Source: a virus | Strand: one strand, 5' to 3' | Virus record (IMG/VR): IMGVR_UViG_3300037264_000808 | Coordinates: 1-43,098 of that record | DNA: 43,098 nt | Shown here: positions 1 through 43,098 of the stretch, piece after piece | Layout: each line of letters opens with the position of its first letter | Position numbering within the stretch: position 1 is the first letter of the stretch | Translations under genes and position numbers: made by a program | The notes under the pieces: generated by a model | The model's input: only the letters and a program-made list of their open reading frames with translations | The model's database searches: none | What the model was told of the DNA's origin: nothing

Positions 1-93
1 ACGACTATTGTTATGACCATAGCGAGGATAAGCACAAAAACACCCTTCCCCATCTACAAGTCCAGTTACCCACCAAGGATTGACTTTTTCCAT
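1..93 (-). CDS. LAGLIDADG homing endonuclease, N-terminal fragment (runs off window)
   Basis: The first 31 residues of a gene that continues beyond the left edge. The peptide contains WVTGLVDGEGCF, the first LAGLIDADG-type motif, whose acidic residues bind the metal that cleaves DNA. Its ATG (93-91) lies three bases after the stop of the capsid gene and has no clear ribosome site of its own, so it is probably translated by coupling to the capsid gene. Free-standing homing endonucleases next to conserved virion genes are common in phages. The family call rests on the motif alone because the rest is outside the window. Confidence 0.75.
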   Translation of the reverse strand, partial: MEKVNPWWVTGLVDGEGCFCAYPRYGHNNSR

Positions 94-96
94 AAT

Positions 97-1101
97 TTAG
101 GCCGATTCTAACCGAACAATATTGACATCTGTTAATCTCCCTGTTCCCCAAATGCTGTACCACGCCAATCCATGCTCACGACCGAAGTCGGTGATGCCGT
201 TATCACGCATTTCCACAGGGAGCGAAATAGCGTTACCCACAGCATTGTCTCCGAACATAACAGCTTGATAGACCACATCAGCACCAAGGGCAGGAGTAGC
301 AACTTTGTCCAAGGCAGCGTTGTAACCCATCGTGTTGTAATTCGCAGGCGCACCAGCAATCGGACGACCGTTCGGCTGCATTGTGGTTTCAATGAAGATT
401 GTGTCTTCATATCGGCCCACTTCGCCATTGAACAGGTTTTCCGGGGCTCCATAATGTTGCGCGGAAATCCAGAAGGGATCATCACGCAGACCACGGAGCT
501 GATGAGGATGAGCGAAACAAACATAATACCCACCCGCGAGTTGAGGAGCGTCATTAGTCTTGAGACTTTCAACACCGTCTTTGATGAGCGCGGTATTGAA
601 TTTGTCGGCATTGACCATCGCATTACGATTGGCTTTTGCGTTGGCATACACGACGTTCGTGCAGCCGATGTAGCTGTCACGAAGTTCAGCATCCAGCACT
701 TTCGCCATGTCAAAGCCCAACAGTTTAGCTGCAGAGGCCATAACATCGTCGAAGCTCACATGCAGGAGAAGTTCGGAAACGCTGATAGCGTTACCTTTTT
801 CAGCCACAGTGATAGGAATTTGCTGACCAGTGAGAGGCTGAGTCGTCATCCGAGTACCTTCAACCAGCGTTCCGCCAGGAACGAGATTGTTGTACCGGAG
901 CATATTGACAGTCAAGCCAGGAGTCACCCCAAGTTCGAGTTTCTTAACAGCGAACTGGTCATATTTCAGGACCGGTTGAGCCCAAAACATGATTTCTTTC
1001 GAGTAAACGAGCATGATCGCTTGGGATAGCTGATAGCCACCACCAGCCGCACCGGCTGCGGTTGCAGCGGTCATGTTCTGTTGAACGTATTGATAAGGCA
1101 T
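97..1101 (-). CDS. Major capsid protein, N4-gp56 family
   Basis: 334 residues, the usual size for a HK97-fold major capsid protein. The pattern fits the N4-gp56 capsid family: an early E-L-G-V-T-P block, a LVEGTR segment in the first third, a central HPHQLRGLRDDPFW stretch, then FNGEVGRYEDTIFIETT. The gene ends the order terminase, portal, scaffold, capsid, as expected for a head module. A ribosome site (GGAGGA) precedes the ATG, and a hairpin at 1121-1139 lies just upstream. A LAGLIDADG endonuclease gene follows at once. I am confident it is the capsid protein and slightly less sure of the exact family. Confidence 0.9.
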   Translation of the reverse strand: MPYQYVQQNMTAATAAGAAGGGYQLSQAIMLVYSKEIMFWAQPVLKYDQFAVKKLELGVTPGLTVNMLRYNNLVPGGTLVEGTRMTTQPLTGQQIPITVAEKGNAISVSELLLHVSFDDVMASAAKLLGFDMAKVLDAELRDSYIGCTNVVYANAKANRNAMVNADKFNTALIKDGVESLKTNDAPQLAGGYYVCFAHPHQLRGLRDDPFWISAQHYGAPENLFNGEVGRYEDTIFIETTMQPNGRPIAGAPANYNTMGYNAALDKVATPALGADVVYQAVMFGDNAVGNAISLPVEMRDNGITDFGREHGLAWYSIWGTGRLTDVNIVRLESA

Positions 1102-1120
1102 GATTCATTCCTCCATTATT

Positions 1121-1139
1121 GGATTATTTTCAATAACCC
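1121..1139 (-). promoter_or_regulatory. Hairpin upstream of the capsid gene
   Basis: On the minus strand an eight-pair stem (GGGTTATT with AATAATCC, one G-U pair) encloses the loop GAA. It lies between the scaffold gene stop and the capsid ribosome site. There is no T tract, so it could be an mRNA-processing or stability element for the abundant capsid message rather than a terminator. This is inference from the fold. Confidence 0.4.
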
Positions 1140-1141
1140 GC

Positions 1142-1909
1142 TTAACGAGGACCTCTGCGGAAGAAATCCTTCATTTGAGCGTCAATCTGACGCCGGATTC
1201 CTTGCCTCTCTTTGGCCCACTGTTCTACGGGCATATTGGCGATCATCTCTGCGGTTAATTCTTCCGCATTCTGACGACCACTTACTGCGTCTGATGGAGG
1301 AGTCCCTCCCACTGGAGGTACGGAGGTTTCTTTCATGTTTTGTTTTAGGGATGCTTTTACACTTGCTCTGATTTCTATGTATCGCTGTTTTGAAGCGATG
1401 ATGGCTGCGTCGATTTCGGCTTCAGATTCCCCGAAAACCAATTCTGGGATAAGTTCTCCACCTGATTCTGCAATCTTTCGTGTCCTATAGGCGTCTAATT
1501 GGGCGATAGTAATTGCTTTCTGAGACTCTTCTTGCATTGTCGTTAACTGTGCCTGAAGTACTGCATTTTGTCGTGTTATTTCTTGCATCTGTTTTTGTAT
1601 TAGTTGAGTTTCAGTCAATTTTGCTTCACCCTTTTTCTTCTCGTCTTCTTGTACTGAAGAAAGCTGATTTACCAGCAATTCATTTTGCTTCTGCAACTGC
1701 TCGACAGACTTCTTGAGATGGTCGATCTGCGGATAGAGTTTTGATTTCTCTTCCTTACGGACCTTTTCCAGCAGCTCTTTAACATCCGTTTTGCTGGCTC
1801 CACCATTCTCACCACCGATGTGCAATCCATCTTTCACATCATCCGGGTTGGTGTTCTTTGCAGCCCCACCCGTCATGTCCTCTTTATTCTCTTCCATTTT
1901 TGTTGTCAT
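1142..1909 (-). CDS. Putative capsid scaffold (assembly) protein
   Basis: 255 residues, strongly charged. A long alpha-helical coiled-coil region rich in K, E and Q fills roughly residues 45-135 and the C-terminus is basic (FFRRGPR). Scaffolds are typically helical, charged and encoded directly before the capsid gene, as here, so the role is inferred from position and composition rather than from a signature. The start at 1909 is chosen because AAGGAGA sits about seven bases upstream. An in-frame ATG at 1939 would overlap the preceding gene and has a poor ribosome site. No protease-like motif was seen. Confidence 0.65.
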   Translation of the reverse strand: MTTKMEENKEDMTGGAAKNTNPDDVKDGLHIGGENGGASKTDVKELLEKVRKEEKSKLYPQIDHLKKSVEQLQKQNELLVNQLSSVQEDEKKKGEAKLTETQLIQKQMQEITRQNAVLQAQLTTMQEESQKAITIAQLDAYRTRKIAESGGELIPELVFGESEAEIDAAIIASKQRYIEIRASVKASLKQNMKETSVPPVGGTPPSDAVSGRQNAEELTAEMIANMPVEQWAKERQGIRRQIDAQMKDFFRRGPR

Positions 1910-1931
1910 GTCTATCTCCTTTGTCTTTGTT

Positions 1932-2447
1932 TTAGTCATTCTCTGACCTGTAGCCAGGGAAAGGCCCAACATCTGGTGCTTCTCCCTCACCACCTAAATT
2001 CATGGGCTGTTGAGAAAGCTCTTCAACAGTCTTTTGCCACTTCTCTTCACCTGTCATCTGTGAAGATTTCTTTTTACTGATTCCCTTCATAATATATGGA
2101 TACCCACCTATTTTTCTCTTATCTGTCTTTATGGCCCAAAAAATTCGCGCCATGATAAAAGAATGAGTCTCTCCATGCTGATGACAATGAGCCCACAACT
2201 TCTCGGAAGACCTCCTTCCAGAGTGTCCTCCTGTTACTTCAAACTCGTAAGGGTCGATATCTCTATGCCCACCAATTCCACCGATGTCCATATAAGCTAT
2301 CGAAGCTGCTACTCCTTCTTCTCCGCATTGCATTAAGATTTCTCGAATCCCTGCCTGCGATGTAGACCCTTCTTTGATGACGCTCGCTCTTGCACTTACT
2401 ATTTGCGCTATCGTCTTTAACCCGCCCTGAATCCTTAGGTCCGGCAT
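1932..2447 (-). CDS. Head-module protein of unknown function
   Basis: 171 residues between the portal and scaffold genes, starting four bases after the portal stop. It begins with a helix rich in A, I and V. A glycine-rich segment (MDIGGIGGHRDIDPYEFEV) and a His/Cys cluster (AHCHQHGETH) follow, with a lysine-rich C-terminal part. Its place suggests a minor head or head-completion protein, but I recognise no family motif. The clustered histidines and cysteine could bind metal; nothing else supports that. Confidence 0.6.
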   Translation of the reverse strand: MPDLRIQGGLKTIAQIVSARASVIKEGSTSQAGIREILMQCGEEGVAASIAYMDIGGIGGHRDIDPYEFEVTGGHSGRRSSEKLWAHCHQHGETHSFIMARIFWAIKTDKRKIGGYPYIMKGISKKKSSQMTGEEKWQKTVEELSQQPMNLGGEGEAPDVGPFPGYRSEND

Positions 2448-2450
2448 ATC

Positions 2451-4019
2451 TTACCATCCCGGGTCAGTTCTCACTATCGAGGTTAAATCACTCTGTACCG
2501 CACCTCTGGGCGTCATTGTCTCTTTATTCAAAAACCCGCCAGCATTAGTCGCAGTCGCAGCAGTCATCCCCGACGGTGCTTGAACTGAATTCGATATATT
2601 TCTTGCCACATCTGATTTCACATCTTCGTTATCATCTGGAACATCCCCCGCACCTTGCGGTGGAGGCATTGTAGCAGCTTGTGGCTGCATATACGGTATC
2701 CACTGCATAATGTGTTCCAGCGTTTTATCAATATCATTATCTCCCAGCATTTCCAAAGCCATAGGAGGCGTAACCAATGGGAATGGAAGTTGCATTCTCT
2801 GGGTTATTTCTTGAAGCAAAATTAATCGGTCTTTCGGCAATGGGTCTGGAAAAGTAACTTGTGTCTCTAAAGCATTTTCGTTATTGCATTCTTCTTCAAA
2901 ATTAACTCCGTTTTTAATCCCATAAATCGTCAAAGCCATCTTATTAATCTTCGAAATCCCTGTTCCGAACGTCAGCATCTTTACTGCGCGTTGTTCCATC
3001 AAGGGCTGATATTGGACATGAAGCGCAACACCCGATGTATTCGAAACAGCTTGCTGCTTTCCTAACGTTGCTTCTGGCACCTGAGTTAATTCGTGCATTG
3101 ACTCTTTTAACATGCGCAGATATTCGACAGATGCATTCAAATCCGACTGCATCTGCAAGTTTTCTACTTTGGCGTCTTTGGGGAGTCCTGACCATAATTT
3201 GTTTGCTCCCTTCTCCAGCGATGTAGCCTTCGCGCCATAAACAACCGTAATCGGTGCTTGATGGTAATTAATAATATCTGAGATGTTCGTAGACTTCTCG
3301 TTATACTCGCGATTAAGGCCGATAAAATCATTAAGATCAGAGAGCCCATAAGTACCACCAGCAATAGGACGGTTCTTAATGTGAACAATCGGAATGAATC
3401 CCAAACCGTTATCCCACTCATAGCGTGTATCTCCGTCGAGAATAATAAATTTATCCCCAGTCAGAATTTCTGTGTATTTTCTGCGGGTTTTTTGACCCTT
3501 CAAGGTAGGAACTTCATACATATAAGAAATGCGGAAAGAGGTCATGACATCTTTATTATGCGGATGCCATTCAGGAAAGCAATGAGATGAATCCAAGATA
3601 ATCATTCGGACTCGTCCTTTCTTCAGCAAATTAAATTCATTGGGGTCTTCCCAACCCACCTTCACAAATGTGTCCCCAGAAACAGCACCCATTTGGCCGG
3701 CTTCCATTCCCCATAAAACTTGGTTGTTATCTTTCCATATCGTTTTCAGCGCGGGATTAATTATTTGTCGAGTTCTCTCATCTTTAATTACCCAATTGAA
3801 ACCCTTCCCAAAAAGAAAAGACACAGACTTATCCACAAATGCCCTTGCATAATTAAAGGTCATCTGAGGTTCGCCTTCTTCTCTCTTCCAGGCCCACTGA
3901 CGGCCTAAATAAAATTGCCAATAAGTTGAATAGCGTAATACGCGCTGTCGGTCTGTCTCGGACATCTCCAGACCGAGTGGGCCCTTATCAACCTCCTGGC
4001 TTGTTTTATTAAAAAGCAC
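2451..4019 (-). CDS. Portal protein
   Basis: 522 residues, a normal portal length. The N-terminal half has the features of SPP1-type or related portals: a short helical start, a WQFYLGRQWAW segment, NYARAFVDKSVSFLFGKGF near residues 55-75, and a helical HELTQVPEATLGK stretch near residue 315, where portal proteins carry their stem region. Portals form the dodecameric channel at one capsid vertex, through which terminase packages DNA. The gene lies downstream of terminase and upstream of scaffold and capsid genes, the standard order. The C-terminal about 90 residues are Pro/Ala-rich and probably disordered. Confidence 0.88.
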   Translation of the reverse strand: MLFNKTSQEVDKGPLGLEMSETDRQRVLRYSTYWQFYLGRQWAWKREEGEPQMTFNYARAFVDKSVSFLFGKGFNWVIKDERTRQIINPALKTIWKDNNQVLWGMEAGQMGAVSGDTFVKVGWEDPNEFNLLKKGRVRMIILDSSHCFPEWHPHNKDVMTSFRISYMYEVPTLKGQKTRRKYTEILTGDKFIILDGDTRYEWDNGLGFIPIVHIKNRPIAGGTYGLSDLNDFIGLNREYNEKSTNISDIINYHQAPITVVYGAKATSLEKGANKLWSGLPKDAKVENLQMQSDLNASVEYLRMLKESMHELTQVPEATLGKQQAVSNTSGVALHVQYQPLMEQRAVKMLTFGTGISKINKMALTIYGIKNGVNFEEECNNENALETQVTFPDPLPKDRLILLQEITQRMQLPFPLVTPPMALEMLGDNDIDKTLEHIMQWIPYMQPQAATMPPPQGAGDVPDDNEDVKSDVARNISNSVQAPSGMTAATATNAGGFLNKETMTPRGAVQSDLTSIVRTDPGW

Positions 4020-4033
4020 TTAGTTTCCCCTTT

Positions 4034-4228
4034 TCAATCCCACCAACCAAGTTTTCCGTGTTCTCTGGCATCTTGCTCGATACCCTCGAAATACTTTTTT
4101 GTGCTGGTGAAATGAGTCGGCTTTTTAGCCTCAGCAATTTTTCTCAGTTGTCCAAAAGATTTTTTCTTTCCAGACAATGATTTAACAAGACCAGTTTTTC
4201 TTAATTTTCGAAATATCCCTTCCGGCAT
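4034..4228 (-). CDS. Small basic protein of unknown function
   Basis: 64 residues, rich in lysine and arginine in its first half (RKLRKTGLVKSLSGKKK) and ending in GWWD. It lies just before the portal gene. No family was recognised. A role in the head, or binding to DNA, is conceivable from charge and position only. Confidence 0.5.
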   Translation of the reverse strand: MPEGIFRKLRKTGLVKSLSGKKKSFGQLRKIAEAKKPTHFTSTKKYFEGIEQDAREHGKLGWWD

Positions 4229-4256
4229 AAATGCTCCTTCTGACCAAAAGAATATT

Positions 4257-4286
4257 AGAGGGATGGGAATTAACTCCCACCCCTCT
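4257..4286 (-). terminator. Strong hairpin, likely partial terminator
   Basis: A twelve-pair stem (AGAGGGGTGGGA with TCCCATCCCTCT on the minus strand) and a six-base loop follow the gene at 4322-4735. The one odd pair is G-U in minus-strand RNA but would be an A-C mismatch in plus-strand RNA, so the fold belongs to the minus-strand transcript. Only a loose T-rich stretch (AATATTCTTTT) follows, so termination may be partial, letting head genes further on be read. Confidence 0.6.
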
Positions 4287-4321
4287 ATCTATTCAAAGGG
4301 TCAATTTTAATATCACGAGAT

Positions 4322-4735
4322 TTAGACCTTCGGGGCTCTTTTCAATAGGCCCTTCATTCTTGCAACTCCCGCAGCGATTTTAGGGGAATATTTTGACTTC
4401 ATCGCAGCACCTTTGGCCATTCCCTTCGCTAAACCAGCTTTCATAAAGGCGCGTGATTTCGGATGGAGGTAAGCAGCTGTTCCAGCAGCTCCAGCTACCC
4501 CAACCGCAGTCGCGGTCTTAGGATGTTTTCTGGCGAATTTATATGCCCCATAACCTGCAGCTCCAGCACCAGCACCAGCAAGTGCATATTTGCCAGCTTT
4601 ACGAACTCCAGGTTTAGACGCAAAAGTTTTGGCAGAAGAGCCGAGTTTCTTTGCTCCACTCACCATCTTGCTTCCAATGACTTTTGCTTTTTTAACTGTG
4701 CGCCGAAATCCGGCGTTACTCTTTCTTATTGCCAT
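4322..4735 (-). CDS. Lys/Ala/Gly-rich basic protein with a hydrophobic centre
   Basis: 137 residues. Strongly basic arms (many K and R, with SGAKKLGSSAKTF-like repeats) flank two Ala/Gly-rich hydrophobic stretches near residues 50-65 and 75-90. The composition fits an internal virion protein, a DNA-condensing protein or a small membrane-active peptide ejected with DNA. None of these can be chosen from sequence alone. A hairpin terminator follows the gene. Confidence 0.55.
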   Translation of the reverse strand: MAIRKSNAGFRRTVKKAKVIGSKMVSGAKKLGSSAKTFASKPGVRKAGKYALAGAGAGAAGYGAYKFARKHPKTATAVGVAGAAGTAAYLHPKSRAFMKAGLAKGMAKGAAMKSKYSPKIAAGVARMKGLLKRAPKV

Positions 4736-4739
4736 CTTA

Positions 4740-4934
4740 TTATTCCTCCTCGTGTAATGGTTTTGACCCTACTTTTATTGCCTTTAAGACCAGCTCATCT
4801 TCCGTAATGATGTTCTTCTCCATCAGTATTTCGACAAGCGCATTCAATAAAGCGGTATGAACATTGACAACATGTTCCGTCGTCTCAACGACCGGTTTTT
4901 CATCTTTCTGTAACTTAATCTGTGGGATTTCCAT
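4740..4934 (-). CDS. Small acidic helical protein
   Basis: 64 residues. The core HTALLNALVEILMEKNIITEDEL is a helix followed by the short I-T-E-D-E-L turn, a small module seen in many phage and bacterial proteins. A similar segment (ALTEALVANGVLSEEDI) occurs in the protein at 14095-14502, so two proteins in this head module share it. Function unknown; it may mediate protein contacts. Confidence 0.55.
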   Translation of the reverse strand: MEIPQIKLQKDEKPVVETTEHVVNVHTALLNALVEILMEKNIITEDELVLKAIKVGSKPLHEEE

Positions 4935-4938
4935 TTTA

Positions 4939-5898
4939 TTAACCTCTCTTTTTTAACGGCCCAATAATTCGAAGCTTCGAAGCTGGAGTATCGTAAACAA
5001 CGGGACCTGATGCATACCGTTCTTTGATATATTCATCAAAGACATCCCGCTTTAATTTCGTATGGAGTCTCTTGATAACATTATCACTATCCCGAGCTTC
5101 CAATTCATCACTCTTCGCTTCCTTATAAAGTTGCTGTTCCGCGAGTCTTTGACTTCCTACTTTATCGGCCAAATCAAGAATTTCTTTACGAATGCGAGCT
5201 TTTTCCACAACCTTCGATAATTGATCTCCAGACAATTCTTCACCAAACACAGCATAAGCTTTTGGTCCGGTATGAATATCCTCTTTTGATAAATATTCAG
5301 AATATTTTGGATGATGAATTCTACCCAATGTCGTTTTTACATCATCCCGATATTTTTGAAGCTTTTCATTTAGAGTTCTTACTTCAGATTTAATTCTTTC
5401 TTGGCCAGATTTGTCATATGTTTCCCTTAAATCTGTTTCAAGTCCTTCCTTGGCATAGGTAAGTTTTTGAATTTCTCCGGCTAATTTTCCCAAAATTTTC
5501 TCTTCTCCAGAATAAGAAGTCTGCTTATAATACTCTTTGCTATTCCGAATATGTTGAGCCACATTTGCTGCGGAAACAGCCACATTTCCCAAAGCCAATG
5601 CAGTCGCGATATGACCCAAAGGACCCACTTTCGGCATCACAGCATGAGTCGCTAAAGTATTCCCCATTACATCTGAGAAATGCTTGACCCCTTTATTAAC
5701 ATTCTCTTCAAATTCTTGGGCAGGAGTAGCTCCTATTTCTCTAGCACGAAATCTAAATTCAGCAGGCAATTTTTCTTCAGCGGGAAGTTCTTTTGCTTTA
5801 ACAGGAAACCGATGCCCATGCCATGTAATCCATTTCTGGGGCTCTTTTGCTCTTCCACTACCTTCTGCGAATCCACCTGTAAGTTTTCCTCTAGCCAT
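4939..5898 (-). CDS. Head-module protein of unknown function, helical
   Basis: 319 residues between terminase and the small genes before portal. The start has a tryptophan-containing motif (PQKWITWHGHRFPV). A hydrophobic Ala-rich stretch near residues 90-115 (GHIATALALGNVAVSAANVA) follows, then about 150 residues of charged helix with coiled-coil character. A minor head or packaging-associated role is plausible by position. I did not recognise a family. Confidence 0.6.
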   Translation of the reverse strand: MARGKLTGGFAEGSGRAKEPQKWITWHGHRFPVKAKELPAEEKLPAEFRFRAREIGATPAQEFEENVNKGVKHFSDVMGNTLATHAVMPKVGPLGHIATALALGNVAVSAANVAQHIRNSKEYYKQTSYSGEEKILGKLAGEIQKLTYAKEGLETDLRETYDKSGQERIKSEVRTLNEKLQKYRDDVKTTLGRIHHPKYSEYLSKEDIHTGPKAYAVFGEELSGDQLSKVVEKARIRKEILDLADKVGSQRLAEQQLYKEAKSDELEARDSDNVIKRLHTKLKRDVFDEYIKERYASGPVVYDTPASKLRIIGPLKKRG

Positions 5899-5916
5899 AA
5901 ATTATTTCACTCTCCT

Positions 5917-7428
5917 TTAACGACCATATGCCCCTGCGCTCATTTCCATCACCGGGATATCTTCTTCTCGAACAGCCCAGTTCGCTAATGCAGCACTATC
6001 GGGAAAATCGTCATGGGCATCTTTCTCGTCAGGATGAGCGCATACCAAATATTCTCCTTCATAGCGTTTTTCTAAATCCATCATCTGCTGAACAAACATT
6101 CTTTGGCGTCGTAATTTCTGCGCATTTCCAGTATTTGGAAATCGAACCCGTTCTCCGTACAAATCGTTCAAGAAATATTTATACAAATCAGATTTACTCG
6201 GGCGGGAGAATTTATAGGGAATGACATGAATACTGGGAAGAGAAGCAGTTAATCTATCTGCGATAGGATCACCAACACCAGTTGAATCTACGCACATCTT
6301 TTCGACATTATAATTAGCGAGAAAATCTCGAATCTGATAGAACTGACTTTCATAATCATCTCCGTACAATTCTAACCAGTTCAAAATTCTCTTGTAATAA
6401 AATCCCTCTGCAGTTACATGGTTATAATCTACTTCCATAATTGTCAGAACAGTTGAGTCAGTCGCTTTTGCTAAATCGAGTCCAGCTACTTGTTTACTAT
6501 TTCTGCGAACATCCACTATATCATACGTTTTTCCGCTGTAATCTTTGCCAAGTCTTTCCAATAAATCTGGAGCCATTGCCATTCCGCGTTCAAGAATCCA
6601 GTGCAAACGATAGCTCATGCGGAATTCATCCGAGTCATATCCCAGACGGTTCATTTCTTTTTCAATGTATTTTGCATAGAGGGGATTGTACTTCTGGGCT
6701 ATCTGATAATCATATTCGAAATGATTCTTTTTATTCTCGGAAAGAAGTCTCTTTTTATTTCGTTGAATCGCGTCGTAAAAATCTCCTTTTCGCGTCCAAG
6801 GAGTTCCGATTTTTACAATCGTCGCGTTAGTAGAAGCACCCATCGGATGAATGGATTTCCGCAATTTCGAGTTCGATATCTCTTGACTCTCTTCACAAAT
6901 AATTAAATGAAAAGTCTTTGATTCGATATGAGAATTATCTGACGCGCTCATACACATAATCATTGACCCATTATTTAATGCCACACAATTCCCATTATTA
7001 GAATCGAATCGGACTGACATCTGAGGGATAGAGAAGATTTGTTTGGCGAGTTCTGAATTCATCCGACCACGAACGCGGTCAAATGTCGTTTGTGATTGCT
7101 CTAAAATGGGAGCAAAAATACCAATCCACAAACCATTCTTGAATCGTCTCATGCGCTTATCAGGCTCGTATTGGGGAAGTCGCGCCATAAATGGGAGGAT
7201 AACAGCCATCCCTCCCGCAATCACAGATATCGCTTCCGTCTTCCCACTCTGCCGACTGAATAGCGCAGTAATTTCTTCACCATCATTTTGCACTATGCTC
7301 TCGATAACCCTATTGGCGAATTGAATCTGATAGGGATGAAATTTAATCCCTGAATAGGATTCGCAGAATTGCAAAACCTGATTCGTTATCTCTTTTAATG
7401 GGACCGGATTAAATGTCACTGTCGGCAT
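5917..7428 (-). CDS. terL: Terminase large subunit
   Basis: 503 residues; the packaging motor and headful or site-specific nuclease. The ATPase half has Walker A SRQSGKT (about residues 58-64) and Walker B LIICEE (175-180), with the catalytic glutamate after it. The RNase H-fold nuclease half shows GLDLA (D318), VDSTGVGD (D381) and HDDFPDS (about 472-478), which supply its metal-binding acids. The start ATG overlaps the end of a small gene by 20 bases. No small terminase subunit was recognised nearby; the two small genes just upstream are candidates only by position. Confidence 0.95.
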   Translation of the reverse strand: MPTVTFNPVPLKEITNQVLQFCESYSGIKFHPYQIQFANRVIESIVQNDGEEITALFSRQSGKTEAISVIAGGMAVILPFMARLPQYEPDKRMRRFKNGLWIGIFAPILEQSQTTFDRVRGRMNSELAKQIFSIPQMSVRFDSNNGNCVALNNGSMIMCMSASDNSHIESKTFHLIICEESQEISNSKLRKSIHPMGASTNATIVKIGTPWTRKGDFYDAIQRNKKRLLSENKKNHFEYDYQIAQKYNPLYAKYIEKEMNRLGYDSDEFRMSYRLHWILERGMAMAPDLLERLGKDYSGKTYDIVDVRRNSKQVAGLDLAKATDSTVLTIMEVDYNHVTAEGFYYKRILNWLELYGDDYESQFYQIRDFLANYNVEKMCVDSTGVGDPIADRLTASLPSIHVIPYKFSRPSKSDLYKYFLNDLYGERVRFPNTGNAQKLRRQRMFVQQMMDLEKRYEGEYLVCAHPDEKDAHDDFPDSAALANWAVREEDIPVMEMSAGAYGR

Positions 7429-7588
7429 CTTTTTCCTCTTTCTTCGGCTGTTCTTTTATCAATGGAATTATCAACGGCATAACAGGCTCCCCTTCATCTT
7501 GCATGTATCTCTTCTGATCTGGCAGATTCTTCGGGGTGACATCTATTTTCAATCCACTATGACGACCTGGATTATGCCATTCGCTCAC
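7409..7588 (-). CDS. Small protein before terminase, GTG start
   Basis: 59 residues, starting at GTG 7588 with GAGGTGG about five bases upstream and ending 20 bases inside the terminase gene in another frame. The protein starts with a W-H-N-P-G-R-H-S-G motif, has a hydrophobic PVMPLIIPLI patch and ends with a charged tail (KKEEKDADSD). It fills the space between terminase and the gene at 7590. Function unknown. It is short for a terminase small subunit, though the position fits. Confidence 0.6.
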   Translation of the reverse strand: MSEWHNPGRHSGLKIDVTPKNLPDQKRYMQDEGEPVMPLIIPLIKEQPKKEEKDADSDI

Positions 7589-7589
7589 A

Positions 7590-7781
7590 CTACCACCTCG
7601 TTCCTTGTCCCCTTCCAGGGACGCGGATATTCTCGTGAGTCACATTCTCCCTCTTCAGATCATCCCACGTTAATGTGGGAAAATCCCTATGTCGCATCCA
7701 TCGTTTGAATTTTTCACGACGTTTGCTCATAGGTCGAAGTGGCTCTTTTTGAAGAGCTAAATCGACAGGAGAATGATCCAT
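7590..7781 (-). CDS. Small basic protein of unknown function
   Basis: 63 residues, basic and rich in R and W (KRREKFKRWMRHRDFPTLTWDDL). Its ATG directly follows the TAA of the preceding gene. A DNA-binding role, even as a reduced terminase small subunit, would fit charge and place but has no motif support. Confidence 0.55.
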   Translation of the reverse strand: MDHSPVDLALQKEPLRPMSKRREKFKRWMRHRDFPTLTWDDLKRENVTHENIRVPGRGQGTRW

Positions 7782-8360
7782 TTATCCCTGGCGTCTAGAA
7801 ACAGTGCTTTTGAACTGACCTTGCTCTTTCACGGCCAATTTATCGCTCATGTCTTCCACATTGCGGGGATTCGTTCCATCACCTGTGAATTTATCTTCAG
7901 TGATGCTCTCAAAAGACCCACCAGGAATTACAGCTCGCTTCCATTGAGGATTGCCTTTATTGATAGCTTCAAAGCTCGATCCCATAACAGAAGAACTCTG
8001 AGGAGCAAGACTGCTAACAGACGGACGCAATTCGCGGTCATGAAGAGCAACCCGGAATCCATCGTCTAAAGCAACTCCGCCAGCAGCACCATTTGGGTTC
8101 ACGCCCTCATAAGAAGACAATGGAACAGTCGGGGCCACATCAACATTATCTGCTTCCCGAGTCGCATGAAGTTCTGCTCCATGATTACTATGAGCATTCC
8201 CCATATTGTCCATCTCAACCCCAGGTCCCTCTTGACGAGATAGACCTTGTGGCGGATTCCAAACAGCTGCTTTCACCGCATGACGATTTTCACCAGTCCG
8301 AGAACCAGGAATTTCGCTGGGATTTCCCACATCTTTAGGTTTCCAACCTCTCGTATCCAT
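7782..8360 (-). CDS. Hypothetical protein, low complexity
   Basis: 192 residues, hydrophilic, rich in Gly, Ser, Asn and Pro and probably mostly disordered. It has two short repeated-looking S-F-E-(A/S)-I segments near residues 128 and 150. No cysteines, membrane segments or catalytic motif were seen. It belongs to the run of small genes upstream of terminase and could be a virion-associated protein. Confidence 0.5.
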   Translation of the reverse strand: MDTRGWKPKDVGNPSEIPGSRTGENRHAVKAAVWNPPQGLSRQEGPGVEMDNMGNAHSNHGAELHATREADNVDVAPTVPLSSYEGVNPNGAAGGVALDDGFRVALHDRELRPSVSSLAPQSSSVMGSSFEAINKGNPQWKRAVIPGGSFESITEDKFTGDGTNPRNVEDMSDKLAVKEQGQFKSTVSRRQG

Positions 8361-8362
8361 AA

Positions 8363-8680
8363 TTACCTTCCTCCTTTAATTACATCTTTCGCGTTCTCGT
8401 TGATGCTGTCCGCACCTTTTTCAAAGGTCGATAACTCAGAATCACGAGTATTGTCAGAATTATTTTCTGCTTTCTTTTCTGAGAATTCCACATCCTTCAC
8501 AGCATTCGGGGAATTCACATCTATCGTCGCTCTATGGAAATTAGGAGCATTCCTATTCACATCAACAACCTTACAGGAAGTAGCGGGAGCTAATTTTCCA
8601 TAAGAGCGTTCTTCAATATCTTGACCAATCCGGTCTTTGCCGGTCATTGGGTCAAGCCCTTGCTTCATTAGTCGCTCCAT
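8363..8680 (-). CDS. Hypothetical protein
   Basis: 105 residues, polar, with the N-terminal segment KQGLDPMTGKDRIGQDI and an acidic, Asn/Ser-rich C-terminal half. It sits two bases upstream of the preceding hypothetical gene and has a GGAGGAA ribosome site. Function not recognised. Confidence 0.5.
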   Translation of the reverse strand: MERLMKQGLDPMTGKDRIGQDIEERSYGKLAPATSCKVVDVNRNAPNFHRATIDVNSPNAVKDVEFSEKKAENNSDNTRDSELSTFEKGADSINENAKDVIKGGR

Positions 8681-8700
8681 AATTTCCTCCTATCCAATTT

Positions 8701-9132
8701 TTAGGCATTCATCGTGTTAAGTTTTGCCTTCAGCTCATTGACCAAAGCAACGGCGAGATTGTATTTGGCTTTCAAATCATTCGCCAAAGCCCACACCGTC
8801 GCATCATCAGTCGCATCAACGAGAGCCGTCACAACCAAGTCCGAAGTTGCAATCGCAGTCGTTTTCGCGGCTTTGAGAGCCACATCCGCAGCAGAAGCAC
8901 CCGGAGCAGGAGCAGGAACATCCGTATACACCGCAGAAGGCATCGAACCAGCAGTCACAGCCAATCGACCATCAGCAACCATCGCGAAAATACCTTGAGA
9001 CCGGGCAACAATCGTCGAATCCAAAATAACTGAAGCACCAGCAGCCACATTAACGATATCTTGTTCCCCATCGGAATTCGTCACAGCAACCTGAAGAGCA
9101 GTCTTAACAGCTTGTAGTGTTACGTTTGGCAT
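8701..9132 (-). CDS. Putative virion (decoration-like) protein
   Basis: 143 residues. Alternating Val/Ala/Thr beta-type segments (TLQAVKTALQVAVTNSDG, AAGASVILDSTIVA) are followed by a proline-rich linker near residue 75 and a helical alanine-rich C-terminus. Such composition is typical of small phage surface or decoration proteins. A good ribosome site (GGAGGAATAATATT before ATG) suggests strong expression. The role is inferred from composition and position only. Confidence 0.5.
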   Translation of the reverse strand: MPNVTLQAVKTALQVAVTNSDGEQDIVNVAAGASVILDSTIVARSQGIFAMVADGRLAVTAGSMPSAVYTDVPAPAPGASAADVALKAAKTTAIATSDLVVTALVDATDDATVWALANDLKAKYNLAVALVNELKAKLNTMNA

Positions 9133-9136
9133 AATA

Positions 9137-9622
9137 TTATTCCTCCACTTTTATTAATTTGTCACTTGAGTAAAGTTCATTTGGGCTCACAAGTTTATCT
9201 CCATCAGTAGATAAGACATACCCAGCTTCTTTGTAAGCCATATCTAACCATCCAGAGCAAACTTTATAAGCCTTTTGCAAGCCAAACTTCCCCAGCAACA
9301 TACTCAAAAAACTGTATTTCGTGTCAATATTAAAATAGCACCAGTAAATTGCTCTAATCTTAACATCATTCGGACACTTCGGCCTCATAATTACTTTCTT
9401 TCTCATATCATCCGCGAACAATCTGAATTTTGGTCGAGGCCATTTTAATTCCACAATTAAATCTGGTTCCGTCGATATCATTGCCACATGTGTAAAAGAA
9501 AGTGGTCCCTCTTTCAGTCCTCCCATCTCCCCACCGATTTTCTGAAGCCACGAAAATATCGAATGCTTCCAAGAGTCTCCTGTATCCACATAAAAAATTA
9601 AATCCCCTGGTTGAATACTCAT
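9137..9622 (-). CDS. NlpC/P60-superfamily (YiiX-like) papain-fold protein
   Basis: 161 residues. The opening GDLIFYVDTG, the conserved FTHVAMI histidine (about residue 64) and VCSGWLDMAYKEAG (cysteine about 122) fit the permuted papain-like NlpC/P60 proteins of the YiiX/YebB type. In that family Cys and His form the active site for cutting or transferring amide bonds, often in peptidoglycan or lipids. Within a virion module it may be a cell-wall hydrolase that helps DNA entry, or the lysis enzyme, since no other endolysin was seen. It overlaps the next gene by four bases. Confidence 0.65.
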   Translation of the reverse strand: MSIQPGDLIFYVDTGDSWKHSIFSWLQKIGGEMGGLKEGPLSFTHVAMISTEPDLIVELKWPRPKFRLFADDMRKKVIMRPKCPNDVKIRAIYWCYFNIDTKYSFLSMLLGKFGLQKAYKVCSGWLDMAYKEAGYVLSTDGDKLVSPNELYSSDKLIKVEE

Positions 9623-10236
9623 TTGAAATAATCCACCAATATATTCGCGGTCACATTTTTATCTGCCGCTGGACATGTCAAAGTAATTCGTAATTTCAGA
9701 ATTGACGGAAAAAGCATACACTCTTCACTTAAAAAAGATAAAGCCACATTAGGAAGCATGTATGCTGTCTCAATTAACCCAGGCATATAAACTGCATCAT
9801 TTGATTTTAAGCGAGCTTCAACTGAGACATAATCATCTTCATCCACATCCAATGAAATAATTCGTCCACCTTTCAAATAAATATCCGCAGAAAACTCAAC
9901 GTCTACATACGCGGATTGATTTCCAGAAGTTAAAGCAATCTGATAACCCTTCCAATGCTCAACTGTGTTATTCGGCTGAGGAGACGCAGCTACCCGTTCT
10001 GGTCGTCCTGCTCCAGCTTTATTTTCGAGAGGTTTATTTATCGTAGATTTGTAATTATTTTCAAAATCTGTCCCATCAGATGAACCTTTTAGGAGGGAAA
10101 TGCACCACATAAATACATTGGCTTCCGAGGAGAAAACGTGATAAGTAGAAGCAGTTTCCGAATACTGCATCAACAGCATCTTACTGGACACCAGGGTTTT
10201 GTAATCAGCCCAAGAGGACAAATTCATCGTAATCAC
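9619..10236 (-). CDS. Putative structural protein
   Basis: 205 residues, largely beta-type composition with aromatic residues and few charges. It overlaps both neighbours by four bases, so it is translated with the adjacent structural genes. The C-terminal segment ends in NILVDYFK. No catalytic motif. A virion surface or adaptor role is inferred from context. Confidence 0.5.
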   Translation of the reverse strand: MITMNLSSWADYKTLVSSKMLLMQYSETASTYHVFSSEANVFMWCISLLKGSSDGTDFENNYKSTINKPLENKAGAGRPERVAASPQPNNTVEHWKGYQIALTSGNQSAYVDVEFSADIYLKGGRIISLDVDEDDYVSVEARLKSNDAVYMPGLIETAYMLPNVALSFLSEECMLFPSILKLRITLTCPAADKNVTANILVDYFK

Positions 10237-11033
10237 TCTTCACCCCACTCAATGTAAATCGCTGTATCCCGGTTCGTCCCATCAGCTTTAGCTGTTATCA
10301 AAAGACGATTGTTTGGTTCGATAATAAGGCCTCCACATATTTGAAGTGGAAGAGAATTTCCTGCTGTACCACCGGGCGTAATGCCAGAAAATCTAAAAGT
10401 TCCGATAGCAGACGTGGTAGGGTCACGATAAGCATTTGCAATCGAAGCCGTTGGGGAAGTCATAATTCTCCCATTTGAAATCGTGAGAGCCGTCCCATTC
10501 CCCGTAATAGTCGGATTCGCATAAATTCTGAAATAAACAGCCGAGGTAATGGTGTCAAAACAGGAAAGAACTATTTTCAGAATAATGAGATTTTTACCAC
10601 TCCCACTGGGATTGAGAAGATGCACAAGATTTTGTTCTGAAGTCCCAACATTTGTCCATTCATAAATGGTCGAAAATAAAACCCCATTTTTGTTGAATTC
10701 ATGGGCTGATAAATTCATATCGCTTGCAAGAACAATAGGCAAAGAATTCGCCTTCGTTTTCTGACCAAGGGTAATCGCTGCCCCTGAATTATCTTGGAGT
10801 TGGGATTTAACAACATCAGTATTAACCAAAGCACGAATTTGTCGTGGGTCAATAAAAACAGACCCGTCAGAAATTCTCGACGGAAGGGGATTTGTTGAAG
10901 AAGGAATAGAGCCGACTATCTTCGTTAAATCAGCAGGAAGACTACCATCTGATTCAGGTTTTAGGCGAGACCCAGTAGCATCATCTACGATGACGCTTGG
11001 AGTAGCACTTTGGTAAAAATCCAAATCTCCCAT
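10233..11033 (-). CDS. Putative virion surface or fibre-like protein
   Basis: 266 residues. The N-terminal part carries short units like those of the gene at 11133-11969: ADLTKIVGSIPSS and AITLGQKTKANSLPIVLASD here correspond to NLTKIAGT and AISLGSALSAASIPVVIASD there. The C-terminal half (about 125-266) is beta-rich, with Ser/Thr/Gly turns, and ends in IYIEWGEE. The shared units imply duplication between neighbouring genes. A role in a fibre or capsid decoration is inferred. Confidence 0.6.
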   Translation of the reverse strand: MGDLDFYQSATPSVIVDDATGSRLKPESDGSLPADLTKIVGSIPSSTNPLPSRISDGSVFIDPRQIRALVNTDVVKSQLQDNSGAAITLGQKTKANSLPIVLASDMNLSAHEFNKNGVLFSTIYEWTNVGTSEQNLVHLLNPSGSGKNLIILKIVLSCFDTITSAVYFRIYANPTITGNGTALTISNGRIMTSPTASIANAYRDPTTSAIGTFRFSGITPGGTAGNSLPLQICGGLIIEPNNRLLITAKADGTNRDTAIYIEWGEE

Positions 11034-11093
11034 TTAGTCTCCCTTAAATAAAATTGGTGGAGTTTTTTCCGTGGTTATCTCCAGCCACTTCAC
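11034..11093 (-). CDS. Possible 19-residue peptide, GTG start
   Basis: A very short frame (MKWLEITTEKTPPILFKGD when GTG is read as Met) with AAGGGG seven bases before the GTG; its TAA directly abuts the ATG of the next gene. It fills an otherwise gene-free 99 bases. Too short to judge: it could be a translated leader or chance. Confidence 0.25.
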   Translation of the reverse strand: MKWLEITTEKTPPILFKGD

Positions 11094-11132
11094 TATCTAT
11101 CCCCTTGAGGACTGATAGAGTAAATTTAATTC

Positions 11133-11969
11133 TTAGACGTTCGAGTAAATGGTGCTATACACCGGCTGCACTTGATTATCTTTATTCGTGATAATCAATA
11201 ACACAGAGTCCGTATTTGGAACCGTAACTCGATGCGGTAATCGAATCGAGATGACTTTATCCGACGCTGTAGAGAAATAAACTCCGCGGGTTGTTTCTCC
11301 ACCCGTTGTTCCAATTTTCAGTTCAACTTTAAGCGCACCAGAAGCAGACGCATCAAACCCCGTGAAGTACACTGTCCCTGCTGGGGAATAAGTATTGGTG
11401 TCTGTACCATTAACGGCGACATCAACACCAGTTCCACGGAAGGTCTGAATGTCCTCAACTGCGCCAACATTAACAGCAATCGCCGGCTGATTGGTGGCAA
11501 GAACCACTCTCTGAGTTCCAGCAGAAGCGTTCCCAGTATTCACATCGGTCGTTGTTCCTGCAATCTTCGTGAGATTCACGGCCACATCAGGTTGATCGCT
11601 GGCCAAAACAACTCGTTGAGTCCCAGCTCCAGCATTTCCCGTATTAACAGTCGTGGCAGTCCCAGCAATCTGCGCCACATTAACGGATTGATTCGCGGCC
11701 AAGGACACAGGAACAGCTCCCTGGTCAGAGGCAATCACCACAGGAATCGAAGCCGCTGAAAGAGCTGACCCCAAAGAAATTGCAGTCCCTCCAACTTTCG
11801 TTAAGTTTGTAGGAACATCAGCTTGGTCAGAAGCCAAGGTAACTCTCTGCGTTCCAGTCCCAACATTTCCCGCACCTAAATTAATCGCGTTCCCATTCAA
11901 CAATTCGATGTCAGCTTTATTCTCAGCTGAAACAGCTCGAATTGGTTGTCTGCTATCAAAATCAGCCAT
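11133..11969 (-). CDS. Tandem-repeat virion protein (fibre-like)
   Basis: 278 residues. About residues 27-175 contain four tandem units of roughly 35-43 residues, built around N-x-G-N-x-G-x-G-T-Q-R-V-x-L-A-S-D-Q-x-D-V and N-L-T-K-I-A-G-T; the second unit is the most divergent. The remaining 100 residues form a distinct beta-rich C-terminal domain (TYSPAGTVYFTGFDAS onward). The design, a repeated shaft followed by a tip, resembles fibre or collar proteins. Function is inferred from architecture. Confidence 0.65.
   Translation of the reverse strand: MADFDSRQPIRAVSAENKADIELLNGNAINLGAGNVGTGTQRVTLASDQADVPTNLTKVGGTAISLGSALSAASIPVVIASDQGAVPVSLAANQSVNVAQIAGTATTVNTGNAGAGTQRVVLASDQPDVAVNLTKIAGTTTDVNTGNASAGTQRVVLATNQPAIAVNVGAVEDIQTFRGTGVDVAVNGTDTNTYSPAGTVYFTGFDASASGALKVELKIGTTGGETTRGVYFSTASDKVISIRLPHRVTVPNTDSVLLIITNKDNQVQPVYSTIYSNV
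11372..11892 (-). repeat. Intragenic tandem repeat, four units in the fibre-like gene
   Basis: Four tandem coding units of about 105-130 bases. The third and fourth are closest to each other and the second most diverged. Similar units also appear in the neighbouring gene at 10233-11033. Boundaries are approximate because they were set by eye from the protein. Such arrays expand and shrink by recombination. Confidence 0.5.
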
Positions 11970-11971
11970 AA

Positions 11972-12175
11972 TTAAGCCTCCCTAATATTTTTTAATTGTT
12001 CGTCTATGTCTGCGATTGCTTTAATCGTGGCAAGACGATTTGCTTCCATCTTCGCGAACTCATCTTCCTGTTCCAACTTGCGCAATTCCATTCTTTGCAA
12101 AGACAGTTGCATCTCAAAGCGGTGAACTTCGAGTCTTTTTTTGTTTAGTCCTATGTTTGGTCCAATATCGGGCAT
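11972..12175 (-). CDS. Small coiled-coil protein
   Basis: 67 residues, almost entirely helical, rich in E, K, R, L and M with heptad-like spacing (LQRMELRKLEQEDEFAKME). It lies between two structural genes and its stop is close to the ATG of the repeat protein. Probably a small virion or assembly factor; no family recognised. Confidence 0.55.
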   Translation of the reverse strand: MPDIGPNIGLNKKRLEVHRFEMQLSLQRMELRKLEQEDEFAKMEANRLATIKAIADIDEQLKNIREA

Positions 12176-12188
12176 AATCTTTTTCTCC

Positions 12189-12644
12189 TTAAACCAGAGC
12201 CCCCAACAAATTACACTTCATCGTGTAAGTCCCTGTCGTATAATCATTGACTCTGATTGTGACTGTAACTACTTGACCCGGGCTGGCTATTTTGTAAGCC
12301 AAGTCGTAATAGATTTCCAATGTCGGGTTCGAGGATGATGTTCGTCCTCCACCAATCGTATTTCCGTTTATCTTAATAAGGAACTCACCATCGTAAGCTC
12401 CCCAGCCAACCAAGCCCAAAATGTTTAATGTGTTCAGCGCGGGAACAACATACGTCAAAACGATTTTATCTACACCGCCAACACAATTTGGATCTTCCGC
12501 GTATAAATTTAGTGGTGCTGTCACTTTAACGGCTCCTGTTGGGGGTTGTCGTATCCCCAAAACTCCGACAGCGGGAACAATCCTCCATAACCCAGCTCCC
12601 GTTGCTCGTATCTGAGAACCGAACCCAGTGGCTCCTTCCTGCAT
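12189..12644 (-). CDS. Putative structural protein, beta-rich
   Basis: 151 residues with mainly Val/Ile/Thr/Gly beta strands and few charges. The segment FLIKINGNTIGGGRTSSSNP and the C-terminal VTVTIRVNDYTTGTYT suggest a beta-sandwich. It is in a block of similar-looking small virion genes. No signature motif was recognised. Confidence 0.5.
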   Translation of the reverse strand: MQEGATGFGSQIRATGAGLWRIVPAVGVLGIRQPPTGAVKVTAPLNLYAEDPNCVGGVDKIVLTYVVPALNTLNILGLVGWGAYDGEFLIKINGNTIGGGRTSSSNPTLEIYYDLAYKIASPGQVVTVTIRVNDYTTGTYTMKCNLLGALV

Positions 12645-12647
12645 GTT

Positions 12648-13046
12648 TTAACCCCAGAACTCAAGATAGACAACTGTGTTCCCCACATCTGATAAAAGCC
12701 TCAGCTTTCTCAACTGGTTCAATGGACCCGCTGGGAGAAGTCTGATTTCCCAAGTGTTCGCCATCGCAATATGTCCTACCCCTAAATCACCCAAAACAAT
12801 GTTCTGATTACCTGATGCGTTCAAGGTTACTGGAACCTCATCATAAGACAACCCTTTAATTGAAAAAATCACATGGTTATCTATCGGGAAAAATTTAATT
12901 CCCTTCACTTCATTCGGAATCTCAACCGTTGTTATATCCCCAGCTATCGGCTGAAGCGTTAATTTTATGCAGCGTCCATAATCTGCGTCGATATAAGATT
13001 CCCGAACCCTATCCCAAACATCATCGTCTTGTCTGGCTGTCACCAT
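12648..13046 (-). CDS. Putative structural protein
   Basis: 132 residues. The start is charged (ARQDDDVWDRVRESYI), then the protein becomes beta-rich and ends VVYLEFWG. It shares one base with the stop of the HAD gene before it, so the two are translationally coupled. The end resembles the W/E-rich ends of neighbouring virion proteins. Function inferred from position. Confidence 0.5.
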   Translation of the reverse strand: MVTARQDDDVWDRVRESYIDADYGRCIKLTLQPIAGDITTVEIPNEVKGIKFFPIDNHVIFSIKGLSYDEVPVTLNASGNQNIVLGDLGVGHIAMANTWEIRLLPAGPLNQLRKLRLLSDVGNTVVYLEFWG

Positions 13047-13456
13047 TACAGCAGCTTCTTCGGCATCAATACTTTTTGAATGACATCACTCCAAGAAGTA
13101 AATCTCAGAGCTTTGTCATCAATGTATAGATTTGCCTTTGGTTTATCTAAGCGCAATTCATCAAATTCGATATTTCGGGAACTCAACCAATATTCAGTCA
13201 TCGAGCGCATCTCTTCCCCTCGAGCTGTCCAAATAATGACTTTCACTCCCAATTTTCGAATCGCGTGAATCGTTTCTCGGGCCCCAGGAAAGGGCTCATG
13301 ACCCAATAAATCCTCTGAATCGAGCGCATGAGGAATTATCGTACCGTCTAAATCCACCACAATTGTCGTCTGCGTGTCTTTTTCGGTCGAAGCATGAACA
13401 AGTCCCAGAGCGTTCATCAACGGGTTTTCTGCGTCAAATGCGACAGTTTCTTCCAT
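13046..13456 (-). CDS. HAD-superfamily hydrolase
   Basis: 136 residues. Motif I is VVDLDGTI (nucleophile Asp and acid/base Asp two residues on), a motif II-like T is in IIWTARGEE, and motif IV is NLYIDDKA. The cap domain is minimal, as in small HAD phosphatases. Such proteins remove phosphate from nucleotides, sugars or nucleic-acid ends. Its place inside a structural block is unusual, so substrate and role are open. A first stretch of about 28 residues precedes the fold; an internal Met at residue 14 is an alternative start. Confidence 0.75.
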   Translation of the reverse strand: MEETVAFDAENPLMNALGLVHASTEKDTQTTIVVDLDGTIIPHALDSEDLLGHEPFPGARETIHAIRKLGVKVIIWTARGEEMRSMTEYWLSSRNIEFDELRLDKPKANLYIDDKALRFTSWSDVIQKVLMPKKLL

Positions 13457-13458
13457 AT

Positions 13459-13653
13459 CTACCTCTCTACCACAGACGTACCCTCTTGACGATCCGAATA
13501 AACGGGGTCATGAAATTCATCACGACTCTTTGGAACATAATCAGAGGGATCTAATTTGGTTTTTAGATTTCTTTTGCGGGCTTTAAGATTAGGCGGGGGA
13601 TCAGGGCAATAAGAAATACCGCGAAATCCTCGATGCGAAATTTTTCCTGGCAT
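13459..13653 (-). CDS. Small basic protein of unknown function
   Basis: 64 residues, basic in its first half (PPPNLKARKRNLKTK), with a C-P-D-P-P-P segment and an acidic C-terminus. Its ATG overlaps the TGA of the preceding small gene by one base (TGATG), a sign of coupled translation. Function unknown. Confidence 0.5.
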   Translation of the reverse strand: MPGKISHRGFRGISYCPDPPPNLKARKRNLKTKLDPSDYVPKSRDEFHDPVYSDRQEGTSVVER

Positions 13654-13832
13654 CAGGATTCCTCCGGTTTGCCCGTTTGGACAAATTCATAACCGTACCC
13701 ATCGCGTCCAGTGAGATATCCACGTTTGTGTCGTTCTTCTGTCGGTATCTTTTTCTGTATCGCTAAATCTTTCTCTTCGTCACAGGGTTGATGAATCGGC
13801 TTAAAGTTCCGTACCTTAACTTCAGCCGGCAC
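13653..13832 (-). CDS. Small protein of unknown function, GTG start
   Basis: 59 residues starting at GTG 13832. It reads with no interruption to a TGA that overlaps the next ATG. The sequence has a V-R-N-F-K-P-I-H-Q-P opening, a charged middle (EEKDLAIQKK) and the aromatic YLTGRDGYGYEFV near the end. The ribosome site is weak, so it may depend on coupling to the gene ending at 13839. It closes an otherwise empty 185-base gap, which favours a real gene. Confidence 0.55.
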   Translation of the reverse strand: MPAEVKVRNFKPIHQPCDEEKDLAIQKKIPTEERHKRGYLTGRDGYGYEFVQTGKPEES

Positions 13833-13838
13833 GATTAA

Positions 13839-14063
13839 TTAACCAATAACGACGAGTGTGCAAGCACCATCCACAGTGCATCCATTCGGGGTCACAGCAG
13901 AAACAGTAACCGTTGAAGGCGCACCGAGTAGAATAACTGGGGCGGTATGAGGAGCAGAAAAGGACACATCCCCACCACTAACCACAGAAGATACAACAAT
14001 GATTTCAACCGCACCGATGTCATTAATAAAACCTGATTTACCTTTGAAAGTAGCTGCAGCCAT
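13839..14063 (-). CDS. Small beta-rich structural-type protein
   Basis: 74 residues, dominated by Val, Ala, Ser, Thr and Gly, with two cysteines near the end (NGCTVDGACTLVV). Composition is like small capsid-surface proteins. A ribosome site (AGGAGGAAATT) precedes the ATG. No family recognised. Confidence 0.5.
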   Translation of the reverse strand: MAAATFKGKSGFINDIGAVEIIVVSSVVSGGDVSFSAPHTAPVILLGAPSTVTVSAVTPNGCTVDGACTLVVIG

Positions 14064-14094
14064 CTTAATTTCCTCCTATAATTGATTTACAAAC

Positions 14095-14502
14095 TTATCG
14101 CTGATTCTTTCCCCACTCATTCCCCATTCCTTTCTCTGTATCAGCTGCCCCAGGATATCCATGAGACCCCGATGCTTTCGGTTTGGGTTGAGAACGATTG
14201 GCTTGAGGCTCTTCATCCTCATCTTCCTCTTCTTCATCCATCTCTTCTCCCTGACCGACTTCCAATCGCGCAATCGCGTTATGAATATCCTCTTCAGAAA
14301 GAACTCCATTCGCAACCAAAGCCTCAGTTAAAGCTCCAATCAGAATCATCAAATGGTGAACTGACGATTCATCTTGTCCCTGTCCGGGCTGTTCCTGTCC
14401 AGGCTGTTGCGGTTGTCCCTGTCCACCTTGTCCTGGCAGATTAATCTTAGGCTGCTGGATGGGCTGAACAGGAGGAACAATATAATTCGCTGGCGTTGTC
14501 AT
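14095..14502 (-). CDS. Gln/Pro/Gly-rich protein with a small helical module
   Basis: 135 residues. The N-terminal about 45 residues are low-complexity Q/G/P repeats (QGQPQQPGQEQPGQGQ). A helical module follows (LMILIGALTEALVANGVLSEEDI), then an acidic E/D tract and a polar tail. The helical module resembles that of the protein at 4740-4934. Low-complexity arms are frequent in virion-associated proteins. Function unknown. Confidence 0.5.
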   Translation of the reverse strand: MTTPANYIVPPVQPIQQPKINLPGQGGQGQPQQPGQEQPGQGQDESSVHHLMILIGALTEALVANGVLSEEDIHNAIARLEVGQGEEMDEEEEDEDEEPQANRSQPKPKASGSHGYPGAADTEKGMGNEWGKNQR

Positions 14503-14504
14503 TA

Positions 14505-14945
14505 TTATTTACCTCCAAGCCACTTTTCTTTGATTTTCTTGATTGTAGCTTTTTTATGTTTTGGTTCTGGATAATTCGCGTCAATCATTTTTTTAGCGGT
14601 GTTATGAAACTTGTGGAGAGCATGATGGTGGGGTCCTGCATTAAGGGACTGATGCGCATGGTCATGCATCCCCTTAAACAAACTGCTTTGAAGTGGGTCA
14701 TGCGTGGAATGATCGACGGGAGAAGTATCATCTGGAACCGCGTGAATAACGTGTTTCAACGTAAAGCTTTTACCGACGACAGGATGATTTGGAGTTGCCC
14801 CACTTCCTCTCAGTTGGGGAGCATTTTCATCTTCTTCTGAGTCATCCTCTGCTTCGTCTTCATTTTCAAGCTCGTCATCATCTGCTTCTTCAACTTCTTT
14901 GCGATTTACTTTCTTCATCTTTTTCAAAAATGCCGGATTGCTCAT
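14505..14945 (-). CDS. Acidic then His-rich protein
   Basis: 146 residues in three blocks: a short basic start (FLKKMKKVNRKE), an acidic tract of about 25 residues of E and D, and a His-rich region (residues about 85-115, with HDHAH and HHHALHKFH) before a lysine-rich end. The many histidines could bind metal, but they may only reflect composition. It is two bases from its neighbour at 14502. No family recognised. Confidence 0.5.
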   Translation of the reverse strand: MSNPAFLKKMKKVNRKEVEEADDDELENEDEAEDDSEEDENAPQLRGSGATPNHPVVGKSFTLKHVIHAVPDDTSPVDHSTHDPLQSSLFKGMHDHAHQSLNAGPHHHALHKFHNTAKKMIDANYPEPKHKKATIKKIKEKWLGGK

Positions 14946-14955
14946 ATCGCTCTCC

Positions 14956-15315
14956 TTATTTAACTCTAAGACGCTTAATGGTCAGTGGAGTTGTGCTTCC
15001 ACTCACTCCCCAGATTGCGCCACGGTAAGAATCATTATAAGCGTCAGGAGAAAAATCAGAACATGGTGAGATAAAAAATCCTGTATTCGTGGAGATAGAA
15101 ACTGAGGAGTTAATAAAGACGCGATCAGAAGTCCCGCAATTAGCTGTATTATCAAGGTAAGTTTTCTTAGCACTTGAACTCTCCATATAAATCGTTGTTG
15201 GATGAGTCAGGTCTGTAGAGATAATAACCTGATCTCCCTCAAAACCATAACTCGCATAAGATTTTCCAACGAGTCCAATGAGTCCCAAAACCAAAATCGC
15301 CAAAAACTTTTTCAT
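14956..15315 (-). CDS. Secreted or envelope protein with signal peptide
   Basis: 119 residues. The N-terminus is a classical Sec signal: MKK, the hydrophobic FLAILVLGLIGLVG, then a likely cleavage site after SYA (about residue 21). The mature part of about 98 residues is beta-rich, with two cysteines (ANCGTSDR and ISPCSDF) that could form a disulphide. There is no lipobox, so it would be exported to the periplasm or outside. An exported protein in a virion-gene block is unusual. Superinfection exclusion or host-surface change is a possibility, not shown. Confidence 0.65.
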   Translation of the reverse strand: MKKFLAILVLGLIGLVGKSYASYGFEGDQVIISTDLTHPTTIYMESSSAKKTYLDNTANCGTSDRVFINSSVSISTNTGFFISPCSDFSPDAYNDSYRGAIWGVSGSTTPLTIKRLRVK

Positions 15316-15324
15316 TGCTTCCTC

Positions 15325-15528
15325 CTATCCTCTAAGTTGTTCGATGAGATCAACGGGAGAAACGTCTTCTTCCATTAATTTCTCCGCGTGTTTCTTTTCA
15401 TTTTCCGCAATACGGGTTGGAGAGTATGTATCAAGAGCTTTTTCAACAATAAGATGTGCTTGTAAGGTAGGCTGTTCAACTTGGCGTATTGTAGGCATTG
15501 AATAAGTATATTCCTCTAAACCCAACAT
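15325..15528 (-). CDS. Small protein of unknown function
   Basis: 67 residues, polar and helical, with a Q-P-T-L-Q-A-H-L-I-V core. The ATG at 15528 lies one base after the TGA of the previous gene, favouring coupled reinitiation. A second ATG at 15498 has a distant GAGG and would give 57 residues. Function not recognised. Confidence 0.5.
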   Translation of the reverse strand: MLGLEEYTYSMPTIRQVEQPTLQAHLIVEKALDTYSPTRIAENEKKHAEKLMEEDVSPVDLIEQLRG

Positions 15529-15529
15529 A

Positions 15530-15778
15530 TCAACTGAAATTGCTAATTAAACCCATGCGATTTGCTTCAAACCAAAATCGTCCACCATCGCGCGGGTCAG
15601 TTTTTTCAGATTTTGTTTTCTTACAACGAGGGCATTTCCAGATTACAACGTCATAACTCTCCGCCATAAATTTAGGACTGGAAATAAACATATCCACTTG
15701 CTTCTCGAAATTATAATCCTCTTCACATTGATAACAACGAAGACTTTTCGGAACCTTGTTGAACGCAATTATTTCCAA
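15530..15778 (-). CDS. Zinc-ribbon-like small protein, TTG start
   Basis: 82 residues with CYQC near residue 15 and CPRC near residue 50, a four-cysteine pattern that normally holds one zinc. Translation starts at TTG 15778, supported by AAGGAG eight bases upstream; no ATG is available nearby. A W/F-rich segment follows the second cysteine pair. Such ribbons bind nucleic acid or protein; the target is unknown. Confidence 0.6.
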   Translation of the reverse strand: MEIIAFNKVPKSLRCYQCEEDYNFEKQVDMFISSPKFMAESYDVVIWKCPRCKKTKSEKTDPRDGGRFWFEANRMGLISNFS

Positions 15779-15850
15779 GAATGGGGCTCCTTGTTTGGAC
15801 GTTATGGTACGGTAGCGAAATTCTACTACACGTTTTTAGGTTGGAACAAC

Positions 15851-16078
15851 TTAATTTTTAATTTTGGCGGGTTCTTTCTCAATCTCTACGGTCCGTAAAC
15901 CTGGACCAAATGGGATTATAAATACTGCTCCACACTCACAAACCGCTTCATCTCCGTCACAATAGTACGGTGCTTCCATTCCAGGTTTTTCACCTTCTTT
16001 CTTTTCTTCTACTCCGCGTTTCTCGAATCTTCCCGTAATCACTTCTCCGGTCTTCTTCAATTTAGGGTGTAAGCACAT
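15851..16078 (-). CDS. Small Cys-containing protein
   Basis: 75 residues, charged (K/E) in the first half, with C-D and C-E-C-G motifs near residues 40-50 that could bind a metal together with an N-terminal Cys/His (MCLHPK). A clear AAGGAGGTGAAGT ribosome site precedes the ATG. An eight-pair hairpin lies upstream in its 5' leader. Function unknown. Confidence 0.55.
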   Translation of the reverse strand: MCLHPKLKKTGEVITGRFEKRGVEEKKEGEKPGMEAPYYCDGDEAVCECGAVFIIPFGPGLRTVEIEKEPAKIKN

Positions 16079-16107
16079 ACTTCACCTCCTTTATCTATAC
16101 AATTCCC

Positions 16108-16129
16108 ACTAATTTATGCACAAATTAGT
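16108..16129 (-). promoter_or_regulatory. Perfect inverted repeat in the leader of the 16078 gene
   Basis: Eight-base perfect arms (ACTAATTT and AAATTAGT) enclose a six-base loop about 30 bases upstream of a start codon. It could be an operator or an mRNA hairpin. No T tract follows on the minus strand, so a terminator is unlikely. Confidence 0.5.
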
Positions 16130-16413
16130 AGTTGCCGGTTGGAATAAAGGGCTCCTAGAAGTGTCCCTCGCACCAACTGTCCTTTTGTTTATCAATGCCC
16201 GTCGTTTTCAGGCATACGTTCTCATCCAGGGTTATAGCTTCCTGCGGTTAAGTCCTCCCTGCTGGACTTTAACAGGGCTTAACGACAGGAACGGCGTCAA
16301 TGTCCGCCTGCGGCAACTAAATTTGGCCAGTGTTCTTACTCCGCAATCTTCACCCATCTTCTCCACTGGCTGAGTCAATGGGAATGATTCCTCGGAGCCA
16401 ATCAATAAAAATT
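16130..16413 (-). ncRNA. Hairpin-rich non-coding stretch, candidate structured RNA
   Basis: No minus-strand reading frame here looks coding. Several helices can be drawn: GCCAGTG (16326-16332) with CACTGGC (16364-16370); AAGTCC (16250-16255) with GGACTT (16264-16269); ATGCC (16195-16199) with GGCAT (16211-16215); and GTTGG/CCAAC (16138-16142, 16173-16177) holding an inner AGGG/CCCT. It lies directly after a tRNA gene in transcription order, a common place for phage non-coding RNAs. It is too short for ROOL or GOLLD. Strand and boundaries are inferred. Confidence 0.35.
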
Positions 16414-16485
16414 TTGCGGGAGTGGGAATTGAACCCACCTGATCCTCCTTATGAGGGAGGCGAACAACCACTGTTCCATCCCGCG
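16414..16485 (-). tRNA. tRNA-Met (anticodon CAT), initiator-like
   Basis: A complete cloverleaf can be drawn. The acceptor stem has positions 2-7 paired and C1 opposite A72 unpaired. The D stem is GAAC/GTTC with a seven-base loop. The anticodon stem is CCTCC/GGAGG around CTCATAA, the variable loop has five bases, and the T arm is GTGGG-TTCAATT-CCCAC. C1xA72 and the A11-T24 pair are hallmarks of bacterial initiator tRNA, and the first ten bases match the familiar initiator start closely. The three G-C pairs next to the loop (29-31/39-41) typical of initiators are absent. CCA is not encoded. The 5' end abuts the stop codon of the gene at 16486. Confidence 0.92.
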
Positions 16486-16965
16486 TTATTTTAATTTTCT
16501 GTTAATACTTGCAATCAACGGATCAAGTTCAGCCCGAATCGAATGAACATAAGAATACATTCCGAACAAGGCAAAAATCGCTGCAATAATTAAAGCCGCT
16601 GAAATTTTCCAGACCAATCCCTTCACACCATCTGTCCAATCCTTGAGTTCACCAAACCGAGTTTCAAAATGTTCATCACTCACATTCATGCGCCCTTCCA
16701 TATCTTTGAAACGCGTGTTCACATCACCCTTGAACTCGACTATCTGAGTTTTAATCTCAGAATTTTGGTCTTTGATTTGCTGCATGGTAGGAGATACGCC
16801 CTTGTTAATTCGCTCTAGGAGGGTTTTCATCTGCTCCTCAAACCCGCGAACAATGGTTTGAGTTTCGTGACTGAGGTCAGTCAGTTGATTTATCCGCTTA
16901 TCGTGCATAATTAACGCGTCACGTACTGTGAAGGGGTCAATTCTATTCTCAAGTTCCTCAGCCAT
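16486..16965 (-). CDS. Coiled-coil protein with C-terminal membrane anchor
   Basis: 159 residues. Residues about 1-115 are charged helix with heptad character. One hydrophobic segment follows (KISAALIIAAIFALFGMYSYV, about 120-140), then a 19-residue charged tail. The layout suits a membrane-bound virion or lysis accessory protein. It is not a typical holin, which has more or shorter transmembrane segments and less coiled coil. The TAA is directly followed by the tRNA 5' end. Confidence 0.6.
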   Translation of the reverse strand: MAEELENRIDPFTVRDALIMHDKRINQLTDLSHETQTIVRGFEEQMKTLLERINKGVSPTMQQIKDQNSEIKTQIVEFKGDVNTRFKDMEGRMNVSDEHFETRFGELKDWTDGVKGLVWKISAALIIAAIFALFGMYSYVHSIRAELDPLIASINRKLK

Positions 16966-16974
16966 AGTCTCTCC

Positions 16975-17223
16975 TTAGTTTAAGTTCGGGTTTATTTTTT
17001 GCAACGTCGATAACATTTTTCTTGTTATGTCCGCATCATTCCGCATATGAGAAGCTAACTTAACGAGAGTCCGAGAAATGTCCTCAATCATCATAGGACT
17101 CCTGGCACATAAAGTTCCGCCAGTTCCTTTTTCGCCATTTATCACCATAACAAATACAGCATCCGCATCATACATTTCACGGATAGCTGCTACTTCCTCG
17201 GTATATTTTCCTTCTCCCATCAT
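16975..17223 (-). CDS. Small protein of unknown function
   Basis: 82 residues from ATG 17223, chosen because AAGGAG lies seven bases upstream; a longer in-frame start at 17253 lacks one. A beta-type core (DADAVFVMVINGEKGTGG) precedes a helical C-terminal half. Similar small phage proteins are common, but none with a known function comes to mind. Confidence 0.55.
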   Translation of the reverse strand: MMGEGKYTEEVAAIREMYDADAVFVMVINGEKGTGGTLCARSPMMIEDISRTLVKLASHMRNDADITRKMLSTLQKINPNLN

Positions 17224-17276
17224 AAAGTTTCTCCTTTTTACGCCCCAGAACATCCTTCAAGGGGGCTGGGCTGGCT

Positions 17277-17510
17277 TTAAATCTTGGGGTTGACTGATTT
17301 AGTCAACCCGGCACTTAAAAGTCTTTCGGTAACTTCCTTCGTCAGAATTGCCGGATCGGACACCCTACTATGTTCTATCGCACATTTTAAGGCTGTCATT
17401 TCGTTGGTACCCATTATTGTCGGTGGGCAAATGGGAATGTCAACAAATGAATCATCTTTTGCTATGCAAAAATCGCATTTTCCACACACACAATCTATAA
17501 ATCTGATCAT
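17277..17510 (-). CDS. Small Cys-rich protein
   Basis: 77 residues with a C-x-C-x2-C-x2-C cluster (CVCGKCDFC) near the N-terminus, probably metal binding, and a helical rest. Its last codons contain a nine-pair inverted repeat (17287-17309) that would form a hairpin overlapping the stop. Its first bases overlap the end of the preceding gene by four bases. Confidence 0.55.
   Translation of the reverse strand: MIRFIDCVCGKCDFCIAKDDSFVDIPICPPTIMGTNEMTALKCAIEHSRVSDPAILTKEVTERLLSAGLTKSVNPKI
17287..17309 (-). promoter_or_regulatory. Nine-pair hairpin across the end of a gene
   Basis: GGGTTGACT and AGTCAACCC with a five-base loop lie inside the last codons of the 17277-17510 gene. No T tract follows, so it may be a pause, processing or weak termination site rather than a full terminator. 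Confidence 0.4.
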
Positions 17511-17680
17511 ATTTGATCCACCTTAATTTTGTTCCCGTCAAGGTAAACTTCATTTAATTGAAATTTACTGTCAGATGAAATTTCCCCCGCTTCCCTTGGG
17601 GTGGCCCAGTTCGTTTCCGCAAATTCTTTTACCGCATCCCTGATAGTTTTTCTATATCCATCTGTTTCCCATATTTTCAT
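17507..17680 (-). CDS. Small protein of unknown function
   Basis: 57 residues beginning MKIWETDGYRK. The start at 17680 lies one base after the TAG of the previous gene, so coupling is likely; an in-frame start at 17701 would overlap that gene. Acidic, no motif recognised. Confidence 0.5.
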   Translation of the reverse strand: MKIWETDGYRKTIRDAVKEFAETNWATPREAGEISSDSKFQLNEVYLDGNKIKVDQI

Positions 17681-17681
17681 A

Positions 17682-17894
17682 CTATTCGCCGTCCCTTGCA
17701 TCTAACCTTTCGTTTTTAATATCCGCCTCAATATTTCCGATCCAAACCTCCAAGTCCGCCGCAAGTTTTGGATTTTCTTCGCGAATAACAAGAGCAAAAG
17801 TTGACAAAGCTCTTCGAGAAGCATTTCCAAAAGGATTATCTTTTGTCGGATTAAGCACGAAATACTTCATTTCTAATCCAGTCAGTCTGCTCAT
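17682..17894 (-). CDS. Phage-type conserved small protein
   Basis: 70 residues. The pattern K-Y-F-V-L-N-P-x-K-D-N-P-F-G-N-A-S-R-x-A-L, followed by a helical REENPKLAADLEVWI, is one I associate with a widespread small phage protein of unknown function. It overlaps the gene before it by four bases. No catalytic residues are evident. Confidence 0.55.
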   Translation of the reverse strand: MSRLTGLEMKYFVLNPTKDNPFGNASRRALSTFALVIREENPKLAADLEVWIGNIEADIKNERLDARDGE

Positions 17895-18082
17895 TTAACG
17901 TCCCCCAAGTGCCGGAGATATACGGAACAATATTCAGCGTTTCGCTTGGCGTTTTTCCCGTAGAATTCCGCTACTGTTTTAGGGCAACATGGTTTAGTGC
18001 AGGCCGGATGCACGAGCCAAATCGCCCAGCCAATAAATTTTCCGTTGTGATACCTTTTTCCAACTTCATACTGTTTTTTCAT
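17891..18082 (-). CDS. Small Cys-containing protein
   Basis: 63 residues with C-T-K-P-C-C-P in the middle and a further Cys near the end; possibly metal binding. The N-terminal part is W/Y-rich (YHNGKFIGWAIWLVH). Function unknown. Confidence 0.5.
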   Translation of the reverse strand: MKKQYEVGKRYHNGKFIGWAIWLVHPACTKPCCPKTVAEFYGKNAKRNAEYCSVYLRHLGDVK

Positions 18083-18256
18083 TTACTTCTCCTTAAGGAC
18101 ATTCGTAATTTTTATTGTATTCGTCCCCATGTGGACATCAAAACATTTTTCACAAAATGGGCCGTCGTCACATTCTGCACAGAACCAGGCATCCCTCGCT
18201 TCTCGCATCGTCGATTTCCCGCACTCTTCGCAATTCTCAATTATTTTTTCGGTCAT
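18083..18256 (-). CDS. Small zinc-finger protein
   Basis: 57 residues with three cysteine pairs: C-E-E-C near residue 9, C-A-E-C near 26 and C-E-K-C near 35, enough for one or two zinc sites of B-box or ribbon type. The ATG overlaps the TGA of the preceding gene (ATGA), and the stop is followed directly by the next ATG. The tight packing and cysteine spacing support a real gene. Confidence 0.6.
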   Translation of the reverse strand: MTEKIIENCEECGKSTMREARDAWFCAECDDGPFCEKCFDVHMGTNTIKITNVLKEK

Positions 18257-18462
18257 TTCCCCTCCATCTGTCCCAATTCGTGCGCCAGTTCTTTGATATC
18301 GTTCTCACGCTCTTGCGAGGCTGGCCTGCTTGCCCCGTGGCCGTGCGATAACGCCTTTAACCTACCGAACCACCTTCTTCGGCATAAATCGCCGTAGCCC
18401 CGTTTTAAATCGTTCCTGCGGGTTCGCATGAAACGGCCACAAACGGGACATCGGCGGGGCAT
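18253..18462 (-). CDS. Small Cys-pair protein, now fused to an endonuclease remnant
   Basis: From ATG 18462 a 69-residue protein reads MPRRCPVCGRFMRTRRNDLK, then a cysteine and basic residues. This looks like an ordinary small zinc protein of this region. The same frame stays open upstream into a homing-endonuclease-like sequence (to 18771), so the cell could make either the short protein or a fused 172-residue one. Its end overlaps the next gene by four bases (ATGA). I treat the short form as the likely original gene. Confidence 0.5.
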   Translation of the reverse strand: MPRRCPVCGRFMRTRRNDLKRGYGDLCRRRWFGRLKALSHGHGASRPASQERENDIKELAHELGQMEGK

Positions 18463-18771
18463 TACGCCGCCCTTCCCCTTTCCACCATAATACGGATACC
18501 TGTCACTATTTTTATTGCAACACCGATTAATCATGTATGTCCACGAAAGGTATTCTGTTGTCCTTCCGTTACAAGTTTCTCCATGCGTAATATTTATGGT
18601 TTCATTTCTTAAACATCCGCAAGACTTGGAATCCCCATTCACCAAGCTGAACCGAGCAACAAAAGCTTTCTTCCCACACGAGCAATAACACAAATACTTT
18701 TTATGCCCACACTTAATTACATAAAGCTTTGTTACTGTCCAACGACCAACTCTATCGCTTATTCGTCTCAT
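18253..18771 (-). pseudogene. Truncated HNH/AP2-type homing endonuclease joined to a small zinc gene
   Basis: The first about 100 residues match the N-terminal half of the free-standing HNH endonucleases that start with a Cys-containing nucleic-acid-binding module: YLCYCSCG, SKSCGCL, a THG segment, and LSWTYMINRCCN...YYGGKG. The catalytic second half, normally running from G-R-G-I-x-V-C to N-C-R-W, is missing. The frame instead runs straight into a small zinc protein at about residue 104. This suggests deletion of the endonuclease 3' half with in-frame joining. ATG 18771 overlaps the RNase H stop by four bases. Confidence 0.6.
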
Positions 18772-19202
18772 AAACTTTCACTACCCTTACGGGCTGAGAC
18801 TGCGAGAGCGTTGGCTTGCCAATTCTTTTCTCTCGGCACCCACACAAACTTTATCTTTAATCCGAAAGCAAGCATCCTGGCAATCGGATAACAACGGGAA
18901 TACAAGCCATGACCTACACCCATGCGTTTACTCATCTGTTTTACTACCAACATACTGTCAGAAAGGATGACAATATCCTCAGATTCTAACTTATTTTTCC
19001 TTATCCACTTAAGGCTTGCAATTAAAGCCTCATACTCGGCTACGTTATTAGACATTTGCTTTCCTTCTCCAATAAACTTCCCTTCTGTGTGAAGAACTTT
19101 CTTGTGCCCCTGTGCATCTGTCTCCCTTATGACAATCCCATAGGCCGCTTTTCCTCCCGGGTTCGGATGGCATGCCCCGTCGCCCCATGCACAAATAGTC
19201 AT
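18768..19202 (-). CDS. rnhA: RNase H type I
   Basis: 144 residues, the length of a compact RNase [14 protein letters not shown] provides the first catalytic Asp (D8), [10 protein letters not shown] the Glu (E56) and ILSDSMLV the third acid (D82). At the fourth site, NWQANALA has Asn131 where most relatives have Asp (NxxADxLA), a possible but tolerated change. The enzyme cuts RNA in RNA-DNA hybrids, for example removing primers. The gene is coupled by ATGA overlaps on both sides to endonuclease-like genes. Confidence 0.85.
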
Positions 19203-19639
19203 ATAGACCTCCGACGGTTCTTATTTTGCTGACTATATGTTGCCCACCTACAATTTGTAGGGCAATAATCCCCATCATTGTTAATCCGATCTATCGTCAA
19301 TCCTTTAGGCCTTTCTCCCATATCAGCAAAAAAATTGACAAATTTATGCCACCTCCTACAGACTTTAATTCCTCGGCCACCATATCGTTGAATTATTCCT
19401 TGCCATGTCCGATACGTCGAATAATGCTCACTCCACCCACCATGAGTCTTATTTATCTCTATCGCTAAACACCCGCAAGACTGAGACAATCCGCGCTTTA
19501 ACATCGCTTGACGAACAACGCCTAACTGCCCACATTCACACACGCAAAGGTATCTTTTGCGCCCCTGTACGGGTAAGGCATTACACGCTATTGTCCATCG
19601 CCCAATTTTGTCTCCACGCTTATAAAATGACGCAATCAT
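19199..19639 (-). CDS. HNH homing endonuclease with a shortened middle
   Basis: 146 residues. The order is typical: Cys module (CVCECG, SQSCGCL), [23 protein letters not shown], then the HNH part with [19 protein letters not shown] and a QN-rich end. Between TWQGIIQR and YGGRGI about a dozen residues usual in this family (R-C-x-N and a tyrosine) are missing, so activity is uncertain. It is free-standing rather than intronic, in the same operon as RNase H, which it overlaps by four bases. Confidence 0.75.
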
Positions 19640-19642
19640 AAC

Positions 19643-20110
19643 TTATCCTTCCATCCAAGATTCAAAATCAGATGTGCCTCCTATCACTACTTCGCCCATC
19701 CGTCGATTATCTTTTTCGCCAGTAATGCGAAACGAGGTAGAGTATTTATCTCCCTCACTTCCCCATGCGCTTACGATGACCACTTCAATTCTATTCGGAT
19801 GATCCTTTGCCCTTGGATATCCCTTTATGGGTAATTCCTCTTTGGAAATTATTGCCATCCATGCTTCACTCACCATTAACGAACCTTGATATATCCCGCG
19901 CTTCTTTGACGCTCTAACAAGTGCAAGAACATGAGACCTCATCTTGTCTTGCTTCTGCGTGTCCTCATCATGAATGGGCATTCCTACAACATCTAACGTC
20001 TTATCTTCCATCGACACGTGAATCATCATCTGCGGAACAATGTGCCCTCTTTCTATGAGCAACTTCTCTGCGTGATTCTTTCCCATTTCAAATAACTCCA
20101 TCGCTTTCAT
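19643..20110 (-). CDS. Hypothetical protein
   Basis: 155 residues from ATG 20110, which overlaps the previous stop (ATGA). It starts helical (ELFEMGKNHAEKLL) and continues with alternating strands and charged loops. The composition suggests a small alpha/beta domain. No family recognised. Confidence 0.5.
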   Translation of the reverse strand: MKAMELFEMGKNHAEKLLIERGHIVPQMMIHVSMEDKTLDVVGMPIHDEDTQKQDKMRSHVLALVRASKKRGIYQGSLMVSEAWMAIISKEELPIKGYPRAKDHPNRIEVVIVSAWGSEGDKYSTSFRITGEKDNRRMGEVVIGGTSDFESWMEG

Positions 20111-20256
20111 GACGCACCCCACTTTTGAGAACAATGTGCCTTCCAACACTTCTTATGAAACTTATGCTTCGTATGAGACGCATCTGTCCGTATAACTGAA
20201 TCCACCGATTTCGCCTCTTTACCACACCAAGTACAAAACACCTTTTTCCTTTTCAT
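20107..20256 (-). CDS. Small zinc-finger protein
   Basis: 49 residues with C-T-W-C-G near the start and C-W-K-A-H-C near the end, plus several histidines; a likely single zinc finger. A perfect AGGAGGCGAT ribosome site precedes the ATG. It overlaps the next gene by four bases. Confidence 0.6.
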   Translation of the reverse strand: MKRKKVFCTWCGKEAKSVDSVIRTDASHTKHKFHKKCWKAHCSQKWGAS

Positions 20257-20264
20257 ATCGCCTC

Positions 20265-20483
20265 CTATTCGAAATCAATCCCATGATCCGTCATAGAAGA
20301 ATGTAATTCTTCCCTGATTTCTTCATAGGCTTTTCGAGCCTCATCAGTTATTTCTCCATGCTTTAACTTGTTGCGGAGAACTTGGTCTACATCCCAAGCC
20401 ACTCCGTACCATTTGGACGCATTTAACGCCAAACGGAACTCATTGTCTTCCTCAGACAAATTAAACTTAATTATTCCTTCCAT
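20265..20483 (-). CDS. Hypothetical helical protein
   Basis: 72 residues, acidic and helical, beginning MEGIIKFNLSEEDNEFRLALNASKW. Similar short helical phage proteins are frequent. It overlaps the preceding gene by 17 bases. Function unknown. Confidence 0.5.
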   Translation of the reverse strand: MEGIIKFNLSEEDNEFRLALNASKWYGVAWDVDQVLRNKLKHGEITDEARKAYEEIREELHSSMTDHGIDFE

Positions 20484-20742
20484 CGAATTCTCCTTTGCTG
20501 ATTTTGACAGCCATTTTCATCAAGTCCACACACAACACTGCAACTTCTTCCTCCGTTGAGAAACCAAACGCATATGCAAAACTATTCTTATCATCATCGT
20601 TAAACATTAACACCGTCTGCATATGTCCGGTCTTTCTGTCTCGGATTCCCGCTACTCCCCAAGAACACTCAACAGATTTTCCTGCGCGTTTTAACACCTC
20701 TTGAAACTTAGCCCCATCCCATGCGTTTCTTCCTTTTTTCAT
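20467..20742 (-). CDS. Hypothetical protein
   Basis: 91 residues with two single cysteines and a central beta-type segment (TVLMFNDDDKNSFAYAFGF). No recognised motif. It sits four bases after the small membrane protein gene. Confidence 0.5.
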   Translation of the reverse strand: MKKGRNAWDGAKFQEVLKRAGKSVECSWGVAGIRDRKTGHMQTVLMFNDDDKNSFAYAFGFSTEEEVAVLCVDLMKMAVKISKGEFDGRNN

Positions 20743-20745
20743 ATC

Positions 20746-20892
20746 TCACCTCACAATTGCATAATAGATAACGTACACCCATCCCAATATCCCATGAATA
20801 CACGCCCACATAAGGGACTTATTTATGCTCCATGAGATTGTAATTGCCAATGCACTTCCGAAACTAATTCCTATCTGCGTCGTCTGTTCCAT
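20746..20892 (-). CDS. Small phage membrane protein
   Basis: 48 residues from ATG 20892, chosen for its AAGGAGA ribosome site. Two hydrophobic stretches, IGISFGSALAITISW and LMWACIHGILGWVYVIYY, are joined by a short NKS turn, making a two-helix membrane hairpin. I associate the H-G-I-L-G-W-V-Y-V-I-Y pattern with a common small phage membrane protein. Role unknown; a holin-like function is possible but there is no lysis context. Confidence 0.6.
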   Translation of the reverse strand: MEQTTQIGISFGSALAITISWSINKSLMWACIHGILGWVYVIYYAIVR

Positions 20893-20893
20893 G

Positions 20894-21247
20894 TCAATTC
20901 TCCTTCGTCTTACGATGGAACTCTTCGTGAGCTTTTTTAATTGTGTCCAGAATCTCTTCCGCTTGCTTCTCACGAAACGTCGAGTCGAGCAATATCTTAG
21001 TAACCCCACGCATAACTTCACTACAACCCTTGCTCATCATCGCCCCGAAGAACTCTGTGTCTAATTTTGTTTTCCCCTGGTCTATCAAGAACTCATGAAA
21101 CAGCTCTCTCGCAAGCAGGAAATTACAAAACTCCGTTTGGGATACCTCAAGGGTGACATCTACTCTTATTTTGTATTTCTTATTAGCCGGCTCTTTAAGA
21201 ACTTCATGAATTCTGTCCAATGCTGCACTAATCTTTTTATAGTCCAT
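20894..21247 (-). CDS. Hypothetical helical protein
   Basis: 117 residues with mixed strands and helices and a charged C-terminus (EEILDTIKKAHEEFHRKTKEN). A ribosome site (GGGAGGG) precedes the ATG. It overlaps the end of the upstream gene by about 80 bases, unusually long for this region. No family recognised. Confidence 0.5.
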   Translation of the reverse strand: MDYKKISAALDRIHEVLKEPANKKYKIRVDVTLEVSQTEFCNFLLARELFHEFLIDQGKTKLDTEFFGAMMSKGCSEVMRGVTKILLDSTFREKQAEEILDTIKKAHEEFHRKTKEN

Positions 21248-21657
21248 ACCGAACCCTCCCCTATTAATCTCTTGAAATTATATTTATCCAAGAGAATTAT
21301 TTTGTACGCATTCTTCACCGCGTATTCATGACCCTTCAATGCTTCCTCTTTTGTCGAGTAACGATTGCAATAATAATCGCCCCAACCACCGACGAATATC
21401 ATCGTCTCGAATATTAACGGCCTACCTTCTCCCCATGCGTGGTTCAATCCCAACCACACCGTTGAGACATGAACAAGCCCGAACGCTAAGTTTGTATTGC
21501 CAAGTTTTCGACCTTTGGTGTTCTCGAAACTCTTGGCCCACTTCAACGTAATCTCATCGAACGTCTTTCCAGTAATAGGCTTCCCGTCCATGTCGTAATA
21601 CATTGTGGACTCAAGAATCCCATCACCTCTCGGAATCACAACACCTCGCTTATCCAT
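21166..21657 (-). CDS. Hypothetical protein
   Basis: 163 residues from ATG 21657, where AAGGAG lies nine bases upstream. The centre has a G-W-G-D-Y-Y-C-N-R-Y-x-T-K-E-E-A-L motif, a pattern I associate with a family of uncharacterised phage proteins. The last 27 residues lie in the overlap with the next gene and may be dispensable. Function unknown. Confidence 0.5.
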   Translation of the reverse strand: MDKRGVVIPRGDGILESTMYYDMDGKPITGKTFDEITLKWAKSFENTKGRKLGNTNLAFGLVHVSTVWLGLNHAWGEGRPLIFETMIFVGGWGDYYCNRYSTKEEALKGHEYAVKNAYKIILLDKYNFKRLIGEGSVWTIKRLVQHWTEFMKFLKSRLIRNTK

Positions 21658-22111
21658 CTTTTTTCTCCTTTTTGAACTCTTCCCATCTATACGCCTGTAA
21701 GCACACCACACCTTCTGCTCTCCACATATCTACGACGCGCGTTCTGTCATCGACAACAAACAGAACTTTATTCTTGCCATACCCATTGAGCCACTTCTTT
21801 TTAAGTTCTTGGTCCGGCGAATAATCTTTATCTTCGCGCACGAGATAAAGCTTGTTATATGGAACCTCAAATTTCTCAAGCCATTCTTTCGTGTCCTTCA
21901 TGCAGCGTTTTGGACGACCACTCACAATTACAACTTCATGTCTATCACACATGGCGTCCATTAACTCTTTGCACCACGCATTCAAATCATCGCCGGGAAT
22001 GAGGGAATAAAAAGCATCCCAATCCGGGTGTTCGCTCTGAACAAGGTGAGTACGATGACTGATATCAGCCAAAGTCCCATCCAAATCAAATACGACGGTT
22101 TTCTTTTTCAT
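21650..22111 (-). CDS. HAD-family phosphatase (polynucleotide kinase 3'-phosphatase-like)
   Basis: 153 residues. VVFDLDGTLAD (motif I), IVSGRPKR (motif II) and FVVDDRTRVVDMW (motif IV) are the HAD nucleophile, threonine/serine and acidic sites. The order and the R-P-K-R and D-D-R-T-R-V-V-D-M-W segments resemble the phosphatase half of phage polynucleotide kinase, so it may remove 3'-phosphates from nucleic-acid ends. No kinase half is attached. It overlaps its neighbours by 8 and 26 bases. Confidence 0.75.
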   Translation of the reverse strand: MKKKTVVFDLDGTLADISHRTHLVQSEHPDWDAFYSLIPGDDLNAWCKELMDAMCDRHEVVIVSGRPKRCMKDTKEWLEKFEVPYNKLYLVREDKDYSPDQELKKKWLNGYGKNKVLFVVDDRTRVVDMWRAEGVVCLQAYRWEEFKKEKKDG

Positions 22112-22418
22112 AATTTCTAAAGTCCTCCAAGCTCTCTTTAGTCACAATGGCTTCAACTTTCTCACCGCGTTGTTCTTTTAATCCAATCTCGATAATTGCG
22201 CATTGAACGCACACTCTCTTAGCCATCCTTATAGACATCTTTACAGAATGAGGCCGAAGATAAATTACCGAATCACATAAATCACACTTCGTTTCGATAT
22301 CGTCATCGAAATGCGATACATCTCCGCCAACCATTACTGTCGCCTTTTCTTTTTGGGCTTCATGACTAATTAAATCCAACCCACGTCCTAATCTTCGTTT
22401 ACTGTTTTGAAACATCAT
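22086..22418 (-). CDS. Zinc-binding small protein
   Basis: 110 residues. C-D-L-C near residue 45 and C-V-Q-C near residue 70 form a two-pair zinc site about 25 residues apart. The N-terminus is basic and the C-terminus acidic-polar. It overlaps the phosphatase gene start by 26 bases. Function unknown. Confidence 0.55.
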   Translation of the reverse strand: MMFQNSKRRLGRGLDLISHEAQKEKATVMVGGDVSHFDDDIETKCDLCDSVIYLRPHSVKMSIRMAKRVCVQCAIIEIGLKEQRGEKVEAIVTKESLEDFRNYEKENRRI

Positions 22419-22648
22419 ATCCTCCCGAATTCGCCTTTTAATTCTCGCAACCTTTCATTCGCTTTTCTAGCTATCCCAATCACACCTGGCCAATAATAAT
22501 CCGTATTGTTTGGGTCTTTCTTGTGTTCCTCAACGTCTCTGTCATACGCAATTTCTTCCAGAAGCGTGAACACCGCATGGACACCAAAATCATCTACGAA
22601 TTTTCTCAGCACTTTCTTATTTGGTATTTCGTCTACTTCACTACCCAT
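22415..22648 (-). CDS. Hypothetical helical protein
   Basis: 77 residues from ATG 22648, chosen for its AGGGAGGGCGG ribosome site. Helical and acidic, beginning with K-V-L-R-K-F-V-D-D-F-G-V-H-A-V-F-T-L-L. An N-terminal extension in the same frame would overlap the upstream gene entirely and looks spurious. Confidence 0.55.
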   Translation of the reverse strand: MGSEVDEIPNKKVLRKFVDDFGVHAVFTLLEEIAYDRDVEEHKKDPNNTDYYWPGVIGIARKANERLRELKGEFGRI

Positions 22649-22887
22649 ACCGCCCTCCCTATGTAGACCATTTCTTTCCACTCCGCGCGATAATAAGCCT
22701 GCCCATGTCCGGGTGCAGTAACATAACCCTGCACTCCCCACGGCTTTTTGATTTCCGTCACCACCAAGAAACAAGCCCCGAACATTTTGTTCTGGACCGT
22801 TTCAGGGTCAAGCTGAACCACATCTCCTGGTTCCAGATGAAACTCCTCATTGTTAAGCACACCTTTACCTCCTTCAGTCATATCCAT
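22633..22887 (-). CDS. Conserved phage small protein
   Basis: 84 residues. The sequence L-E-P-G-D-V-V-Q-L-D-P-E-T-V and the YYRAEWKEMVYIGRAVWV end match a phage small-protein family that I recognise by pattern but whose function is unknown. It is a compact beta barrel-like protein by composition. The ribosome site GGAGG lies close upstream. Confidence 0.6.
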   Translation of the reverse strand: MDMTEGGKGVLNNEEFHLEPGDVVQLDPETVQNKMFGACFLVVTEIKKPWGVQGYVTAPGHGQAYYRAEWKEMVYIGRAVWVVK

Positions 22888-22943
22888 TCCTCCAAACTGT
22901 ACACCACAACATTACCTCGCCTCTAAACATCAAGACCTCCCTT

Positions 22944-23123
22944 CTAATTCTCCCGAACTTGGACTCGGTCCTTACTTCCCTGCGCACAATTTGATTTGTA
23001 TATCACTTCATGATTTGCCGAATAGCAAACCACACTCATATTGCGTATCGGGTCTGAATCAACTGACGGGTGTCTCGCCTGACACCCCATCATGCTTATC
23101 GCTATCAGCCAAATGTATTTCAC
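22944..23123 (-). CDS. Small lipoprotein, GTG start, embedded in the upstream gene
   Basis: 59 residues from GTG 23123 with AAGGAG six bases upstream. The N-terminus KYIWLIAISMMGC is a short signal ending in a lipobox-like M-M-G-C, so the mature protein would be lipid-anchored at Cys14. Its C-Y-S-A-N-H-E-V-I-Y segment resembles small phage lipoproteins with a C-Y-S-G-G-x-x-I-Y motif. The first 65 bases lie inside the zinc gene at 23059-23559 in another frame. It could be an outer spanin-like or superinfection factor; not proven. Confidence 0.6.
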   Translation of the reverse strand: MKYIWLIAISMMGCQARHPSVDSDPIRNMSVVCYSANHEVIYKSNCAQGSKDRVQVREN

Positions 23124-23559
23124 GCTTAACTCCTTTTTCGCACATCGGGCAATTAATTCCTGCGAAATCAACTCCCGCTTTTCCATGTTCTGCTTTCCAC
23201 GATGTAGCGAACTCGGTTGTTCCCCGAATGACGCCCTCACAATGACAAGCTGAACATTGGAATGGAACTCCTCCTGCAGCTATCTCATTACGAATGTTTT
23301 GAATTTCTTTCTCACACGCGGAACAGAGAGCATTGAACTTCTCTTCCGGTGGCGGTTCTCCTTGGTCAATCAGATTATTACCTCCGCACTTCTGGCATTC
23401 CCGTCTATCTGGAATCCCTATGTGAATCTGATGACATTGGCCGCACTCGTACTTATGTGACCACCCTGATAGAATAATTGTGTCGCCATCTTTTCCGCAT
23501 CTTGGGCACGTCGTTAAATGCGGATTCACACCATGCTTTCTGCTTAACCTAATTCCCAT
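23059..23559 (-). CDS. Multi-zinc-finger protein
   Basis: 166 residues from ATG 23559 with an excellent AAAGGAGGATAAT site. It carries at least five cysteine pairs: CPRC, CGQC, CQKC, CSAC (twice, the second reading CSACHC) and CPMC, enough for two or three zinc ribbons in series. A nucleic-acid or protein-binding adapter is likely. The C-terminus overlaps a lipoprotein gene. Confidence 0.7.
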   Translation of the reverse strand: MGIRLSRKHGVNPHLTTCPRCGKDGDTIILSGWSHKYECGQCHQIHIGIPDRRECQKCGGNNLIDQGEPPPEEKFNALCSACEKEIQNIRNEIAAGGVPFQCSACHCEGVIRGTTEFATSWKAEHGKAGVDFAGINCPMCEKGVKREIHLADSDKHDGVSGETPVS

Positions 23560-23560
23560 A

Positions 23561-23683
23561 TTATCCTCCTTTACACCCTTTACACTTTCTTGGGTATCCA
23601 TCACCCTCACCAAGATATTCTCCGCATGATTCGCAGAAATCACCGTTGATTATTTGGTCTGCCATTGTTTCATCGTCTGCCAT
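23561..23683 (-). CDS. Small single zinc-ribbon protein
   Basis: 40 residues from ATG 23683 (AGGAGGAGTT upstream). C-E-S-C-G-E-Y-L-G-E-G-D-G-Y-P-R-K-C-K-G-C is a compact four-Cys ribbon typical of very small phage proteins. Function unknown. Confidence 0.65.
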   Translation of the reverse strand: MADDETMADQIINGDFCESCGEYLGEGDGYPRKCKGCKGG

Positions 23684-23691
23684 AACTCCTC

Positions 23692-23925
23692 CTATTCCAT
23701 CGAGTATTTTAATCCTGATTCCTTTAACAGAATCGGTGCTTCTATAATTTGTCCGCGACAATAAACACATCGAATATTTCTCAACTGTCCCTCTGAGAAA
23801 ACTCCTACAGCAATATACGTCCCATCATCCCTCGCCATTATTCGGCAATCTTTATTGACGCAGGTTAGCTTTGAAGCAATTCCTATGTATGCTGTTCCGC
23901 TATTTGGCGTTCCATCGAACTTCAT
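23692..23925 (-). CDS. Zinc-ribbon-like protein
   Basis: 77 residues. C-V-N-K-D-C near residue 22 and C-V-Y-C near residue 53 frame a beta-rich core, consistent with one zinc ribbon. Overlaps the previous gene by four bases. Function unknown. Confidence 0.6.
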   Translation of the reverse strand: MKFDGTPNSGTAYIGIASKLTCVNKDCRIMARDDGTYIAVGVFSEGQLRNIRCVYCRGQIIEAPILLKESGLKYSME

Positions 23926-24125
23926 GCTCCCTCCTTAATCCATACCGCAGTTACCATTCTCCCGTATTCTTTGAGAACTTTTACTTTGCCAATTTTCTCT
24001 AAGAACTTAAGAGCGTCTCGATTAGCCGACAAAGCTCCAGAGCATAATTCATGCGACTCATATCCAGAACAATGCTGACCTACCATGTCCATTAACGCGT
24101 CTACTGCTTCTTCATAATTATCCAT
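23922..24125 (-). CDS. Hypothetical protein
   Basis: 67 residues from ATG 24125, which has GGAGTGG just upstream. A longer TTG start at 24185 exists but lacks support. Two cysteines and a helical core with no recognised motif; ends in EYGRMVTAVWIKEGA. Confidence 0.5.
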   Translation of the reverse strand: MDNYEEAVDALMDMVGQHCSGYESHELCSGALSANRDALKFLEKIGKVKVLKEYGRMVTAVWIKEGA

Positions 24126-24126
24126 A

Positions 24127-24243
24127 TTAGCCACTCCAGTGAAGTCCGTATTCCTGCGGTCTTTTTTGGGCAAGAACAAACTCAATCTTCGTTATCTCCA
24201 GAGACTCTCGATAATGCTTTGACCCACCTGTATCTTCATACAC
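24127..24243 (-). CDS. Possible 38-residue protein, GTG start
   Basis: Begins at GTG 24243 and reads MYEDTGGSKHYRESLEITK, then to a TAA two bases before the next ATG. It overlaps the previous gene by 52 bases. The ribosome site is weak. It is listed because it fills about 60 bases that are otherwise empty in a very compact region; it may be chance. Confidence 0.3.
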   Translation of the reverse strand: MYEDTGGSKHYRESLEITKIEFVLAQKRPQEYGLHWSG

Positions 24244-24335
24244 GGTCTGTCTCTTTGAAGTTGAAGGGACAAAATTTCTGCCCCTTCCGGCATTTCTATT
24301 TCTGAATCCAACTCATACTTGAACACGGTTTTCAT
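24192..24335 (-). CDS. Short form of a phage conserved protein (DUF7352-like start)
   Basis: 47 residues from ATG 24335. The start K-T-V-F-K-Y-E-L...I-E-M-P-E-G-A-E-I-L-S-L-Q-L-Q-R matches a phage/bacterial protein family that is usually about 90 residues. Here the frame stops early after IIESLWR, so the copy looks shortened or frameshifted. The reading of the family is from memory of the pattern. It overlaps the preceding gene by 23 bases. Confidence 0.5.
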   Translation of the reverse strand: MKTVFKYELDSEIEMPEGAEILSLQLQRDRPCMKIQVGQSIIESLWR

Positions 24336-24501
24336 TTAATATGCTCCTTAACTCTTTAATTTGCTTCTCGTAACACTCTTTGCAAAGTGGAGTTTTCACT
24401 CCATCCTTCTCCAAGATAAATTTCGCGTACCTTGGGTTATGCTCTCCCTGACAGTATCTCCTATGCAACATTACTAATGCGTCTAAGGTTAGTTTACGCA
24501 C
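24313..24501 (-). CDS. Small Cys-pair protein, GTG start
   Basis: 62 residues from GTG 24501 (GGGAG eight bases upstream). One C-x2-C (CKEC) and a further Cys near residue 17 give a possible metal site. Otherwise helical and basic. Function unknown. Confidence 0.5.
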   Translation of the reverse strand: MRKLTLDALVMLHRRYCQGEHNPRYAKFILEKDGVKTPLCKECYEKQIKELRSILNENRVQV

Positions 24502-24520
24502 GAGTTTTCTCCCTATGGGA

Positions 24521-24928
24521 CTAATTTAATTTCGTGTCCTCATGGCCACACTGATTATTCTTGTCGTTGCAATCTTTACATGCTTCATCGAACACCAACT
24601 TGTATGGGAATGACAATAATTTCCTGTCATTCTCACTGAGAACATTATCCCGTTCTGAGCCGCTTAATGTCTTTCCCATCAGCACCCATACCTTGAATAA
24701 TTGCTCATCCGTAAGTGGCTTTAATTTCCCACTCCTCCCATCGAAGCTATGAAACAACTGACTAAACCCACCATCCGCAGGAAACAAACAGGACATAATA
24801 ATTAACGCGTCTGTTAATCCCTCTTTCGGGTCTTTCACATCATGCTTACAGAAGTCTCCTGCTTCCATGTCCAACTTGTATTTGAGACTGTACGGCTTGT
24901 CTTTGCGTTTTATTTTTCTGTTTTTCAT
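24521..24928 (-). CDS. Hypothetical protein with Cys/His end
   Basis: 135 residues. It starts with a very basic stretch (KNRKIKRKDK), has a helical middle, and ends C-K-D-C-N-D-K-N-N-Q-C-G-H, which could bind zinc. It overlaps its neighbour by four bases. No family recognised; its place beside a phage-type operon of unknowns gives no hint. Confidence 0.5.
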   Translation of the reverse strand: MKNRKIKRKDKPYSLKYKLDMEAGDFCKHDVKDPKEGLTDALIIMSCLFPADGGFSQLFHSFDGRSGKLKPLTDEQLFKVWVLMGKTLSGSERDNVLSENDRKLLSFPYKLVFDEACKDCNDKNNQCGHEDTKLN

Positions 24929-25341
24929 AGCACAAACACCTTCGAGAATATTTCATCACGCTTCAATGAGTAAACGTGATTCCATTTCTCCTTTGGAATC
25001 TCCACATCTATCCTGCGGATAAATGCGTCCTCGGAATAGAACCCATCAGGATAAATCCTGACCAATTTATCCACGTCAATCGTGTCTCCCTCATGCTTAT
25101 TAAGACAATCAATTAACAGAACTACGGCTGCTCCGGGTCGGTCACAGAACGCATTGACCGCCAGATATGCTGCCGGAGTGAATTTAATTGGAAGCTTCAT
25201 CACTTCAACTCGCTTCCTCACAATCTCACTCAATGGCGGTAACTTCTCTAACTTAAGACTCTTTGACTGTGGTGAATTCTCTGCAAGAACACACCGTATA
25301 AGAATCTCTGACTGCTCTTGACTCAACGGTTCGTACTTCAT
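24925..25341 (-). CDS. Hypothetical protein
   Basis: 138 residues, mixed alpha/beta, with K-L-P-I-K-F-T-P-A-A-Y-L-A-V-N-A-F and a charged C-terminus. Overlaps both neighbours by four bases, so the three genes 25703-24521 form one translational block. No recognised motif. Confidence 0.5.
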   Translation of the reverse strand: MKYEPLSQEQSEILIRCVLAENSPQSKSLKLEKLPPLSEIVRKRVEVMKLPIKFTPAAYLAVNAFCDRPGAAVVLLIDCLNKHEGDTIDVDKLVRIYPDGFYSEDAFIRRIDVEIPKEKWNHVYSLKRDEIFSKVFVL

Positions 25342-25703
25342 ATCGCCTCCTTCTCATATTTTGCTACTGCTTCTGCTGCCATCTGTCTAAGAACTGGCCT
25401 CGGTACTTGAACAGGGTCAGTACTCATCCCTCCAGGTTTTCGATGGTCTATCCCAAGAGAAATTAACTTCATCGTCTCAAGTAACGCACTCACGCCCATT
25501 CTCTTTTGGCCCTCTTCATGCAATCGGTAAAGAAGTCCGATTTCAGATGATACCGTTTGACACAATAAAGCACGAGGCGCATTAACAACGACATTGCAAT
25601 TCACGCCGTCACAATTTTTATACTCCTCAGCTCCATCGGGTTCTGTCAAGAATTTACGAAACGGCTCCATCCACTCTGGCATTGTCCATTTCTTTTTCTT
25701 CAT
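25338..25703 (-). CDS. Hypothetical protein
   Basis: 121 residues. A basic opening (KKKKWTMPEWMEPFRKF) precedes a segment with C-D-G-V-N-C and a helical body. It lies eight bases after the VWA gene and may belong to the same transcription unit as the MoxR-VWA pair. Function unknown. Confidence 0.5.
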   Translation of the reverse strand: MKKKKWTMPEWMEPFRKFLTEPDGAEEYKNCDGVNCNVVVNAPRALLCQTVSSEIGLLYRLHEEGQKRMGVSALLETMKLISLGIDHRKPGGMSTDPVQVPRPVLRQMAAEAVAKYEKEAI

Positions 25704-25711
25704 ATCTCCTC

Positions 25712-27133
25712 CTACGCGTACACCTTTTGTCTATTGCCTTTTTGCTTCTTCAAGTTCATCACCTCGATAATTTCCAGCATCCTGTCTTTGTTCTTCACAT
25801 TTTTAACGAGGTGAAGTGTGTCGCTAATGGCACCTATCTGCGAATGACTAAACCACTTCCCATAACCCAATATGACTGAATGATTCTTTATTTCTCCTCG
25901 CTCTTCATTCACCTTCTTAGCATCAATACTAGACTCTCCATCCGTCAGCGTTAATATCTGGCAGTTCTTCAAGTCCAATTCGACCTTATCGAGCTTGTCT
26001 TTCACCTTCGCTTTCTTAATGTCGGATACTGCTTTCAAGACAGCTTTCTGAATGTCTGTTCCTCCACCTGGGAATCTCATGTGCAATAATTTCCTACACA
26101 ATTCCTGCGCTTCTTCTTTGGTAGAAGCCGACATTAATTCATGCGGGTCATCTTCAAACATCCGCATATGATAATGGTCTCCAGCCGTTGCAACTCGTCG
26201 CAATAAAGACAGGGCAATACTCATTGCACACACAGCCCTATCTCCCTGCATTGAGCCCGACACATCCATCAAGATATAAACCAACTGCCTTTTATCTTGC
26301 CGAATCATAAACTCTCGGCACATCAATTCCTTCTTCGCATACTTCATGTAGAAGGTATCAGACGGAAGAGCCAATTGACCTGGCAATAACTTGAACAGGT
26401 CTTTGCTGTCCCTTATCTTGTGGATGTCCACTGAGTTATCAGGAAATGGACTGGGATTCCAAATGCCCATCTTGGAGAACGTCATTGCAAAGTCCAATTC
26501 CTGACTTATCAATAACGCCTGCACCATATACGGGTCCCACGTCTGTGTAAGACTTTCAAACGCCTTCTCCAATCCAACTGAACCACTTCCACCCATCGGC
26601 ATTGGTTGATTTTCCTGGCTGTCATCGTCTTGACCATTCCCCGGAGCCGGCTGCGGTGGAGGGTCGAACATCCCTTCCAACAACGGGTCGTTCAATAACT
26701 GAAGAACTTTTCTGCCAGTATCAATGAGCCTCTCGAACTCATCCATCCCCTGTTGCTGTCGTCCACCTCCTTGCTGTCTTTGCTTTCTATCCAACTCGGC
26801 CATGATTTCCCACATACGGTCAAAGAACTGTGGAATCTCTGCCTGATTTCTTGGGTAATAATCACTCTCAACTAACTCATGCAAGAAATGAGAATATCTA
26901 CTGCGTCTACTTAACTCTGTGTATATCTCGCTGACCTTTCCTCTCTTGTAATTCTCCAACACCTTATCGAATATGACGTTAGGCTTTATAAGAGATTCCG
27001 GGTCTTCACACACGCGCCAGAAGTCTTTAAGAATATCCTCATCAACAAAGCCGAATCTGTCCTTAACTTTATCGAACATATCCTGCAGTTGTGGATGAAA
27101 ATGATAATCCACTAAGCCGCTTGTAATCCTCAT
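25712..27133 (-). CDS. VWA-domain protein, partner of the MoxR ATPase (ViaA/CoxE-like)
   Basis: 473 residues. The N-terminal about 270 residues are helical with a Q/G/P-rich linker near 120-190. The C-terminal domain is a von Willebrand A fold: ILMDVSGSM (DxSxS, about 290-294), a FPGGGTD threonine loop and LTDGES, together the MIDAS metal site. This arrangement, helical part then VWA, encoded directly downstream of a MoxR AAA+ ATPase, is that of RavA-ViaA and related pairs that remodel other proteins or load metals. The phage target is unknown. The ribosome site is GGAGG. Confidence 0.8.
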   Translation of the reverse strand: MRITSGLVDYHFHPQLQDMFDKVKDRFGFVDEDILKDFWRVCEDPESLIKPNVIFDKVLENYKRGKVSEIYTELSRRSRYSHFLHELVESDYYPRNQAEIPQFFDRMWEIMAELDRKQRQQGGGRQQQGMDEFERLIDTGRKVLQLLNDPLLEGMFDPPPQPAPGNGQDDDSQENQPMPMGGSGSVGLEKAFESLTQTWDPYMVQALLISQELDFAMTFSKMGIWNPSPFPDNSVDIHKIRDSKDLFKLLPGQLALPSDTFYMKYAKKELMCREFMIRQDKRQLVYILMDVSGSMQGDRAVCAMSIALSLLRRVATAGDHYHMRMFEDDPHELMSASTKEEAQELCRKLLHMRFPGGGTDIQKAVLKAVSDIKKAKVKDKLDKVELDLKNCQILTLTDGESSIDAKKVNEERGEIKNHSVILGYGKWFSHSQIGAISDTLHLVKNVKNKDRMLEIIEVMNLKKQKGNRQKVYA

Positions 27134-27142
27134 CGGAACCTC

Positions 27143-28546
27143 CTAGATATTATTTTCTTCTTCCGCGTCCATGTCTGTATTTAATTCGTGCGCTACTGTC
27201 GGATGGATGATTCCTGCCAACACACCTTTGGCGAATGGGTCACCTACTTGTTGCCCATCTGCGGAATCAAGCACCAATCCTGCTTTCACCATACCCGGCT
27301 CACCAACCTGTTGCTTGATTGCTTCAATGTTTGTTCTCACCTGCTCCATCATTTTGCTCGCTTCCTGTTTCGAGTTATCAACCTCGAATTTTCCAGCCGC
27401 GTCGTTTATTTTGTCAATAACCTCTTGGAGTTTCCGAATCTTCATCACCCCATCGAATTCCTTTTTCTTATGGAACTTCGTGGTCATCACCTCTTCAACT
27501 TCTTTCAGTAATAACGACAGCGTGTTATTTTCTCCAACTGATTTCTTGCGGTCACTGATTTGCTTGTAGACAATCGCTTCCCACACCTGTTGGTCTTTGT
27601 GGTCATTCCCCATGCAGATTGAATACTTCAGCAAGGGTATGTCCTCCAATAACACCATCGTCCGTCCATGAACAACAGCCACCGACTTCAACAGCTTTAA
27701 CATCTTCACCGCTGTTCTATCACTGACGTATTTCGTGGTCTGTCTCACATACTCTTTCAATACTGAGTCATATAAACCCAATACCGTTTCGCTTACAGTC
27801 ACGGATTCGGATTTAATGAACCTCACCAGTTTTTTCAGCGTATCCAATGCCAACTGGTCCTCTGCATCCAGTTCAACATGACCGTTGGAATTAAACACCA
27901 AGGCATTTTTATACATCCTCATTCTGCCTGTTGCTGTTCCAATGGGAGACACATCACTCTTGAATAATATGCGGTCAAGAATGGCTTCCGTTGATTCCTC
28001 TTCCCGCGAATAATTACTCGTGAGAATGGCTGTATGCAACGGACATTTTTCCTTCTGCGTATTTCGCGTAAATGTCCTCTCATTCAGGATTTCCAGTAAT
28101 GACCGAAGCAACACATCCGAGCCATCAAAGAACTCGTCGATGAAAGCGAAGTTACTGTCCACGATGGTGTTCTTCGTGTTGTGGACAATCTCTCCTTCTT
28201 CTCGCAATTTCTTCACGTTGATTGGCCCGAACAAATAATCTTCAGACATGAACTTCGACAACTGAACCTCAAAGTTGGTGGCTCCTGTGATATTTGAAAA
28301 CACAGACCTCCCAAGTTGAGATTTCGCCGTACCGGGCTTTCCTTTTAACAGGATATGCTCTTGAGTTAAGAGCGCGTACTTAATCTGCTCCAACTCATCG
28401 TCGCGGTCTATGAACCGCTTCTTCAACAACCCAAAGAAGTTATTGAACTTTTCTACCGACTCTCTTACAGATGACGGTAAGTCTTCGCCTATTGGAGTGC
28501 CGGACCTTGTTTTCTTCACTTCTTTGATGCTTATTTTGATTCCCAT
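27143..28546 (-). CDS. MoxR/RavA-type AAA+ ATPase
   Basis: 467 residues. Walker A is GKPGTAKS (69-76), Walker B FAFIDEFF (133-140), sensor 1 TSN (176-178) and an arginine finger sits in LDRILFK (about 192). The YLFGPINVKKL segment and the order of motifs mark the MoxR branch. The C-terminal about 150 residues form a charged helical extension. These ATPases act as chaperones that, with a VWA partner, alter protein complexes or insert metal cofactors. The VWA gene follows ten bases on. The start is supported by AAAGGAG. Confidence 0.85.
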   Translation of the reverse strand: MGIKISIKEVKKTRSGTPIGEDLPSSVRESVEKFNNFFGLLKKRFIDRDDELEQIKYALLTQEHILLKGKPGTAKSQLGRSVFSNITGATNFEVQLSKFMSEDYLFGPINVKKLREEGEIVHNTKNTIVDSNFAFIDEFFDGSDVLLRSLLEILNERTFTRNTQKEKCPLHTAILTSNYSREEESTEAILDRILFKSDVSPIGTATGRMRMYKNALVFNSNGHVELDAEDQLALDTLKKLVRFIKSESVTVSETVLGLYDSVLKEYVRQTTKYVSDRTAVKMLKLLKSVAVVHGRTMVLLEDIPLLKYSICMGNDHKDQQVWEAIVYKQISDRKKSVGENNTLSLLLKEVEEVMTTKFHKKKEFDGVMKIRKLQEVIDKINDAAGKFEVDNSKQEASKMMEQVRTNIEAIKQQVGEPGMVKAGLVLDSADGQQVGDPFAKGVLAGIIHPTVAHELNTDMDAEEENNI

Positions 28547-28901
28547 TTTTACTCTCCTTTATTAACTTTATTCTGATGACACGCTTCTTCTCCATAGGAA
28601 CTACTTTACTTCGCTCCTCTGCTTCTGCTTGTCTTTCTCTTAATAGACGCTCTCGTATTGCCACGTCATATAAGATGACCTGATAATCGAGTGGGACTAA
28701 ACAAGTCCCATCCGATCCATATTGACTCACCCACTTAACTTCAACCTCAAGGTCAAGCCTTTGACTGAGCCAAACTGCTGTTCCGTATTTCGTCATATAC
28801 CGAAGTTTGGGCTTCATGTTTACGACTGGAACCCAATTCTTAACGAGCTTTATCTTGATTTTCTTATGCCCGTTTCTTGATGGCTTTATTTTTATCTTCA
28901 T
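28440..28901 (-). CDS. Basic protein of unknown function
   Basis: 153 residues, very basic, with K-I-K-I-K repeats at the start and an R-rich end; a beta-type core lies in between. Its last 36 codons overlap the MoxR gene start by 107 bases in another frame, so the true end may be irrelevant to function or the gene may have been lengthened by loss of its stop. Overlaps the previous gene by 38 bases. No family recognised. Confidence 0.5.
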   Translation of the reverse strand: MKIKIKPSRNGHKKIKIKLVKNWVPVVNMKPKLRYMTKYGTAVWLSQRLDLEVEVKWVSQYGSDGTCLVPLDYQVILYDVAIRERLLRERQAEAEERSKVVPMEKKRVIRIKLIKESKNGNQNKHQRSEENKVRHSNRRRLTVICKRVGRKVQ

Positions 28902-29262
28902 GACTTTGCCTCAATTTAATTTTCCATACGCGAGTTTGCTTAATGCACTTATCGACGGAATCGAAGCACGATGGACACAATGGCTTCATCTGGAGAAACG
29001 GAGGAACCCTGTCTGTTACTGCATGAGATATGAGTCCCTTGTATTTCTCCGTGATGGTTCTTCTGCACACGCATTTCATTTCACCCTTCTTAATGGCTCT
29101 TTGAATTGCCTTGTGCATCCCGTCCATCCCATGAAGCAGGACTTTTACAATTCCGCCATCAACAGAATATGACGGAATCAGCGTTGGCTTTAAGTCCACA
29201 ATAATTCTTGCTCCTGGGAACTGCTTCTTAACTTTCTTGAGTATCTCCTCTTGGATTATCAT
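28864..29262 (-). CDS. Hypothetical Cys-containing protein
   Basis: 132 residues. A compact alpha/beta start (IIQEEILKKVKKQFPGARI) is followed by C-V-C-R-R and C-P-S-C motifs (about residues 64 and 95), a plausible zinc site. Basic C-terminus. Overlaps its neighbour by 35 bases. Function unknown. Confidence 0.55.
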   Translation of the reverse strand: MIIQEEILKKVKKQFPGARIIVDLKPTLIPSYSVDGGIVKVLLHGMDGMHKAIQRAIKKGEMKCVCRRTITEKYKGLISHAVTDRVPPFLQMKPLCPSCFDSVDKCIKQTRVWKIKLRQSHEDKNKAIKKRA

Positions 29263-29560
29263 TTGTTATTACCCCTTCGTTTGTTTCCAACTCCTTCGCC
29301 ATGAAATGTTTCGCCTTGTTAATATACTGTCTTGCTCTCTCCCGACTATGCTTCATTGTTTCCTGAGCGTCTGAAAGAATCATAAACGCGTAAAAGATAT
29401 TTGAAATAAACGGAGGCTTCATCCTCTCCATCTCATATACCGTTTCTCCAAACATCTTTAACTGTTGCTGTTCATCAGCTAACTTTCCACGATGAATAAT
29501 TCTCGCCATTTGCTCTGTTCCTTCCTCCATCAGTATTTGTAACTCTTTCATTTTTCCCAT
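29228..29560 (-). CDS. Helical hypothetical protein
   Basis: 110 residues, almost all helix with many Met, Glu and Lys, resembling small coiled-coil phage proteins. No metal site or membrane segment. Function unknown. Confidence 0.5.
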   Translation of the reverse strand: MGKMKELQILMEEGTEQMARIIHRGKLADEQQQLKMFGETVYEMERMKPPFISNIFYAFMILSDAQETMKHSRERARQYINKAKHFMAKELETNEGVITNDNPRGDTQES

Positions 29561-29661
29561 ATGTACCTCGTTGTCAATTTACTGTGCCTGTGGGAGTAGG
29601 GAGAACGATTTAGCCATGTCTTAATTTCATCCGCCAATCTCTTAAGAACCCTACTCGCCAT
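29548..29661 (-). CDS. Possible 37-residue basic peptide
   Basis: Starts at ATG 29661 with GGAAG ten bases upstream and ends inside the start of the next gene. Basic and helical (ASRVLKRLADEIKTWL). It fills a gap of about 150 bases that otherwise holds nothing I can support. Existence is uncertain. Confidence 0.3.
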   Translation of the reverse strand: MASRVLKRLADEIKTWLNRSPYSHRHSKLTTRYIWEK

Positions 29662-29713
29662 TGTAGATTTCTTCCACAACTTCAAAGAACTCTTTCCTGT
29701 CTTTCTACTACGG

Positions 29714-29935
29714 TCACAGAAGACGCAGATTACGAGACCTCAACCATGTCTTTGCTGCAACTAATCTTTGCGAACTTGTGAACAGTTCAGGACGACGAAT
29801 AACAGCATCCTGACTCGTATAATAACTCCGCACATCTTTGATTTGAGAATCTAGCCAATGAATTTCCCTGGCCAATTCTCGAATCTGACTACTCGCTGAC
29901 TTTCTTTCTCTTATTAACTCTTGTAATGTTTTCAT
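29714..29935 (-). CDS. Small helical protein
   Basis: 73 residues from ATG 29935, chosen for its GGAGGCGAC site. Helical, basic-polar (KTLQELIRERKSASSQIRELA), with an R-rich end. An upstream in-frame ATG at 29992 would read through a hairpin region and is less likely. Function unknown. Confidence 0.5.
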   Translation of the reverse strand: MKTLQELIRERKSASSQIRELAREIHWLDSQIKDVRSYYTSQDAVIRRPELFTSSQRLVAAKTWLRSRNLRLL

Positions 29936-29949
29936 GTCGCCTCCAAATT

Positions 29950-29984
29950 GGGAGGGGCGTCCTCCCTCAAGATTCCACCCCTCC
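29950..29984 (-). promoter_or_regulatory. Two alternative hairpins in a 5' leader
   Basis: In the minus-strand leader of the 29935 gene, GGGAGG (29966-29961) pairs with CCTCCC (29955-29950). GGAGGGG (29984-29978) can instead pair with CCCCTCC (29957-29951). The two folds share bases and exclude each other, as in attenuators or translation switches. Seen by eye; no ligand or regulator is implied. Confidence 0.4.
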
Positions 29985-30021
29985 TGTTTCATCGCCTTAA
30001 GCCCCTAACCTCTTAAGACGA

Positions 30022-30219
30022 CTAAACTTTCTTTGTCATCCATGACCTGCTAACCATTTCTTCAACGAGAAAAGTTTTCCCACAATGGTCACAATCACAC
30101 TCATTCCCTTTTCCGTCGGTACCGTGAATGGTGGTATGCCCATACCCAGTTTCGGTATCCTGGATTGTCTCGCAATAAGGGCAAGTAATAACATCTTCAA
30201 AGTTCCGTTCAGGTGACAA
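30022..30219 (-). CDS. Zinc-ribbon protein, TTG start
   Basis: 65 residues from TTG 30219 (a stop lies immediately upstream in frame). The arrangement C-P-Y-C...C-D-C-D-H-C-G-K-T-F is a classic small zinc ribbon, likely nucleic-acid or protein binding. It lies almost wholly inside the other frame of the gene at 30036-30407, which reads differently there. This reading is favoured for the ribbon because of its cysteine spacing. Confidence 0.55.
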   Translation of the reverse strand: MSPERNFEDVITCPYCETIQDTETGYGHTTIHGTDGKGNECDCDHCGKTFLVEEMVSRSWMTKKV

Positions 30220-30407
30220 TCACAGACGCATTTACCGTCCATGAAATAATCGCAATCACCAAAACAACTTTTACATAGACCCTTTGATTCCTCGTCTATC
30301 TTCTTTTGCGTGTTATCTCTGAGCTTCTGAACTTCTTCATCCGTTATGCTTTCAGGTATCAACATCACCTTTCGCCAATTCTTTATTTGCTCCGGCGTCA
30401 TATTCAT
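30036..30407 (-). CDS. Cys-rich small protein overlapping the zinc ribbon
   Basis: 123 residues from ATG 30407, which overlaps the ligase stop (TAATG). The first half is helical and polar (TPEQIKNWRKVM); around residues 53-68 it has C-K-S-C-F-G-D-C...C-V-C-D-C-H, strongly cysteine-rich and likely metal-binding. The C-terminal about 60 residues overlap the ribbon gene in another frame and look unlike a domain, so the functional part may end near residue 65. A single-base change could have split one longer protein here. Confidence 0.5.
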   Translation of the reverse strand: MNMTPEQIKNWRKVMLIPESITDEEVQKLRDNTQKKIDEESKGLCKSCFGDCDYFMDGKCVCDCHLNGTLKMLLLALIARQSRIPKLGMGIPPFTVPTEKGMSVIVTIVGKLFSLKKWLAGHG

Positions 30408-31387
30408 TAGGCATACCTCACTTTTTGTTCGCCAAACACATCGTCCCACTTACAGTCCCGCGCATTCTTATCGAATCGAAAGCACACAAACCTCGGATGA
30501 CGAATGGCGTCTTTAAGAACCTCTTGGCCAGTTATTGTTATGACCTTCCCAAGATGTTTGTCCGGGTCCTTGCTAATCTTCTCCCGAATTAAATCGCTCA
30601 TCCCGCTTGTCTTTCCAATCTCTACCAACACCCGATTTTTATATGCACCGTATCGAATCGCACCAATCCACCCGTTCGTAAAGAATCTATTAACGGAGAC
30701 AGTTCCATCGACCTTTGTTGTCATGCGTTCAGGGTCATCGTAACCCGTTATAACCACATCCCAATCACTCTCTTTTTTTAATTTCATCCACCACCCTTTG
30801 TTGCGTGAATCCTGCCAGTAAGGACTTTCTTTGTGTTTGAGAATGATTCCTTCCAACCCGTTTGAAGTCGCATACTGAACCAACTTTTCTTTATCTTTAT
30901 ACGAACGGATTCTTTCGACGTGTTCGTTGTTCCATTCCTCAACAACTTTTTTGCGATATGCTCTCCGTTCTCGATAAGGCAATTTCTGAATGTCTTGGCC
31001 TTTATAAAAGAGAACATCAAACAACGCATAGACGACATACCCTTGCTCTTTTTGACGTTCAATCGCAAGTGCAGGACTCGCCCCCATAATACTCGTCACT
31101 ACATTCGACGACGATTTCTCTCCACCAACTACGATCTCCCCATCAGCAATGGTTCCTAATAAATGCGGAACCGGCTTATTTAAGTGGGGAAGATTTCCTG
31201 TCTTCTCAACGGGCTTTCCATCTTTAACAGAATTACGCCGGCTGTAAAAGTGAACCCCGTCTTTATCAAAGTGAGCCACATAACGCGACCCATCTAATTT
31301 TAATTCGCCTACCCAATCAGGGTCTTTCATAGCCCGCTTAATGTCTATCTCTGACCCCCTTGCTGCGAGCATTGGCTTAATCTCCAT
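30407..31387 (-). CDS. ATP-dependent DNA ligase
   Basis: 326 residues. Motif I is KLDGSR (lysine about 30, which carries the AMP). Downstream are a motif III-like VVYALFDVLFYKG, EGIILKH (motif IV) and KLKKE (motif V). The C-terminal part has an OB-fold-like beta domain. It seals DNA nicks using ATP and probably acts in replication or repair. It has a GGAGGCGTT site and is a typical small phage ligase without extra domains. Confidence 0.9.
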   Translation of the reverse strand: MEIKPMLAARGSEIDIKRAMKDPDWVGELKLDGSRYVAHFDKDGVHFYSRRNSVKDGKPVEKTGNLPHLNKPVPHLLGTIADGEIVVGGEKSSSNVVTSIMGASPALAIERQKEQGYVVYALFDVLFYKGQDIQKLPYRERRAYRKKVVEEWNNEHVERIRSYKDKEKLVQYATSNGLEGIILKHKESPYWQDSRNKGWWMKLKKESDWDVVITGYDDPERMTTKVDGTVSVNRFFTNGWIGAIRYGAYKNRVLVEIGKTSGMSDLIREKISKDPDKHLGKVITITGQEVLKDAIRHPRFVCFRFDKNARDCKWDDVFGEQKVRYA

Positions 31388-31440
31388 AACGCCTCCTTGT
31401 GTAATTATTTACCTCGTAACAATTATTTTAATTCCGCATA

Positions 31441-31487
31441 GGGCAAAAGAACGGGCAAGGGTTTGAAGTTATCGCCCCCTCGCCCGT
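31441..31487 (-). terminator. Rho-independent terminator
   Basis: Minus-strand stem ACGGGCGAGGG with CCCTTGCCCGT (one G-U pair), followed by TCTTTT. It follows the acidic protein gene at 31514. The pairing has G-U on the minus strand and A-C on the plus, so the fold belongs to the minus transcript. Confidence 0.75.
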
Positions 31488-31502
31488 GTCGTAATTACGA
31501 CA
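31487..31502. promoter_or_regulatory. Perfect 16-base palindrome
   Basis: TGTCGTAATTACGACA reads the same on both strands. It sits between the end of the acidic protein gene and the terminator hairpin. It could be a dimer-binding operator; no match to a known site is claimed. Confidence 0.5.
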
Positions 31503-31513
31503 ACTCGTGCTTC

Positions 31514-32293
31514 TTATGCTTTAACTTTGCGTTCTCTAATTGCATTGACGACTTCTTTCTTACCACCGTCTTTCCAGATGACTTCGTACTTTCCACCTTT
31601 CAAGACTTGGCTGACAGTAGCCTTATAGAACTTCTTATCTTTCGGCCATTCCGCCATGACTTTATCGCCTGCTTTGAAGGTTGGAGCTTCTTCTCCCTCA
31701 TCTTCATCCTCATCATCATCGTCGTCCTCATCAACTTCTTTAGCCGCCTCTTGCTCATTGGTGGCCTTCTTGATGATTTCGGCGCGGAGTTCCTTCTCCT
31801 TCATTTTGGAAGGTTTCTTGATGCCGATTTTTTCAGCGATTTCAACAAGGCCTTCCTTGTCCATCGCGTCTAACTTATCGAGGTCAAGTTCGATTTCGTC
31901 CTCATCGGATTTCTCGGATTTTTCATCCTCGTCCTCGTCTTCATCGTCCTCGTCTTCCTCTTCGTCCTCGTCTTCCGCTTCTTCTTTTTTACCAGGACCT
32001 TTAGACTTCGGAGTTTCTTCCTCATCGTCATCATCTTCCTCAACTTCTTTTTCAGCTTCCTTCTCGGCAACATTTGCCTTCAAGATTTCCGCCAACTTAA
32101 CAAGCTCATTGGAGAGCCCGACAAGTATTGGGAAGTCCTGACTATCTACTTCTTGTTGCTTTTCCTGTTTCGGCATTTTCACTTCCTCCTTAGTTTTAAC
32201 AACTGCTTTTTTTGCTTTATGCTGTTTTCGGACAGAACGCTTTCCTTTCGGACCACGTTTCTTTCCTTTATCAGCTCTCGGTTTTCGAGCCAT
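31514..32293 (-). CDS. Acidic protein with SAP/Rho-N-like and Tudor-like domains
   Basis: 259 residues in four parts: a basic start (about 1-45, K/R-rich), a helical segment, a long acidic tract of D and E (about 85-135), and two small folds. MDKEGLVEIAEKIGIKKPSK resembles a SAP or Rho N-terminal-like nucleic-acid helix pair. FKAGDKVMAEWPKDKKFYKA (about 208-227) and the beta strands after it resemble a Tudor-like barrel, which binds methylated or basic proteins, or nucleic acid. The mix of basic, acidic and Tudor-like parts suggests interaction with DNA-bound proteins. A terminator follows. Confidence 0.65.
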   Translation of the reverse strand: MARKPRADKGKKRGPKGKRSVRKQHKAKKAVVKTKEEVKMPKQEKQQEVDSQDFPILVGLSNELVKLAEILKANVAEKEAEKEVEEDDDDEEETPKSKGPGKKEEAEDEDEEEDEDDEDEDEDEKSEKSDEDEIELDLDKLDAMDKEGLVEIAEKIGIKKPSKMKEKELRAEIIKKATNEQEAAKEVDEDDDDDEDEDEGEEAPTFKAGDKVMAEWPKDKKFYKATVSQVLKGGKYEVIWKDGGKKEVVNAIRERKVKA

Positions 32294-32375
32294 GACGACT
32301 CCTCCTTACCATTTCACAAATGACCGCAAAGAACCCAATACTAAAGAAGATAATATCTACAACACTGTGCATCAT
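32271..32375 (-). CDS. Small membrane peptide
   Basis: 34 residues, possibly starting at ATG 32375 or 32372 after AAGGAG. A hydrophobic stretch (VVDIIFFSIGFFAVIC) precedes a basic tail. Its end overlaps the next gene in another frame. Not otherwise recognisable; it could be a small regulator or toxin-like peptide. Confidence 0.4.
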   Translation of the reverse strand: MMHSVVDIIFFSIGFFAVICEMVRRSRHGSKTES

Positions 32376-32410
32376 CTCCTTCGATGAGTCTTTCGGCCCT
32401 TGGTTTATTT

Positions 32411-32839
32411 TTACTCGCATTTAACACCTCTGAATTCAGGACGATAAATCATCCCGCGTTTAATCATGACAACACGACTGCCTCCTTTCGATTTAATTAT
32501 GATTCTCCGACTTGTATTTTCCCAAGCCGCCTCTATCACCCGTTTATAGAAACGAGCTTCGGGCTTGCGATGATTTGCCTCAATCAACTGAACCACCTCA
32601 GGATAGGGCATTCCCTTTTTAAGTCGCATAATCACACCTTGCTCGAACAAAGGCAGATGAACCTTGAGTATCGAGTCCTTCACCAAAACAACTGCGTTAG
32701 GCCCTTCAATCAGAATCATTGTCACCTTGCCAAATACCTTGTGCAAATAAACATCCCGTTCGCTATACACATACCGCATGGGGCGTATCAATCGAACGGA
32801 GTCTGTTCCTTTGGATGACTTAATGATTCTGATTCTCAT
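32411..32839 (-). CDS. Hypothetical protein, basic
   Basis: 142 residues, basic, with repeated strand-like segments rich in V, I, R and K (VFGKVTMILIEG, SRRIIIKSKGG). No metal site. The K-I-K-type start recalls the gene at 28440-28901, but similarity is only compositional. Overlaps the previous gene by four bases. Confidence 0.5.
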   Translation of the reverse strand: MRIRIIKSSKGTDSVRLIRPMRYVYSERDVYLHKVFGKVTMILIEGPNAVVLVKDSILKVHLPLFEQGVIMRLKKGMPYPEVVQLIEANHRKPEARFYKRVIEAAWENTSRRIIIKSKGGSRVVMIKRGMIYRPEFRGVKCE

Positions 32840-33186
32840 TTGACCTTTACCATTCGAGTCACCTGAACAATCTCCACTTGGCGAATGTCCAGATATTCCG
32901 ACTGCATAGGTTTGGATGACTCTTCTAAGAAAGTCTCCAACTTCTGCACCGATTTCATCTTCCCTTCACCCATCAACCACTGACGCATCTTATCGACGAC
33001 TTCTTTATAGCGCGTGATTGTTTTAGTGAACGGTTTGAAATAAAGAGCCAATGCACCTTCTTCCTGTTCTTCTTGTTTGTGAAGACGGGCTTTAAGCTCC
33101 TCTCGAATGGCTTGATACTTCTCCTCCAACTTCTCATGTTGGGATTTCAATTCCCAATATGACTGTATCTCCGTTTGCTTTATCAT
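32836..33186 (-). CDS. Helical coiled-coil protein
   Basis: 116 residues, charged helix in the first half (QSYWELKSQHEKLEEKYQAI) and a mixed second half. A consensus-like promoter lies just upstream at 33228-33256, so this gene probably starts a transcript. Function unknown. Confidence 0.55.
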   Translation of the reverse strand: MIKQTEIQSYWELKSQHEKLEEKYQAIREELKARLHKQEEQEEGALALYFKPFTKTITRYKEVVDKMRQWLMGEGKMKSVQKLETFLEESSKPMQSEYLDIRQVEIVQVTRMVKVK

Positions 33187-33227
33187 TTACTTTCTCCTGT
33201 GCTATGTCGAATTTCTACCGTCGCTAT

Positions 33228-33256
33228 ATGCTATCAAAACATAATTTTTATGTCAA
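33228..33256 (-). promoter_or_regulatory. Sigma70-type promoter
   Basis: TTGACA (33256-33251), a 17-base spacer and TAGCAT (33233-33228) on the minus strand. The -35 box is perfect and the -10 box matches TATAAT in four positions. It points to the gene at 33186, giving a leader of about 35 bases. It is the clearest bacterial-type promoter I found. Confidence 0.7.
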
Positions 33257-33280
33257 TATATATTTTTATCGTCGAAGAAA

Positions 33281-33457
33281 TTATTTCCGCGATAAATGTT
33301 TAATAGCGAACTCCATCTCCGTTATCTGCTGTTTTAATTGCCTGATGATAATTTGCTTCTCGGCACACCGCATACATAACTCCGCATCTTTCTCCTCATT
33401 ACGGACTTGTTGTATTTGGTTAAGATTGCCGAACTCTAGTTTCTCATTGTCCTTCAT
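33281..33457 (-). CDS. Small coiled-coil protein with one Cys pair
   Basis: 58 residues from ATG 33457 (GGAGG eight bases upstream). A helical start (NEKLEFGNLNQIQQVRNEE) leads to C-M-R-C-A-E-K-Q, a possible half metal site, then a charged helix. It overlaps the previous gene by 14 bases. Confidence 0.55.
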   Translation of the reverse strand: MKDNEKLEFGNLNQIQQVRNEEKDAELCMRCAEKQIIIRQLKQQITEMEFAIKHLSRK

Positions 33458-33731
33458 TTTCGGCCTCCCACTTTTTAATTACCTCTTCCTCCGAAATCTC
33501 ATGGCCTGAATAACTGATGTCTGTGTCTGTAAAATCATCCAAGTTAATTCCGTCCTCTTGAGCTATCTCTTTCGCCTCTTCCAAATTCTTCGCCTTAATC
33601 TGGACAGAAGTTGTTCCTGTGAACTCAATCTCAACTTCATACAGTTTCAAATCATCCAACTTCTTTAAGAGTGAGATATGCCTTAAGTTTCCAAACTCCG
33701 GTATTTCTCCATTCAGACGGTTCTCGGTCAT
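33444..33731 (-). CDS. Hypothetical protein
   Basis: 95 residues, acidic, with a beta-hairpin-like YEVEIEFTGTTSVQIKA and an acidic helix. I recall similar small phage proteins of this shape but no function. GGAGG site upstream. Confidence 0.5.
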   Translation of the reverse strand: MTENRLNGEIPEFGNLRHISLLKKLDDLKLYEVEIEFTGTTSVQIKAKNLEEAKEIAQEDGINLDDFTDTDISYSGHEISEEEVIKKWEAENEGQ

Positions 33732-33751
33732 AGAGTTAATCCTCCTAATAA

Positions 33752-33952
33752 TTACCTTGCCGCTACTTTATCGTATGCGAACATTTCTTCCTCATCACGC
33801 CTTATCTTGTCGTCTTTAACTTCTTGCCAACACGCAGGACATAATTTCCCTTCGCCAGAAACATCTTTACTTCCGCAATTCCGGCATGAGGGATTTAAGT
33901 TCTCATCCTGCATATCTAATAATTTGGCATAGAACTCTTTAACCTTTCCCAT
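33752..33952 (-). CDS. Small zinc-finger protein
   Basis: 66 residues from ATG 33952, which overlaps the previous stop (TAATG). C-R-N-C-G...C-P-A-C makes a four-Cys ribbon. Charged helical ends. Function unknown. Confidence 0.6.
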   Translation of the reverse strand: MGKVKEFYAKLLDMQDENLNPSCRNCGSKDVSGEGKLCPACWQEVKDDKIRRDEEEMFAYDKVAAR

Positions 33953-34149
33953 TAGATAACTCCCATCGCTAACAAAACAGACGGGCAATCATGCTCACAC
34001 TTCCCATCCGGCTCCACTTCACACCCTTCAGAACAACACGCCGGAACAACAGAATCCGTCATGATATCCTCAAGCGATAAACCTGAGTTTGTTATCGCCT
34101 GATTGATTTTAATTCTGAACGGATTTATGGCTTTGACTTTAGTTGTCAT
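33952..34149 (-). CDS. Conserved phage Cys-motif protein
   Basis: 65 residues. The pattern A-C-C-S-E-G-C-E-V-E-P-D-G-K-C-E-H-D-C-P-S-V-L fits a phage family recognised by pattern only, with five Cys and one His able to bind zinc. Its C-terminal end L-L-A-M-G-V-I is typical. A terminator hairpin lies upstream, so its message may depend on read-through. Confidence 0.6.
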   Translation of the reverse strand: MTTKVKAINPFRIKINQAITNSGLSLEDIMTDSVVPACCSEGCEVEPDGKCEHDCPSVLLAMGVI

Positions 34150-34164
34150 AACGCACCTCCAAAT

Positions 34165-34212
34165 AATTAAAACGCATAGAGACTGGGGAGTTAAATAAAC
34201 CTCCCCAGCCTC
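34165..34212 (-). terminator. Rho-independent terminator
   Basis: Minus-strand stem GAGGCTGGGGAG with CTCCCCAGTCTC (one G-U pair) and a ten-base loop, followed by TATGCGTTTTAATT. It follows the gene at 34220-34558. As with the terminator at 31451, the G-U pair would be an A-C mismatch on the plus strand. Confidence 0.75.
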
Positions 34213-34213
34213 G

Positions 34214-34223
34214 ATAACGTTAT
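34214..34223. promoter_or_regulatory. Perfect 10-base palindrome over a stop codon
   Basis: ATAACGTTAT overlaps the stop of the 34220 gene and stands directly before the terminator. A palindrome just before a terminator recurs at 31487-31502, so it may be a shared regulatory layout. Ten bases can occur by chance. Confidence 0.35.
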
Positions 34224-34558
34224 TTGCTTTTCTTTGCTATCTTCGCCTTTCGGGCTTCCTCTGCTAACTGGACATCCGCCGCTTCTTTTAACTTCAGCAA
34301 CGGTTCGATTTTCGTCCACGCATTGTTAATGGCAATAACATCTTCCGCCACTAAACCTGCGTTCTTTCCCCATATCCAACTGTCCGCTTCATTCTTGCGC
34401 CAGTAGGAACGCTTCTCGATGACCGGCTGACGATAATTCCACGACACAACCCTTAACTCGGTGGTATTGCGTCCGGTTTTATCTTTTGGCGTAATCACAA
34501 ACAAACGTGATTCCGTCACTTCTGATTTACTGCCTGCTTCTTTAGTCGCTTGACTCAT
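34220..34558 (-). CDS. PC4/YdbC-like protein (tentative)
   Basis: 112 residues. A basic start is followed by T-E-L-R-V-V-S-W-N-Y-R-Q-P-V-I-E-K-R-S-Y-W, which resembles the beta strands of PC4/YdbC-type ssDNA-binding proteins (T-E-L-N-L-V-S-W-N-G-R-P-P). The second half is helical with a basic end (EEARKAKIAKKSK). If so it binds single-stranded DNA. The resemblance is short and the protein is longer than YdbC. Confidence 0.45.
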   Translation of the reverse strand: MSQATKEAGSKSEVTESRLFVITPKDKTGRNTTELRVVSWNYRQPVIEKRSYWRKNEADSWIWGKNAGLVAEDVIAINNAWTKIEPLLKLKEAADVQLAEEARKAKIAKKSK

Positions 34559-34587
34559 TGTATTTCTCCTTATGTTTATGTTACGTA

Positions 34588-34611
34588 CTCCGCCCAGTTA
34601 ATTATGCGGAG
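34588..34611 (-). promoter_or_regulatory. Hairpin in the leader of the 34558 gene
   Basis: Six-base arms (CTCCGC and GCGGAG) enclose 12 bases, 30-50 bases upstream of the ATG. The surrounding 240 bases (34559-34798) hold no supported gene and are AT-rich. Confidence 0.35.
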
Positions 34612-34798
34612 AAATCCCGCGAAATAATTATTAGACGCATTACTCCTGTATTTAATTATCGCCTTAATTAAAATAAATCCGCGTGTAGAATTAAGACGCA
34701 ATAGTGCTATCACTAAGAGATTGATTAGACGGTTCTCTCCTTACAAAAGAGCCCTGTTAAATATCTCTTATCTATCCGACCTCTTCAGGATTTAATTA

Positions 34799-35146
34799 TT
34801 ATGCCTCTACCTCTTGCCTTCTGTTATATGCCGATACCGTCGCCTTTGTCGGGGCCTTTATTGTGTCCGTGATAAAAAGCCCGTTTCCTTCATTCCATCG
34901 GACTTTGTATCTCCCGTCCTTTAATATCTCCTCGATTTTGGCTCCGTAGAACCTGCCGTCCTTCCAAAGTCCTAAGCATATATCGCCTTGACTCGGATTA
35001 AACGGTTCCGGTTCCTTCTTAATTGATACGCGCCGGATAGTATTTTCACCGAGGACTTTTAACAAGGCCTCGATATTATTTAACCGTTCCGGTATCAATA
35101 AGATTTCCTTGGGAATTGAGACGCTATTTTCCTGTGCCTTTTTCAT
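34799..35146 (-). CDS. Tudor-like-domain protein
   Basis: 115 residues. The first half is helical (IPKEILLIPERLNNIEALLKVL). Residues about 55-95 read GDICLGLWKDGRFYGAKIEE plus strands resembling the Tudor-like end of the protein at 31514 (GDKVMAEW...FYKATV). Tudor-like barrels bind peptides or nucleic acid. Two hairpins lie in its leader (35162-35177 and 35202-35268). The ribosome site is AAAGGAGAAA. Confidence 0.6.
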   Translation of the reverse strand: MKKAQENSVSIPKEILLIPERLNNIEALLKVLGENTIRRVSIKKEPEPFNPSQGDICLGLWKDGRFYGAKIEEILKDGRYKVRWNEGNGLFITDTIKAPTKATVSAYNRRQEVEA

Positions 35147-35201
35147 GGTATTTTCTCCTTTAAGTTATTTTTAACTTCAAGACCGATACCCTGAGAAGGC
35201 C

Positions 35202-35268
35202 GGATTTTCCTAAATCTGATTTATTGTAAAAGAGCATTTTTGATAATGGATTAAATCAGGAAAAATCC
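35202..35268 (-). repeat. Imperfect long inverted repeat
   Basis: Two seven-base arm pairs (GGATTTT/AAAATCC and TGATTTA/TAAATCA) on the same axis, separated by internal loops and a 28-base loop. It lies about 55-120 bases upstream of the Tudor-like gene and may be an operator or a leader fold. Confidence 0.45.
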
Positions 35269-35454
35269 ATTTCTCAATAATTCATATTTTCAAATTTATG
35301 AAGGAATAGCAAACAAAAAACAAAAAATTTTCACTCGATTTATTCAATATCGCGGGCCTGCTGGTACTTGGATTTTAAGGCGTCTTTATATATTGATTAC
35401 TTGCCTCTCCTTTCCTTTTAATTTATCCCATTAAAGGGTACGGGAGAAGGGTAT

Positions 35455-35486
35455 TGATTAATTAAATAATTAAATAATTAATTAAT
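35455..35486. repeat. AT-only near-palindrome
   Basis: A 32-base run of GATTAATTAA / TTAATTAATC units with A/T only between the ends. It would melt easily, like a DNA-unwinding element, and is the strongest AT-rich point of the region. Confidence 0.45.
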
Positions 35487-35717
35487 CAGCCATCATCGCG
35501 CGAATTATTTATTTTTCCCTATGAAATAACTATCTATGCGTTCACACAACGGTATGTAGGATGGATAGTAGTGTAGACCAAGTGCCCAGATAATAGTTAT
35601 TGGGGATTAATTAATAATTATCTGATTGGTATTGCTGATTAGGTATCTATTAGCTCTCATCTCTCTATCTATCTCTCTTTAGAAAGCTTTCATGCGCGTT
35701 TTTGTTTTTATTTTGGG

Positions 35718-35737
35718 TAATTATTAGCGAATAATTA
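35718..35737. repeat. Inverted repeat, 8-base arms
   Basis: TAATTATT-AGCG-AATAATTA, perfectly symmetrical, inside the control region. A possible operator. Confidence 0.4.
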
Positions 35738-35820
35738 TTCATGCACTTGGTCGTAGGGGTTATCTATAGATGGGTATTAAGGTCTTTGGTTCGCGTTTTT
35801 GCTTTTACTAGGCGGGTAGA

Positions 35821-35860
35821 AATACAAACACCTGAACACTCATGCTTCAGTATTCAGGTG
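35821..35860 (-). terminator. Terminator of the que/dpdA operon
   Basis: Minus-strand stem CACCTGAA with TTCAGGTG, continued by ACT/AGT past one mismatch, loop of eight, then TTTGTATTT. It lies about 80 bases after the dpdA-like stop codon and marks the operon end. Confidence 0.7.
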
Positions 35861-35942
35861 CTTGTGATGTGTCTTGTGGCGTGTCATGTCGCGTCGGAGT
35901 GCTTGGGAGGCGATACCCAAGCAGGAGAAACGCGATGGTTAA

Positions 35943-37643
35943 TTACATCTTGCGAGCTTTCATGCGTTCGAGAAAGCTCAAATTCTCGGTCTTGGGACCA
36001 CTTATTATGGGTGCTTGTGGCGTTTCTTTTGCGTTTTGGGGCTCTTTTTCATCGAAATCGCTGTCTATATCATCTTGCGATGTTTCCGCGTCTTGTGGCT
36101 CATTCTGGGGCGTTTCTTCGGGCTCTTGTGATGCGCTCTCAGGCTCTTGTGGCTCTTCTTCAGCCAATTCCGCGTCTTTCACATTGCTCGGGGTCACATT
36201 CACAATATTTTTAGGCCCAAATATGCGTTCTAAAATCTGTGAACCTTCAATCGTTATCTTATCTTTTTGTGGAAGAATGTCCTGATATAATTCGGCCAAA
36301 AGCTTGTGATAGTTAATCAATTCCTGAAATTGAGCTGACACATTCTTGTCTGCTACCCCGCCGTCTAATTGCTCAAAATAGAGATTGCGATTGGCTCTTG
36401 TCTCAAGCGTTTCGATCATCTCTTTGATTTTGCGCACACAATCATGCGGATTCGTTGTGGGAAATCGTTTGAAAGTCGGAATCAGCGTACACATGGAGCC
36501 GGCTGCGAACTTCGGGCATGTGTTCTTTGCGTAACAATTATTGCACACAAGACTCGTTTCGATGTGCTGTTGAGAGTGCAAATCCATCGCCATTGACCTG
36601 TCTGCATCATCCAATAAGGGCGGTCTATTGCGTCCCACAGCCAATCCAGTCTCGGGTATTTCCATCCCATTTGATGCGATTTCAGTCTTTGGAGGGACTA
36701 CCTCTTCAGGCTCCACCTGGTCGGAAGTGTCAGAAACCGTATCAGGTTTCTTCTTTTGCGCTTCAGGCAATAGTTCTTTCACAGTCATGTGAGAGTCTTT
36801 CTTTTCCCACCATTGCTGGCTCTTTGTGCGTTCGTTGATGTATTTCTCGCATTCCAACCATGCGATAACATTGGCCTTTCCAACCTCATAATTATCTTCA
36901 GCTTCAATCTTCTTCCAGTCACATCCAATGCGCTCGAAATAAGTCTTATAGCGTTTGCGGTATTGCTTGTCATCTTTGCGCAGTTCAATCAGCGTCCTCT
37001 TCCACCAAATAAACAGACAGCCATATTGCTCACCAGTCAGCCATCGTGTCGAGTCCACAGTATAAAATGGAGCCTTCATTAATATATCAGGTTTGGTCAT
37101 CGCGAACCCATGCACCTTCGCGCCATATTTGCTTGCAATCTTTATAAATTGTCTAAAGCGTTCACCAGGGATATCATCAGGCAGACCAACCATCTTGTGT
37201 CGCTTGCACATATCTTCCCAGCCATCGTAACCTCGTTCTTTATGCCACACATAGATAACTGGTATGCCTGTTTCTTTCTCAAAAGGCTCAAACAATCGCG
37301 TCTGTAATTTTTTAACAAGCGCGAGTGATGTGCTTTCTTCAATGTCCAATTCAACCACAGAGAATATCTTGTCTTTGTTCTTGAGAGCCCAAGCCAAATA
37401 TTCCTCACAGTATTTTGTGTAAAAGCGTTCTGGATTGCCTCCACTCACATCACCTTGTTGAATTGTATGCGCACCAGAGTCAATCATGAATTTCATGTCA
37501 GGTGTCGCGAGTTCAAAAGCCACAGGATTCTGTATGCGCTTCTGTCTAATGTAATAATAACTCAACAGAATATTCTTGGCCCCACCAGCCAAAATCTTCT
37601 TGATGTGTTCGTTATTTTCGCCACCAGAGAAAAACATCAACAT
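35943..37643 (-). CDS. dpdA: DpdA-like DNA 7-deazaguanine transglycosylase with C-terminal Cys-cluster extension
   Basis: 566 residues. The N-terminal about 230 residues carry TGT/DpdA signatures: MIDSGAHT (about 55-60), VELDIEE (97-103) holding a catalytic-type acid, HGFAMTKPDIL (178-188) and VDSTRWLTG (196-204). DpdA enzymes exchange guanine in DNA for preQ0 or related bases. A proline-rich linker leads to C-x2-C-x5-C-x8-C (about 367-385), perhaps zinc or Fe-S, then helix and an acidic tail rich in E-P-Q. Start ATG 37643 shares its first base with the preceding stop (TGATG). Last gene of the que operon, followed by a terminator. Confidence 0.8.
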   Translation of the reverse strand: MLMFFSGGENNEHIKKILAGGAKNILLSYYYIRQKRIQNPVAFELATPDMKFMIDSGAHTIQQGDVSGGNPERFYTKYCEEYLAWALKNKDKIFSVVELDIEESTSLALVKKLQTRLFEPFEKETGIPVIYVWHKERGYDGWEDMCKRHKMVGLPDDIPGERFRQFIKIASKYGAKVHGFAMTKPDILMKAPFYTVDSTRWLTGEQYGCLFIWWKRTLIELRKDDKQYRKRYKTYFERIGCDWKKIEAEDNYEVGKANVIAWLECEKYINERTKSQQWWEKKDSHMTVKELLPEAQKKKPDTVSDTSDQVEPEEVVPPKTEIASNGMEIPETGLAVGRNRPPLLDDADRSMAMDLHSQQHIETSLVCNNCYAKNTCPKFAAGSMCTLIPTFKRFPTTNPHDCVRKIKEMIETLETRANRNLYFEQLDGGVADKNVSAQFQELINYHKLLAELYQDILPQKDKITIEGSQILERIFGPKNIVNVTPSNVKDAELAEEEPQEPESASQEPEETPQNEPQDAETSQDDIDSDFDEKEPQNAKETPQAPIISGPKTENLSFLERMKARKM

Positions 37644-37843
37644 CACAGCACCTCAAACACAAATTCTTCTTTCTTGTTTAATATCGACAGAAAATACTCA
37701 GAAGGAGATGAGCGCACAGTATGAATAGACACAATGCGTTCTCCTTTCTTCCAGAAGTTTTCGTTCACATCTTGGTCAATGAACATCTTATAACCTCTGC
37801 GCTCTAATTCAGCGATGTTTGCTTTTGTTCTTTCGTCGCCCAT
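37643..37843 (-). CDS. Small protein of unknown function between PRTase and DpdA
   Basis: 66 residues from ATG 37843, one base after the PRTase stop. Mixed alpha/beta with basic and aromatic residues (ERRGYKMFIDQDVNENFWKK). It overlaps the dpdA start. An accessory role to its neighbours is only inferred from coupling. Confidence 0.55.
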   Translation of the reverse strand: MGDERTKANIAELERRGYKMFIDQDVNENFWKKGERIVSIHTVRSSPSEYFLSILNKKEEFVFEVL

Positions 37844-37844
37844 A

Positions 37845-38135
37845 TTATTTATATTTGTCGTTAATTTCCCAAGGGAATTGCACCCATTCACTTATCTGCT
37901 CGCGTTGTTTATCTATCAATGCCCAGAATGGCTTGCCATATATTTTATCGCATTGAGCTTTCGTTGAGCCAGTATCCAATATGTCATCAACAATCACATC
38001 AGCTTCTTCCCATGTGTCTACAGCTCTACCAGTCATTCCAGCCACAACAGCTCCACCTCTAGGAATGCCATAAAGCTTTCCTTCAGGCGCGTTCTTTAAT
38101 CGTTCAAAAACCTCAGCCCATTTCACAATCTTCAT
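37845..38135 (-). CDS. Minimal phosphoribosyltransferase
   Basis: 96 residues from ATG 38135 (GGAGG six bases upstream). VIVDDILDTGST (about 47-58) is the PRPP-binding signature of type I PRTases, and YGIPRGGAVVA before it is the usual loop. At 96 residues it is much shorter than typical PRTases, which exceed 150, so it may be a stripped form or a binding protein. Sitting between QueE and DpdA it could handle a base or nucleotide in the 7-deazaguanine path; this is inference. Confidence 0.75.
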   Translation of the reverse strand: MKIVKWAEVFERLKNAPEGKLYGIPRGGAVVAGMTGRAVDTWEEADVIVDDILDTGSTKAQCDKIYGKPFWALIDKQREQISEWVQFPWEINDKYK

Positions 38136-38145
38136 AGAAGCCTCC

Positions 38146-38358
38146 TCATTGCACAATGATTCGTGTCCCATTGTAATGCCCAATCTCGTTTGGCAGAACC
38201 AACACATCATAGGGATATAAATTAACAGGCCTGAATCCAGGTTCTCGTCGGATTATCAGGCTCATGTTCTCGCTGATATAGCGAACAGGGCTATTCTTTA
38301 TATCGTATGTTGGTTTCGGCATTGGAGGCTTGTATGGAAACTCAGGCATCCTTGGCAT
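38146..38358 (-). CDS. Small proline-rich-start protein
   Basis: 70 residues. A P-rich, basic start (PRMPEFPYKPPMPKP) then a beta-type body (YDVLVLPNEIGHYNGTRIIV). It overlaps the next small gene by 17 bases. Function unknown. Confidence 0.55.
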   Translation of the reverse strand: MPRMPEFPYKPPMPKPTYDIKNSPVRYISENMSLIIRREPGFRPVNLYPYDVLVLPNEIGHYNGTRIIVQ

Positions 38359-38503
38359 TATCTTTATCCTTCTTAAATATATTCATCAAGACTTCTCTCA
38401 GTAAATCTATCCCACCTTCGCGTGTAATCTTTGAGAATTGCAATTGAAATCTACCAATGCGAATCGTTATTATATTCTGCGATTCAGTCACTATTTCACT
38501 CAT
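38342..38503 (-). CDS. Small basic protein of unknown function
   Basis: 53 residues from ATG 38503, which overlaps the queE stop (ATGA). Contains an amphipathic core (IITIRIGRFQLQFSKI) and a helix ending in basic residues. It may be an accessory of the operon; nothing more can be said. Confidence 0.55.
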   Translation of the reverse strand: MSEIVTESQNIITIRIGRFQLQFSKITREGGIDLLREVLMNIFKKDKDNAKDA

Positions 38504-39093
38504 CGTAATCCCCAAAATTTATGTTGCTGCACAGACAATCGCCATGTGGGATTCTGAAGAACAAGGCCAACACAATAATCAAGCGTCTTTCTATCCAATC
38601 CATCTGCGCCAAATGCAGGACTGATATAAAAGTAATCAGCTTTAATCATTGTCTTCGGTATGCTCTGGCCATGTGCGCGTACATAGCGGACCTCATTGGC
38701 TTTGGTAACCTTAAGCGTGTGTTCAGCGGTCTTCGGAGAGACACAGACCCAATCAAGTCCTTCAGGGAGGGCAATTGTGCCATTGGTTTCAATGGCGAGA
38801 TAGTATCCATCTCGTTTGAGACGGTTGATGAGGACATCATCCAGTTGTAATCCTGGTTCTCCTCCTGTGAAGATGACGTTGTGGCAGTACTCGAAGTGTT
38901 TGAGTTCGGCGCACAAGTCGTCCAATAAGTAATCCCGTCCTGATATGAATTCAGTATCACAATCAAATCCCTCCTTCTCTTTCACACAGCGCAAGTTGCA
39001 GTTCGAAAACCGAATGAAGATGTCAGCAGTTCCAGCTCTGGCACCTTCACCCTGTATCGAATAGAAAATTTCATTGATGCGATATTTCTTCAA
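38500..39093 (-). CDS. queE: QueE, 7-carboxy-7-deazaguanine synthase (radical SAM)
   Basis: 197 residues from TTG 39093 (an in-frame stop lies directly upstream; GGGAG nearby). The opening YSIQGEGARAGTADIFIRF is characteristic of QueE. The iron-sulphur cysteines are C-x3-C-x8-C (C32, C36, C45) rather than the canonical C-x3-C-x2-C, with an extra K-E-K-E-G-F loop, and FTGGEP follows. It makes CDG from the pterin that QueD produces. Length is normal for QueE. Coupled by overlaps on both sides. Confidence 0.88.
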   Translation of the reverse strand: MKKYRINEIFYSIQGEGARAGTADIFIRFSNCNLRCVKEKEGFDCDTEFISGRDYLLDDLCAELKHFEYCHNVIFTGGEPGLQLDDVLINRLKRDGYYLAIETNGTIALPEGLDWVCVSPKTAEHTLKVTKANEVRYVRAHGQSIPKTMIKADYFYISPAFGADGLDRKTLDYCVGLVLQNPTWRLSVQQHKFWGLR

Positions 39094-39203
39094 TCAGTCA
39101 ATCTCCCAAAAATGAATCCAATAATGCCACCAATAATAGCGGCCTTGAATATATCGGATTCAATTACCTCTCTGCATATGCGAAAGAACTCTTCTGAGAT
39201 CAT
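39090..39203 (-). CDS. 37-residue membrane peptide
   Basis: Starts at ATG 39203, overlapping the VWA stop by four bases (ATGA), and ends at the queE start. A charged beginning (EEFFRICREVIES) is followed by one hydrophobic segment (AAIIGGIIGFIFGRL). It could anchor a partner at the membrane. Function unknown. Confidence 0.5.
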   Translation of the reverse strand: MISEEFFRICREVIESDIFKAAIIGGIIGFIFGRLTD

Positions 39204-39853
39204 TTGGAACTGGATGAAGATGTTGCTTCCACAGCTTCATCGCGGTCATGCTGCGAATAAGCCATGTTCACCACATCACCTGAGCGATACATCGCCAAGT
39301 TATGAGAAGTCGCGCTAAATGAATTCTTCACACCAACAGCAGTCGCAGAGAAGTTCATCGCATTCGCTGTACTAATCCCCAAGCTGTCTGCTTCTTTCAA
39401 TGCGTCTTGATTCGCGCCCAAGAAAACAAACTGCCATTGATATTTCTCTGATTGCTGCTTGATAAGTTCATTGATGCGAGCCTTTTTATATTCTTTCGAT
39501 GAGTTCTCTTCTCCGTCGGTAATAATCACAAACACAACCTTGCTCGGTCTATCGTGTTCAGGCATCTTATCGAGGCGTTCTCCAGTCTCAACAATGGCTT
39601 TACCAATAGCATCCAAGAGTGCAGTTGCTCCTCGTGGTTGAAACACCAATGAAGGCACATCTTTGATATTAATTGCGCGATGGACAAATTCGTATTCAGT
39701 ATCGAATTGCACCAATGTGAAATTAGCCGCACCAGAAGCTTTCTTCTGGTCATCTACGAATTTATTGAATCCACCAATCGTGTCGTTTATTACTGTGGCC
39801 ATAGAACCACTTCTATCCAATACAACTGTGATGTCTGTTAAGTCTTGTCTCAT
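39200..39853 (-). CDS. VWA-domain protein in the que operon
   Basis: 217 residues from ATG 39853 (ATGA overlap with the HNH gene). The domain starts near the N-terminus: ITVVLDRSGSM (DxSxS), a G-A-T-A-L-L-D threonine loop near residue 75 and ITDGEEN are the MIDAS elements. After the domain comes a basic region, then a Ser-rich tail. VWA proteins typically mediate metal-dependent protein contacts. Its position among 7-deazaguanine genes is unexpected; it could organise the pathway or be an independent cargo gene. Confidence 0.8.
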   Translation of the reverse strand: MRQDLTDITVVLDRSGSMATVINDTIGGFNKFVDDQKKASGAANFTLVQFDTEYEFVHRAINIKDVPSLVFQPRGATALLDAIGKAIVETGERLDKMPEHDRPSKVVFVIITDGEENSSKEYKKARINELIKQQSEKYQWQFVFLGANQDALKEADSLGISTANAMNFSATAVGVKNSFSATSHNLAMYRSGDVVNMAYSQHDRDEAVEATSSSSSK

Positions 39854-40221
39854 TTCGCTGCCTCCTCTTGTTTCTTTCCAAATATCTGTTTCAATTCTTG
39901 TGAGGTTAATTTGGAAGTCCAATGATTATTGCCACAGATGCGTCCTTTCTTTGCAGCATCCCTCATGTTATCTGAACGAGTACCTATCCAAAGATGTGAT
40001 GGGCGTACACATGAAGGATTGTCACAGCGATGACACACATCCATTCCTTTTGGTTTCGCTCCACAAAAGAGTCGATAAGTAAAAACATGTGCCAATATTT
40101 TATGTGTATGTGTTATGCGAAATTCTCCATACCCATTATATGTGCGTGATCCAAGCCATACCCAACATCGACCATGAAAATCGACTTTAGCCCAGAATCT
40201 TTTAAGGATTGCTCTTTTCAC
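39850..40221 (-). CDS. HNH endonuclease (free-standing), GTG start
   Basis: 123 residues from GTG 40221 (AGGAGG about ten bases upstream, inside queD). Typical start FWAKVDFHGRCWVW and a YGEFRI strand precede the HNH core VCHRCDNPSCVRPSHLWIGT with conserved His, Cys pair and Asn. It would cut DNA near its own insertion site. It overlaps queD by 20 bases and the VWA gene by four. Confidence 0.85.
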   Translation of the reverse strand: MKRAILKRFWAKVDFHGRCWVWLGSRTYNGYGEFRITHTHKILAHVFTYRLFCGAKPKGMDVCHRCDNPSCVRPSHLWIGTRSDNMRDAAKKGRICGNNHWTSKLTSQELKQIFGKKQEEAAK

Positions 40222-40603
40222 CAGCAGTTTCCTCCTGTTGCATCTCCCAACGAACTTTATTATTGGGAGTTTCCCATATCTCCACAGCCCAACACACAGG
40301 TCTATTCATCTCCAAGTCCAGCTTCTCTTGCGTGTAGAATGCCAAGATGCGAGCGAAGTTCTCAGCAGTCGGCTGCAAATCTTTGAACTCATCCATTTTA
40401 TTAAGATTCTGGTGATCGAACTTATTAACAATTTCTTTTATTGCGGTGAAGTCCACAATCATCCCGAACTCATTAATCTGTTCTGCCAGAATAAATACCT
40501 TGATGCGCCATCTATGCCCATGCTGTCCATTGCATTTCGATGGGTATGGCAGCTTAAGAAAATGTCCAGCGTCTATTTCATCTTCAACTTCAGCATAAAA
40601 CAT
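40202..40603 (-). CDS. queD: QueD, 6-carboxytetrahydropterin synthase
   Basis: 133 residues, normal for QueD. Zinc ligands are H14 and HGH (H28, H30). The catalytic Cys (C24) is in C-N-G-Q-H-G-H, and the G-M-I-V-D-F, D-H-Q-N-L-N and P-T-A-E-N-F-A motifs follow, with E residues at VEIWET. It converts dihydroneopterin triphosphate into carboxytetrahydropterin. FolE, the step before, is not in the window. Follows queC by three bases. Confidence 0.9.
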   Translation of the reverse strand: MFYAEVEDEIDAGHFLKLPYPSKCNGQHGHRWRIKVFILAEQINEFGMIVDFTAIKEIVNKFDHQNLNKMDEFKDLQPTAENFARILAFYTQEKLDLEMNRPVCWAVEIWETPNNKVRWEMQQEETAGEKSNP

Positions 40604-40606
40604 AAT

Positions 40607-41287
40607 TCATCTCCTATAATTAATTGGGTCTGTCGCGTGATTAATACAGAAAGCTTCCAGTCGCTCTTGGCATGAAGCACATCTTCCACATGCAGGATAA
40701 GTGCCTTCATAGCATGTGTGCGTCAAATCATAGGGCACACCAAGCTTAATTCCCAGCTTCACAATCGCACTCTTCTTCATATTAATAAAGGGCGCGTGTA
40801 TTGTGATATTGCGCTCATTCCCCCACCTCATCGCGGATTGAAATGGCTTTACAAATGTGTCTCTGCAATCAGGATAAATCGCGTAATCATTCGAGTGAGC
40901 CCCATAAAACACATCAATTATATCTCTGCTCAATCCCACACCAACAGCAATTGACAACATAATCGCGTTTCTATTGGGAACAATGGTGAGCTTTTGATTC
41001 TTGTGCGTGTAATGTTCATGAGGAATAGCCTTTCTCTTATCTGTGAGGTGGCTATTTAATTTGAGGGATGTCAAATCAATTACTTGATGCGTAATCTTCC
41101 CATTCACATCATTGAAATGCTTGACCAATTTCTTTGCGCAAGTAATCTCTCGTCGATGTCTCTGACCATAATCAAACGTAATGGCGTGAATATGATAGTT
41201 CTTGTCGTATAAATCAGCGAGTAAAGTTGCGCTATCCAATCCACCCGAGAGTATCAGGGTACAGGTTTTCGTCGAGGTTTTGGGCAT
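40607..41287 (-). CDS. queC: QueC, preQ0 synthase
   Basis: 226 residues. SGGLDS (14-19) is the ATP-binding loop of this PP-loop family, FDYGQRHRRE the next conserved motif, and C-Y-E-G-T-Y-P-A-C-G-R-C-A-S-C near the end holds the zinc. It turns CDG into preQ0 with ATP and ammonia. It is a single-domain QueC with no amidotransferase fusion (Gat-QueC), so it is not set up to make archaeosine-type bases. It overlaps queF by 56 bases; GGAGG lies ten bases before its ATG. Confidence 0.92.
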   Translation of the reverse strand: MPKTSTKTCTLILSGGLDSATLLADLYDKNYHIHAITFDYGQRHRREITCAKKLVKHFNDVNGKITHQVIDLTSLKLNSHLTDKRKAIPHEHYTHKNQKLTIVPNRNAIMLSIAVGVGLSRDIIDVFYGAHSNDYAIYPDCRDTFVKPFQSAMRWGNERNITIHAPFINMKKSAIVKLGIKLGVPYDLTHTCYEGTYPACGRCASCQERLEAFCINHATDPINYRR

Positions 41288-41699
41288 TGTTTAAGTCCTC
41301 CTGGTTTCTAAGTGCTATGACTCTTTCTATAATTCCACCGCGCATATTGAATTCACCACGAACGCGAATAGAATAGGGCTTCATCACATCAAATAAATCG
41401 CTGCATACCTGATTAACCACTTCTTCTTGAAACATGTCTTTATCGCGAAATTTAACCAAGTATTCTTTAAGAGCTTTCGTTTCAACAATCCATTTCGTCG
41501 GAATGTAATCAATCAATAATTTCCCAAAGTCAGGAGCTTTTGTGAGTGGACAGAATGTAGATACCTCTGTGCATTCCAATGAAATGCGAAAAGGTTTATC
41601 GACCGTATTCTCTAAGAGAGTCAAGTCTTTCTTAAAATCCAAGTCATAAATCTCTACCTTCTTATTTCCCAATGCTTCATCCATCGTTTGATAGGGCAT
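41232..41699 (-). CDS. queF: QueF, preQ0 reductase (YkvM type)
   Basis: 155 residues, single-domain (Bacillus YkvM type). The catalytic Cys is in TFCPLTKAPDFG (C50), with the conserved Asp at D57. VETKALKEYLVKF is the QueF motif that binds NADPH, and MRGGI follows. It reduces preQ0 to preQ1 with NADPH. Its presence beside DpdA implies the phage can make preQ1, rather than stopping at preQ0, for DNA or for another use. Starts four bases after the YkgJ-like gene. Confidence 0.9.
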   Translation of the reverse strand: MPYQTMDEALGNKKVEIYDLDFKKDLTLLENTVDKPFRISLECTEVSTFCPLTKAPDFGKLLIDYIPTKWIVETKALKEYLVKFRDKDMFQEEVVNQVCSDLFDVMKPYSIRVRGEFNMRGGIIERVIALRNQEDLNNAQNLDENLYPDTLGWIG

Positions 41700-41702
41700 A
41701 TG

Positions 41703-42206
41703 TCACTCCTTTGTAGACTCGTAATCATTGAAATAGGCGGGAATTAAATTGAACTCAGTCTTCCACACCTCCCAACATATCTTGTTCATATCAACTGCGT
41801 CTTTCCATAATTTAGGGAACACACCGAATGCTCGATGCCACAATTCTTTCGTGCTTTTGAATCCTTCAAATGTCAGATAAGGAACCCCAGAACATCTCAA
41901 GCAAATCCACAGCCCAACAAACAATCCATCCTTGATGCATGGGAAGTATGGATAGGACATGCAATCAATTGGTCGTCGCTCATATATCGTGCATCCCAAT
42001 CCCACCCCATTCGGTCCAGCTTTGAAACAATCAGGACATGCTTTTGGCGCGTCATATTCAGGCACTCTATCACCAAAGAAGTTCGTGCTATTGAATTCGC
42101 GCTGGACAAATGTGCAGCAAGGTTTAGGGCAAACAGTACACCTATCCTCGCTGAACAAATTGGCCTGTTTATAATCTTGAAAGACTTCGAGTATCTTCTT
42201 GTCCAT
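41703..42206 (-). CDS. YkgJ-like cysteine-cluster protein
   Basis: 167 residues. C-T-V-C-P-K-P-C-C near the start, C-P-D-C and later single Cys (CTIYERRPIDCMSYPYFPC) match YkgJ-type proteins, which bind zinc or an iron cluster through conserved Cys. Family function is unknown, with roles in metal handling suggested. Overlaps SpoVS by one base (TAATG) and precedes queF by three bases. It could help mature QueE's iron-sulphur cluster; this is inference. Confidence 0.75.
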   Translation of the reverse strand: MDKKILEVFQDYKQANLFSEDRCTVCPKPCCTFVQREFNSTNFFGDRVPEYDAPKACPDCFKAGPNGVGLGCTIYERRPIDCMSYPYFPCIKDGLFVGLWICLRCSGVPYLTFEGFKSTKELWHRAFGVFPKLWKDAVDMNKICWEVWKTEFNLIPAYFNDYESTKE

Positions 42207-42472
42207 TATCTCAACACAATTAATCGAATTGCGGTCTTCGTTTCGTTGTTGATTAATAAATCAACAAACCCAGGTCGAATCGTTAAATCCCATCCCATCA
42301 GAGCCCCTAATCCTCGTGCTATCGTAATTGCTTTGATCGCTTGATTCATCGCACCAGCACCAATAGAAAGAGTCTCTACATCTCGTCCCTCCTGCATATT
42401 CTTAATCACAGAAGTTGCTACCTTCGCGGAGTTTGAAGCCGCAGCTACCTTAAGCGTAATTGTTTCAGCCAT
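42206..42472 (-). CDS. spoVS: SpoVS-like (Alba-fold type) protein
   Basis: 88 residues. The pattern LKVAAASNSAKVATSV, I-G-A-G-A-M-N-Q-A-I-K-A-I-T-I-A-R-G and T-A-I-R-L-I-V closely follows bacterial SpoVS, a small protein of the Alba-like fold that affects sporulation and septation in Bacillus and may bind nucleic acid. Length and start agree with the family. In a phage it may bind DNA or interfere with host regulation. It overlaps the YkgJ-like gene by one base. Confidence 0.82.
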   Translation of the reverse strand: MAETITLKVAAASNSAKVATSVIKNMQEGRDVETLSIGAGAMNQAIKAITIARGLGALMGWDLTIRPGFVDLLINNETKTAIRLIVLR

Positions 42473-42514
42473 TGTAAGCTCCCTCTTATATTTCGAAGGG
42501 GCCGTATCTAAGTT

Positions 42515-43087
42515 CTATGTCGCTTCGTTTTTTAAGACCACAGATAGTACCTCTCGTTCATACTTCGGAACATCGGTAGGTATCTTCCCAGCCTTTTGTT
42601 GCAAAATTCGTAAACCAATCTGAGCGAGTATAAAAGCGTCAGTCTGGTCATCATCTTTGAGTTCAATCCCATATTTACGGTACACACTCAACATGATTTT
42701 ATTCTTGTCGCCTTTCCCAGAACCAGTCCCAAACTTCTTCAAGCTCATTGGGGCCACAATATGAACAGGAACACCATGCTTCCACAGTTCGCATTTAATT
42801 ATCCCACCAAGCTCCCCAAGACCAAATGCGTGACCAACAGCCGGCGTGAAAGCATAACCTTCCATCACAGCTATTGCAGGTTCGTATTTATAAAGAAAGT
42901 CCTCAACATATTGACCATAATCAATCAATCGTTGAGTGCCTTTTGTTTTAGGAGAGACAGTTTCGGCGTGAATTAATTCGTTCGCGGGATTGAGAATGAC
43001 AAGCCCAGTGTGAGTAAGAGAGGCGTCTATTCCCAGGATGCAGATATTAAGGTTTGGCTTCTTGTGCTGTATCAGTTTTATTTTCAT
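42515..43087 (-). CDS. RuvC-like Holliday-junction resolvase
   Basis: 190 residues. ILGIDASLTHTGLVI has the first catalytic Asp, VMEGYAF the second acid, and DDDQTDAFILAQIG the last acids of the RuvC RNase H-type nuclease. The order and length match phage RuvC-like resolvases that cut branched DNA before packaging or after recombination. It is the first gene of the operon visible here; its promoter is outside the window. Confidence 0.85.
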   Translation of the reverse strand: MKIKLIQHKKPNLNICILGIDASLTHTGLVILNPANELIHAETVSPKTKGTQRLIDYGQYVEDFLYKYEPAIAVMEGYAFTPAVGHAFGLGELGGIIKCELWKHGVPVHIVAPMSLKKFGTGSGKGDKNKIMLSVYRKYGIELKDDDQTDAFILAQIGLRILQQKAGKIPTDVPKYEREVLSVVLKNEAT

Positions 43088-43098
43088 TGGCTATATCT

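Follow-up and report, generated by a model that had tools for sequence, protein, structure and literature searches.

The virus record IMGVR_UViG_3300037264_000808 (termed the window, i.e. the whole 43,098-base stretch of DNA analysed) carries two adjacent genes, which encode a MoxR-type AAA+ ATPase and a VWA partner protein. A virus-borne MoxR-VWA pair is an already known kind of system, and the window presents a new, divergent case of it. The pair may act as a remodeller driven by ATP, with the VWA protein as its MIDAS adaptor, and its client would belong to phage DNA replication, recombination or repair. A probability of about 45% is assigned to this joint claim; the chaperone mechanism is its better supported half, and the DNA-metabolism client is drawn from genomic context only.

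The two genes and their motifs are as follows:

27143..28546 (-): MoxR-type AAA+ ATPase (moxR), 467 aa; AAA+ core at about residues 36–204, lid at 263–325, variable C-terminal region at 330–467
28554..28560 (-): moxR ribosome-binding site AAAGGAG, 7 nt before the moxR ATG
28319..28342 (-): Walker A GKPGTAKS, residues 69–76; K75 invariant in 140/140 sequences
28133..28150 (-): Walker B FAFIDE, residues 133–138; E138 invariant in 140/140
28013..28015 (-): Sensor 1 Asn178, 140/140
27971..27973 (-): Arg192 of an LDR motif, putative arginine finger (role assigned from AAA+ families), 140/140
27716..27718 (-): Sensor 2 Arg277 of an SDR motif, 140/140
25712..27133 (-): VWA partner (vwa), 473 aa; helical N-terminal part at about residues 1–160, low-complexity linker at about 160–200, VWA domain at about 280–460
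27139..27144 (-): vwa ribosome-binding site AGGAGG, overlapping the moxR stop codon
26252..26266 (-): MIDAS DxSxS motif DVSGS, residues 290–294, read from the sequence
26057..26059 (-): MIDAS Thr359; T in 44/45
25940..25942 (-): MIDAS Asp398 in TDG; D in 44/45

The moxR gene is transcribed first and vwa lies 9 nt downstream of it. The 5′ end of moxR has a 107-nt overlap with the upstream open reading frame. As judged from the sequence, moxR and vwa are two intact open reading frames that should be separately translatable, each with its own Shine-Dalgarno signal. An earlier note had described a full MoxR ATPase and a VWA partner at positions 25712–28546, and its coordinates, chain lengths and domain calls are exact; the strand, which it leaves unstated, is minus. 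Both frames match profiles across hundreds of residues, and the two genes keep this order in dozens of viral contigs that are unrelated to one another; the pair is therefore not a product of chance.

Domain searches place the upstream protein in the MoxR family of AAA+ ATPases. Pfam matches are bpMoxR (3e-39; 134.5 bits with a cut-off of 27), AAA_5 (2e-17) and AAA_lid_8 (7e-9), and the five key residues listed above are all present. Their invariance is based on an alignment of 140 MoxR relatives. The second protein is a VWA (MIDAS) partner protein by Pfam (VWA_2, 2e-8; VWA, 1e-5; both exceed the cut-off), by predicted fold and by its MIDAS residues. The AlphaFold2 model has a mean pLDDT of 70, with a confident VWA domain and weakly predicted N-terminal helices and linker; a Foldseek search with this model returned VWA/integrin I domains and the MDN1 MIDAS domain. 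MIDAS residues D290, S292, S294, T359 and D398 are all present in the window and are conserved in 43–44 of 45 viral partners. Disrupted active sites, which the earlier note named as a possible refutation, were thus not found among the relatives, and the idea of a silent remnant is rejected, as the open reading frames, start signals and active sites are intact.

The window itself displays genes of a tailed phage:

97-1101: major head protein of tailed-phage type, with 49% identity to those of Streptomyces phages of about 113 kb, e.g. LuckySocke and BRock
2451-4019: portal
5917-7428: large terminase
30407..31387 (-): ATP-dependent DNA ligase, upstream of the pair and on the same strand

With capsid, portal and terminase genes on the same contig as two adjacent, co-directional genes separated by 9 nt, the pair is virus-encoded, and the earlier proposal that a phage carries it holds. 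Because of the resemblance of the head protein to those of the larger Streptomyces phages, the window is probably only part of a larger genome. Almost every gene in it is on the minus strand. The genes around the pair, head genes included, have a single direction, so strand does not separate an early from a late transcript class here. RuvC-like resolvase, polynucleotide kinase and RNase H families are found among the window genes. Promoter and terminator scans of the window gave fewer sites than shuffled sequences did.

Several other loci of the window may be recorded. A tRNA-Met gene is present at 16414-16485 (-). The 259-aa protein encoded at 31514-32293 (-), adjoining the DNA ligase, has Tudor-like (SGF29) and Rho_N-like matches, which is unusual in a phage. 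Genes of the 7-deazaguanine pathway occupy 35943-42206 (-), namely a queuine tRNA-ribosyltransferase-like gene (phrog_887; its product is possibly DpdA-like), QueE-like, QueC, GTP cyclohydrolase and a QueD-like family. This gene set suggests a predicted deazaguanine DNA modification. Inside the cluster, at 39200-39922 (-), is a second, stand-alone VWA protein of 240 aa (phrog_7371, 1e-65; TerF-like). Halovirus HVTV-1 shows a comparable deazaguanine set upstream of its own AAA-VWA pair. A general tie between the pair and 7-deazaguanine DNA modification was rejected: QueC is present in the window and in HVTV-1 but in only 4/29 pair-bearing records. A tie to the ATP ligase is only partial (7/29 pair-bearing records).

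The earlier note termed the pair RavA-ViaA style. This is correct as a likeness: no solved structure is closer to the window MoxR than RavA (profile E 1e-96, across core and lid), and the gene order and the VWA MIDAS correspond. In E. coli RavA-ViaA the MoxR gene is likewise followed by the VWA gene in one operon, the AAA+ core and lid can be aligned over their full length, and the MIDAS VWA domain is in the C-terminal half. The label does not stand for membership. The window MoxR scores 91.1 bits against the RavA equivalog NF010054, far below the cut-off of 681, and its alignment reaches no further than position 302 of the 498 in the profile, short of the triple-helix/LARA part. The VWA protein scores 25.7 bits against the ViaA equivalog NF008230 (cut-off 500), in the VWA region only, and its N-terminus is dissimilar to that of ViaA. 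By sequence comparison, neither window protein belongs to RavA or ViaA.

In trees made with FastTree and IQ-TREE the window groups with three viral contigs, L008, L064 and L065 (the split has ultrafast bootstrap values of 97–100), and is separate from the RavA clade, from a bpMoxR clade of Bacteroidota and others, and from the large tailed-phage group. Phage-specificity, raised in the earlier note, thus applies to this small clade and within the sequences sampled, in which cellular loci were capped at 80.

A profile-guided scan gave 60 viral contigs with relatives of the pair. After removal of duplicates and bicaudaviruses, 45 non-redundant tailed-virus loci remain. In 44 of these, vwa follows moxR on the same strand, in most cases at a distance of no more than 200 nt, and the one exception is a locus cut by the contig end. 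Nine loci have another gene between the two. The distance matrices of MoxR and VWA are correlated (r = 0.81; 0/2000 permutations). This parallel divergence fits co-inheritance of the two genes, and shared phage ancestry may contribute to it, at least in part. Reverse transcriptase genes, possibly of retroelement or abortive-infection types, are found near MoxR-VWA in L006, L029 and L043. MoxR matches in the record “Campylobacter phage A11a” and in Salmonella/Escherichia records were rejected as phage genes, as they are host ravA-viaA DNA where checked (A11a). The A11a record (L004, MG065691.1) has an E. coli-like ravA-viaA with its chromosomal neighbours and appears to be contaminated with host DNA.

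Scans with single proteins gave no close viral relatives of the window proteins, and subfamily scans gave only the L008 contig. What is detectable in common between the window and L008 is MoxR (48%), VWA (27%), DNA ligase (35%) and one weak match only. In L008 the ATP-dependent DNA ligase is upstream of moxR-vwa, in the same order as in the window; the genes downstream of the pair are not common to the two.

Two other members of the clade may be used to show the gene setting. In L065 the pair comes after genes for a DnaB-type helicase and a Sak4-type AAA_24 ATPase, an unassigned open reading frame and a weakly primase-like one (E 0.005), and in L064 a DnaB-type helicase and a Sak4-type AAA_24 gene precede it. 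Of 148 genes that flank the pair in other viruses, those assigned to a known family mostly encode exonucleases, RecU-like resolvases, helicases, primases or polymerases. Among 134 control genes from distant parts of like contigs, head and virion families appear as well. The tally is small and is no more than suggestive of a DNA-metabolism setting. Portal-like genes are found nearby on the opposite strand in L017, L062 and L067.

A third gene accompanies many of the relatives. By neighbour clustering, DUF6744 (Pfam PF20529, ~300 aa) is found with the pair in 32/45 tailed-virus loci. When Actinomycetota and Myxococcota genomes were searched with DUF6744 alone, without MoxR, 35 places were found, and in 27 of these the fetched stretch also contains moxR or vwa of the present type; of the remaining eight, most are cut short, broken or at the end of a contig. 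When the phage collection was searched by tblastn with four DUF6744 queries, the only matches were in Moorella phage MTATph1, where DUF6744 occurs together with the MoxR-VWA pair, and in halovirus records of the HVTV-1/HCTV group. In HVTV-1 the VWA and AAA genes are next but one to each other, and its DUF6744 was first seen by predicted fold and then confirmed by profile (E 8e-22). The association belongs to the window's relatives and not to the window. Neither Pfam PF20529 nor a profile made here detects DUF6744 in the window or in the L008 contig, and hhalign values there are under 6% (positive control HVTV1_25, 97.7%). The gene may be in the missing part of the genome, may have been replaced, or may be unneeded in this lineage.

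The DUF6744 fold gave no match in the PDB, a single-protein scan gave no relatives among viral contigs, and the clear fold matches are only to viral proteins without assigned function. VIA-align matches of the helical part to CorA and ribosome recycling factor have middling Z scores, 9.4 at the highest, and are not trusted as a guide to function. DUF6744 is not named in the literature searched, and its association with the pair is apparently undescribed there. The cellular DUF6744-MoxR-VWA clusters of Myxococcota and similar ones of Actinomycetota (L109, L110, L132, L173, L179–L196, L218–L220) group with phage sequences where they are placed in the tree. Their identification as prophages was rejected, as a non-exhaustive search of ten genomes gave no TerL-type match near the clusters. 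One such cluster adjoins an XRE-ImmA-like gene pair, as seen by eye.

By analogy with RavA-ViaA, CbbQO and ATV p618/p892, MoxR would form an ATP-hydrolysing ring on which the VWA protein docks as an adaptor, and ATP hydrolysis would alter the conformation or assembly state of a client. The divergent N-terminal part of the VWA protein, together with a Mg2+-dependent MIDAS face, may grip this client. The likeliest client would be one of the phage's own proteins for replicating, recombining or repairing its DNA, since the pair sits with genes of this sort and not with those of the virion.

Against such a client stands ATV, the sole viral pair with experiments in the literature found, which acts on virion tails (PMC4124505). 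There, VWA protein p892 stimulates the ATPase of p618, and p618, itself part of the virion, binds both p892 and tail proteins; a role in tail development is assigned to the two (PMC4124505). A virion-assembly chaperone, in which MoxR-VWA remodels tail or head proteins in particle maturation, was also proposed for the pair of group 2.2 jumbo phages (PMC7824862), and the single gene direction around the window pair is consistent with it. This role is nevertheless rather doubtful for the window. The pair is ~20 kb away from the terminase, portal and capsid genes, and in relatives it is beside replication and recombination genes. ATV p618/p892 and the SMV1 homologues of bicaudaviruses resemble the window pair in being a virus-borne MoxR followed directly by VWA and in the low-complexity linker of the VWA protein, but they come from archaeal spindle viruses, form a separate lineage with a known role in tail development, and are larger, the partners much larger. 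Remodelling of a host respiratory, decarboxylase or membrane complex to the benefit of the phage, as with E. coli RavA-ViaA, would be in line with the structural closeness to RavA, and the described RavA-ViaA targets are host metabolic complexes (PMC3893208, PMC10585395). It is unlikely, as the window pair falls outside RavA/ViaA, in a clade that is virus-only in this sample.

Among the roles offered in the earlier note, protein-complex remodelling is the best, while metal loading and defence gained no positive support. A defence or counter-defence module related to MoxR-vWA ternary systems is improbable. The window MoxR does have the bpMoxR domain, a family named after the MoxR-vWA-beta-propeller conflict systems, and their GxxxTAKS P-loop; these systems, however, have a beta-propeller partner, and the window is outside their clade. 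Five scanned flanking proteins, each <155 aa, contain no beta-propeller or effector domain, PADLOC models gave no match better than E 0.02, and the lack of shared downstream genes in L008 also speaks against a module of this kind. Metal insertion of the cobalt-chelatase type (CobS-CobT or ChlI-ChlD), e.g. in B12 supply for ribonucleotide reductase, is very improbable. NCBIfam includes CobS and CobT models, and none is among the matches to the window pair down to E 1. A weak BchD-ChlD match (E 8e-7; 28 bits with a cut-off of 500) points towards this role. A ribonucleotide reductase gene is near the pair in MTATph1, but none is among the families listed for the window genes. Cobalt chelation was proposed for the CobST of haloviruses, and Druskaviridae were published as carriers of CobS/CobT (PMC8651126). 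The CobS-CobT-type pairs of haloviruses, cyanophages and group 2.2 jumbo phages are also an AAA+ MoxR-like ATPase with a VWA partner in tailed viruses, but they represent a different MoxR subfamily, and the HVTV-1 proteins are not matched by the profile built for this analysis.

Published counterparts in the same kind of genome are the tailed-phage pairs of Aphanizomenon phage CL131 (gp147/146), Moorella phage MTATph1 (CDS115/114) and Bacillus phage 0305phi8-36 (orf66/63, annotated as a MoxR-type pair in 2007; PMC2147016), all with MoxR and VWA together. Similar pairs were reported in Hardycor1 (PMC7911831) and in further viruses. The CL131 and MTATph1 pairs, the two compared, have the same motifs as the window, but their MoxR has only 22–25% identity to it and is on a different tree branch, and many relatives add DUF6744.

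Remodelling of DNA-metabolism proteins, the reading preferred for the window, might extend to tailed viruses at large. As a tentative and rather doubtful generalisation, these would have a dedicated MoxR-VWA machine, usually with DUF6744, that remodels replication/recombination complexes (a “replisome chaperone”, distinct from virion-assembly and cobalt-chelation roles), and the window lineage would have lost or replaced its third partner or would encode it elsewhere.

MoxR-VWA pairs are conserved and widely distributed among viruses, yet the literature found gives a role based on experiment only for that of archaeal ATV. For tailed-virus pairs the roles in print, tail assembly and cobalt chelation, are extrapolations, and the genomic evidence presented here points to DNA metabolism as a third. 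DUF6744 is a candidate partner, being beside the pair in viruses, Myxococcota and Actinomycetota and, by profile and predicted fold, present in haloviruses with CobS/CobT-type pairs. DUF6744-MoxR-VWA is thus a three-protein system concrete enough to be tested. Should the client prove to be a replication complex, the MoxR chaperones would gain a new class of target.

Follow-up and report, generated by a model that had tools for sequence, protein, structure and literature searches.

A candidate preQ1-type DNA-modification operon with a xanthine-guanine phosphoribosyltransferase-like gene in a tailed-phage fragment

The genome of Streptococcus phage Dp-1 (HQ268735) holds, on one strand, the gene order queF-queC-queD-queE-...-dpdA, and dPreQ1 has been measured in its DNA as the only 7-deazaguanine, with no dG+ (PMC6884629). 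Halovirus HVTV-1 also has dPreQ1 in its DNA, without a DpdA of its own (PMC6884629), and the DpdA of phage 9g, when expressed alone, inserts preQ0 (PMC6884629). In the grouping of Hutinet 2019, group 1 is made up of DpdA, the preQ0 pathway and QueF.

The window, which is the whole 43-kb IMG/VR record analysed here, is an incomplete tailed-phage fragment in which QueD, QueE and QueC of that group are found together with a DpdA. Taking the locus as a whole, we favour, with a probability of about 0.6, the reading that it is a preQ1 DNA-modification operon accompanied by a xanthine-guanine phosphoribosyltransferase (XGPRT)-like enzyme (PRTase) that would recycle guanine.

Operon layout and the genes for preQ0 and preQ1

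All the genes described below lie on the minus strand. From the SpoVS-family gene that opens the packed run (42206..42472, 88 aa; PF04232 E 5.8e-24) to dpdA, neighbours overlap or are at most 10 bases apart. The initial annotation had placed queF, queC, queD, queE and a dpdA-type gene in one operon, and all five are genuine by profile or family matches; its inventory passed over the PRTase gene, the C-terminal domain of DpdA and the lack of a FolE. What the sequence shows directly is to which families the proteins belong, that their catalytic residues are intact and how the operon is built. The operon probably starts upstream of queF, with the SpoVS gene, which recurs in dpdA loci having the Zn domain, and a cysteine-rich protein of 167 aa (41703..42206) located 3 bases upstream of queF. 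Family searches with this last protein gave no match; it is possibly YkgJ-like, and a YkgJ-type gene adjoins dpdA in Pseudanabaena phage Pan1.

Interspersed among the named genes are the PRTase-like gene, an HNH endonuclease gene (39850..40221; PF13392 E 9.3e-12) that is probably a homing insertion, a VWA-domain protein (39200..39853, with its ATG at 39853; PF00092 E 3.1e-8, PHROG 7371 E 1e-65) and several small ORFs. One of these (38342..38503) overlaps the end of queE, and another, of 66 aa (37643..37843), lies between the PRTase gene and dpdA, its stop overlapping the dpdA start, and gave no match in family searches. A third, of 70 aa (38146..38358), weakly matches phrog_1357 (major head protein, E 5e-4); its interpretation as a head-protein duplicate was rejected, there being no real similarity to the fragment's own head protein.

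The preQ0 synthase gene queC (40607..41287, 226 aa) scores 197 bits with TIGR00364, against a cut-off of 150, and its product conserves the SGGLDS loop and the four zinc cysteines. PF06508 (E 4.5e-63) is its only domain, covering residues 10-214, so that the claimed absence of an amidotransferase fusion holds; a search for the ArcS-type domain DUF5591 found none, in agreement with the claimed absence of an ArcS-like gene. Neither mark of an archaeosine-type (dG+) pathway, an amidotransferase-QueC fusion or ArcS, is thus present in the fragment. The 6-carboxytetrahydropterin synthase gene queD (40202..40603, 133 aa; PF01242 E 6.5e-29) encodes the motif CNGQHGH. The radical-SAM 7-carboxy-7-deazaguanine synthase gene queE (38500..39093, 197 aa, TTG start) matches TIGR04508 with E 3e-46, at a score below the equivalog cut-off of that family, and matches Burkholderia multivorans QueE 4njg with E 9.5e-33; its three cysteines, spaced CX3CX8C, are all invariant in the phage QueE alignment. 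No FolE was found in the 43-kb fragment, although the record is incomplete and the genome may still encode one, and a search for a FolE remnant beside the PRTase gene gave none. A single-protein scan of IMG/VR with QueC found no close relative.

The gene queF (41232..41699, 155 aa) encodes a preQ0 reductase of the unimodular type, with 113.5 bits for TIGR03139 against a cut-off of 86.9. Residues C50, D57, E73, K75, K78, Y80 and E92 are invariant in comparison with the QueF proteins of Dp-1, HVTV-1 and Bacillus subtilis, and they include the Cys and Asp of the active site as well as the core of the NADPH motif (E-K-K-Y). Its nearest solved relative is B. subtilis QueF (E 6.6e-19), with archaeosine synthase QueF-L at E 0.006, and by its sequence the protein is of the nitrile-reductase type, that is, a type II preQ0 reductase. 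At the place of the active-site His (B. subtilis His96), directly before E92, it has Gln91, and this replacement counts against the preQ1 reading. The His is not universal in phage QueF proteins, being Gln in Cellulophaga phage phi38:2 and Cys in Mycobacterium phage Knocker and Arthrobacter phage Mufasa8.

The DpdA-type transglycosylase and the base in DNA

The last gene of the run, dpdA (35943..37643, 566 aa), matches PHROG 887 (E 2e-52) over residues 1-479; ATG at 37643 is a more likely start than GTG at 37646. Its product consists of a TIM barrel (1-275), for which the AF2 model has a pLDDT mostly above 90, a disordered linker, a four-cysteine helical domain (about 370-480) and an acidic tail. 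Residues D55, D100, H178 and D197 are conserved, both catalytic Asp being intact. Searching with the fold of the full model returned generic TIM barrels only, with no specificity for TGT, and the assignment to DpdA therefore rests on profiles: hhalign against the validated 9g-type DpdA family gives Prob 99.9 and E 1.6e-33, and the best PDB match is DNA-guanine transglycosylase 7ui4, at an E of only 0.07. In gut phages the four-cysteine domain is a separate gene adjacent to dpdA, and this domain is therefore probably a DpdA accessory. A link of the C-terminal domain with the terminase small subunit was discarded, the matches reaching only E 0.04-0.13, and that with ReqiDocB7 (E 5) straddling two genes. 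Again, no close relative was found in a single-protein scan of IMG/VR, here with DpdA.

The most likely scheme is that a FolE of the host, or a phage FolE encoded outside the fragment, would supply dihydroneopterin triphosphate, which QueD, QueE and QueC would transform into preQ0, and that QueF would then reduce preQ0 to preQ1 (7-aminomethyl-7-deazaguanine). DpdA would exchange guanine in DNA for the 7-deazaguanine base, replacing some of the phage guanines, and the preQ1-bearing DNA would evade host nucleases. Here, as in Dp-1 (PMC6884629), preQ1 may enter the DNA ready-made or be formed there. The preQ1-type modification that the initial annotation had predicted is supported by the nitrile-reductase type of QueF, by the intact catalytic Asp of DpdA and by the operon of Dp-1, the closest one known, with its dPreQ1; the base would be preQ1, it would be located in the DNA, and its role would be protective.

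Other products of the pathway have to be considered. It is unlikely that the DNA carries preQ0, or a mixture, with QueF having another purpose or being inactivated by the change of His to Gln: this change adjoins the catalytic Glu, and 9g DpdA alone inserts preQ0 (PMC6884629), but queF is intact and heads the que genes, phi38:2 QueF also has Gln and those of Knocker and Mufasa8 Cys at this position, and Dp-1, with the same gene order, has dPreQ1 only. Far less probable is a QueF acting as an archaeosine synthase of the QueF-L type on DNA containing dG+. HHpred has tied phage QueF proteins to QueF-L (PMC6884629); against this stand the much better match to B. subtilis QueF (E 6.6e-19 vs 0.006), the conserved E-K-K-Y core and the lack of dG+ in Dp-1. 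It is equally hard to credit that the operon supplies queuosine to host or phage tRNA and that the dpdA product modifies tRNA, since although QueF, QueC, QueD and QueE form the usual route to this tRNA base, the transglycosylase belongs with the DpdA enzymes that act on DNA (99.9% to 9g DpdA by hhalign; 7ui4 at only E 0.07).

A small phosphoribosyltransferase linked to FolE

The PRTase gene (37845..38135) encodes a mini xanthine-guanine PRTase-like protein of 96 aa, 52% identical to the PRT halves of phage FolE fusions. Its profile finds as best PDB matches the purine PRT 1vdm (E 3e-14) and E. coli XGPRT (9e-12), and with its AF2 model (pLDDT 94.6) the top 24 Foldseek matches are all xanthine-guanine-type PRTases (TMq 0.58-0.70). 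In common with E. coli xanthine-guanine phosphoribosyltransferase Gpt, it has the predicted fold, the PRPP-binding loop with the catalytic Asp, the base-binding Lys and Trp, and W..PW(E/D). Among 72 non-redundant relatives, D50, D51, D54 and G56 are conserved in 100%, W84 in 99% and PWE in 97-100%, the catalytic and base-binding residues overall reaching 86-100%. Unlike E. coli Gpt, of 152 aa, the phage form either adjoins folE or is a part of it, and is devoid of the flexible catalytic loop, the segment from PRGG to VDD being shortened to a median of 28 residues; for this reason it is named Gpt-like and not a Gpt, and its PRTase activity is not certain.

In 62 of 80 viral contigs selected by PRTase, as in all 33 matching phage records, the relatives make up the N-terminal half of a phage FolE and are left unannotated there, while in 18 of the 80 contigs the PRTase is a separate gene, and folE, que or dpdA genes are present in 77. 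The fragment's PRTase nests inside the FolE-fused clade (support 0.93-0.97). Among QueC-selected contigs the PRTase is enriched with DpdA (20/47 vs 4/33, p 0.006; not corrected for phylogeny), and so it is at the level of whole contigs (11/24 vs 3/21, p 0.03; likewise uncorrected), three long contigs having the PRTase and no detected DpdA. In GenBank, all 33 matching phage records place it in genes annotated as GTP cyclohydrolase or lack annotation, and none annotates a PRTase. These include the characterised phages Quinobequin-P09, PaMx25, NP1, VpKK5 and MMDA13, in which it lies inside the 'GTP cyclohydrolase'; no mention of a PRTase step within such phage genes was found in the literature consulted. 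A pattern-based contig scan of GTDB genomes with the fragment-type PRTase gave none, and this is consistent with a phage-only form.

Concerning its function, the PRTase may join the guanine freed at each DpdA exchange to PRPP, giving GMP and, subsequently, GTP, from which the pathway would start again. FolE, the first step, which consumes GTP, is the fusion partner of this PRTase in other phages. Guanine as its substrate and a role in recycling, if true, would explain the fate of the base released by DpdA. We propose more tentatively, at slightly less than even odds, that many DNA-modifying phages, studied ones included, hide a guanine PRTase, FolE-fused or free, that closes a purine loop from DpdA-expelled guanine through GTP to 7-deazaguanine.

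A purine- or PRPP-sensing domain with a regulatory or scaffolding role for FolE, rather than a recycling enzyme, would fit the FolE fusion of most relatives and the missing loop, but is somewhat unlikely: the catalytic and base-binding residues are well conserved (86-100%), the gene is free here, in a fragment that yielded no FolE, and it stands apart in 18 of 80 loci. It is improbable that the PRTase adds ribose phosphate to preQ0 or preQ1 and that the modified nucleotide enters DNA via the dNTP pool. Both bases have the 2-amino-6-oxo face of guanine, but XGPRT contacts the base at N7, which 7-deazaguanines lack. HVTV-1, whose DNA is modified although the virus encodes no DpdA (PMC6884629), could be taken as a precedent, but its folE is 199 aa long, HVTV-1 is not among the PRTase matches, and the PRTase is enriched in DpdA-bearing phages.

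Comparison with known systems

Dp-1 shares the order of the genes on one strand with the fragment, and its QueF is 34% identical. It has folE, queT and a DpdA of 311 aa without the C-terminal domain, with no PRTase gene annotated, whereas the fragment adds PRTase, HNH and VWA genes and no folE was found in it. HVTV-1 has QueF, QueC, QueD and QueE as in the fragment, but its genes, folE included, are scattered. The Queuovirinae 9g, Quinobequin-P09 and VpKK5 resemble the fragment in their que genes and DpdA; no QueF is annotated in the three, and 9g and Quinobequin-P09 have an amidotransferase-QueC for dG+. The folE of Quinobequin-P09 and VpKK5 contains the fragment's PRTase domain, whereas 9g FolE, with 204 aa, is too short for it, and yet 9g modifies its DNA.

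The PHROG 887 DpdA subfamily to which the fragment's protein belongs is also represented in Bacteroides phage BS162P1 and Streptomyces phages BRock, GiJojo and Alone3, which share the four-cysteine domain, either fused or as the next gene, but whose DpdA is just 26-32% identical to it; those of the Streptomyces phages are without the catalytic Asp (VASTSW or VSSTSW), which the fragment's DpdA retains.

Of 80 viral contigs selected by QueC, 12 have both queF and dpdA, and the chemistry of preQ1-type DNA modification is not new in kind, being known from other phages. To this established way of countering restriction, the preQ1 part of the operon would contribute an example in which DpdA and QueF are unusual. 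The novel part of the system is the link with the PRTase, which points to an extra enzyme step inside genes that characterised phages carry under the label 'GTP cyclohydrolase'.

The phage fragment and its que-dpdA operon

The window record is a linear tailed-phage fragment from IMG/VR, probably incomplete, with almost all of its genes carried on the minus strand; it encodes a major head protein (97-1101), a portal (2451-4019), a terminase (5917-7428), a DNA ligase (30407-31387) and RuvC (42515-43087). At 25712-28546, a MoxR ATPase is paired with a VWA protein, and comparable pairs occur near dpdA in four other loci (L028, L030, L032 and L066). At 18253-19639, an RNase H-like ORF separates two HNH ORFs, both matching PHROG 374, which are a duplicated or broken homing endonuclease. 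The small protein encoded at 34799-35146 weakly matches a Tudor-like domain (PF18104, E 6.5e-5), an unusual feature in a phage.

Curated profiles confirm all five genes (queF, queC, queD, queE and a dpdA-type gene) that the initial annotation had placed in one operon, and the identities of the four que proteins are also backed by solved relatives. From SpoVS (42472) through the end of dpdA (35943), genes overlap or lie at most 10 bases apart; interspersed among those named are small ORFs and genes for an HNH nuclease, a VWA protein and a phosphoribosyltransferase (PRTase)-like protein. As had been stated, profile searching detected no amidotransferase fusion in QueC, and no ArcS-type domain was found in the window. 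FolE was not found there either, the sole PF01227 match being QueF itself.

QueF, which scores above the TIGR03139 cut-off, clusters with bacterial preQ0 reductases, matching B. subtilis QueF at E 6.6e-19 as against 0.006 for QueF-L. In its Cys, Asp, Glu and NADPH-motif residues it is identical to QueF from Streptococcus phage Dp-1 and halovirus HVTV-1, both viruses with dPreQ1 (PMC6884629), while Gln replaces the His adjoining the catalytic Glu, as in phi38:2. The three QueE cysteines are spaced CX3CX8C, a spacing that differs among phage QueE proteins.

DpdA and its C-terminal domain

Residues D55, D100, H178 and D197 are kept in the window DpdA (35943-37643) and invariant in 15 related proteins. 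Its profile matches that of 9g/Dp-1 DpdA with 99.9% probability, and its best PDB sequence match, although weak (E 0.07), is a DNA-guanine transglycosylase. C-terminal to a disordered linker lie a segment of the pattern CxxC...CP...C and a pair of helices (AF2 pLDDT about 80). This four-cysteine (Zn) domain is fused to DpdA in some phages, and a separate gene directly downstream of dpdA encodes it in several gut-phage contigs and in Bacteroides phage BS162P1. Such an arrangement makes it highly probable that the domain is a partner of DpdA, one that may serve in DNA binding or target choice. A SpoVS-family gene, present in the window at 42206-42472, recurs beside dpdA in 17/25 loci with the Zn domain and 0/55 without it, lineages being shared.

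In Streptomyces phages GiJojo, Alone3 and BRock (L004:8001-9503, L016, L017/L031), Zn-domain DpdA-type proteins carry Ala or Ser instead of the nucleophile Asp (VASTSW/VSSTSW), and que genes are absent nearby; judging from these sequences, they are probably inactive as transglycosylases or perform other chemistry. In a gut phage (MT835482, L005:8950-11148), a large intein-like insertion splits dpdA exactly at the catalytic DSS motif.

A PRTase and possible guanine recycling

The ORF at 37845-38135 (minus strand), overlooked in the initial annotation, has a good ribosome-binding site, and its product gives an AlphaFold model with pLDDT 94.6. Every one of the model's 24 best PDB fold matches is a PRTase of the xanthine-guanine or a related 6-oxopurine type, in agreement with the profile search. 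Relatives were initially noticed as FolE fusions in DpdA-selected contigs. An IMG/VR scan using a generic PRPP motif, with confirmation by the window's own PRTase, yielded a sample of at least 80 loci; among the matches listed, 62/80 were FolE-fused and 18/80 separate, and in 77/80 the locus included folE, que or dpdA genes. The 33 matches in GenBank phages all fell within genes annotated as GTP cyclohydrolase or within unannotated records, those of Quinobequin-P09, VpKK5 and MMDA13 being about 300 aa long. Among Queuovirinae "GTP cyclohydrolase" genes, L255:5899-6792 and others have a bifunctional architecture with an unannotated N-terminal PRTase domain. Hutinet 2019 is silent on any phosphoribosyltransferase, and a literature search leaving out Cui 2023 (NAR) found none in such a context.

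Base exchange of the TGT type is the most likely DpdA mechanism (PMC6884629), and therefore one guanine is freed per insertion. It is proposed that a guanine PRTase would convert this guanine, with PRPP, to GMP, which host kinases would return to GTP, the FolE substrate; this return could account for the PRTase-FolE fusion. The nearly invariant catalytic and base-binding residues among relatives support such a role, whereas the missing flexible loop, the PRTase carriers without detected DpdA and the absence of the enzyme from phage 9g count against it. With kinship ignored, the PRTase is enriched with DpdA both in 80 QueC-selected contigs (20/47 vs 4/33, p 0.006) and in whole contigs (11/24 vs 3/21, p 0.03), which also speaks for the recycling role. 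Because the free window PRTase nests among FolE-fused ones, the sequences suggest that this lineage lost FolE and retained the PRTase, a retention that likewise favours recycling. The PRTase link is the part of the finding worth testing.

Relation to known systems

The gene order queF-queC-queD-queE-...-dpdA is that of Dp-1, and QueF and DpdA occur together in 12/80 QueC-selected viral contigs, an independent sample. Taken with the QueF grouping and the conserved QueF and DpdA residues, this order makes the preQ1-type modification predicted in the initial annotation the best reading, and the kind of system is already known. As read from sequence, the variant is new, combining a Zn-domain DpdA with a free xanthine-guanine PRTase-like enzyme in a fragment where FolE was not found.
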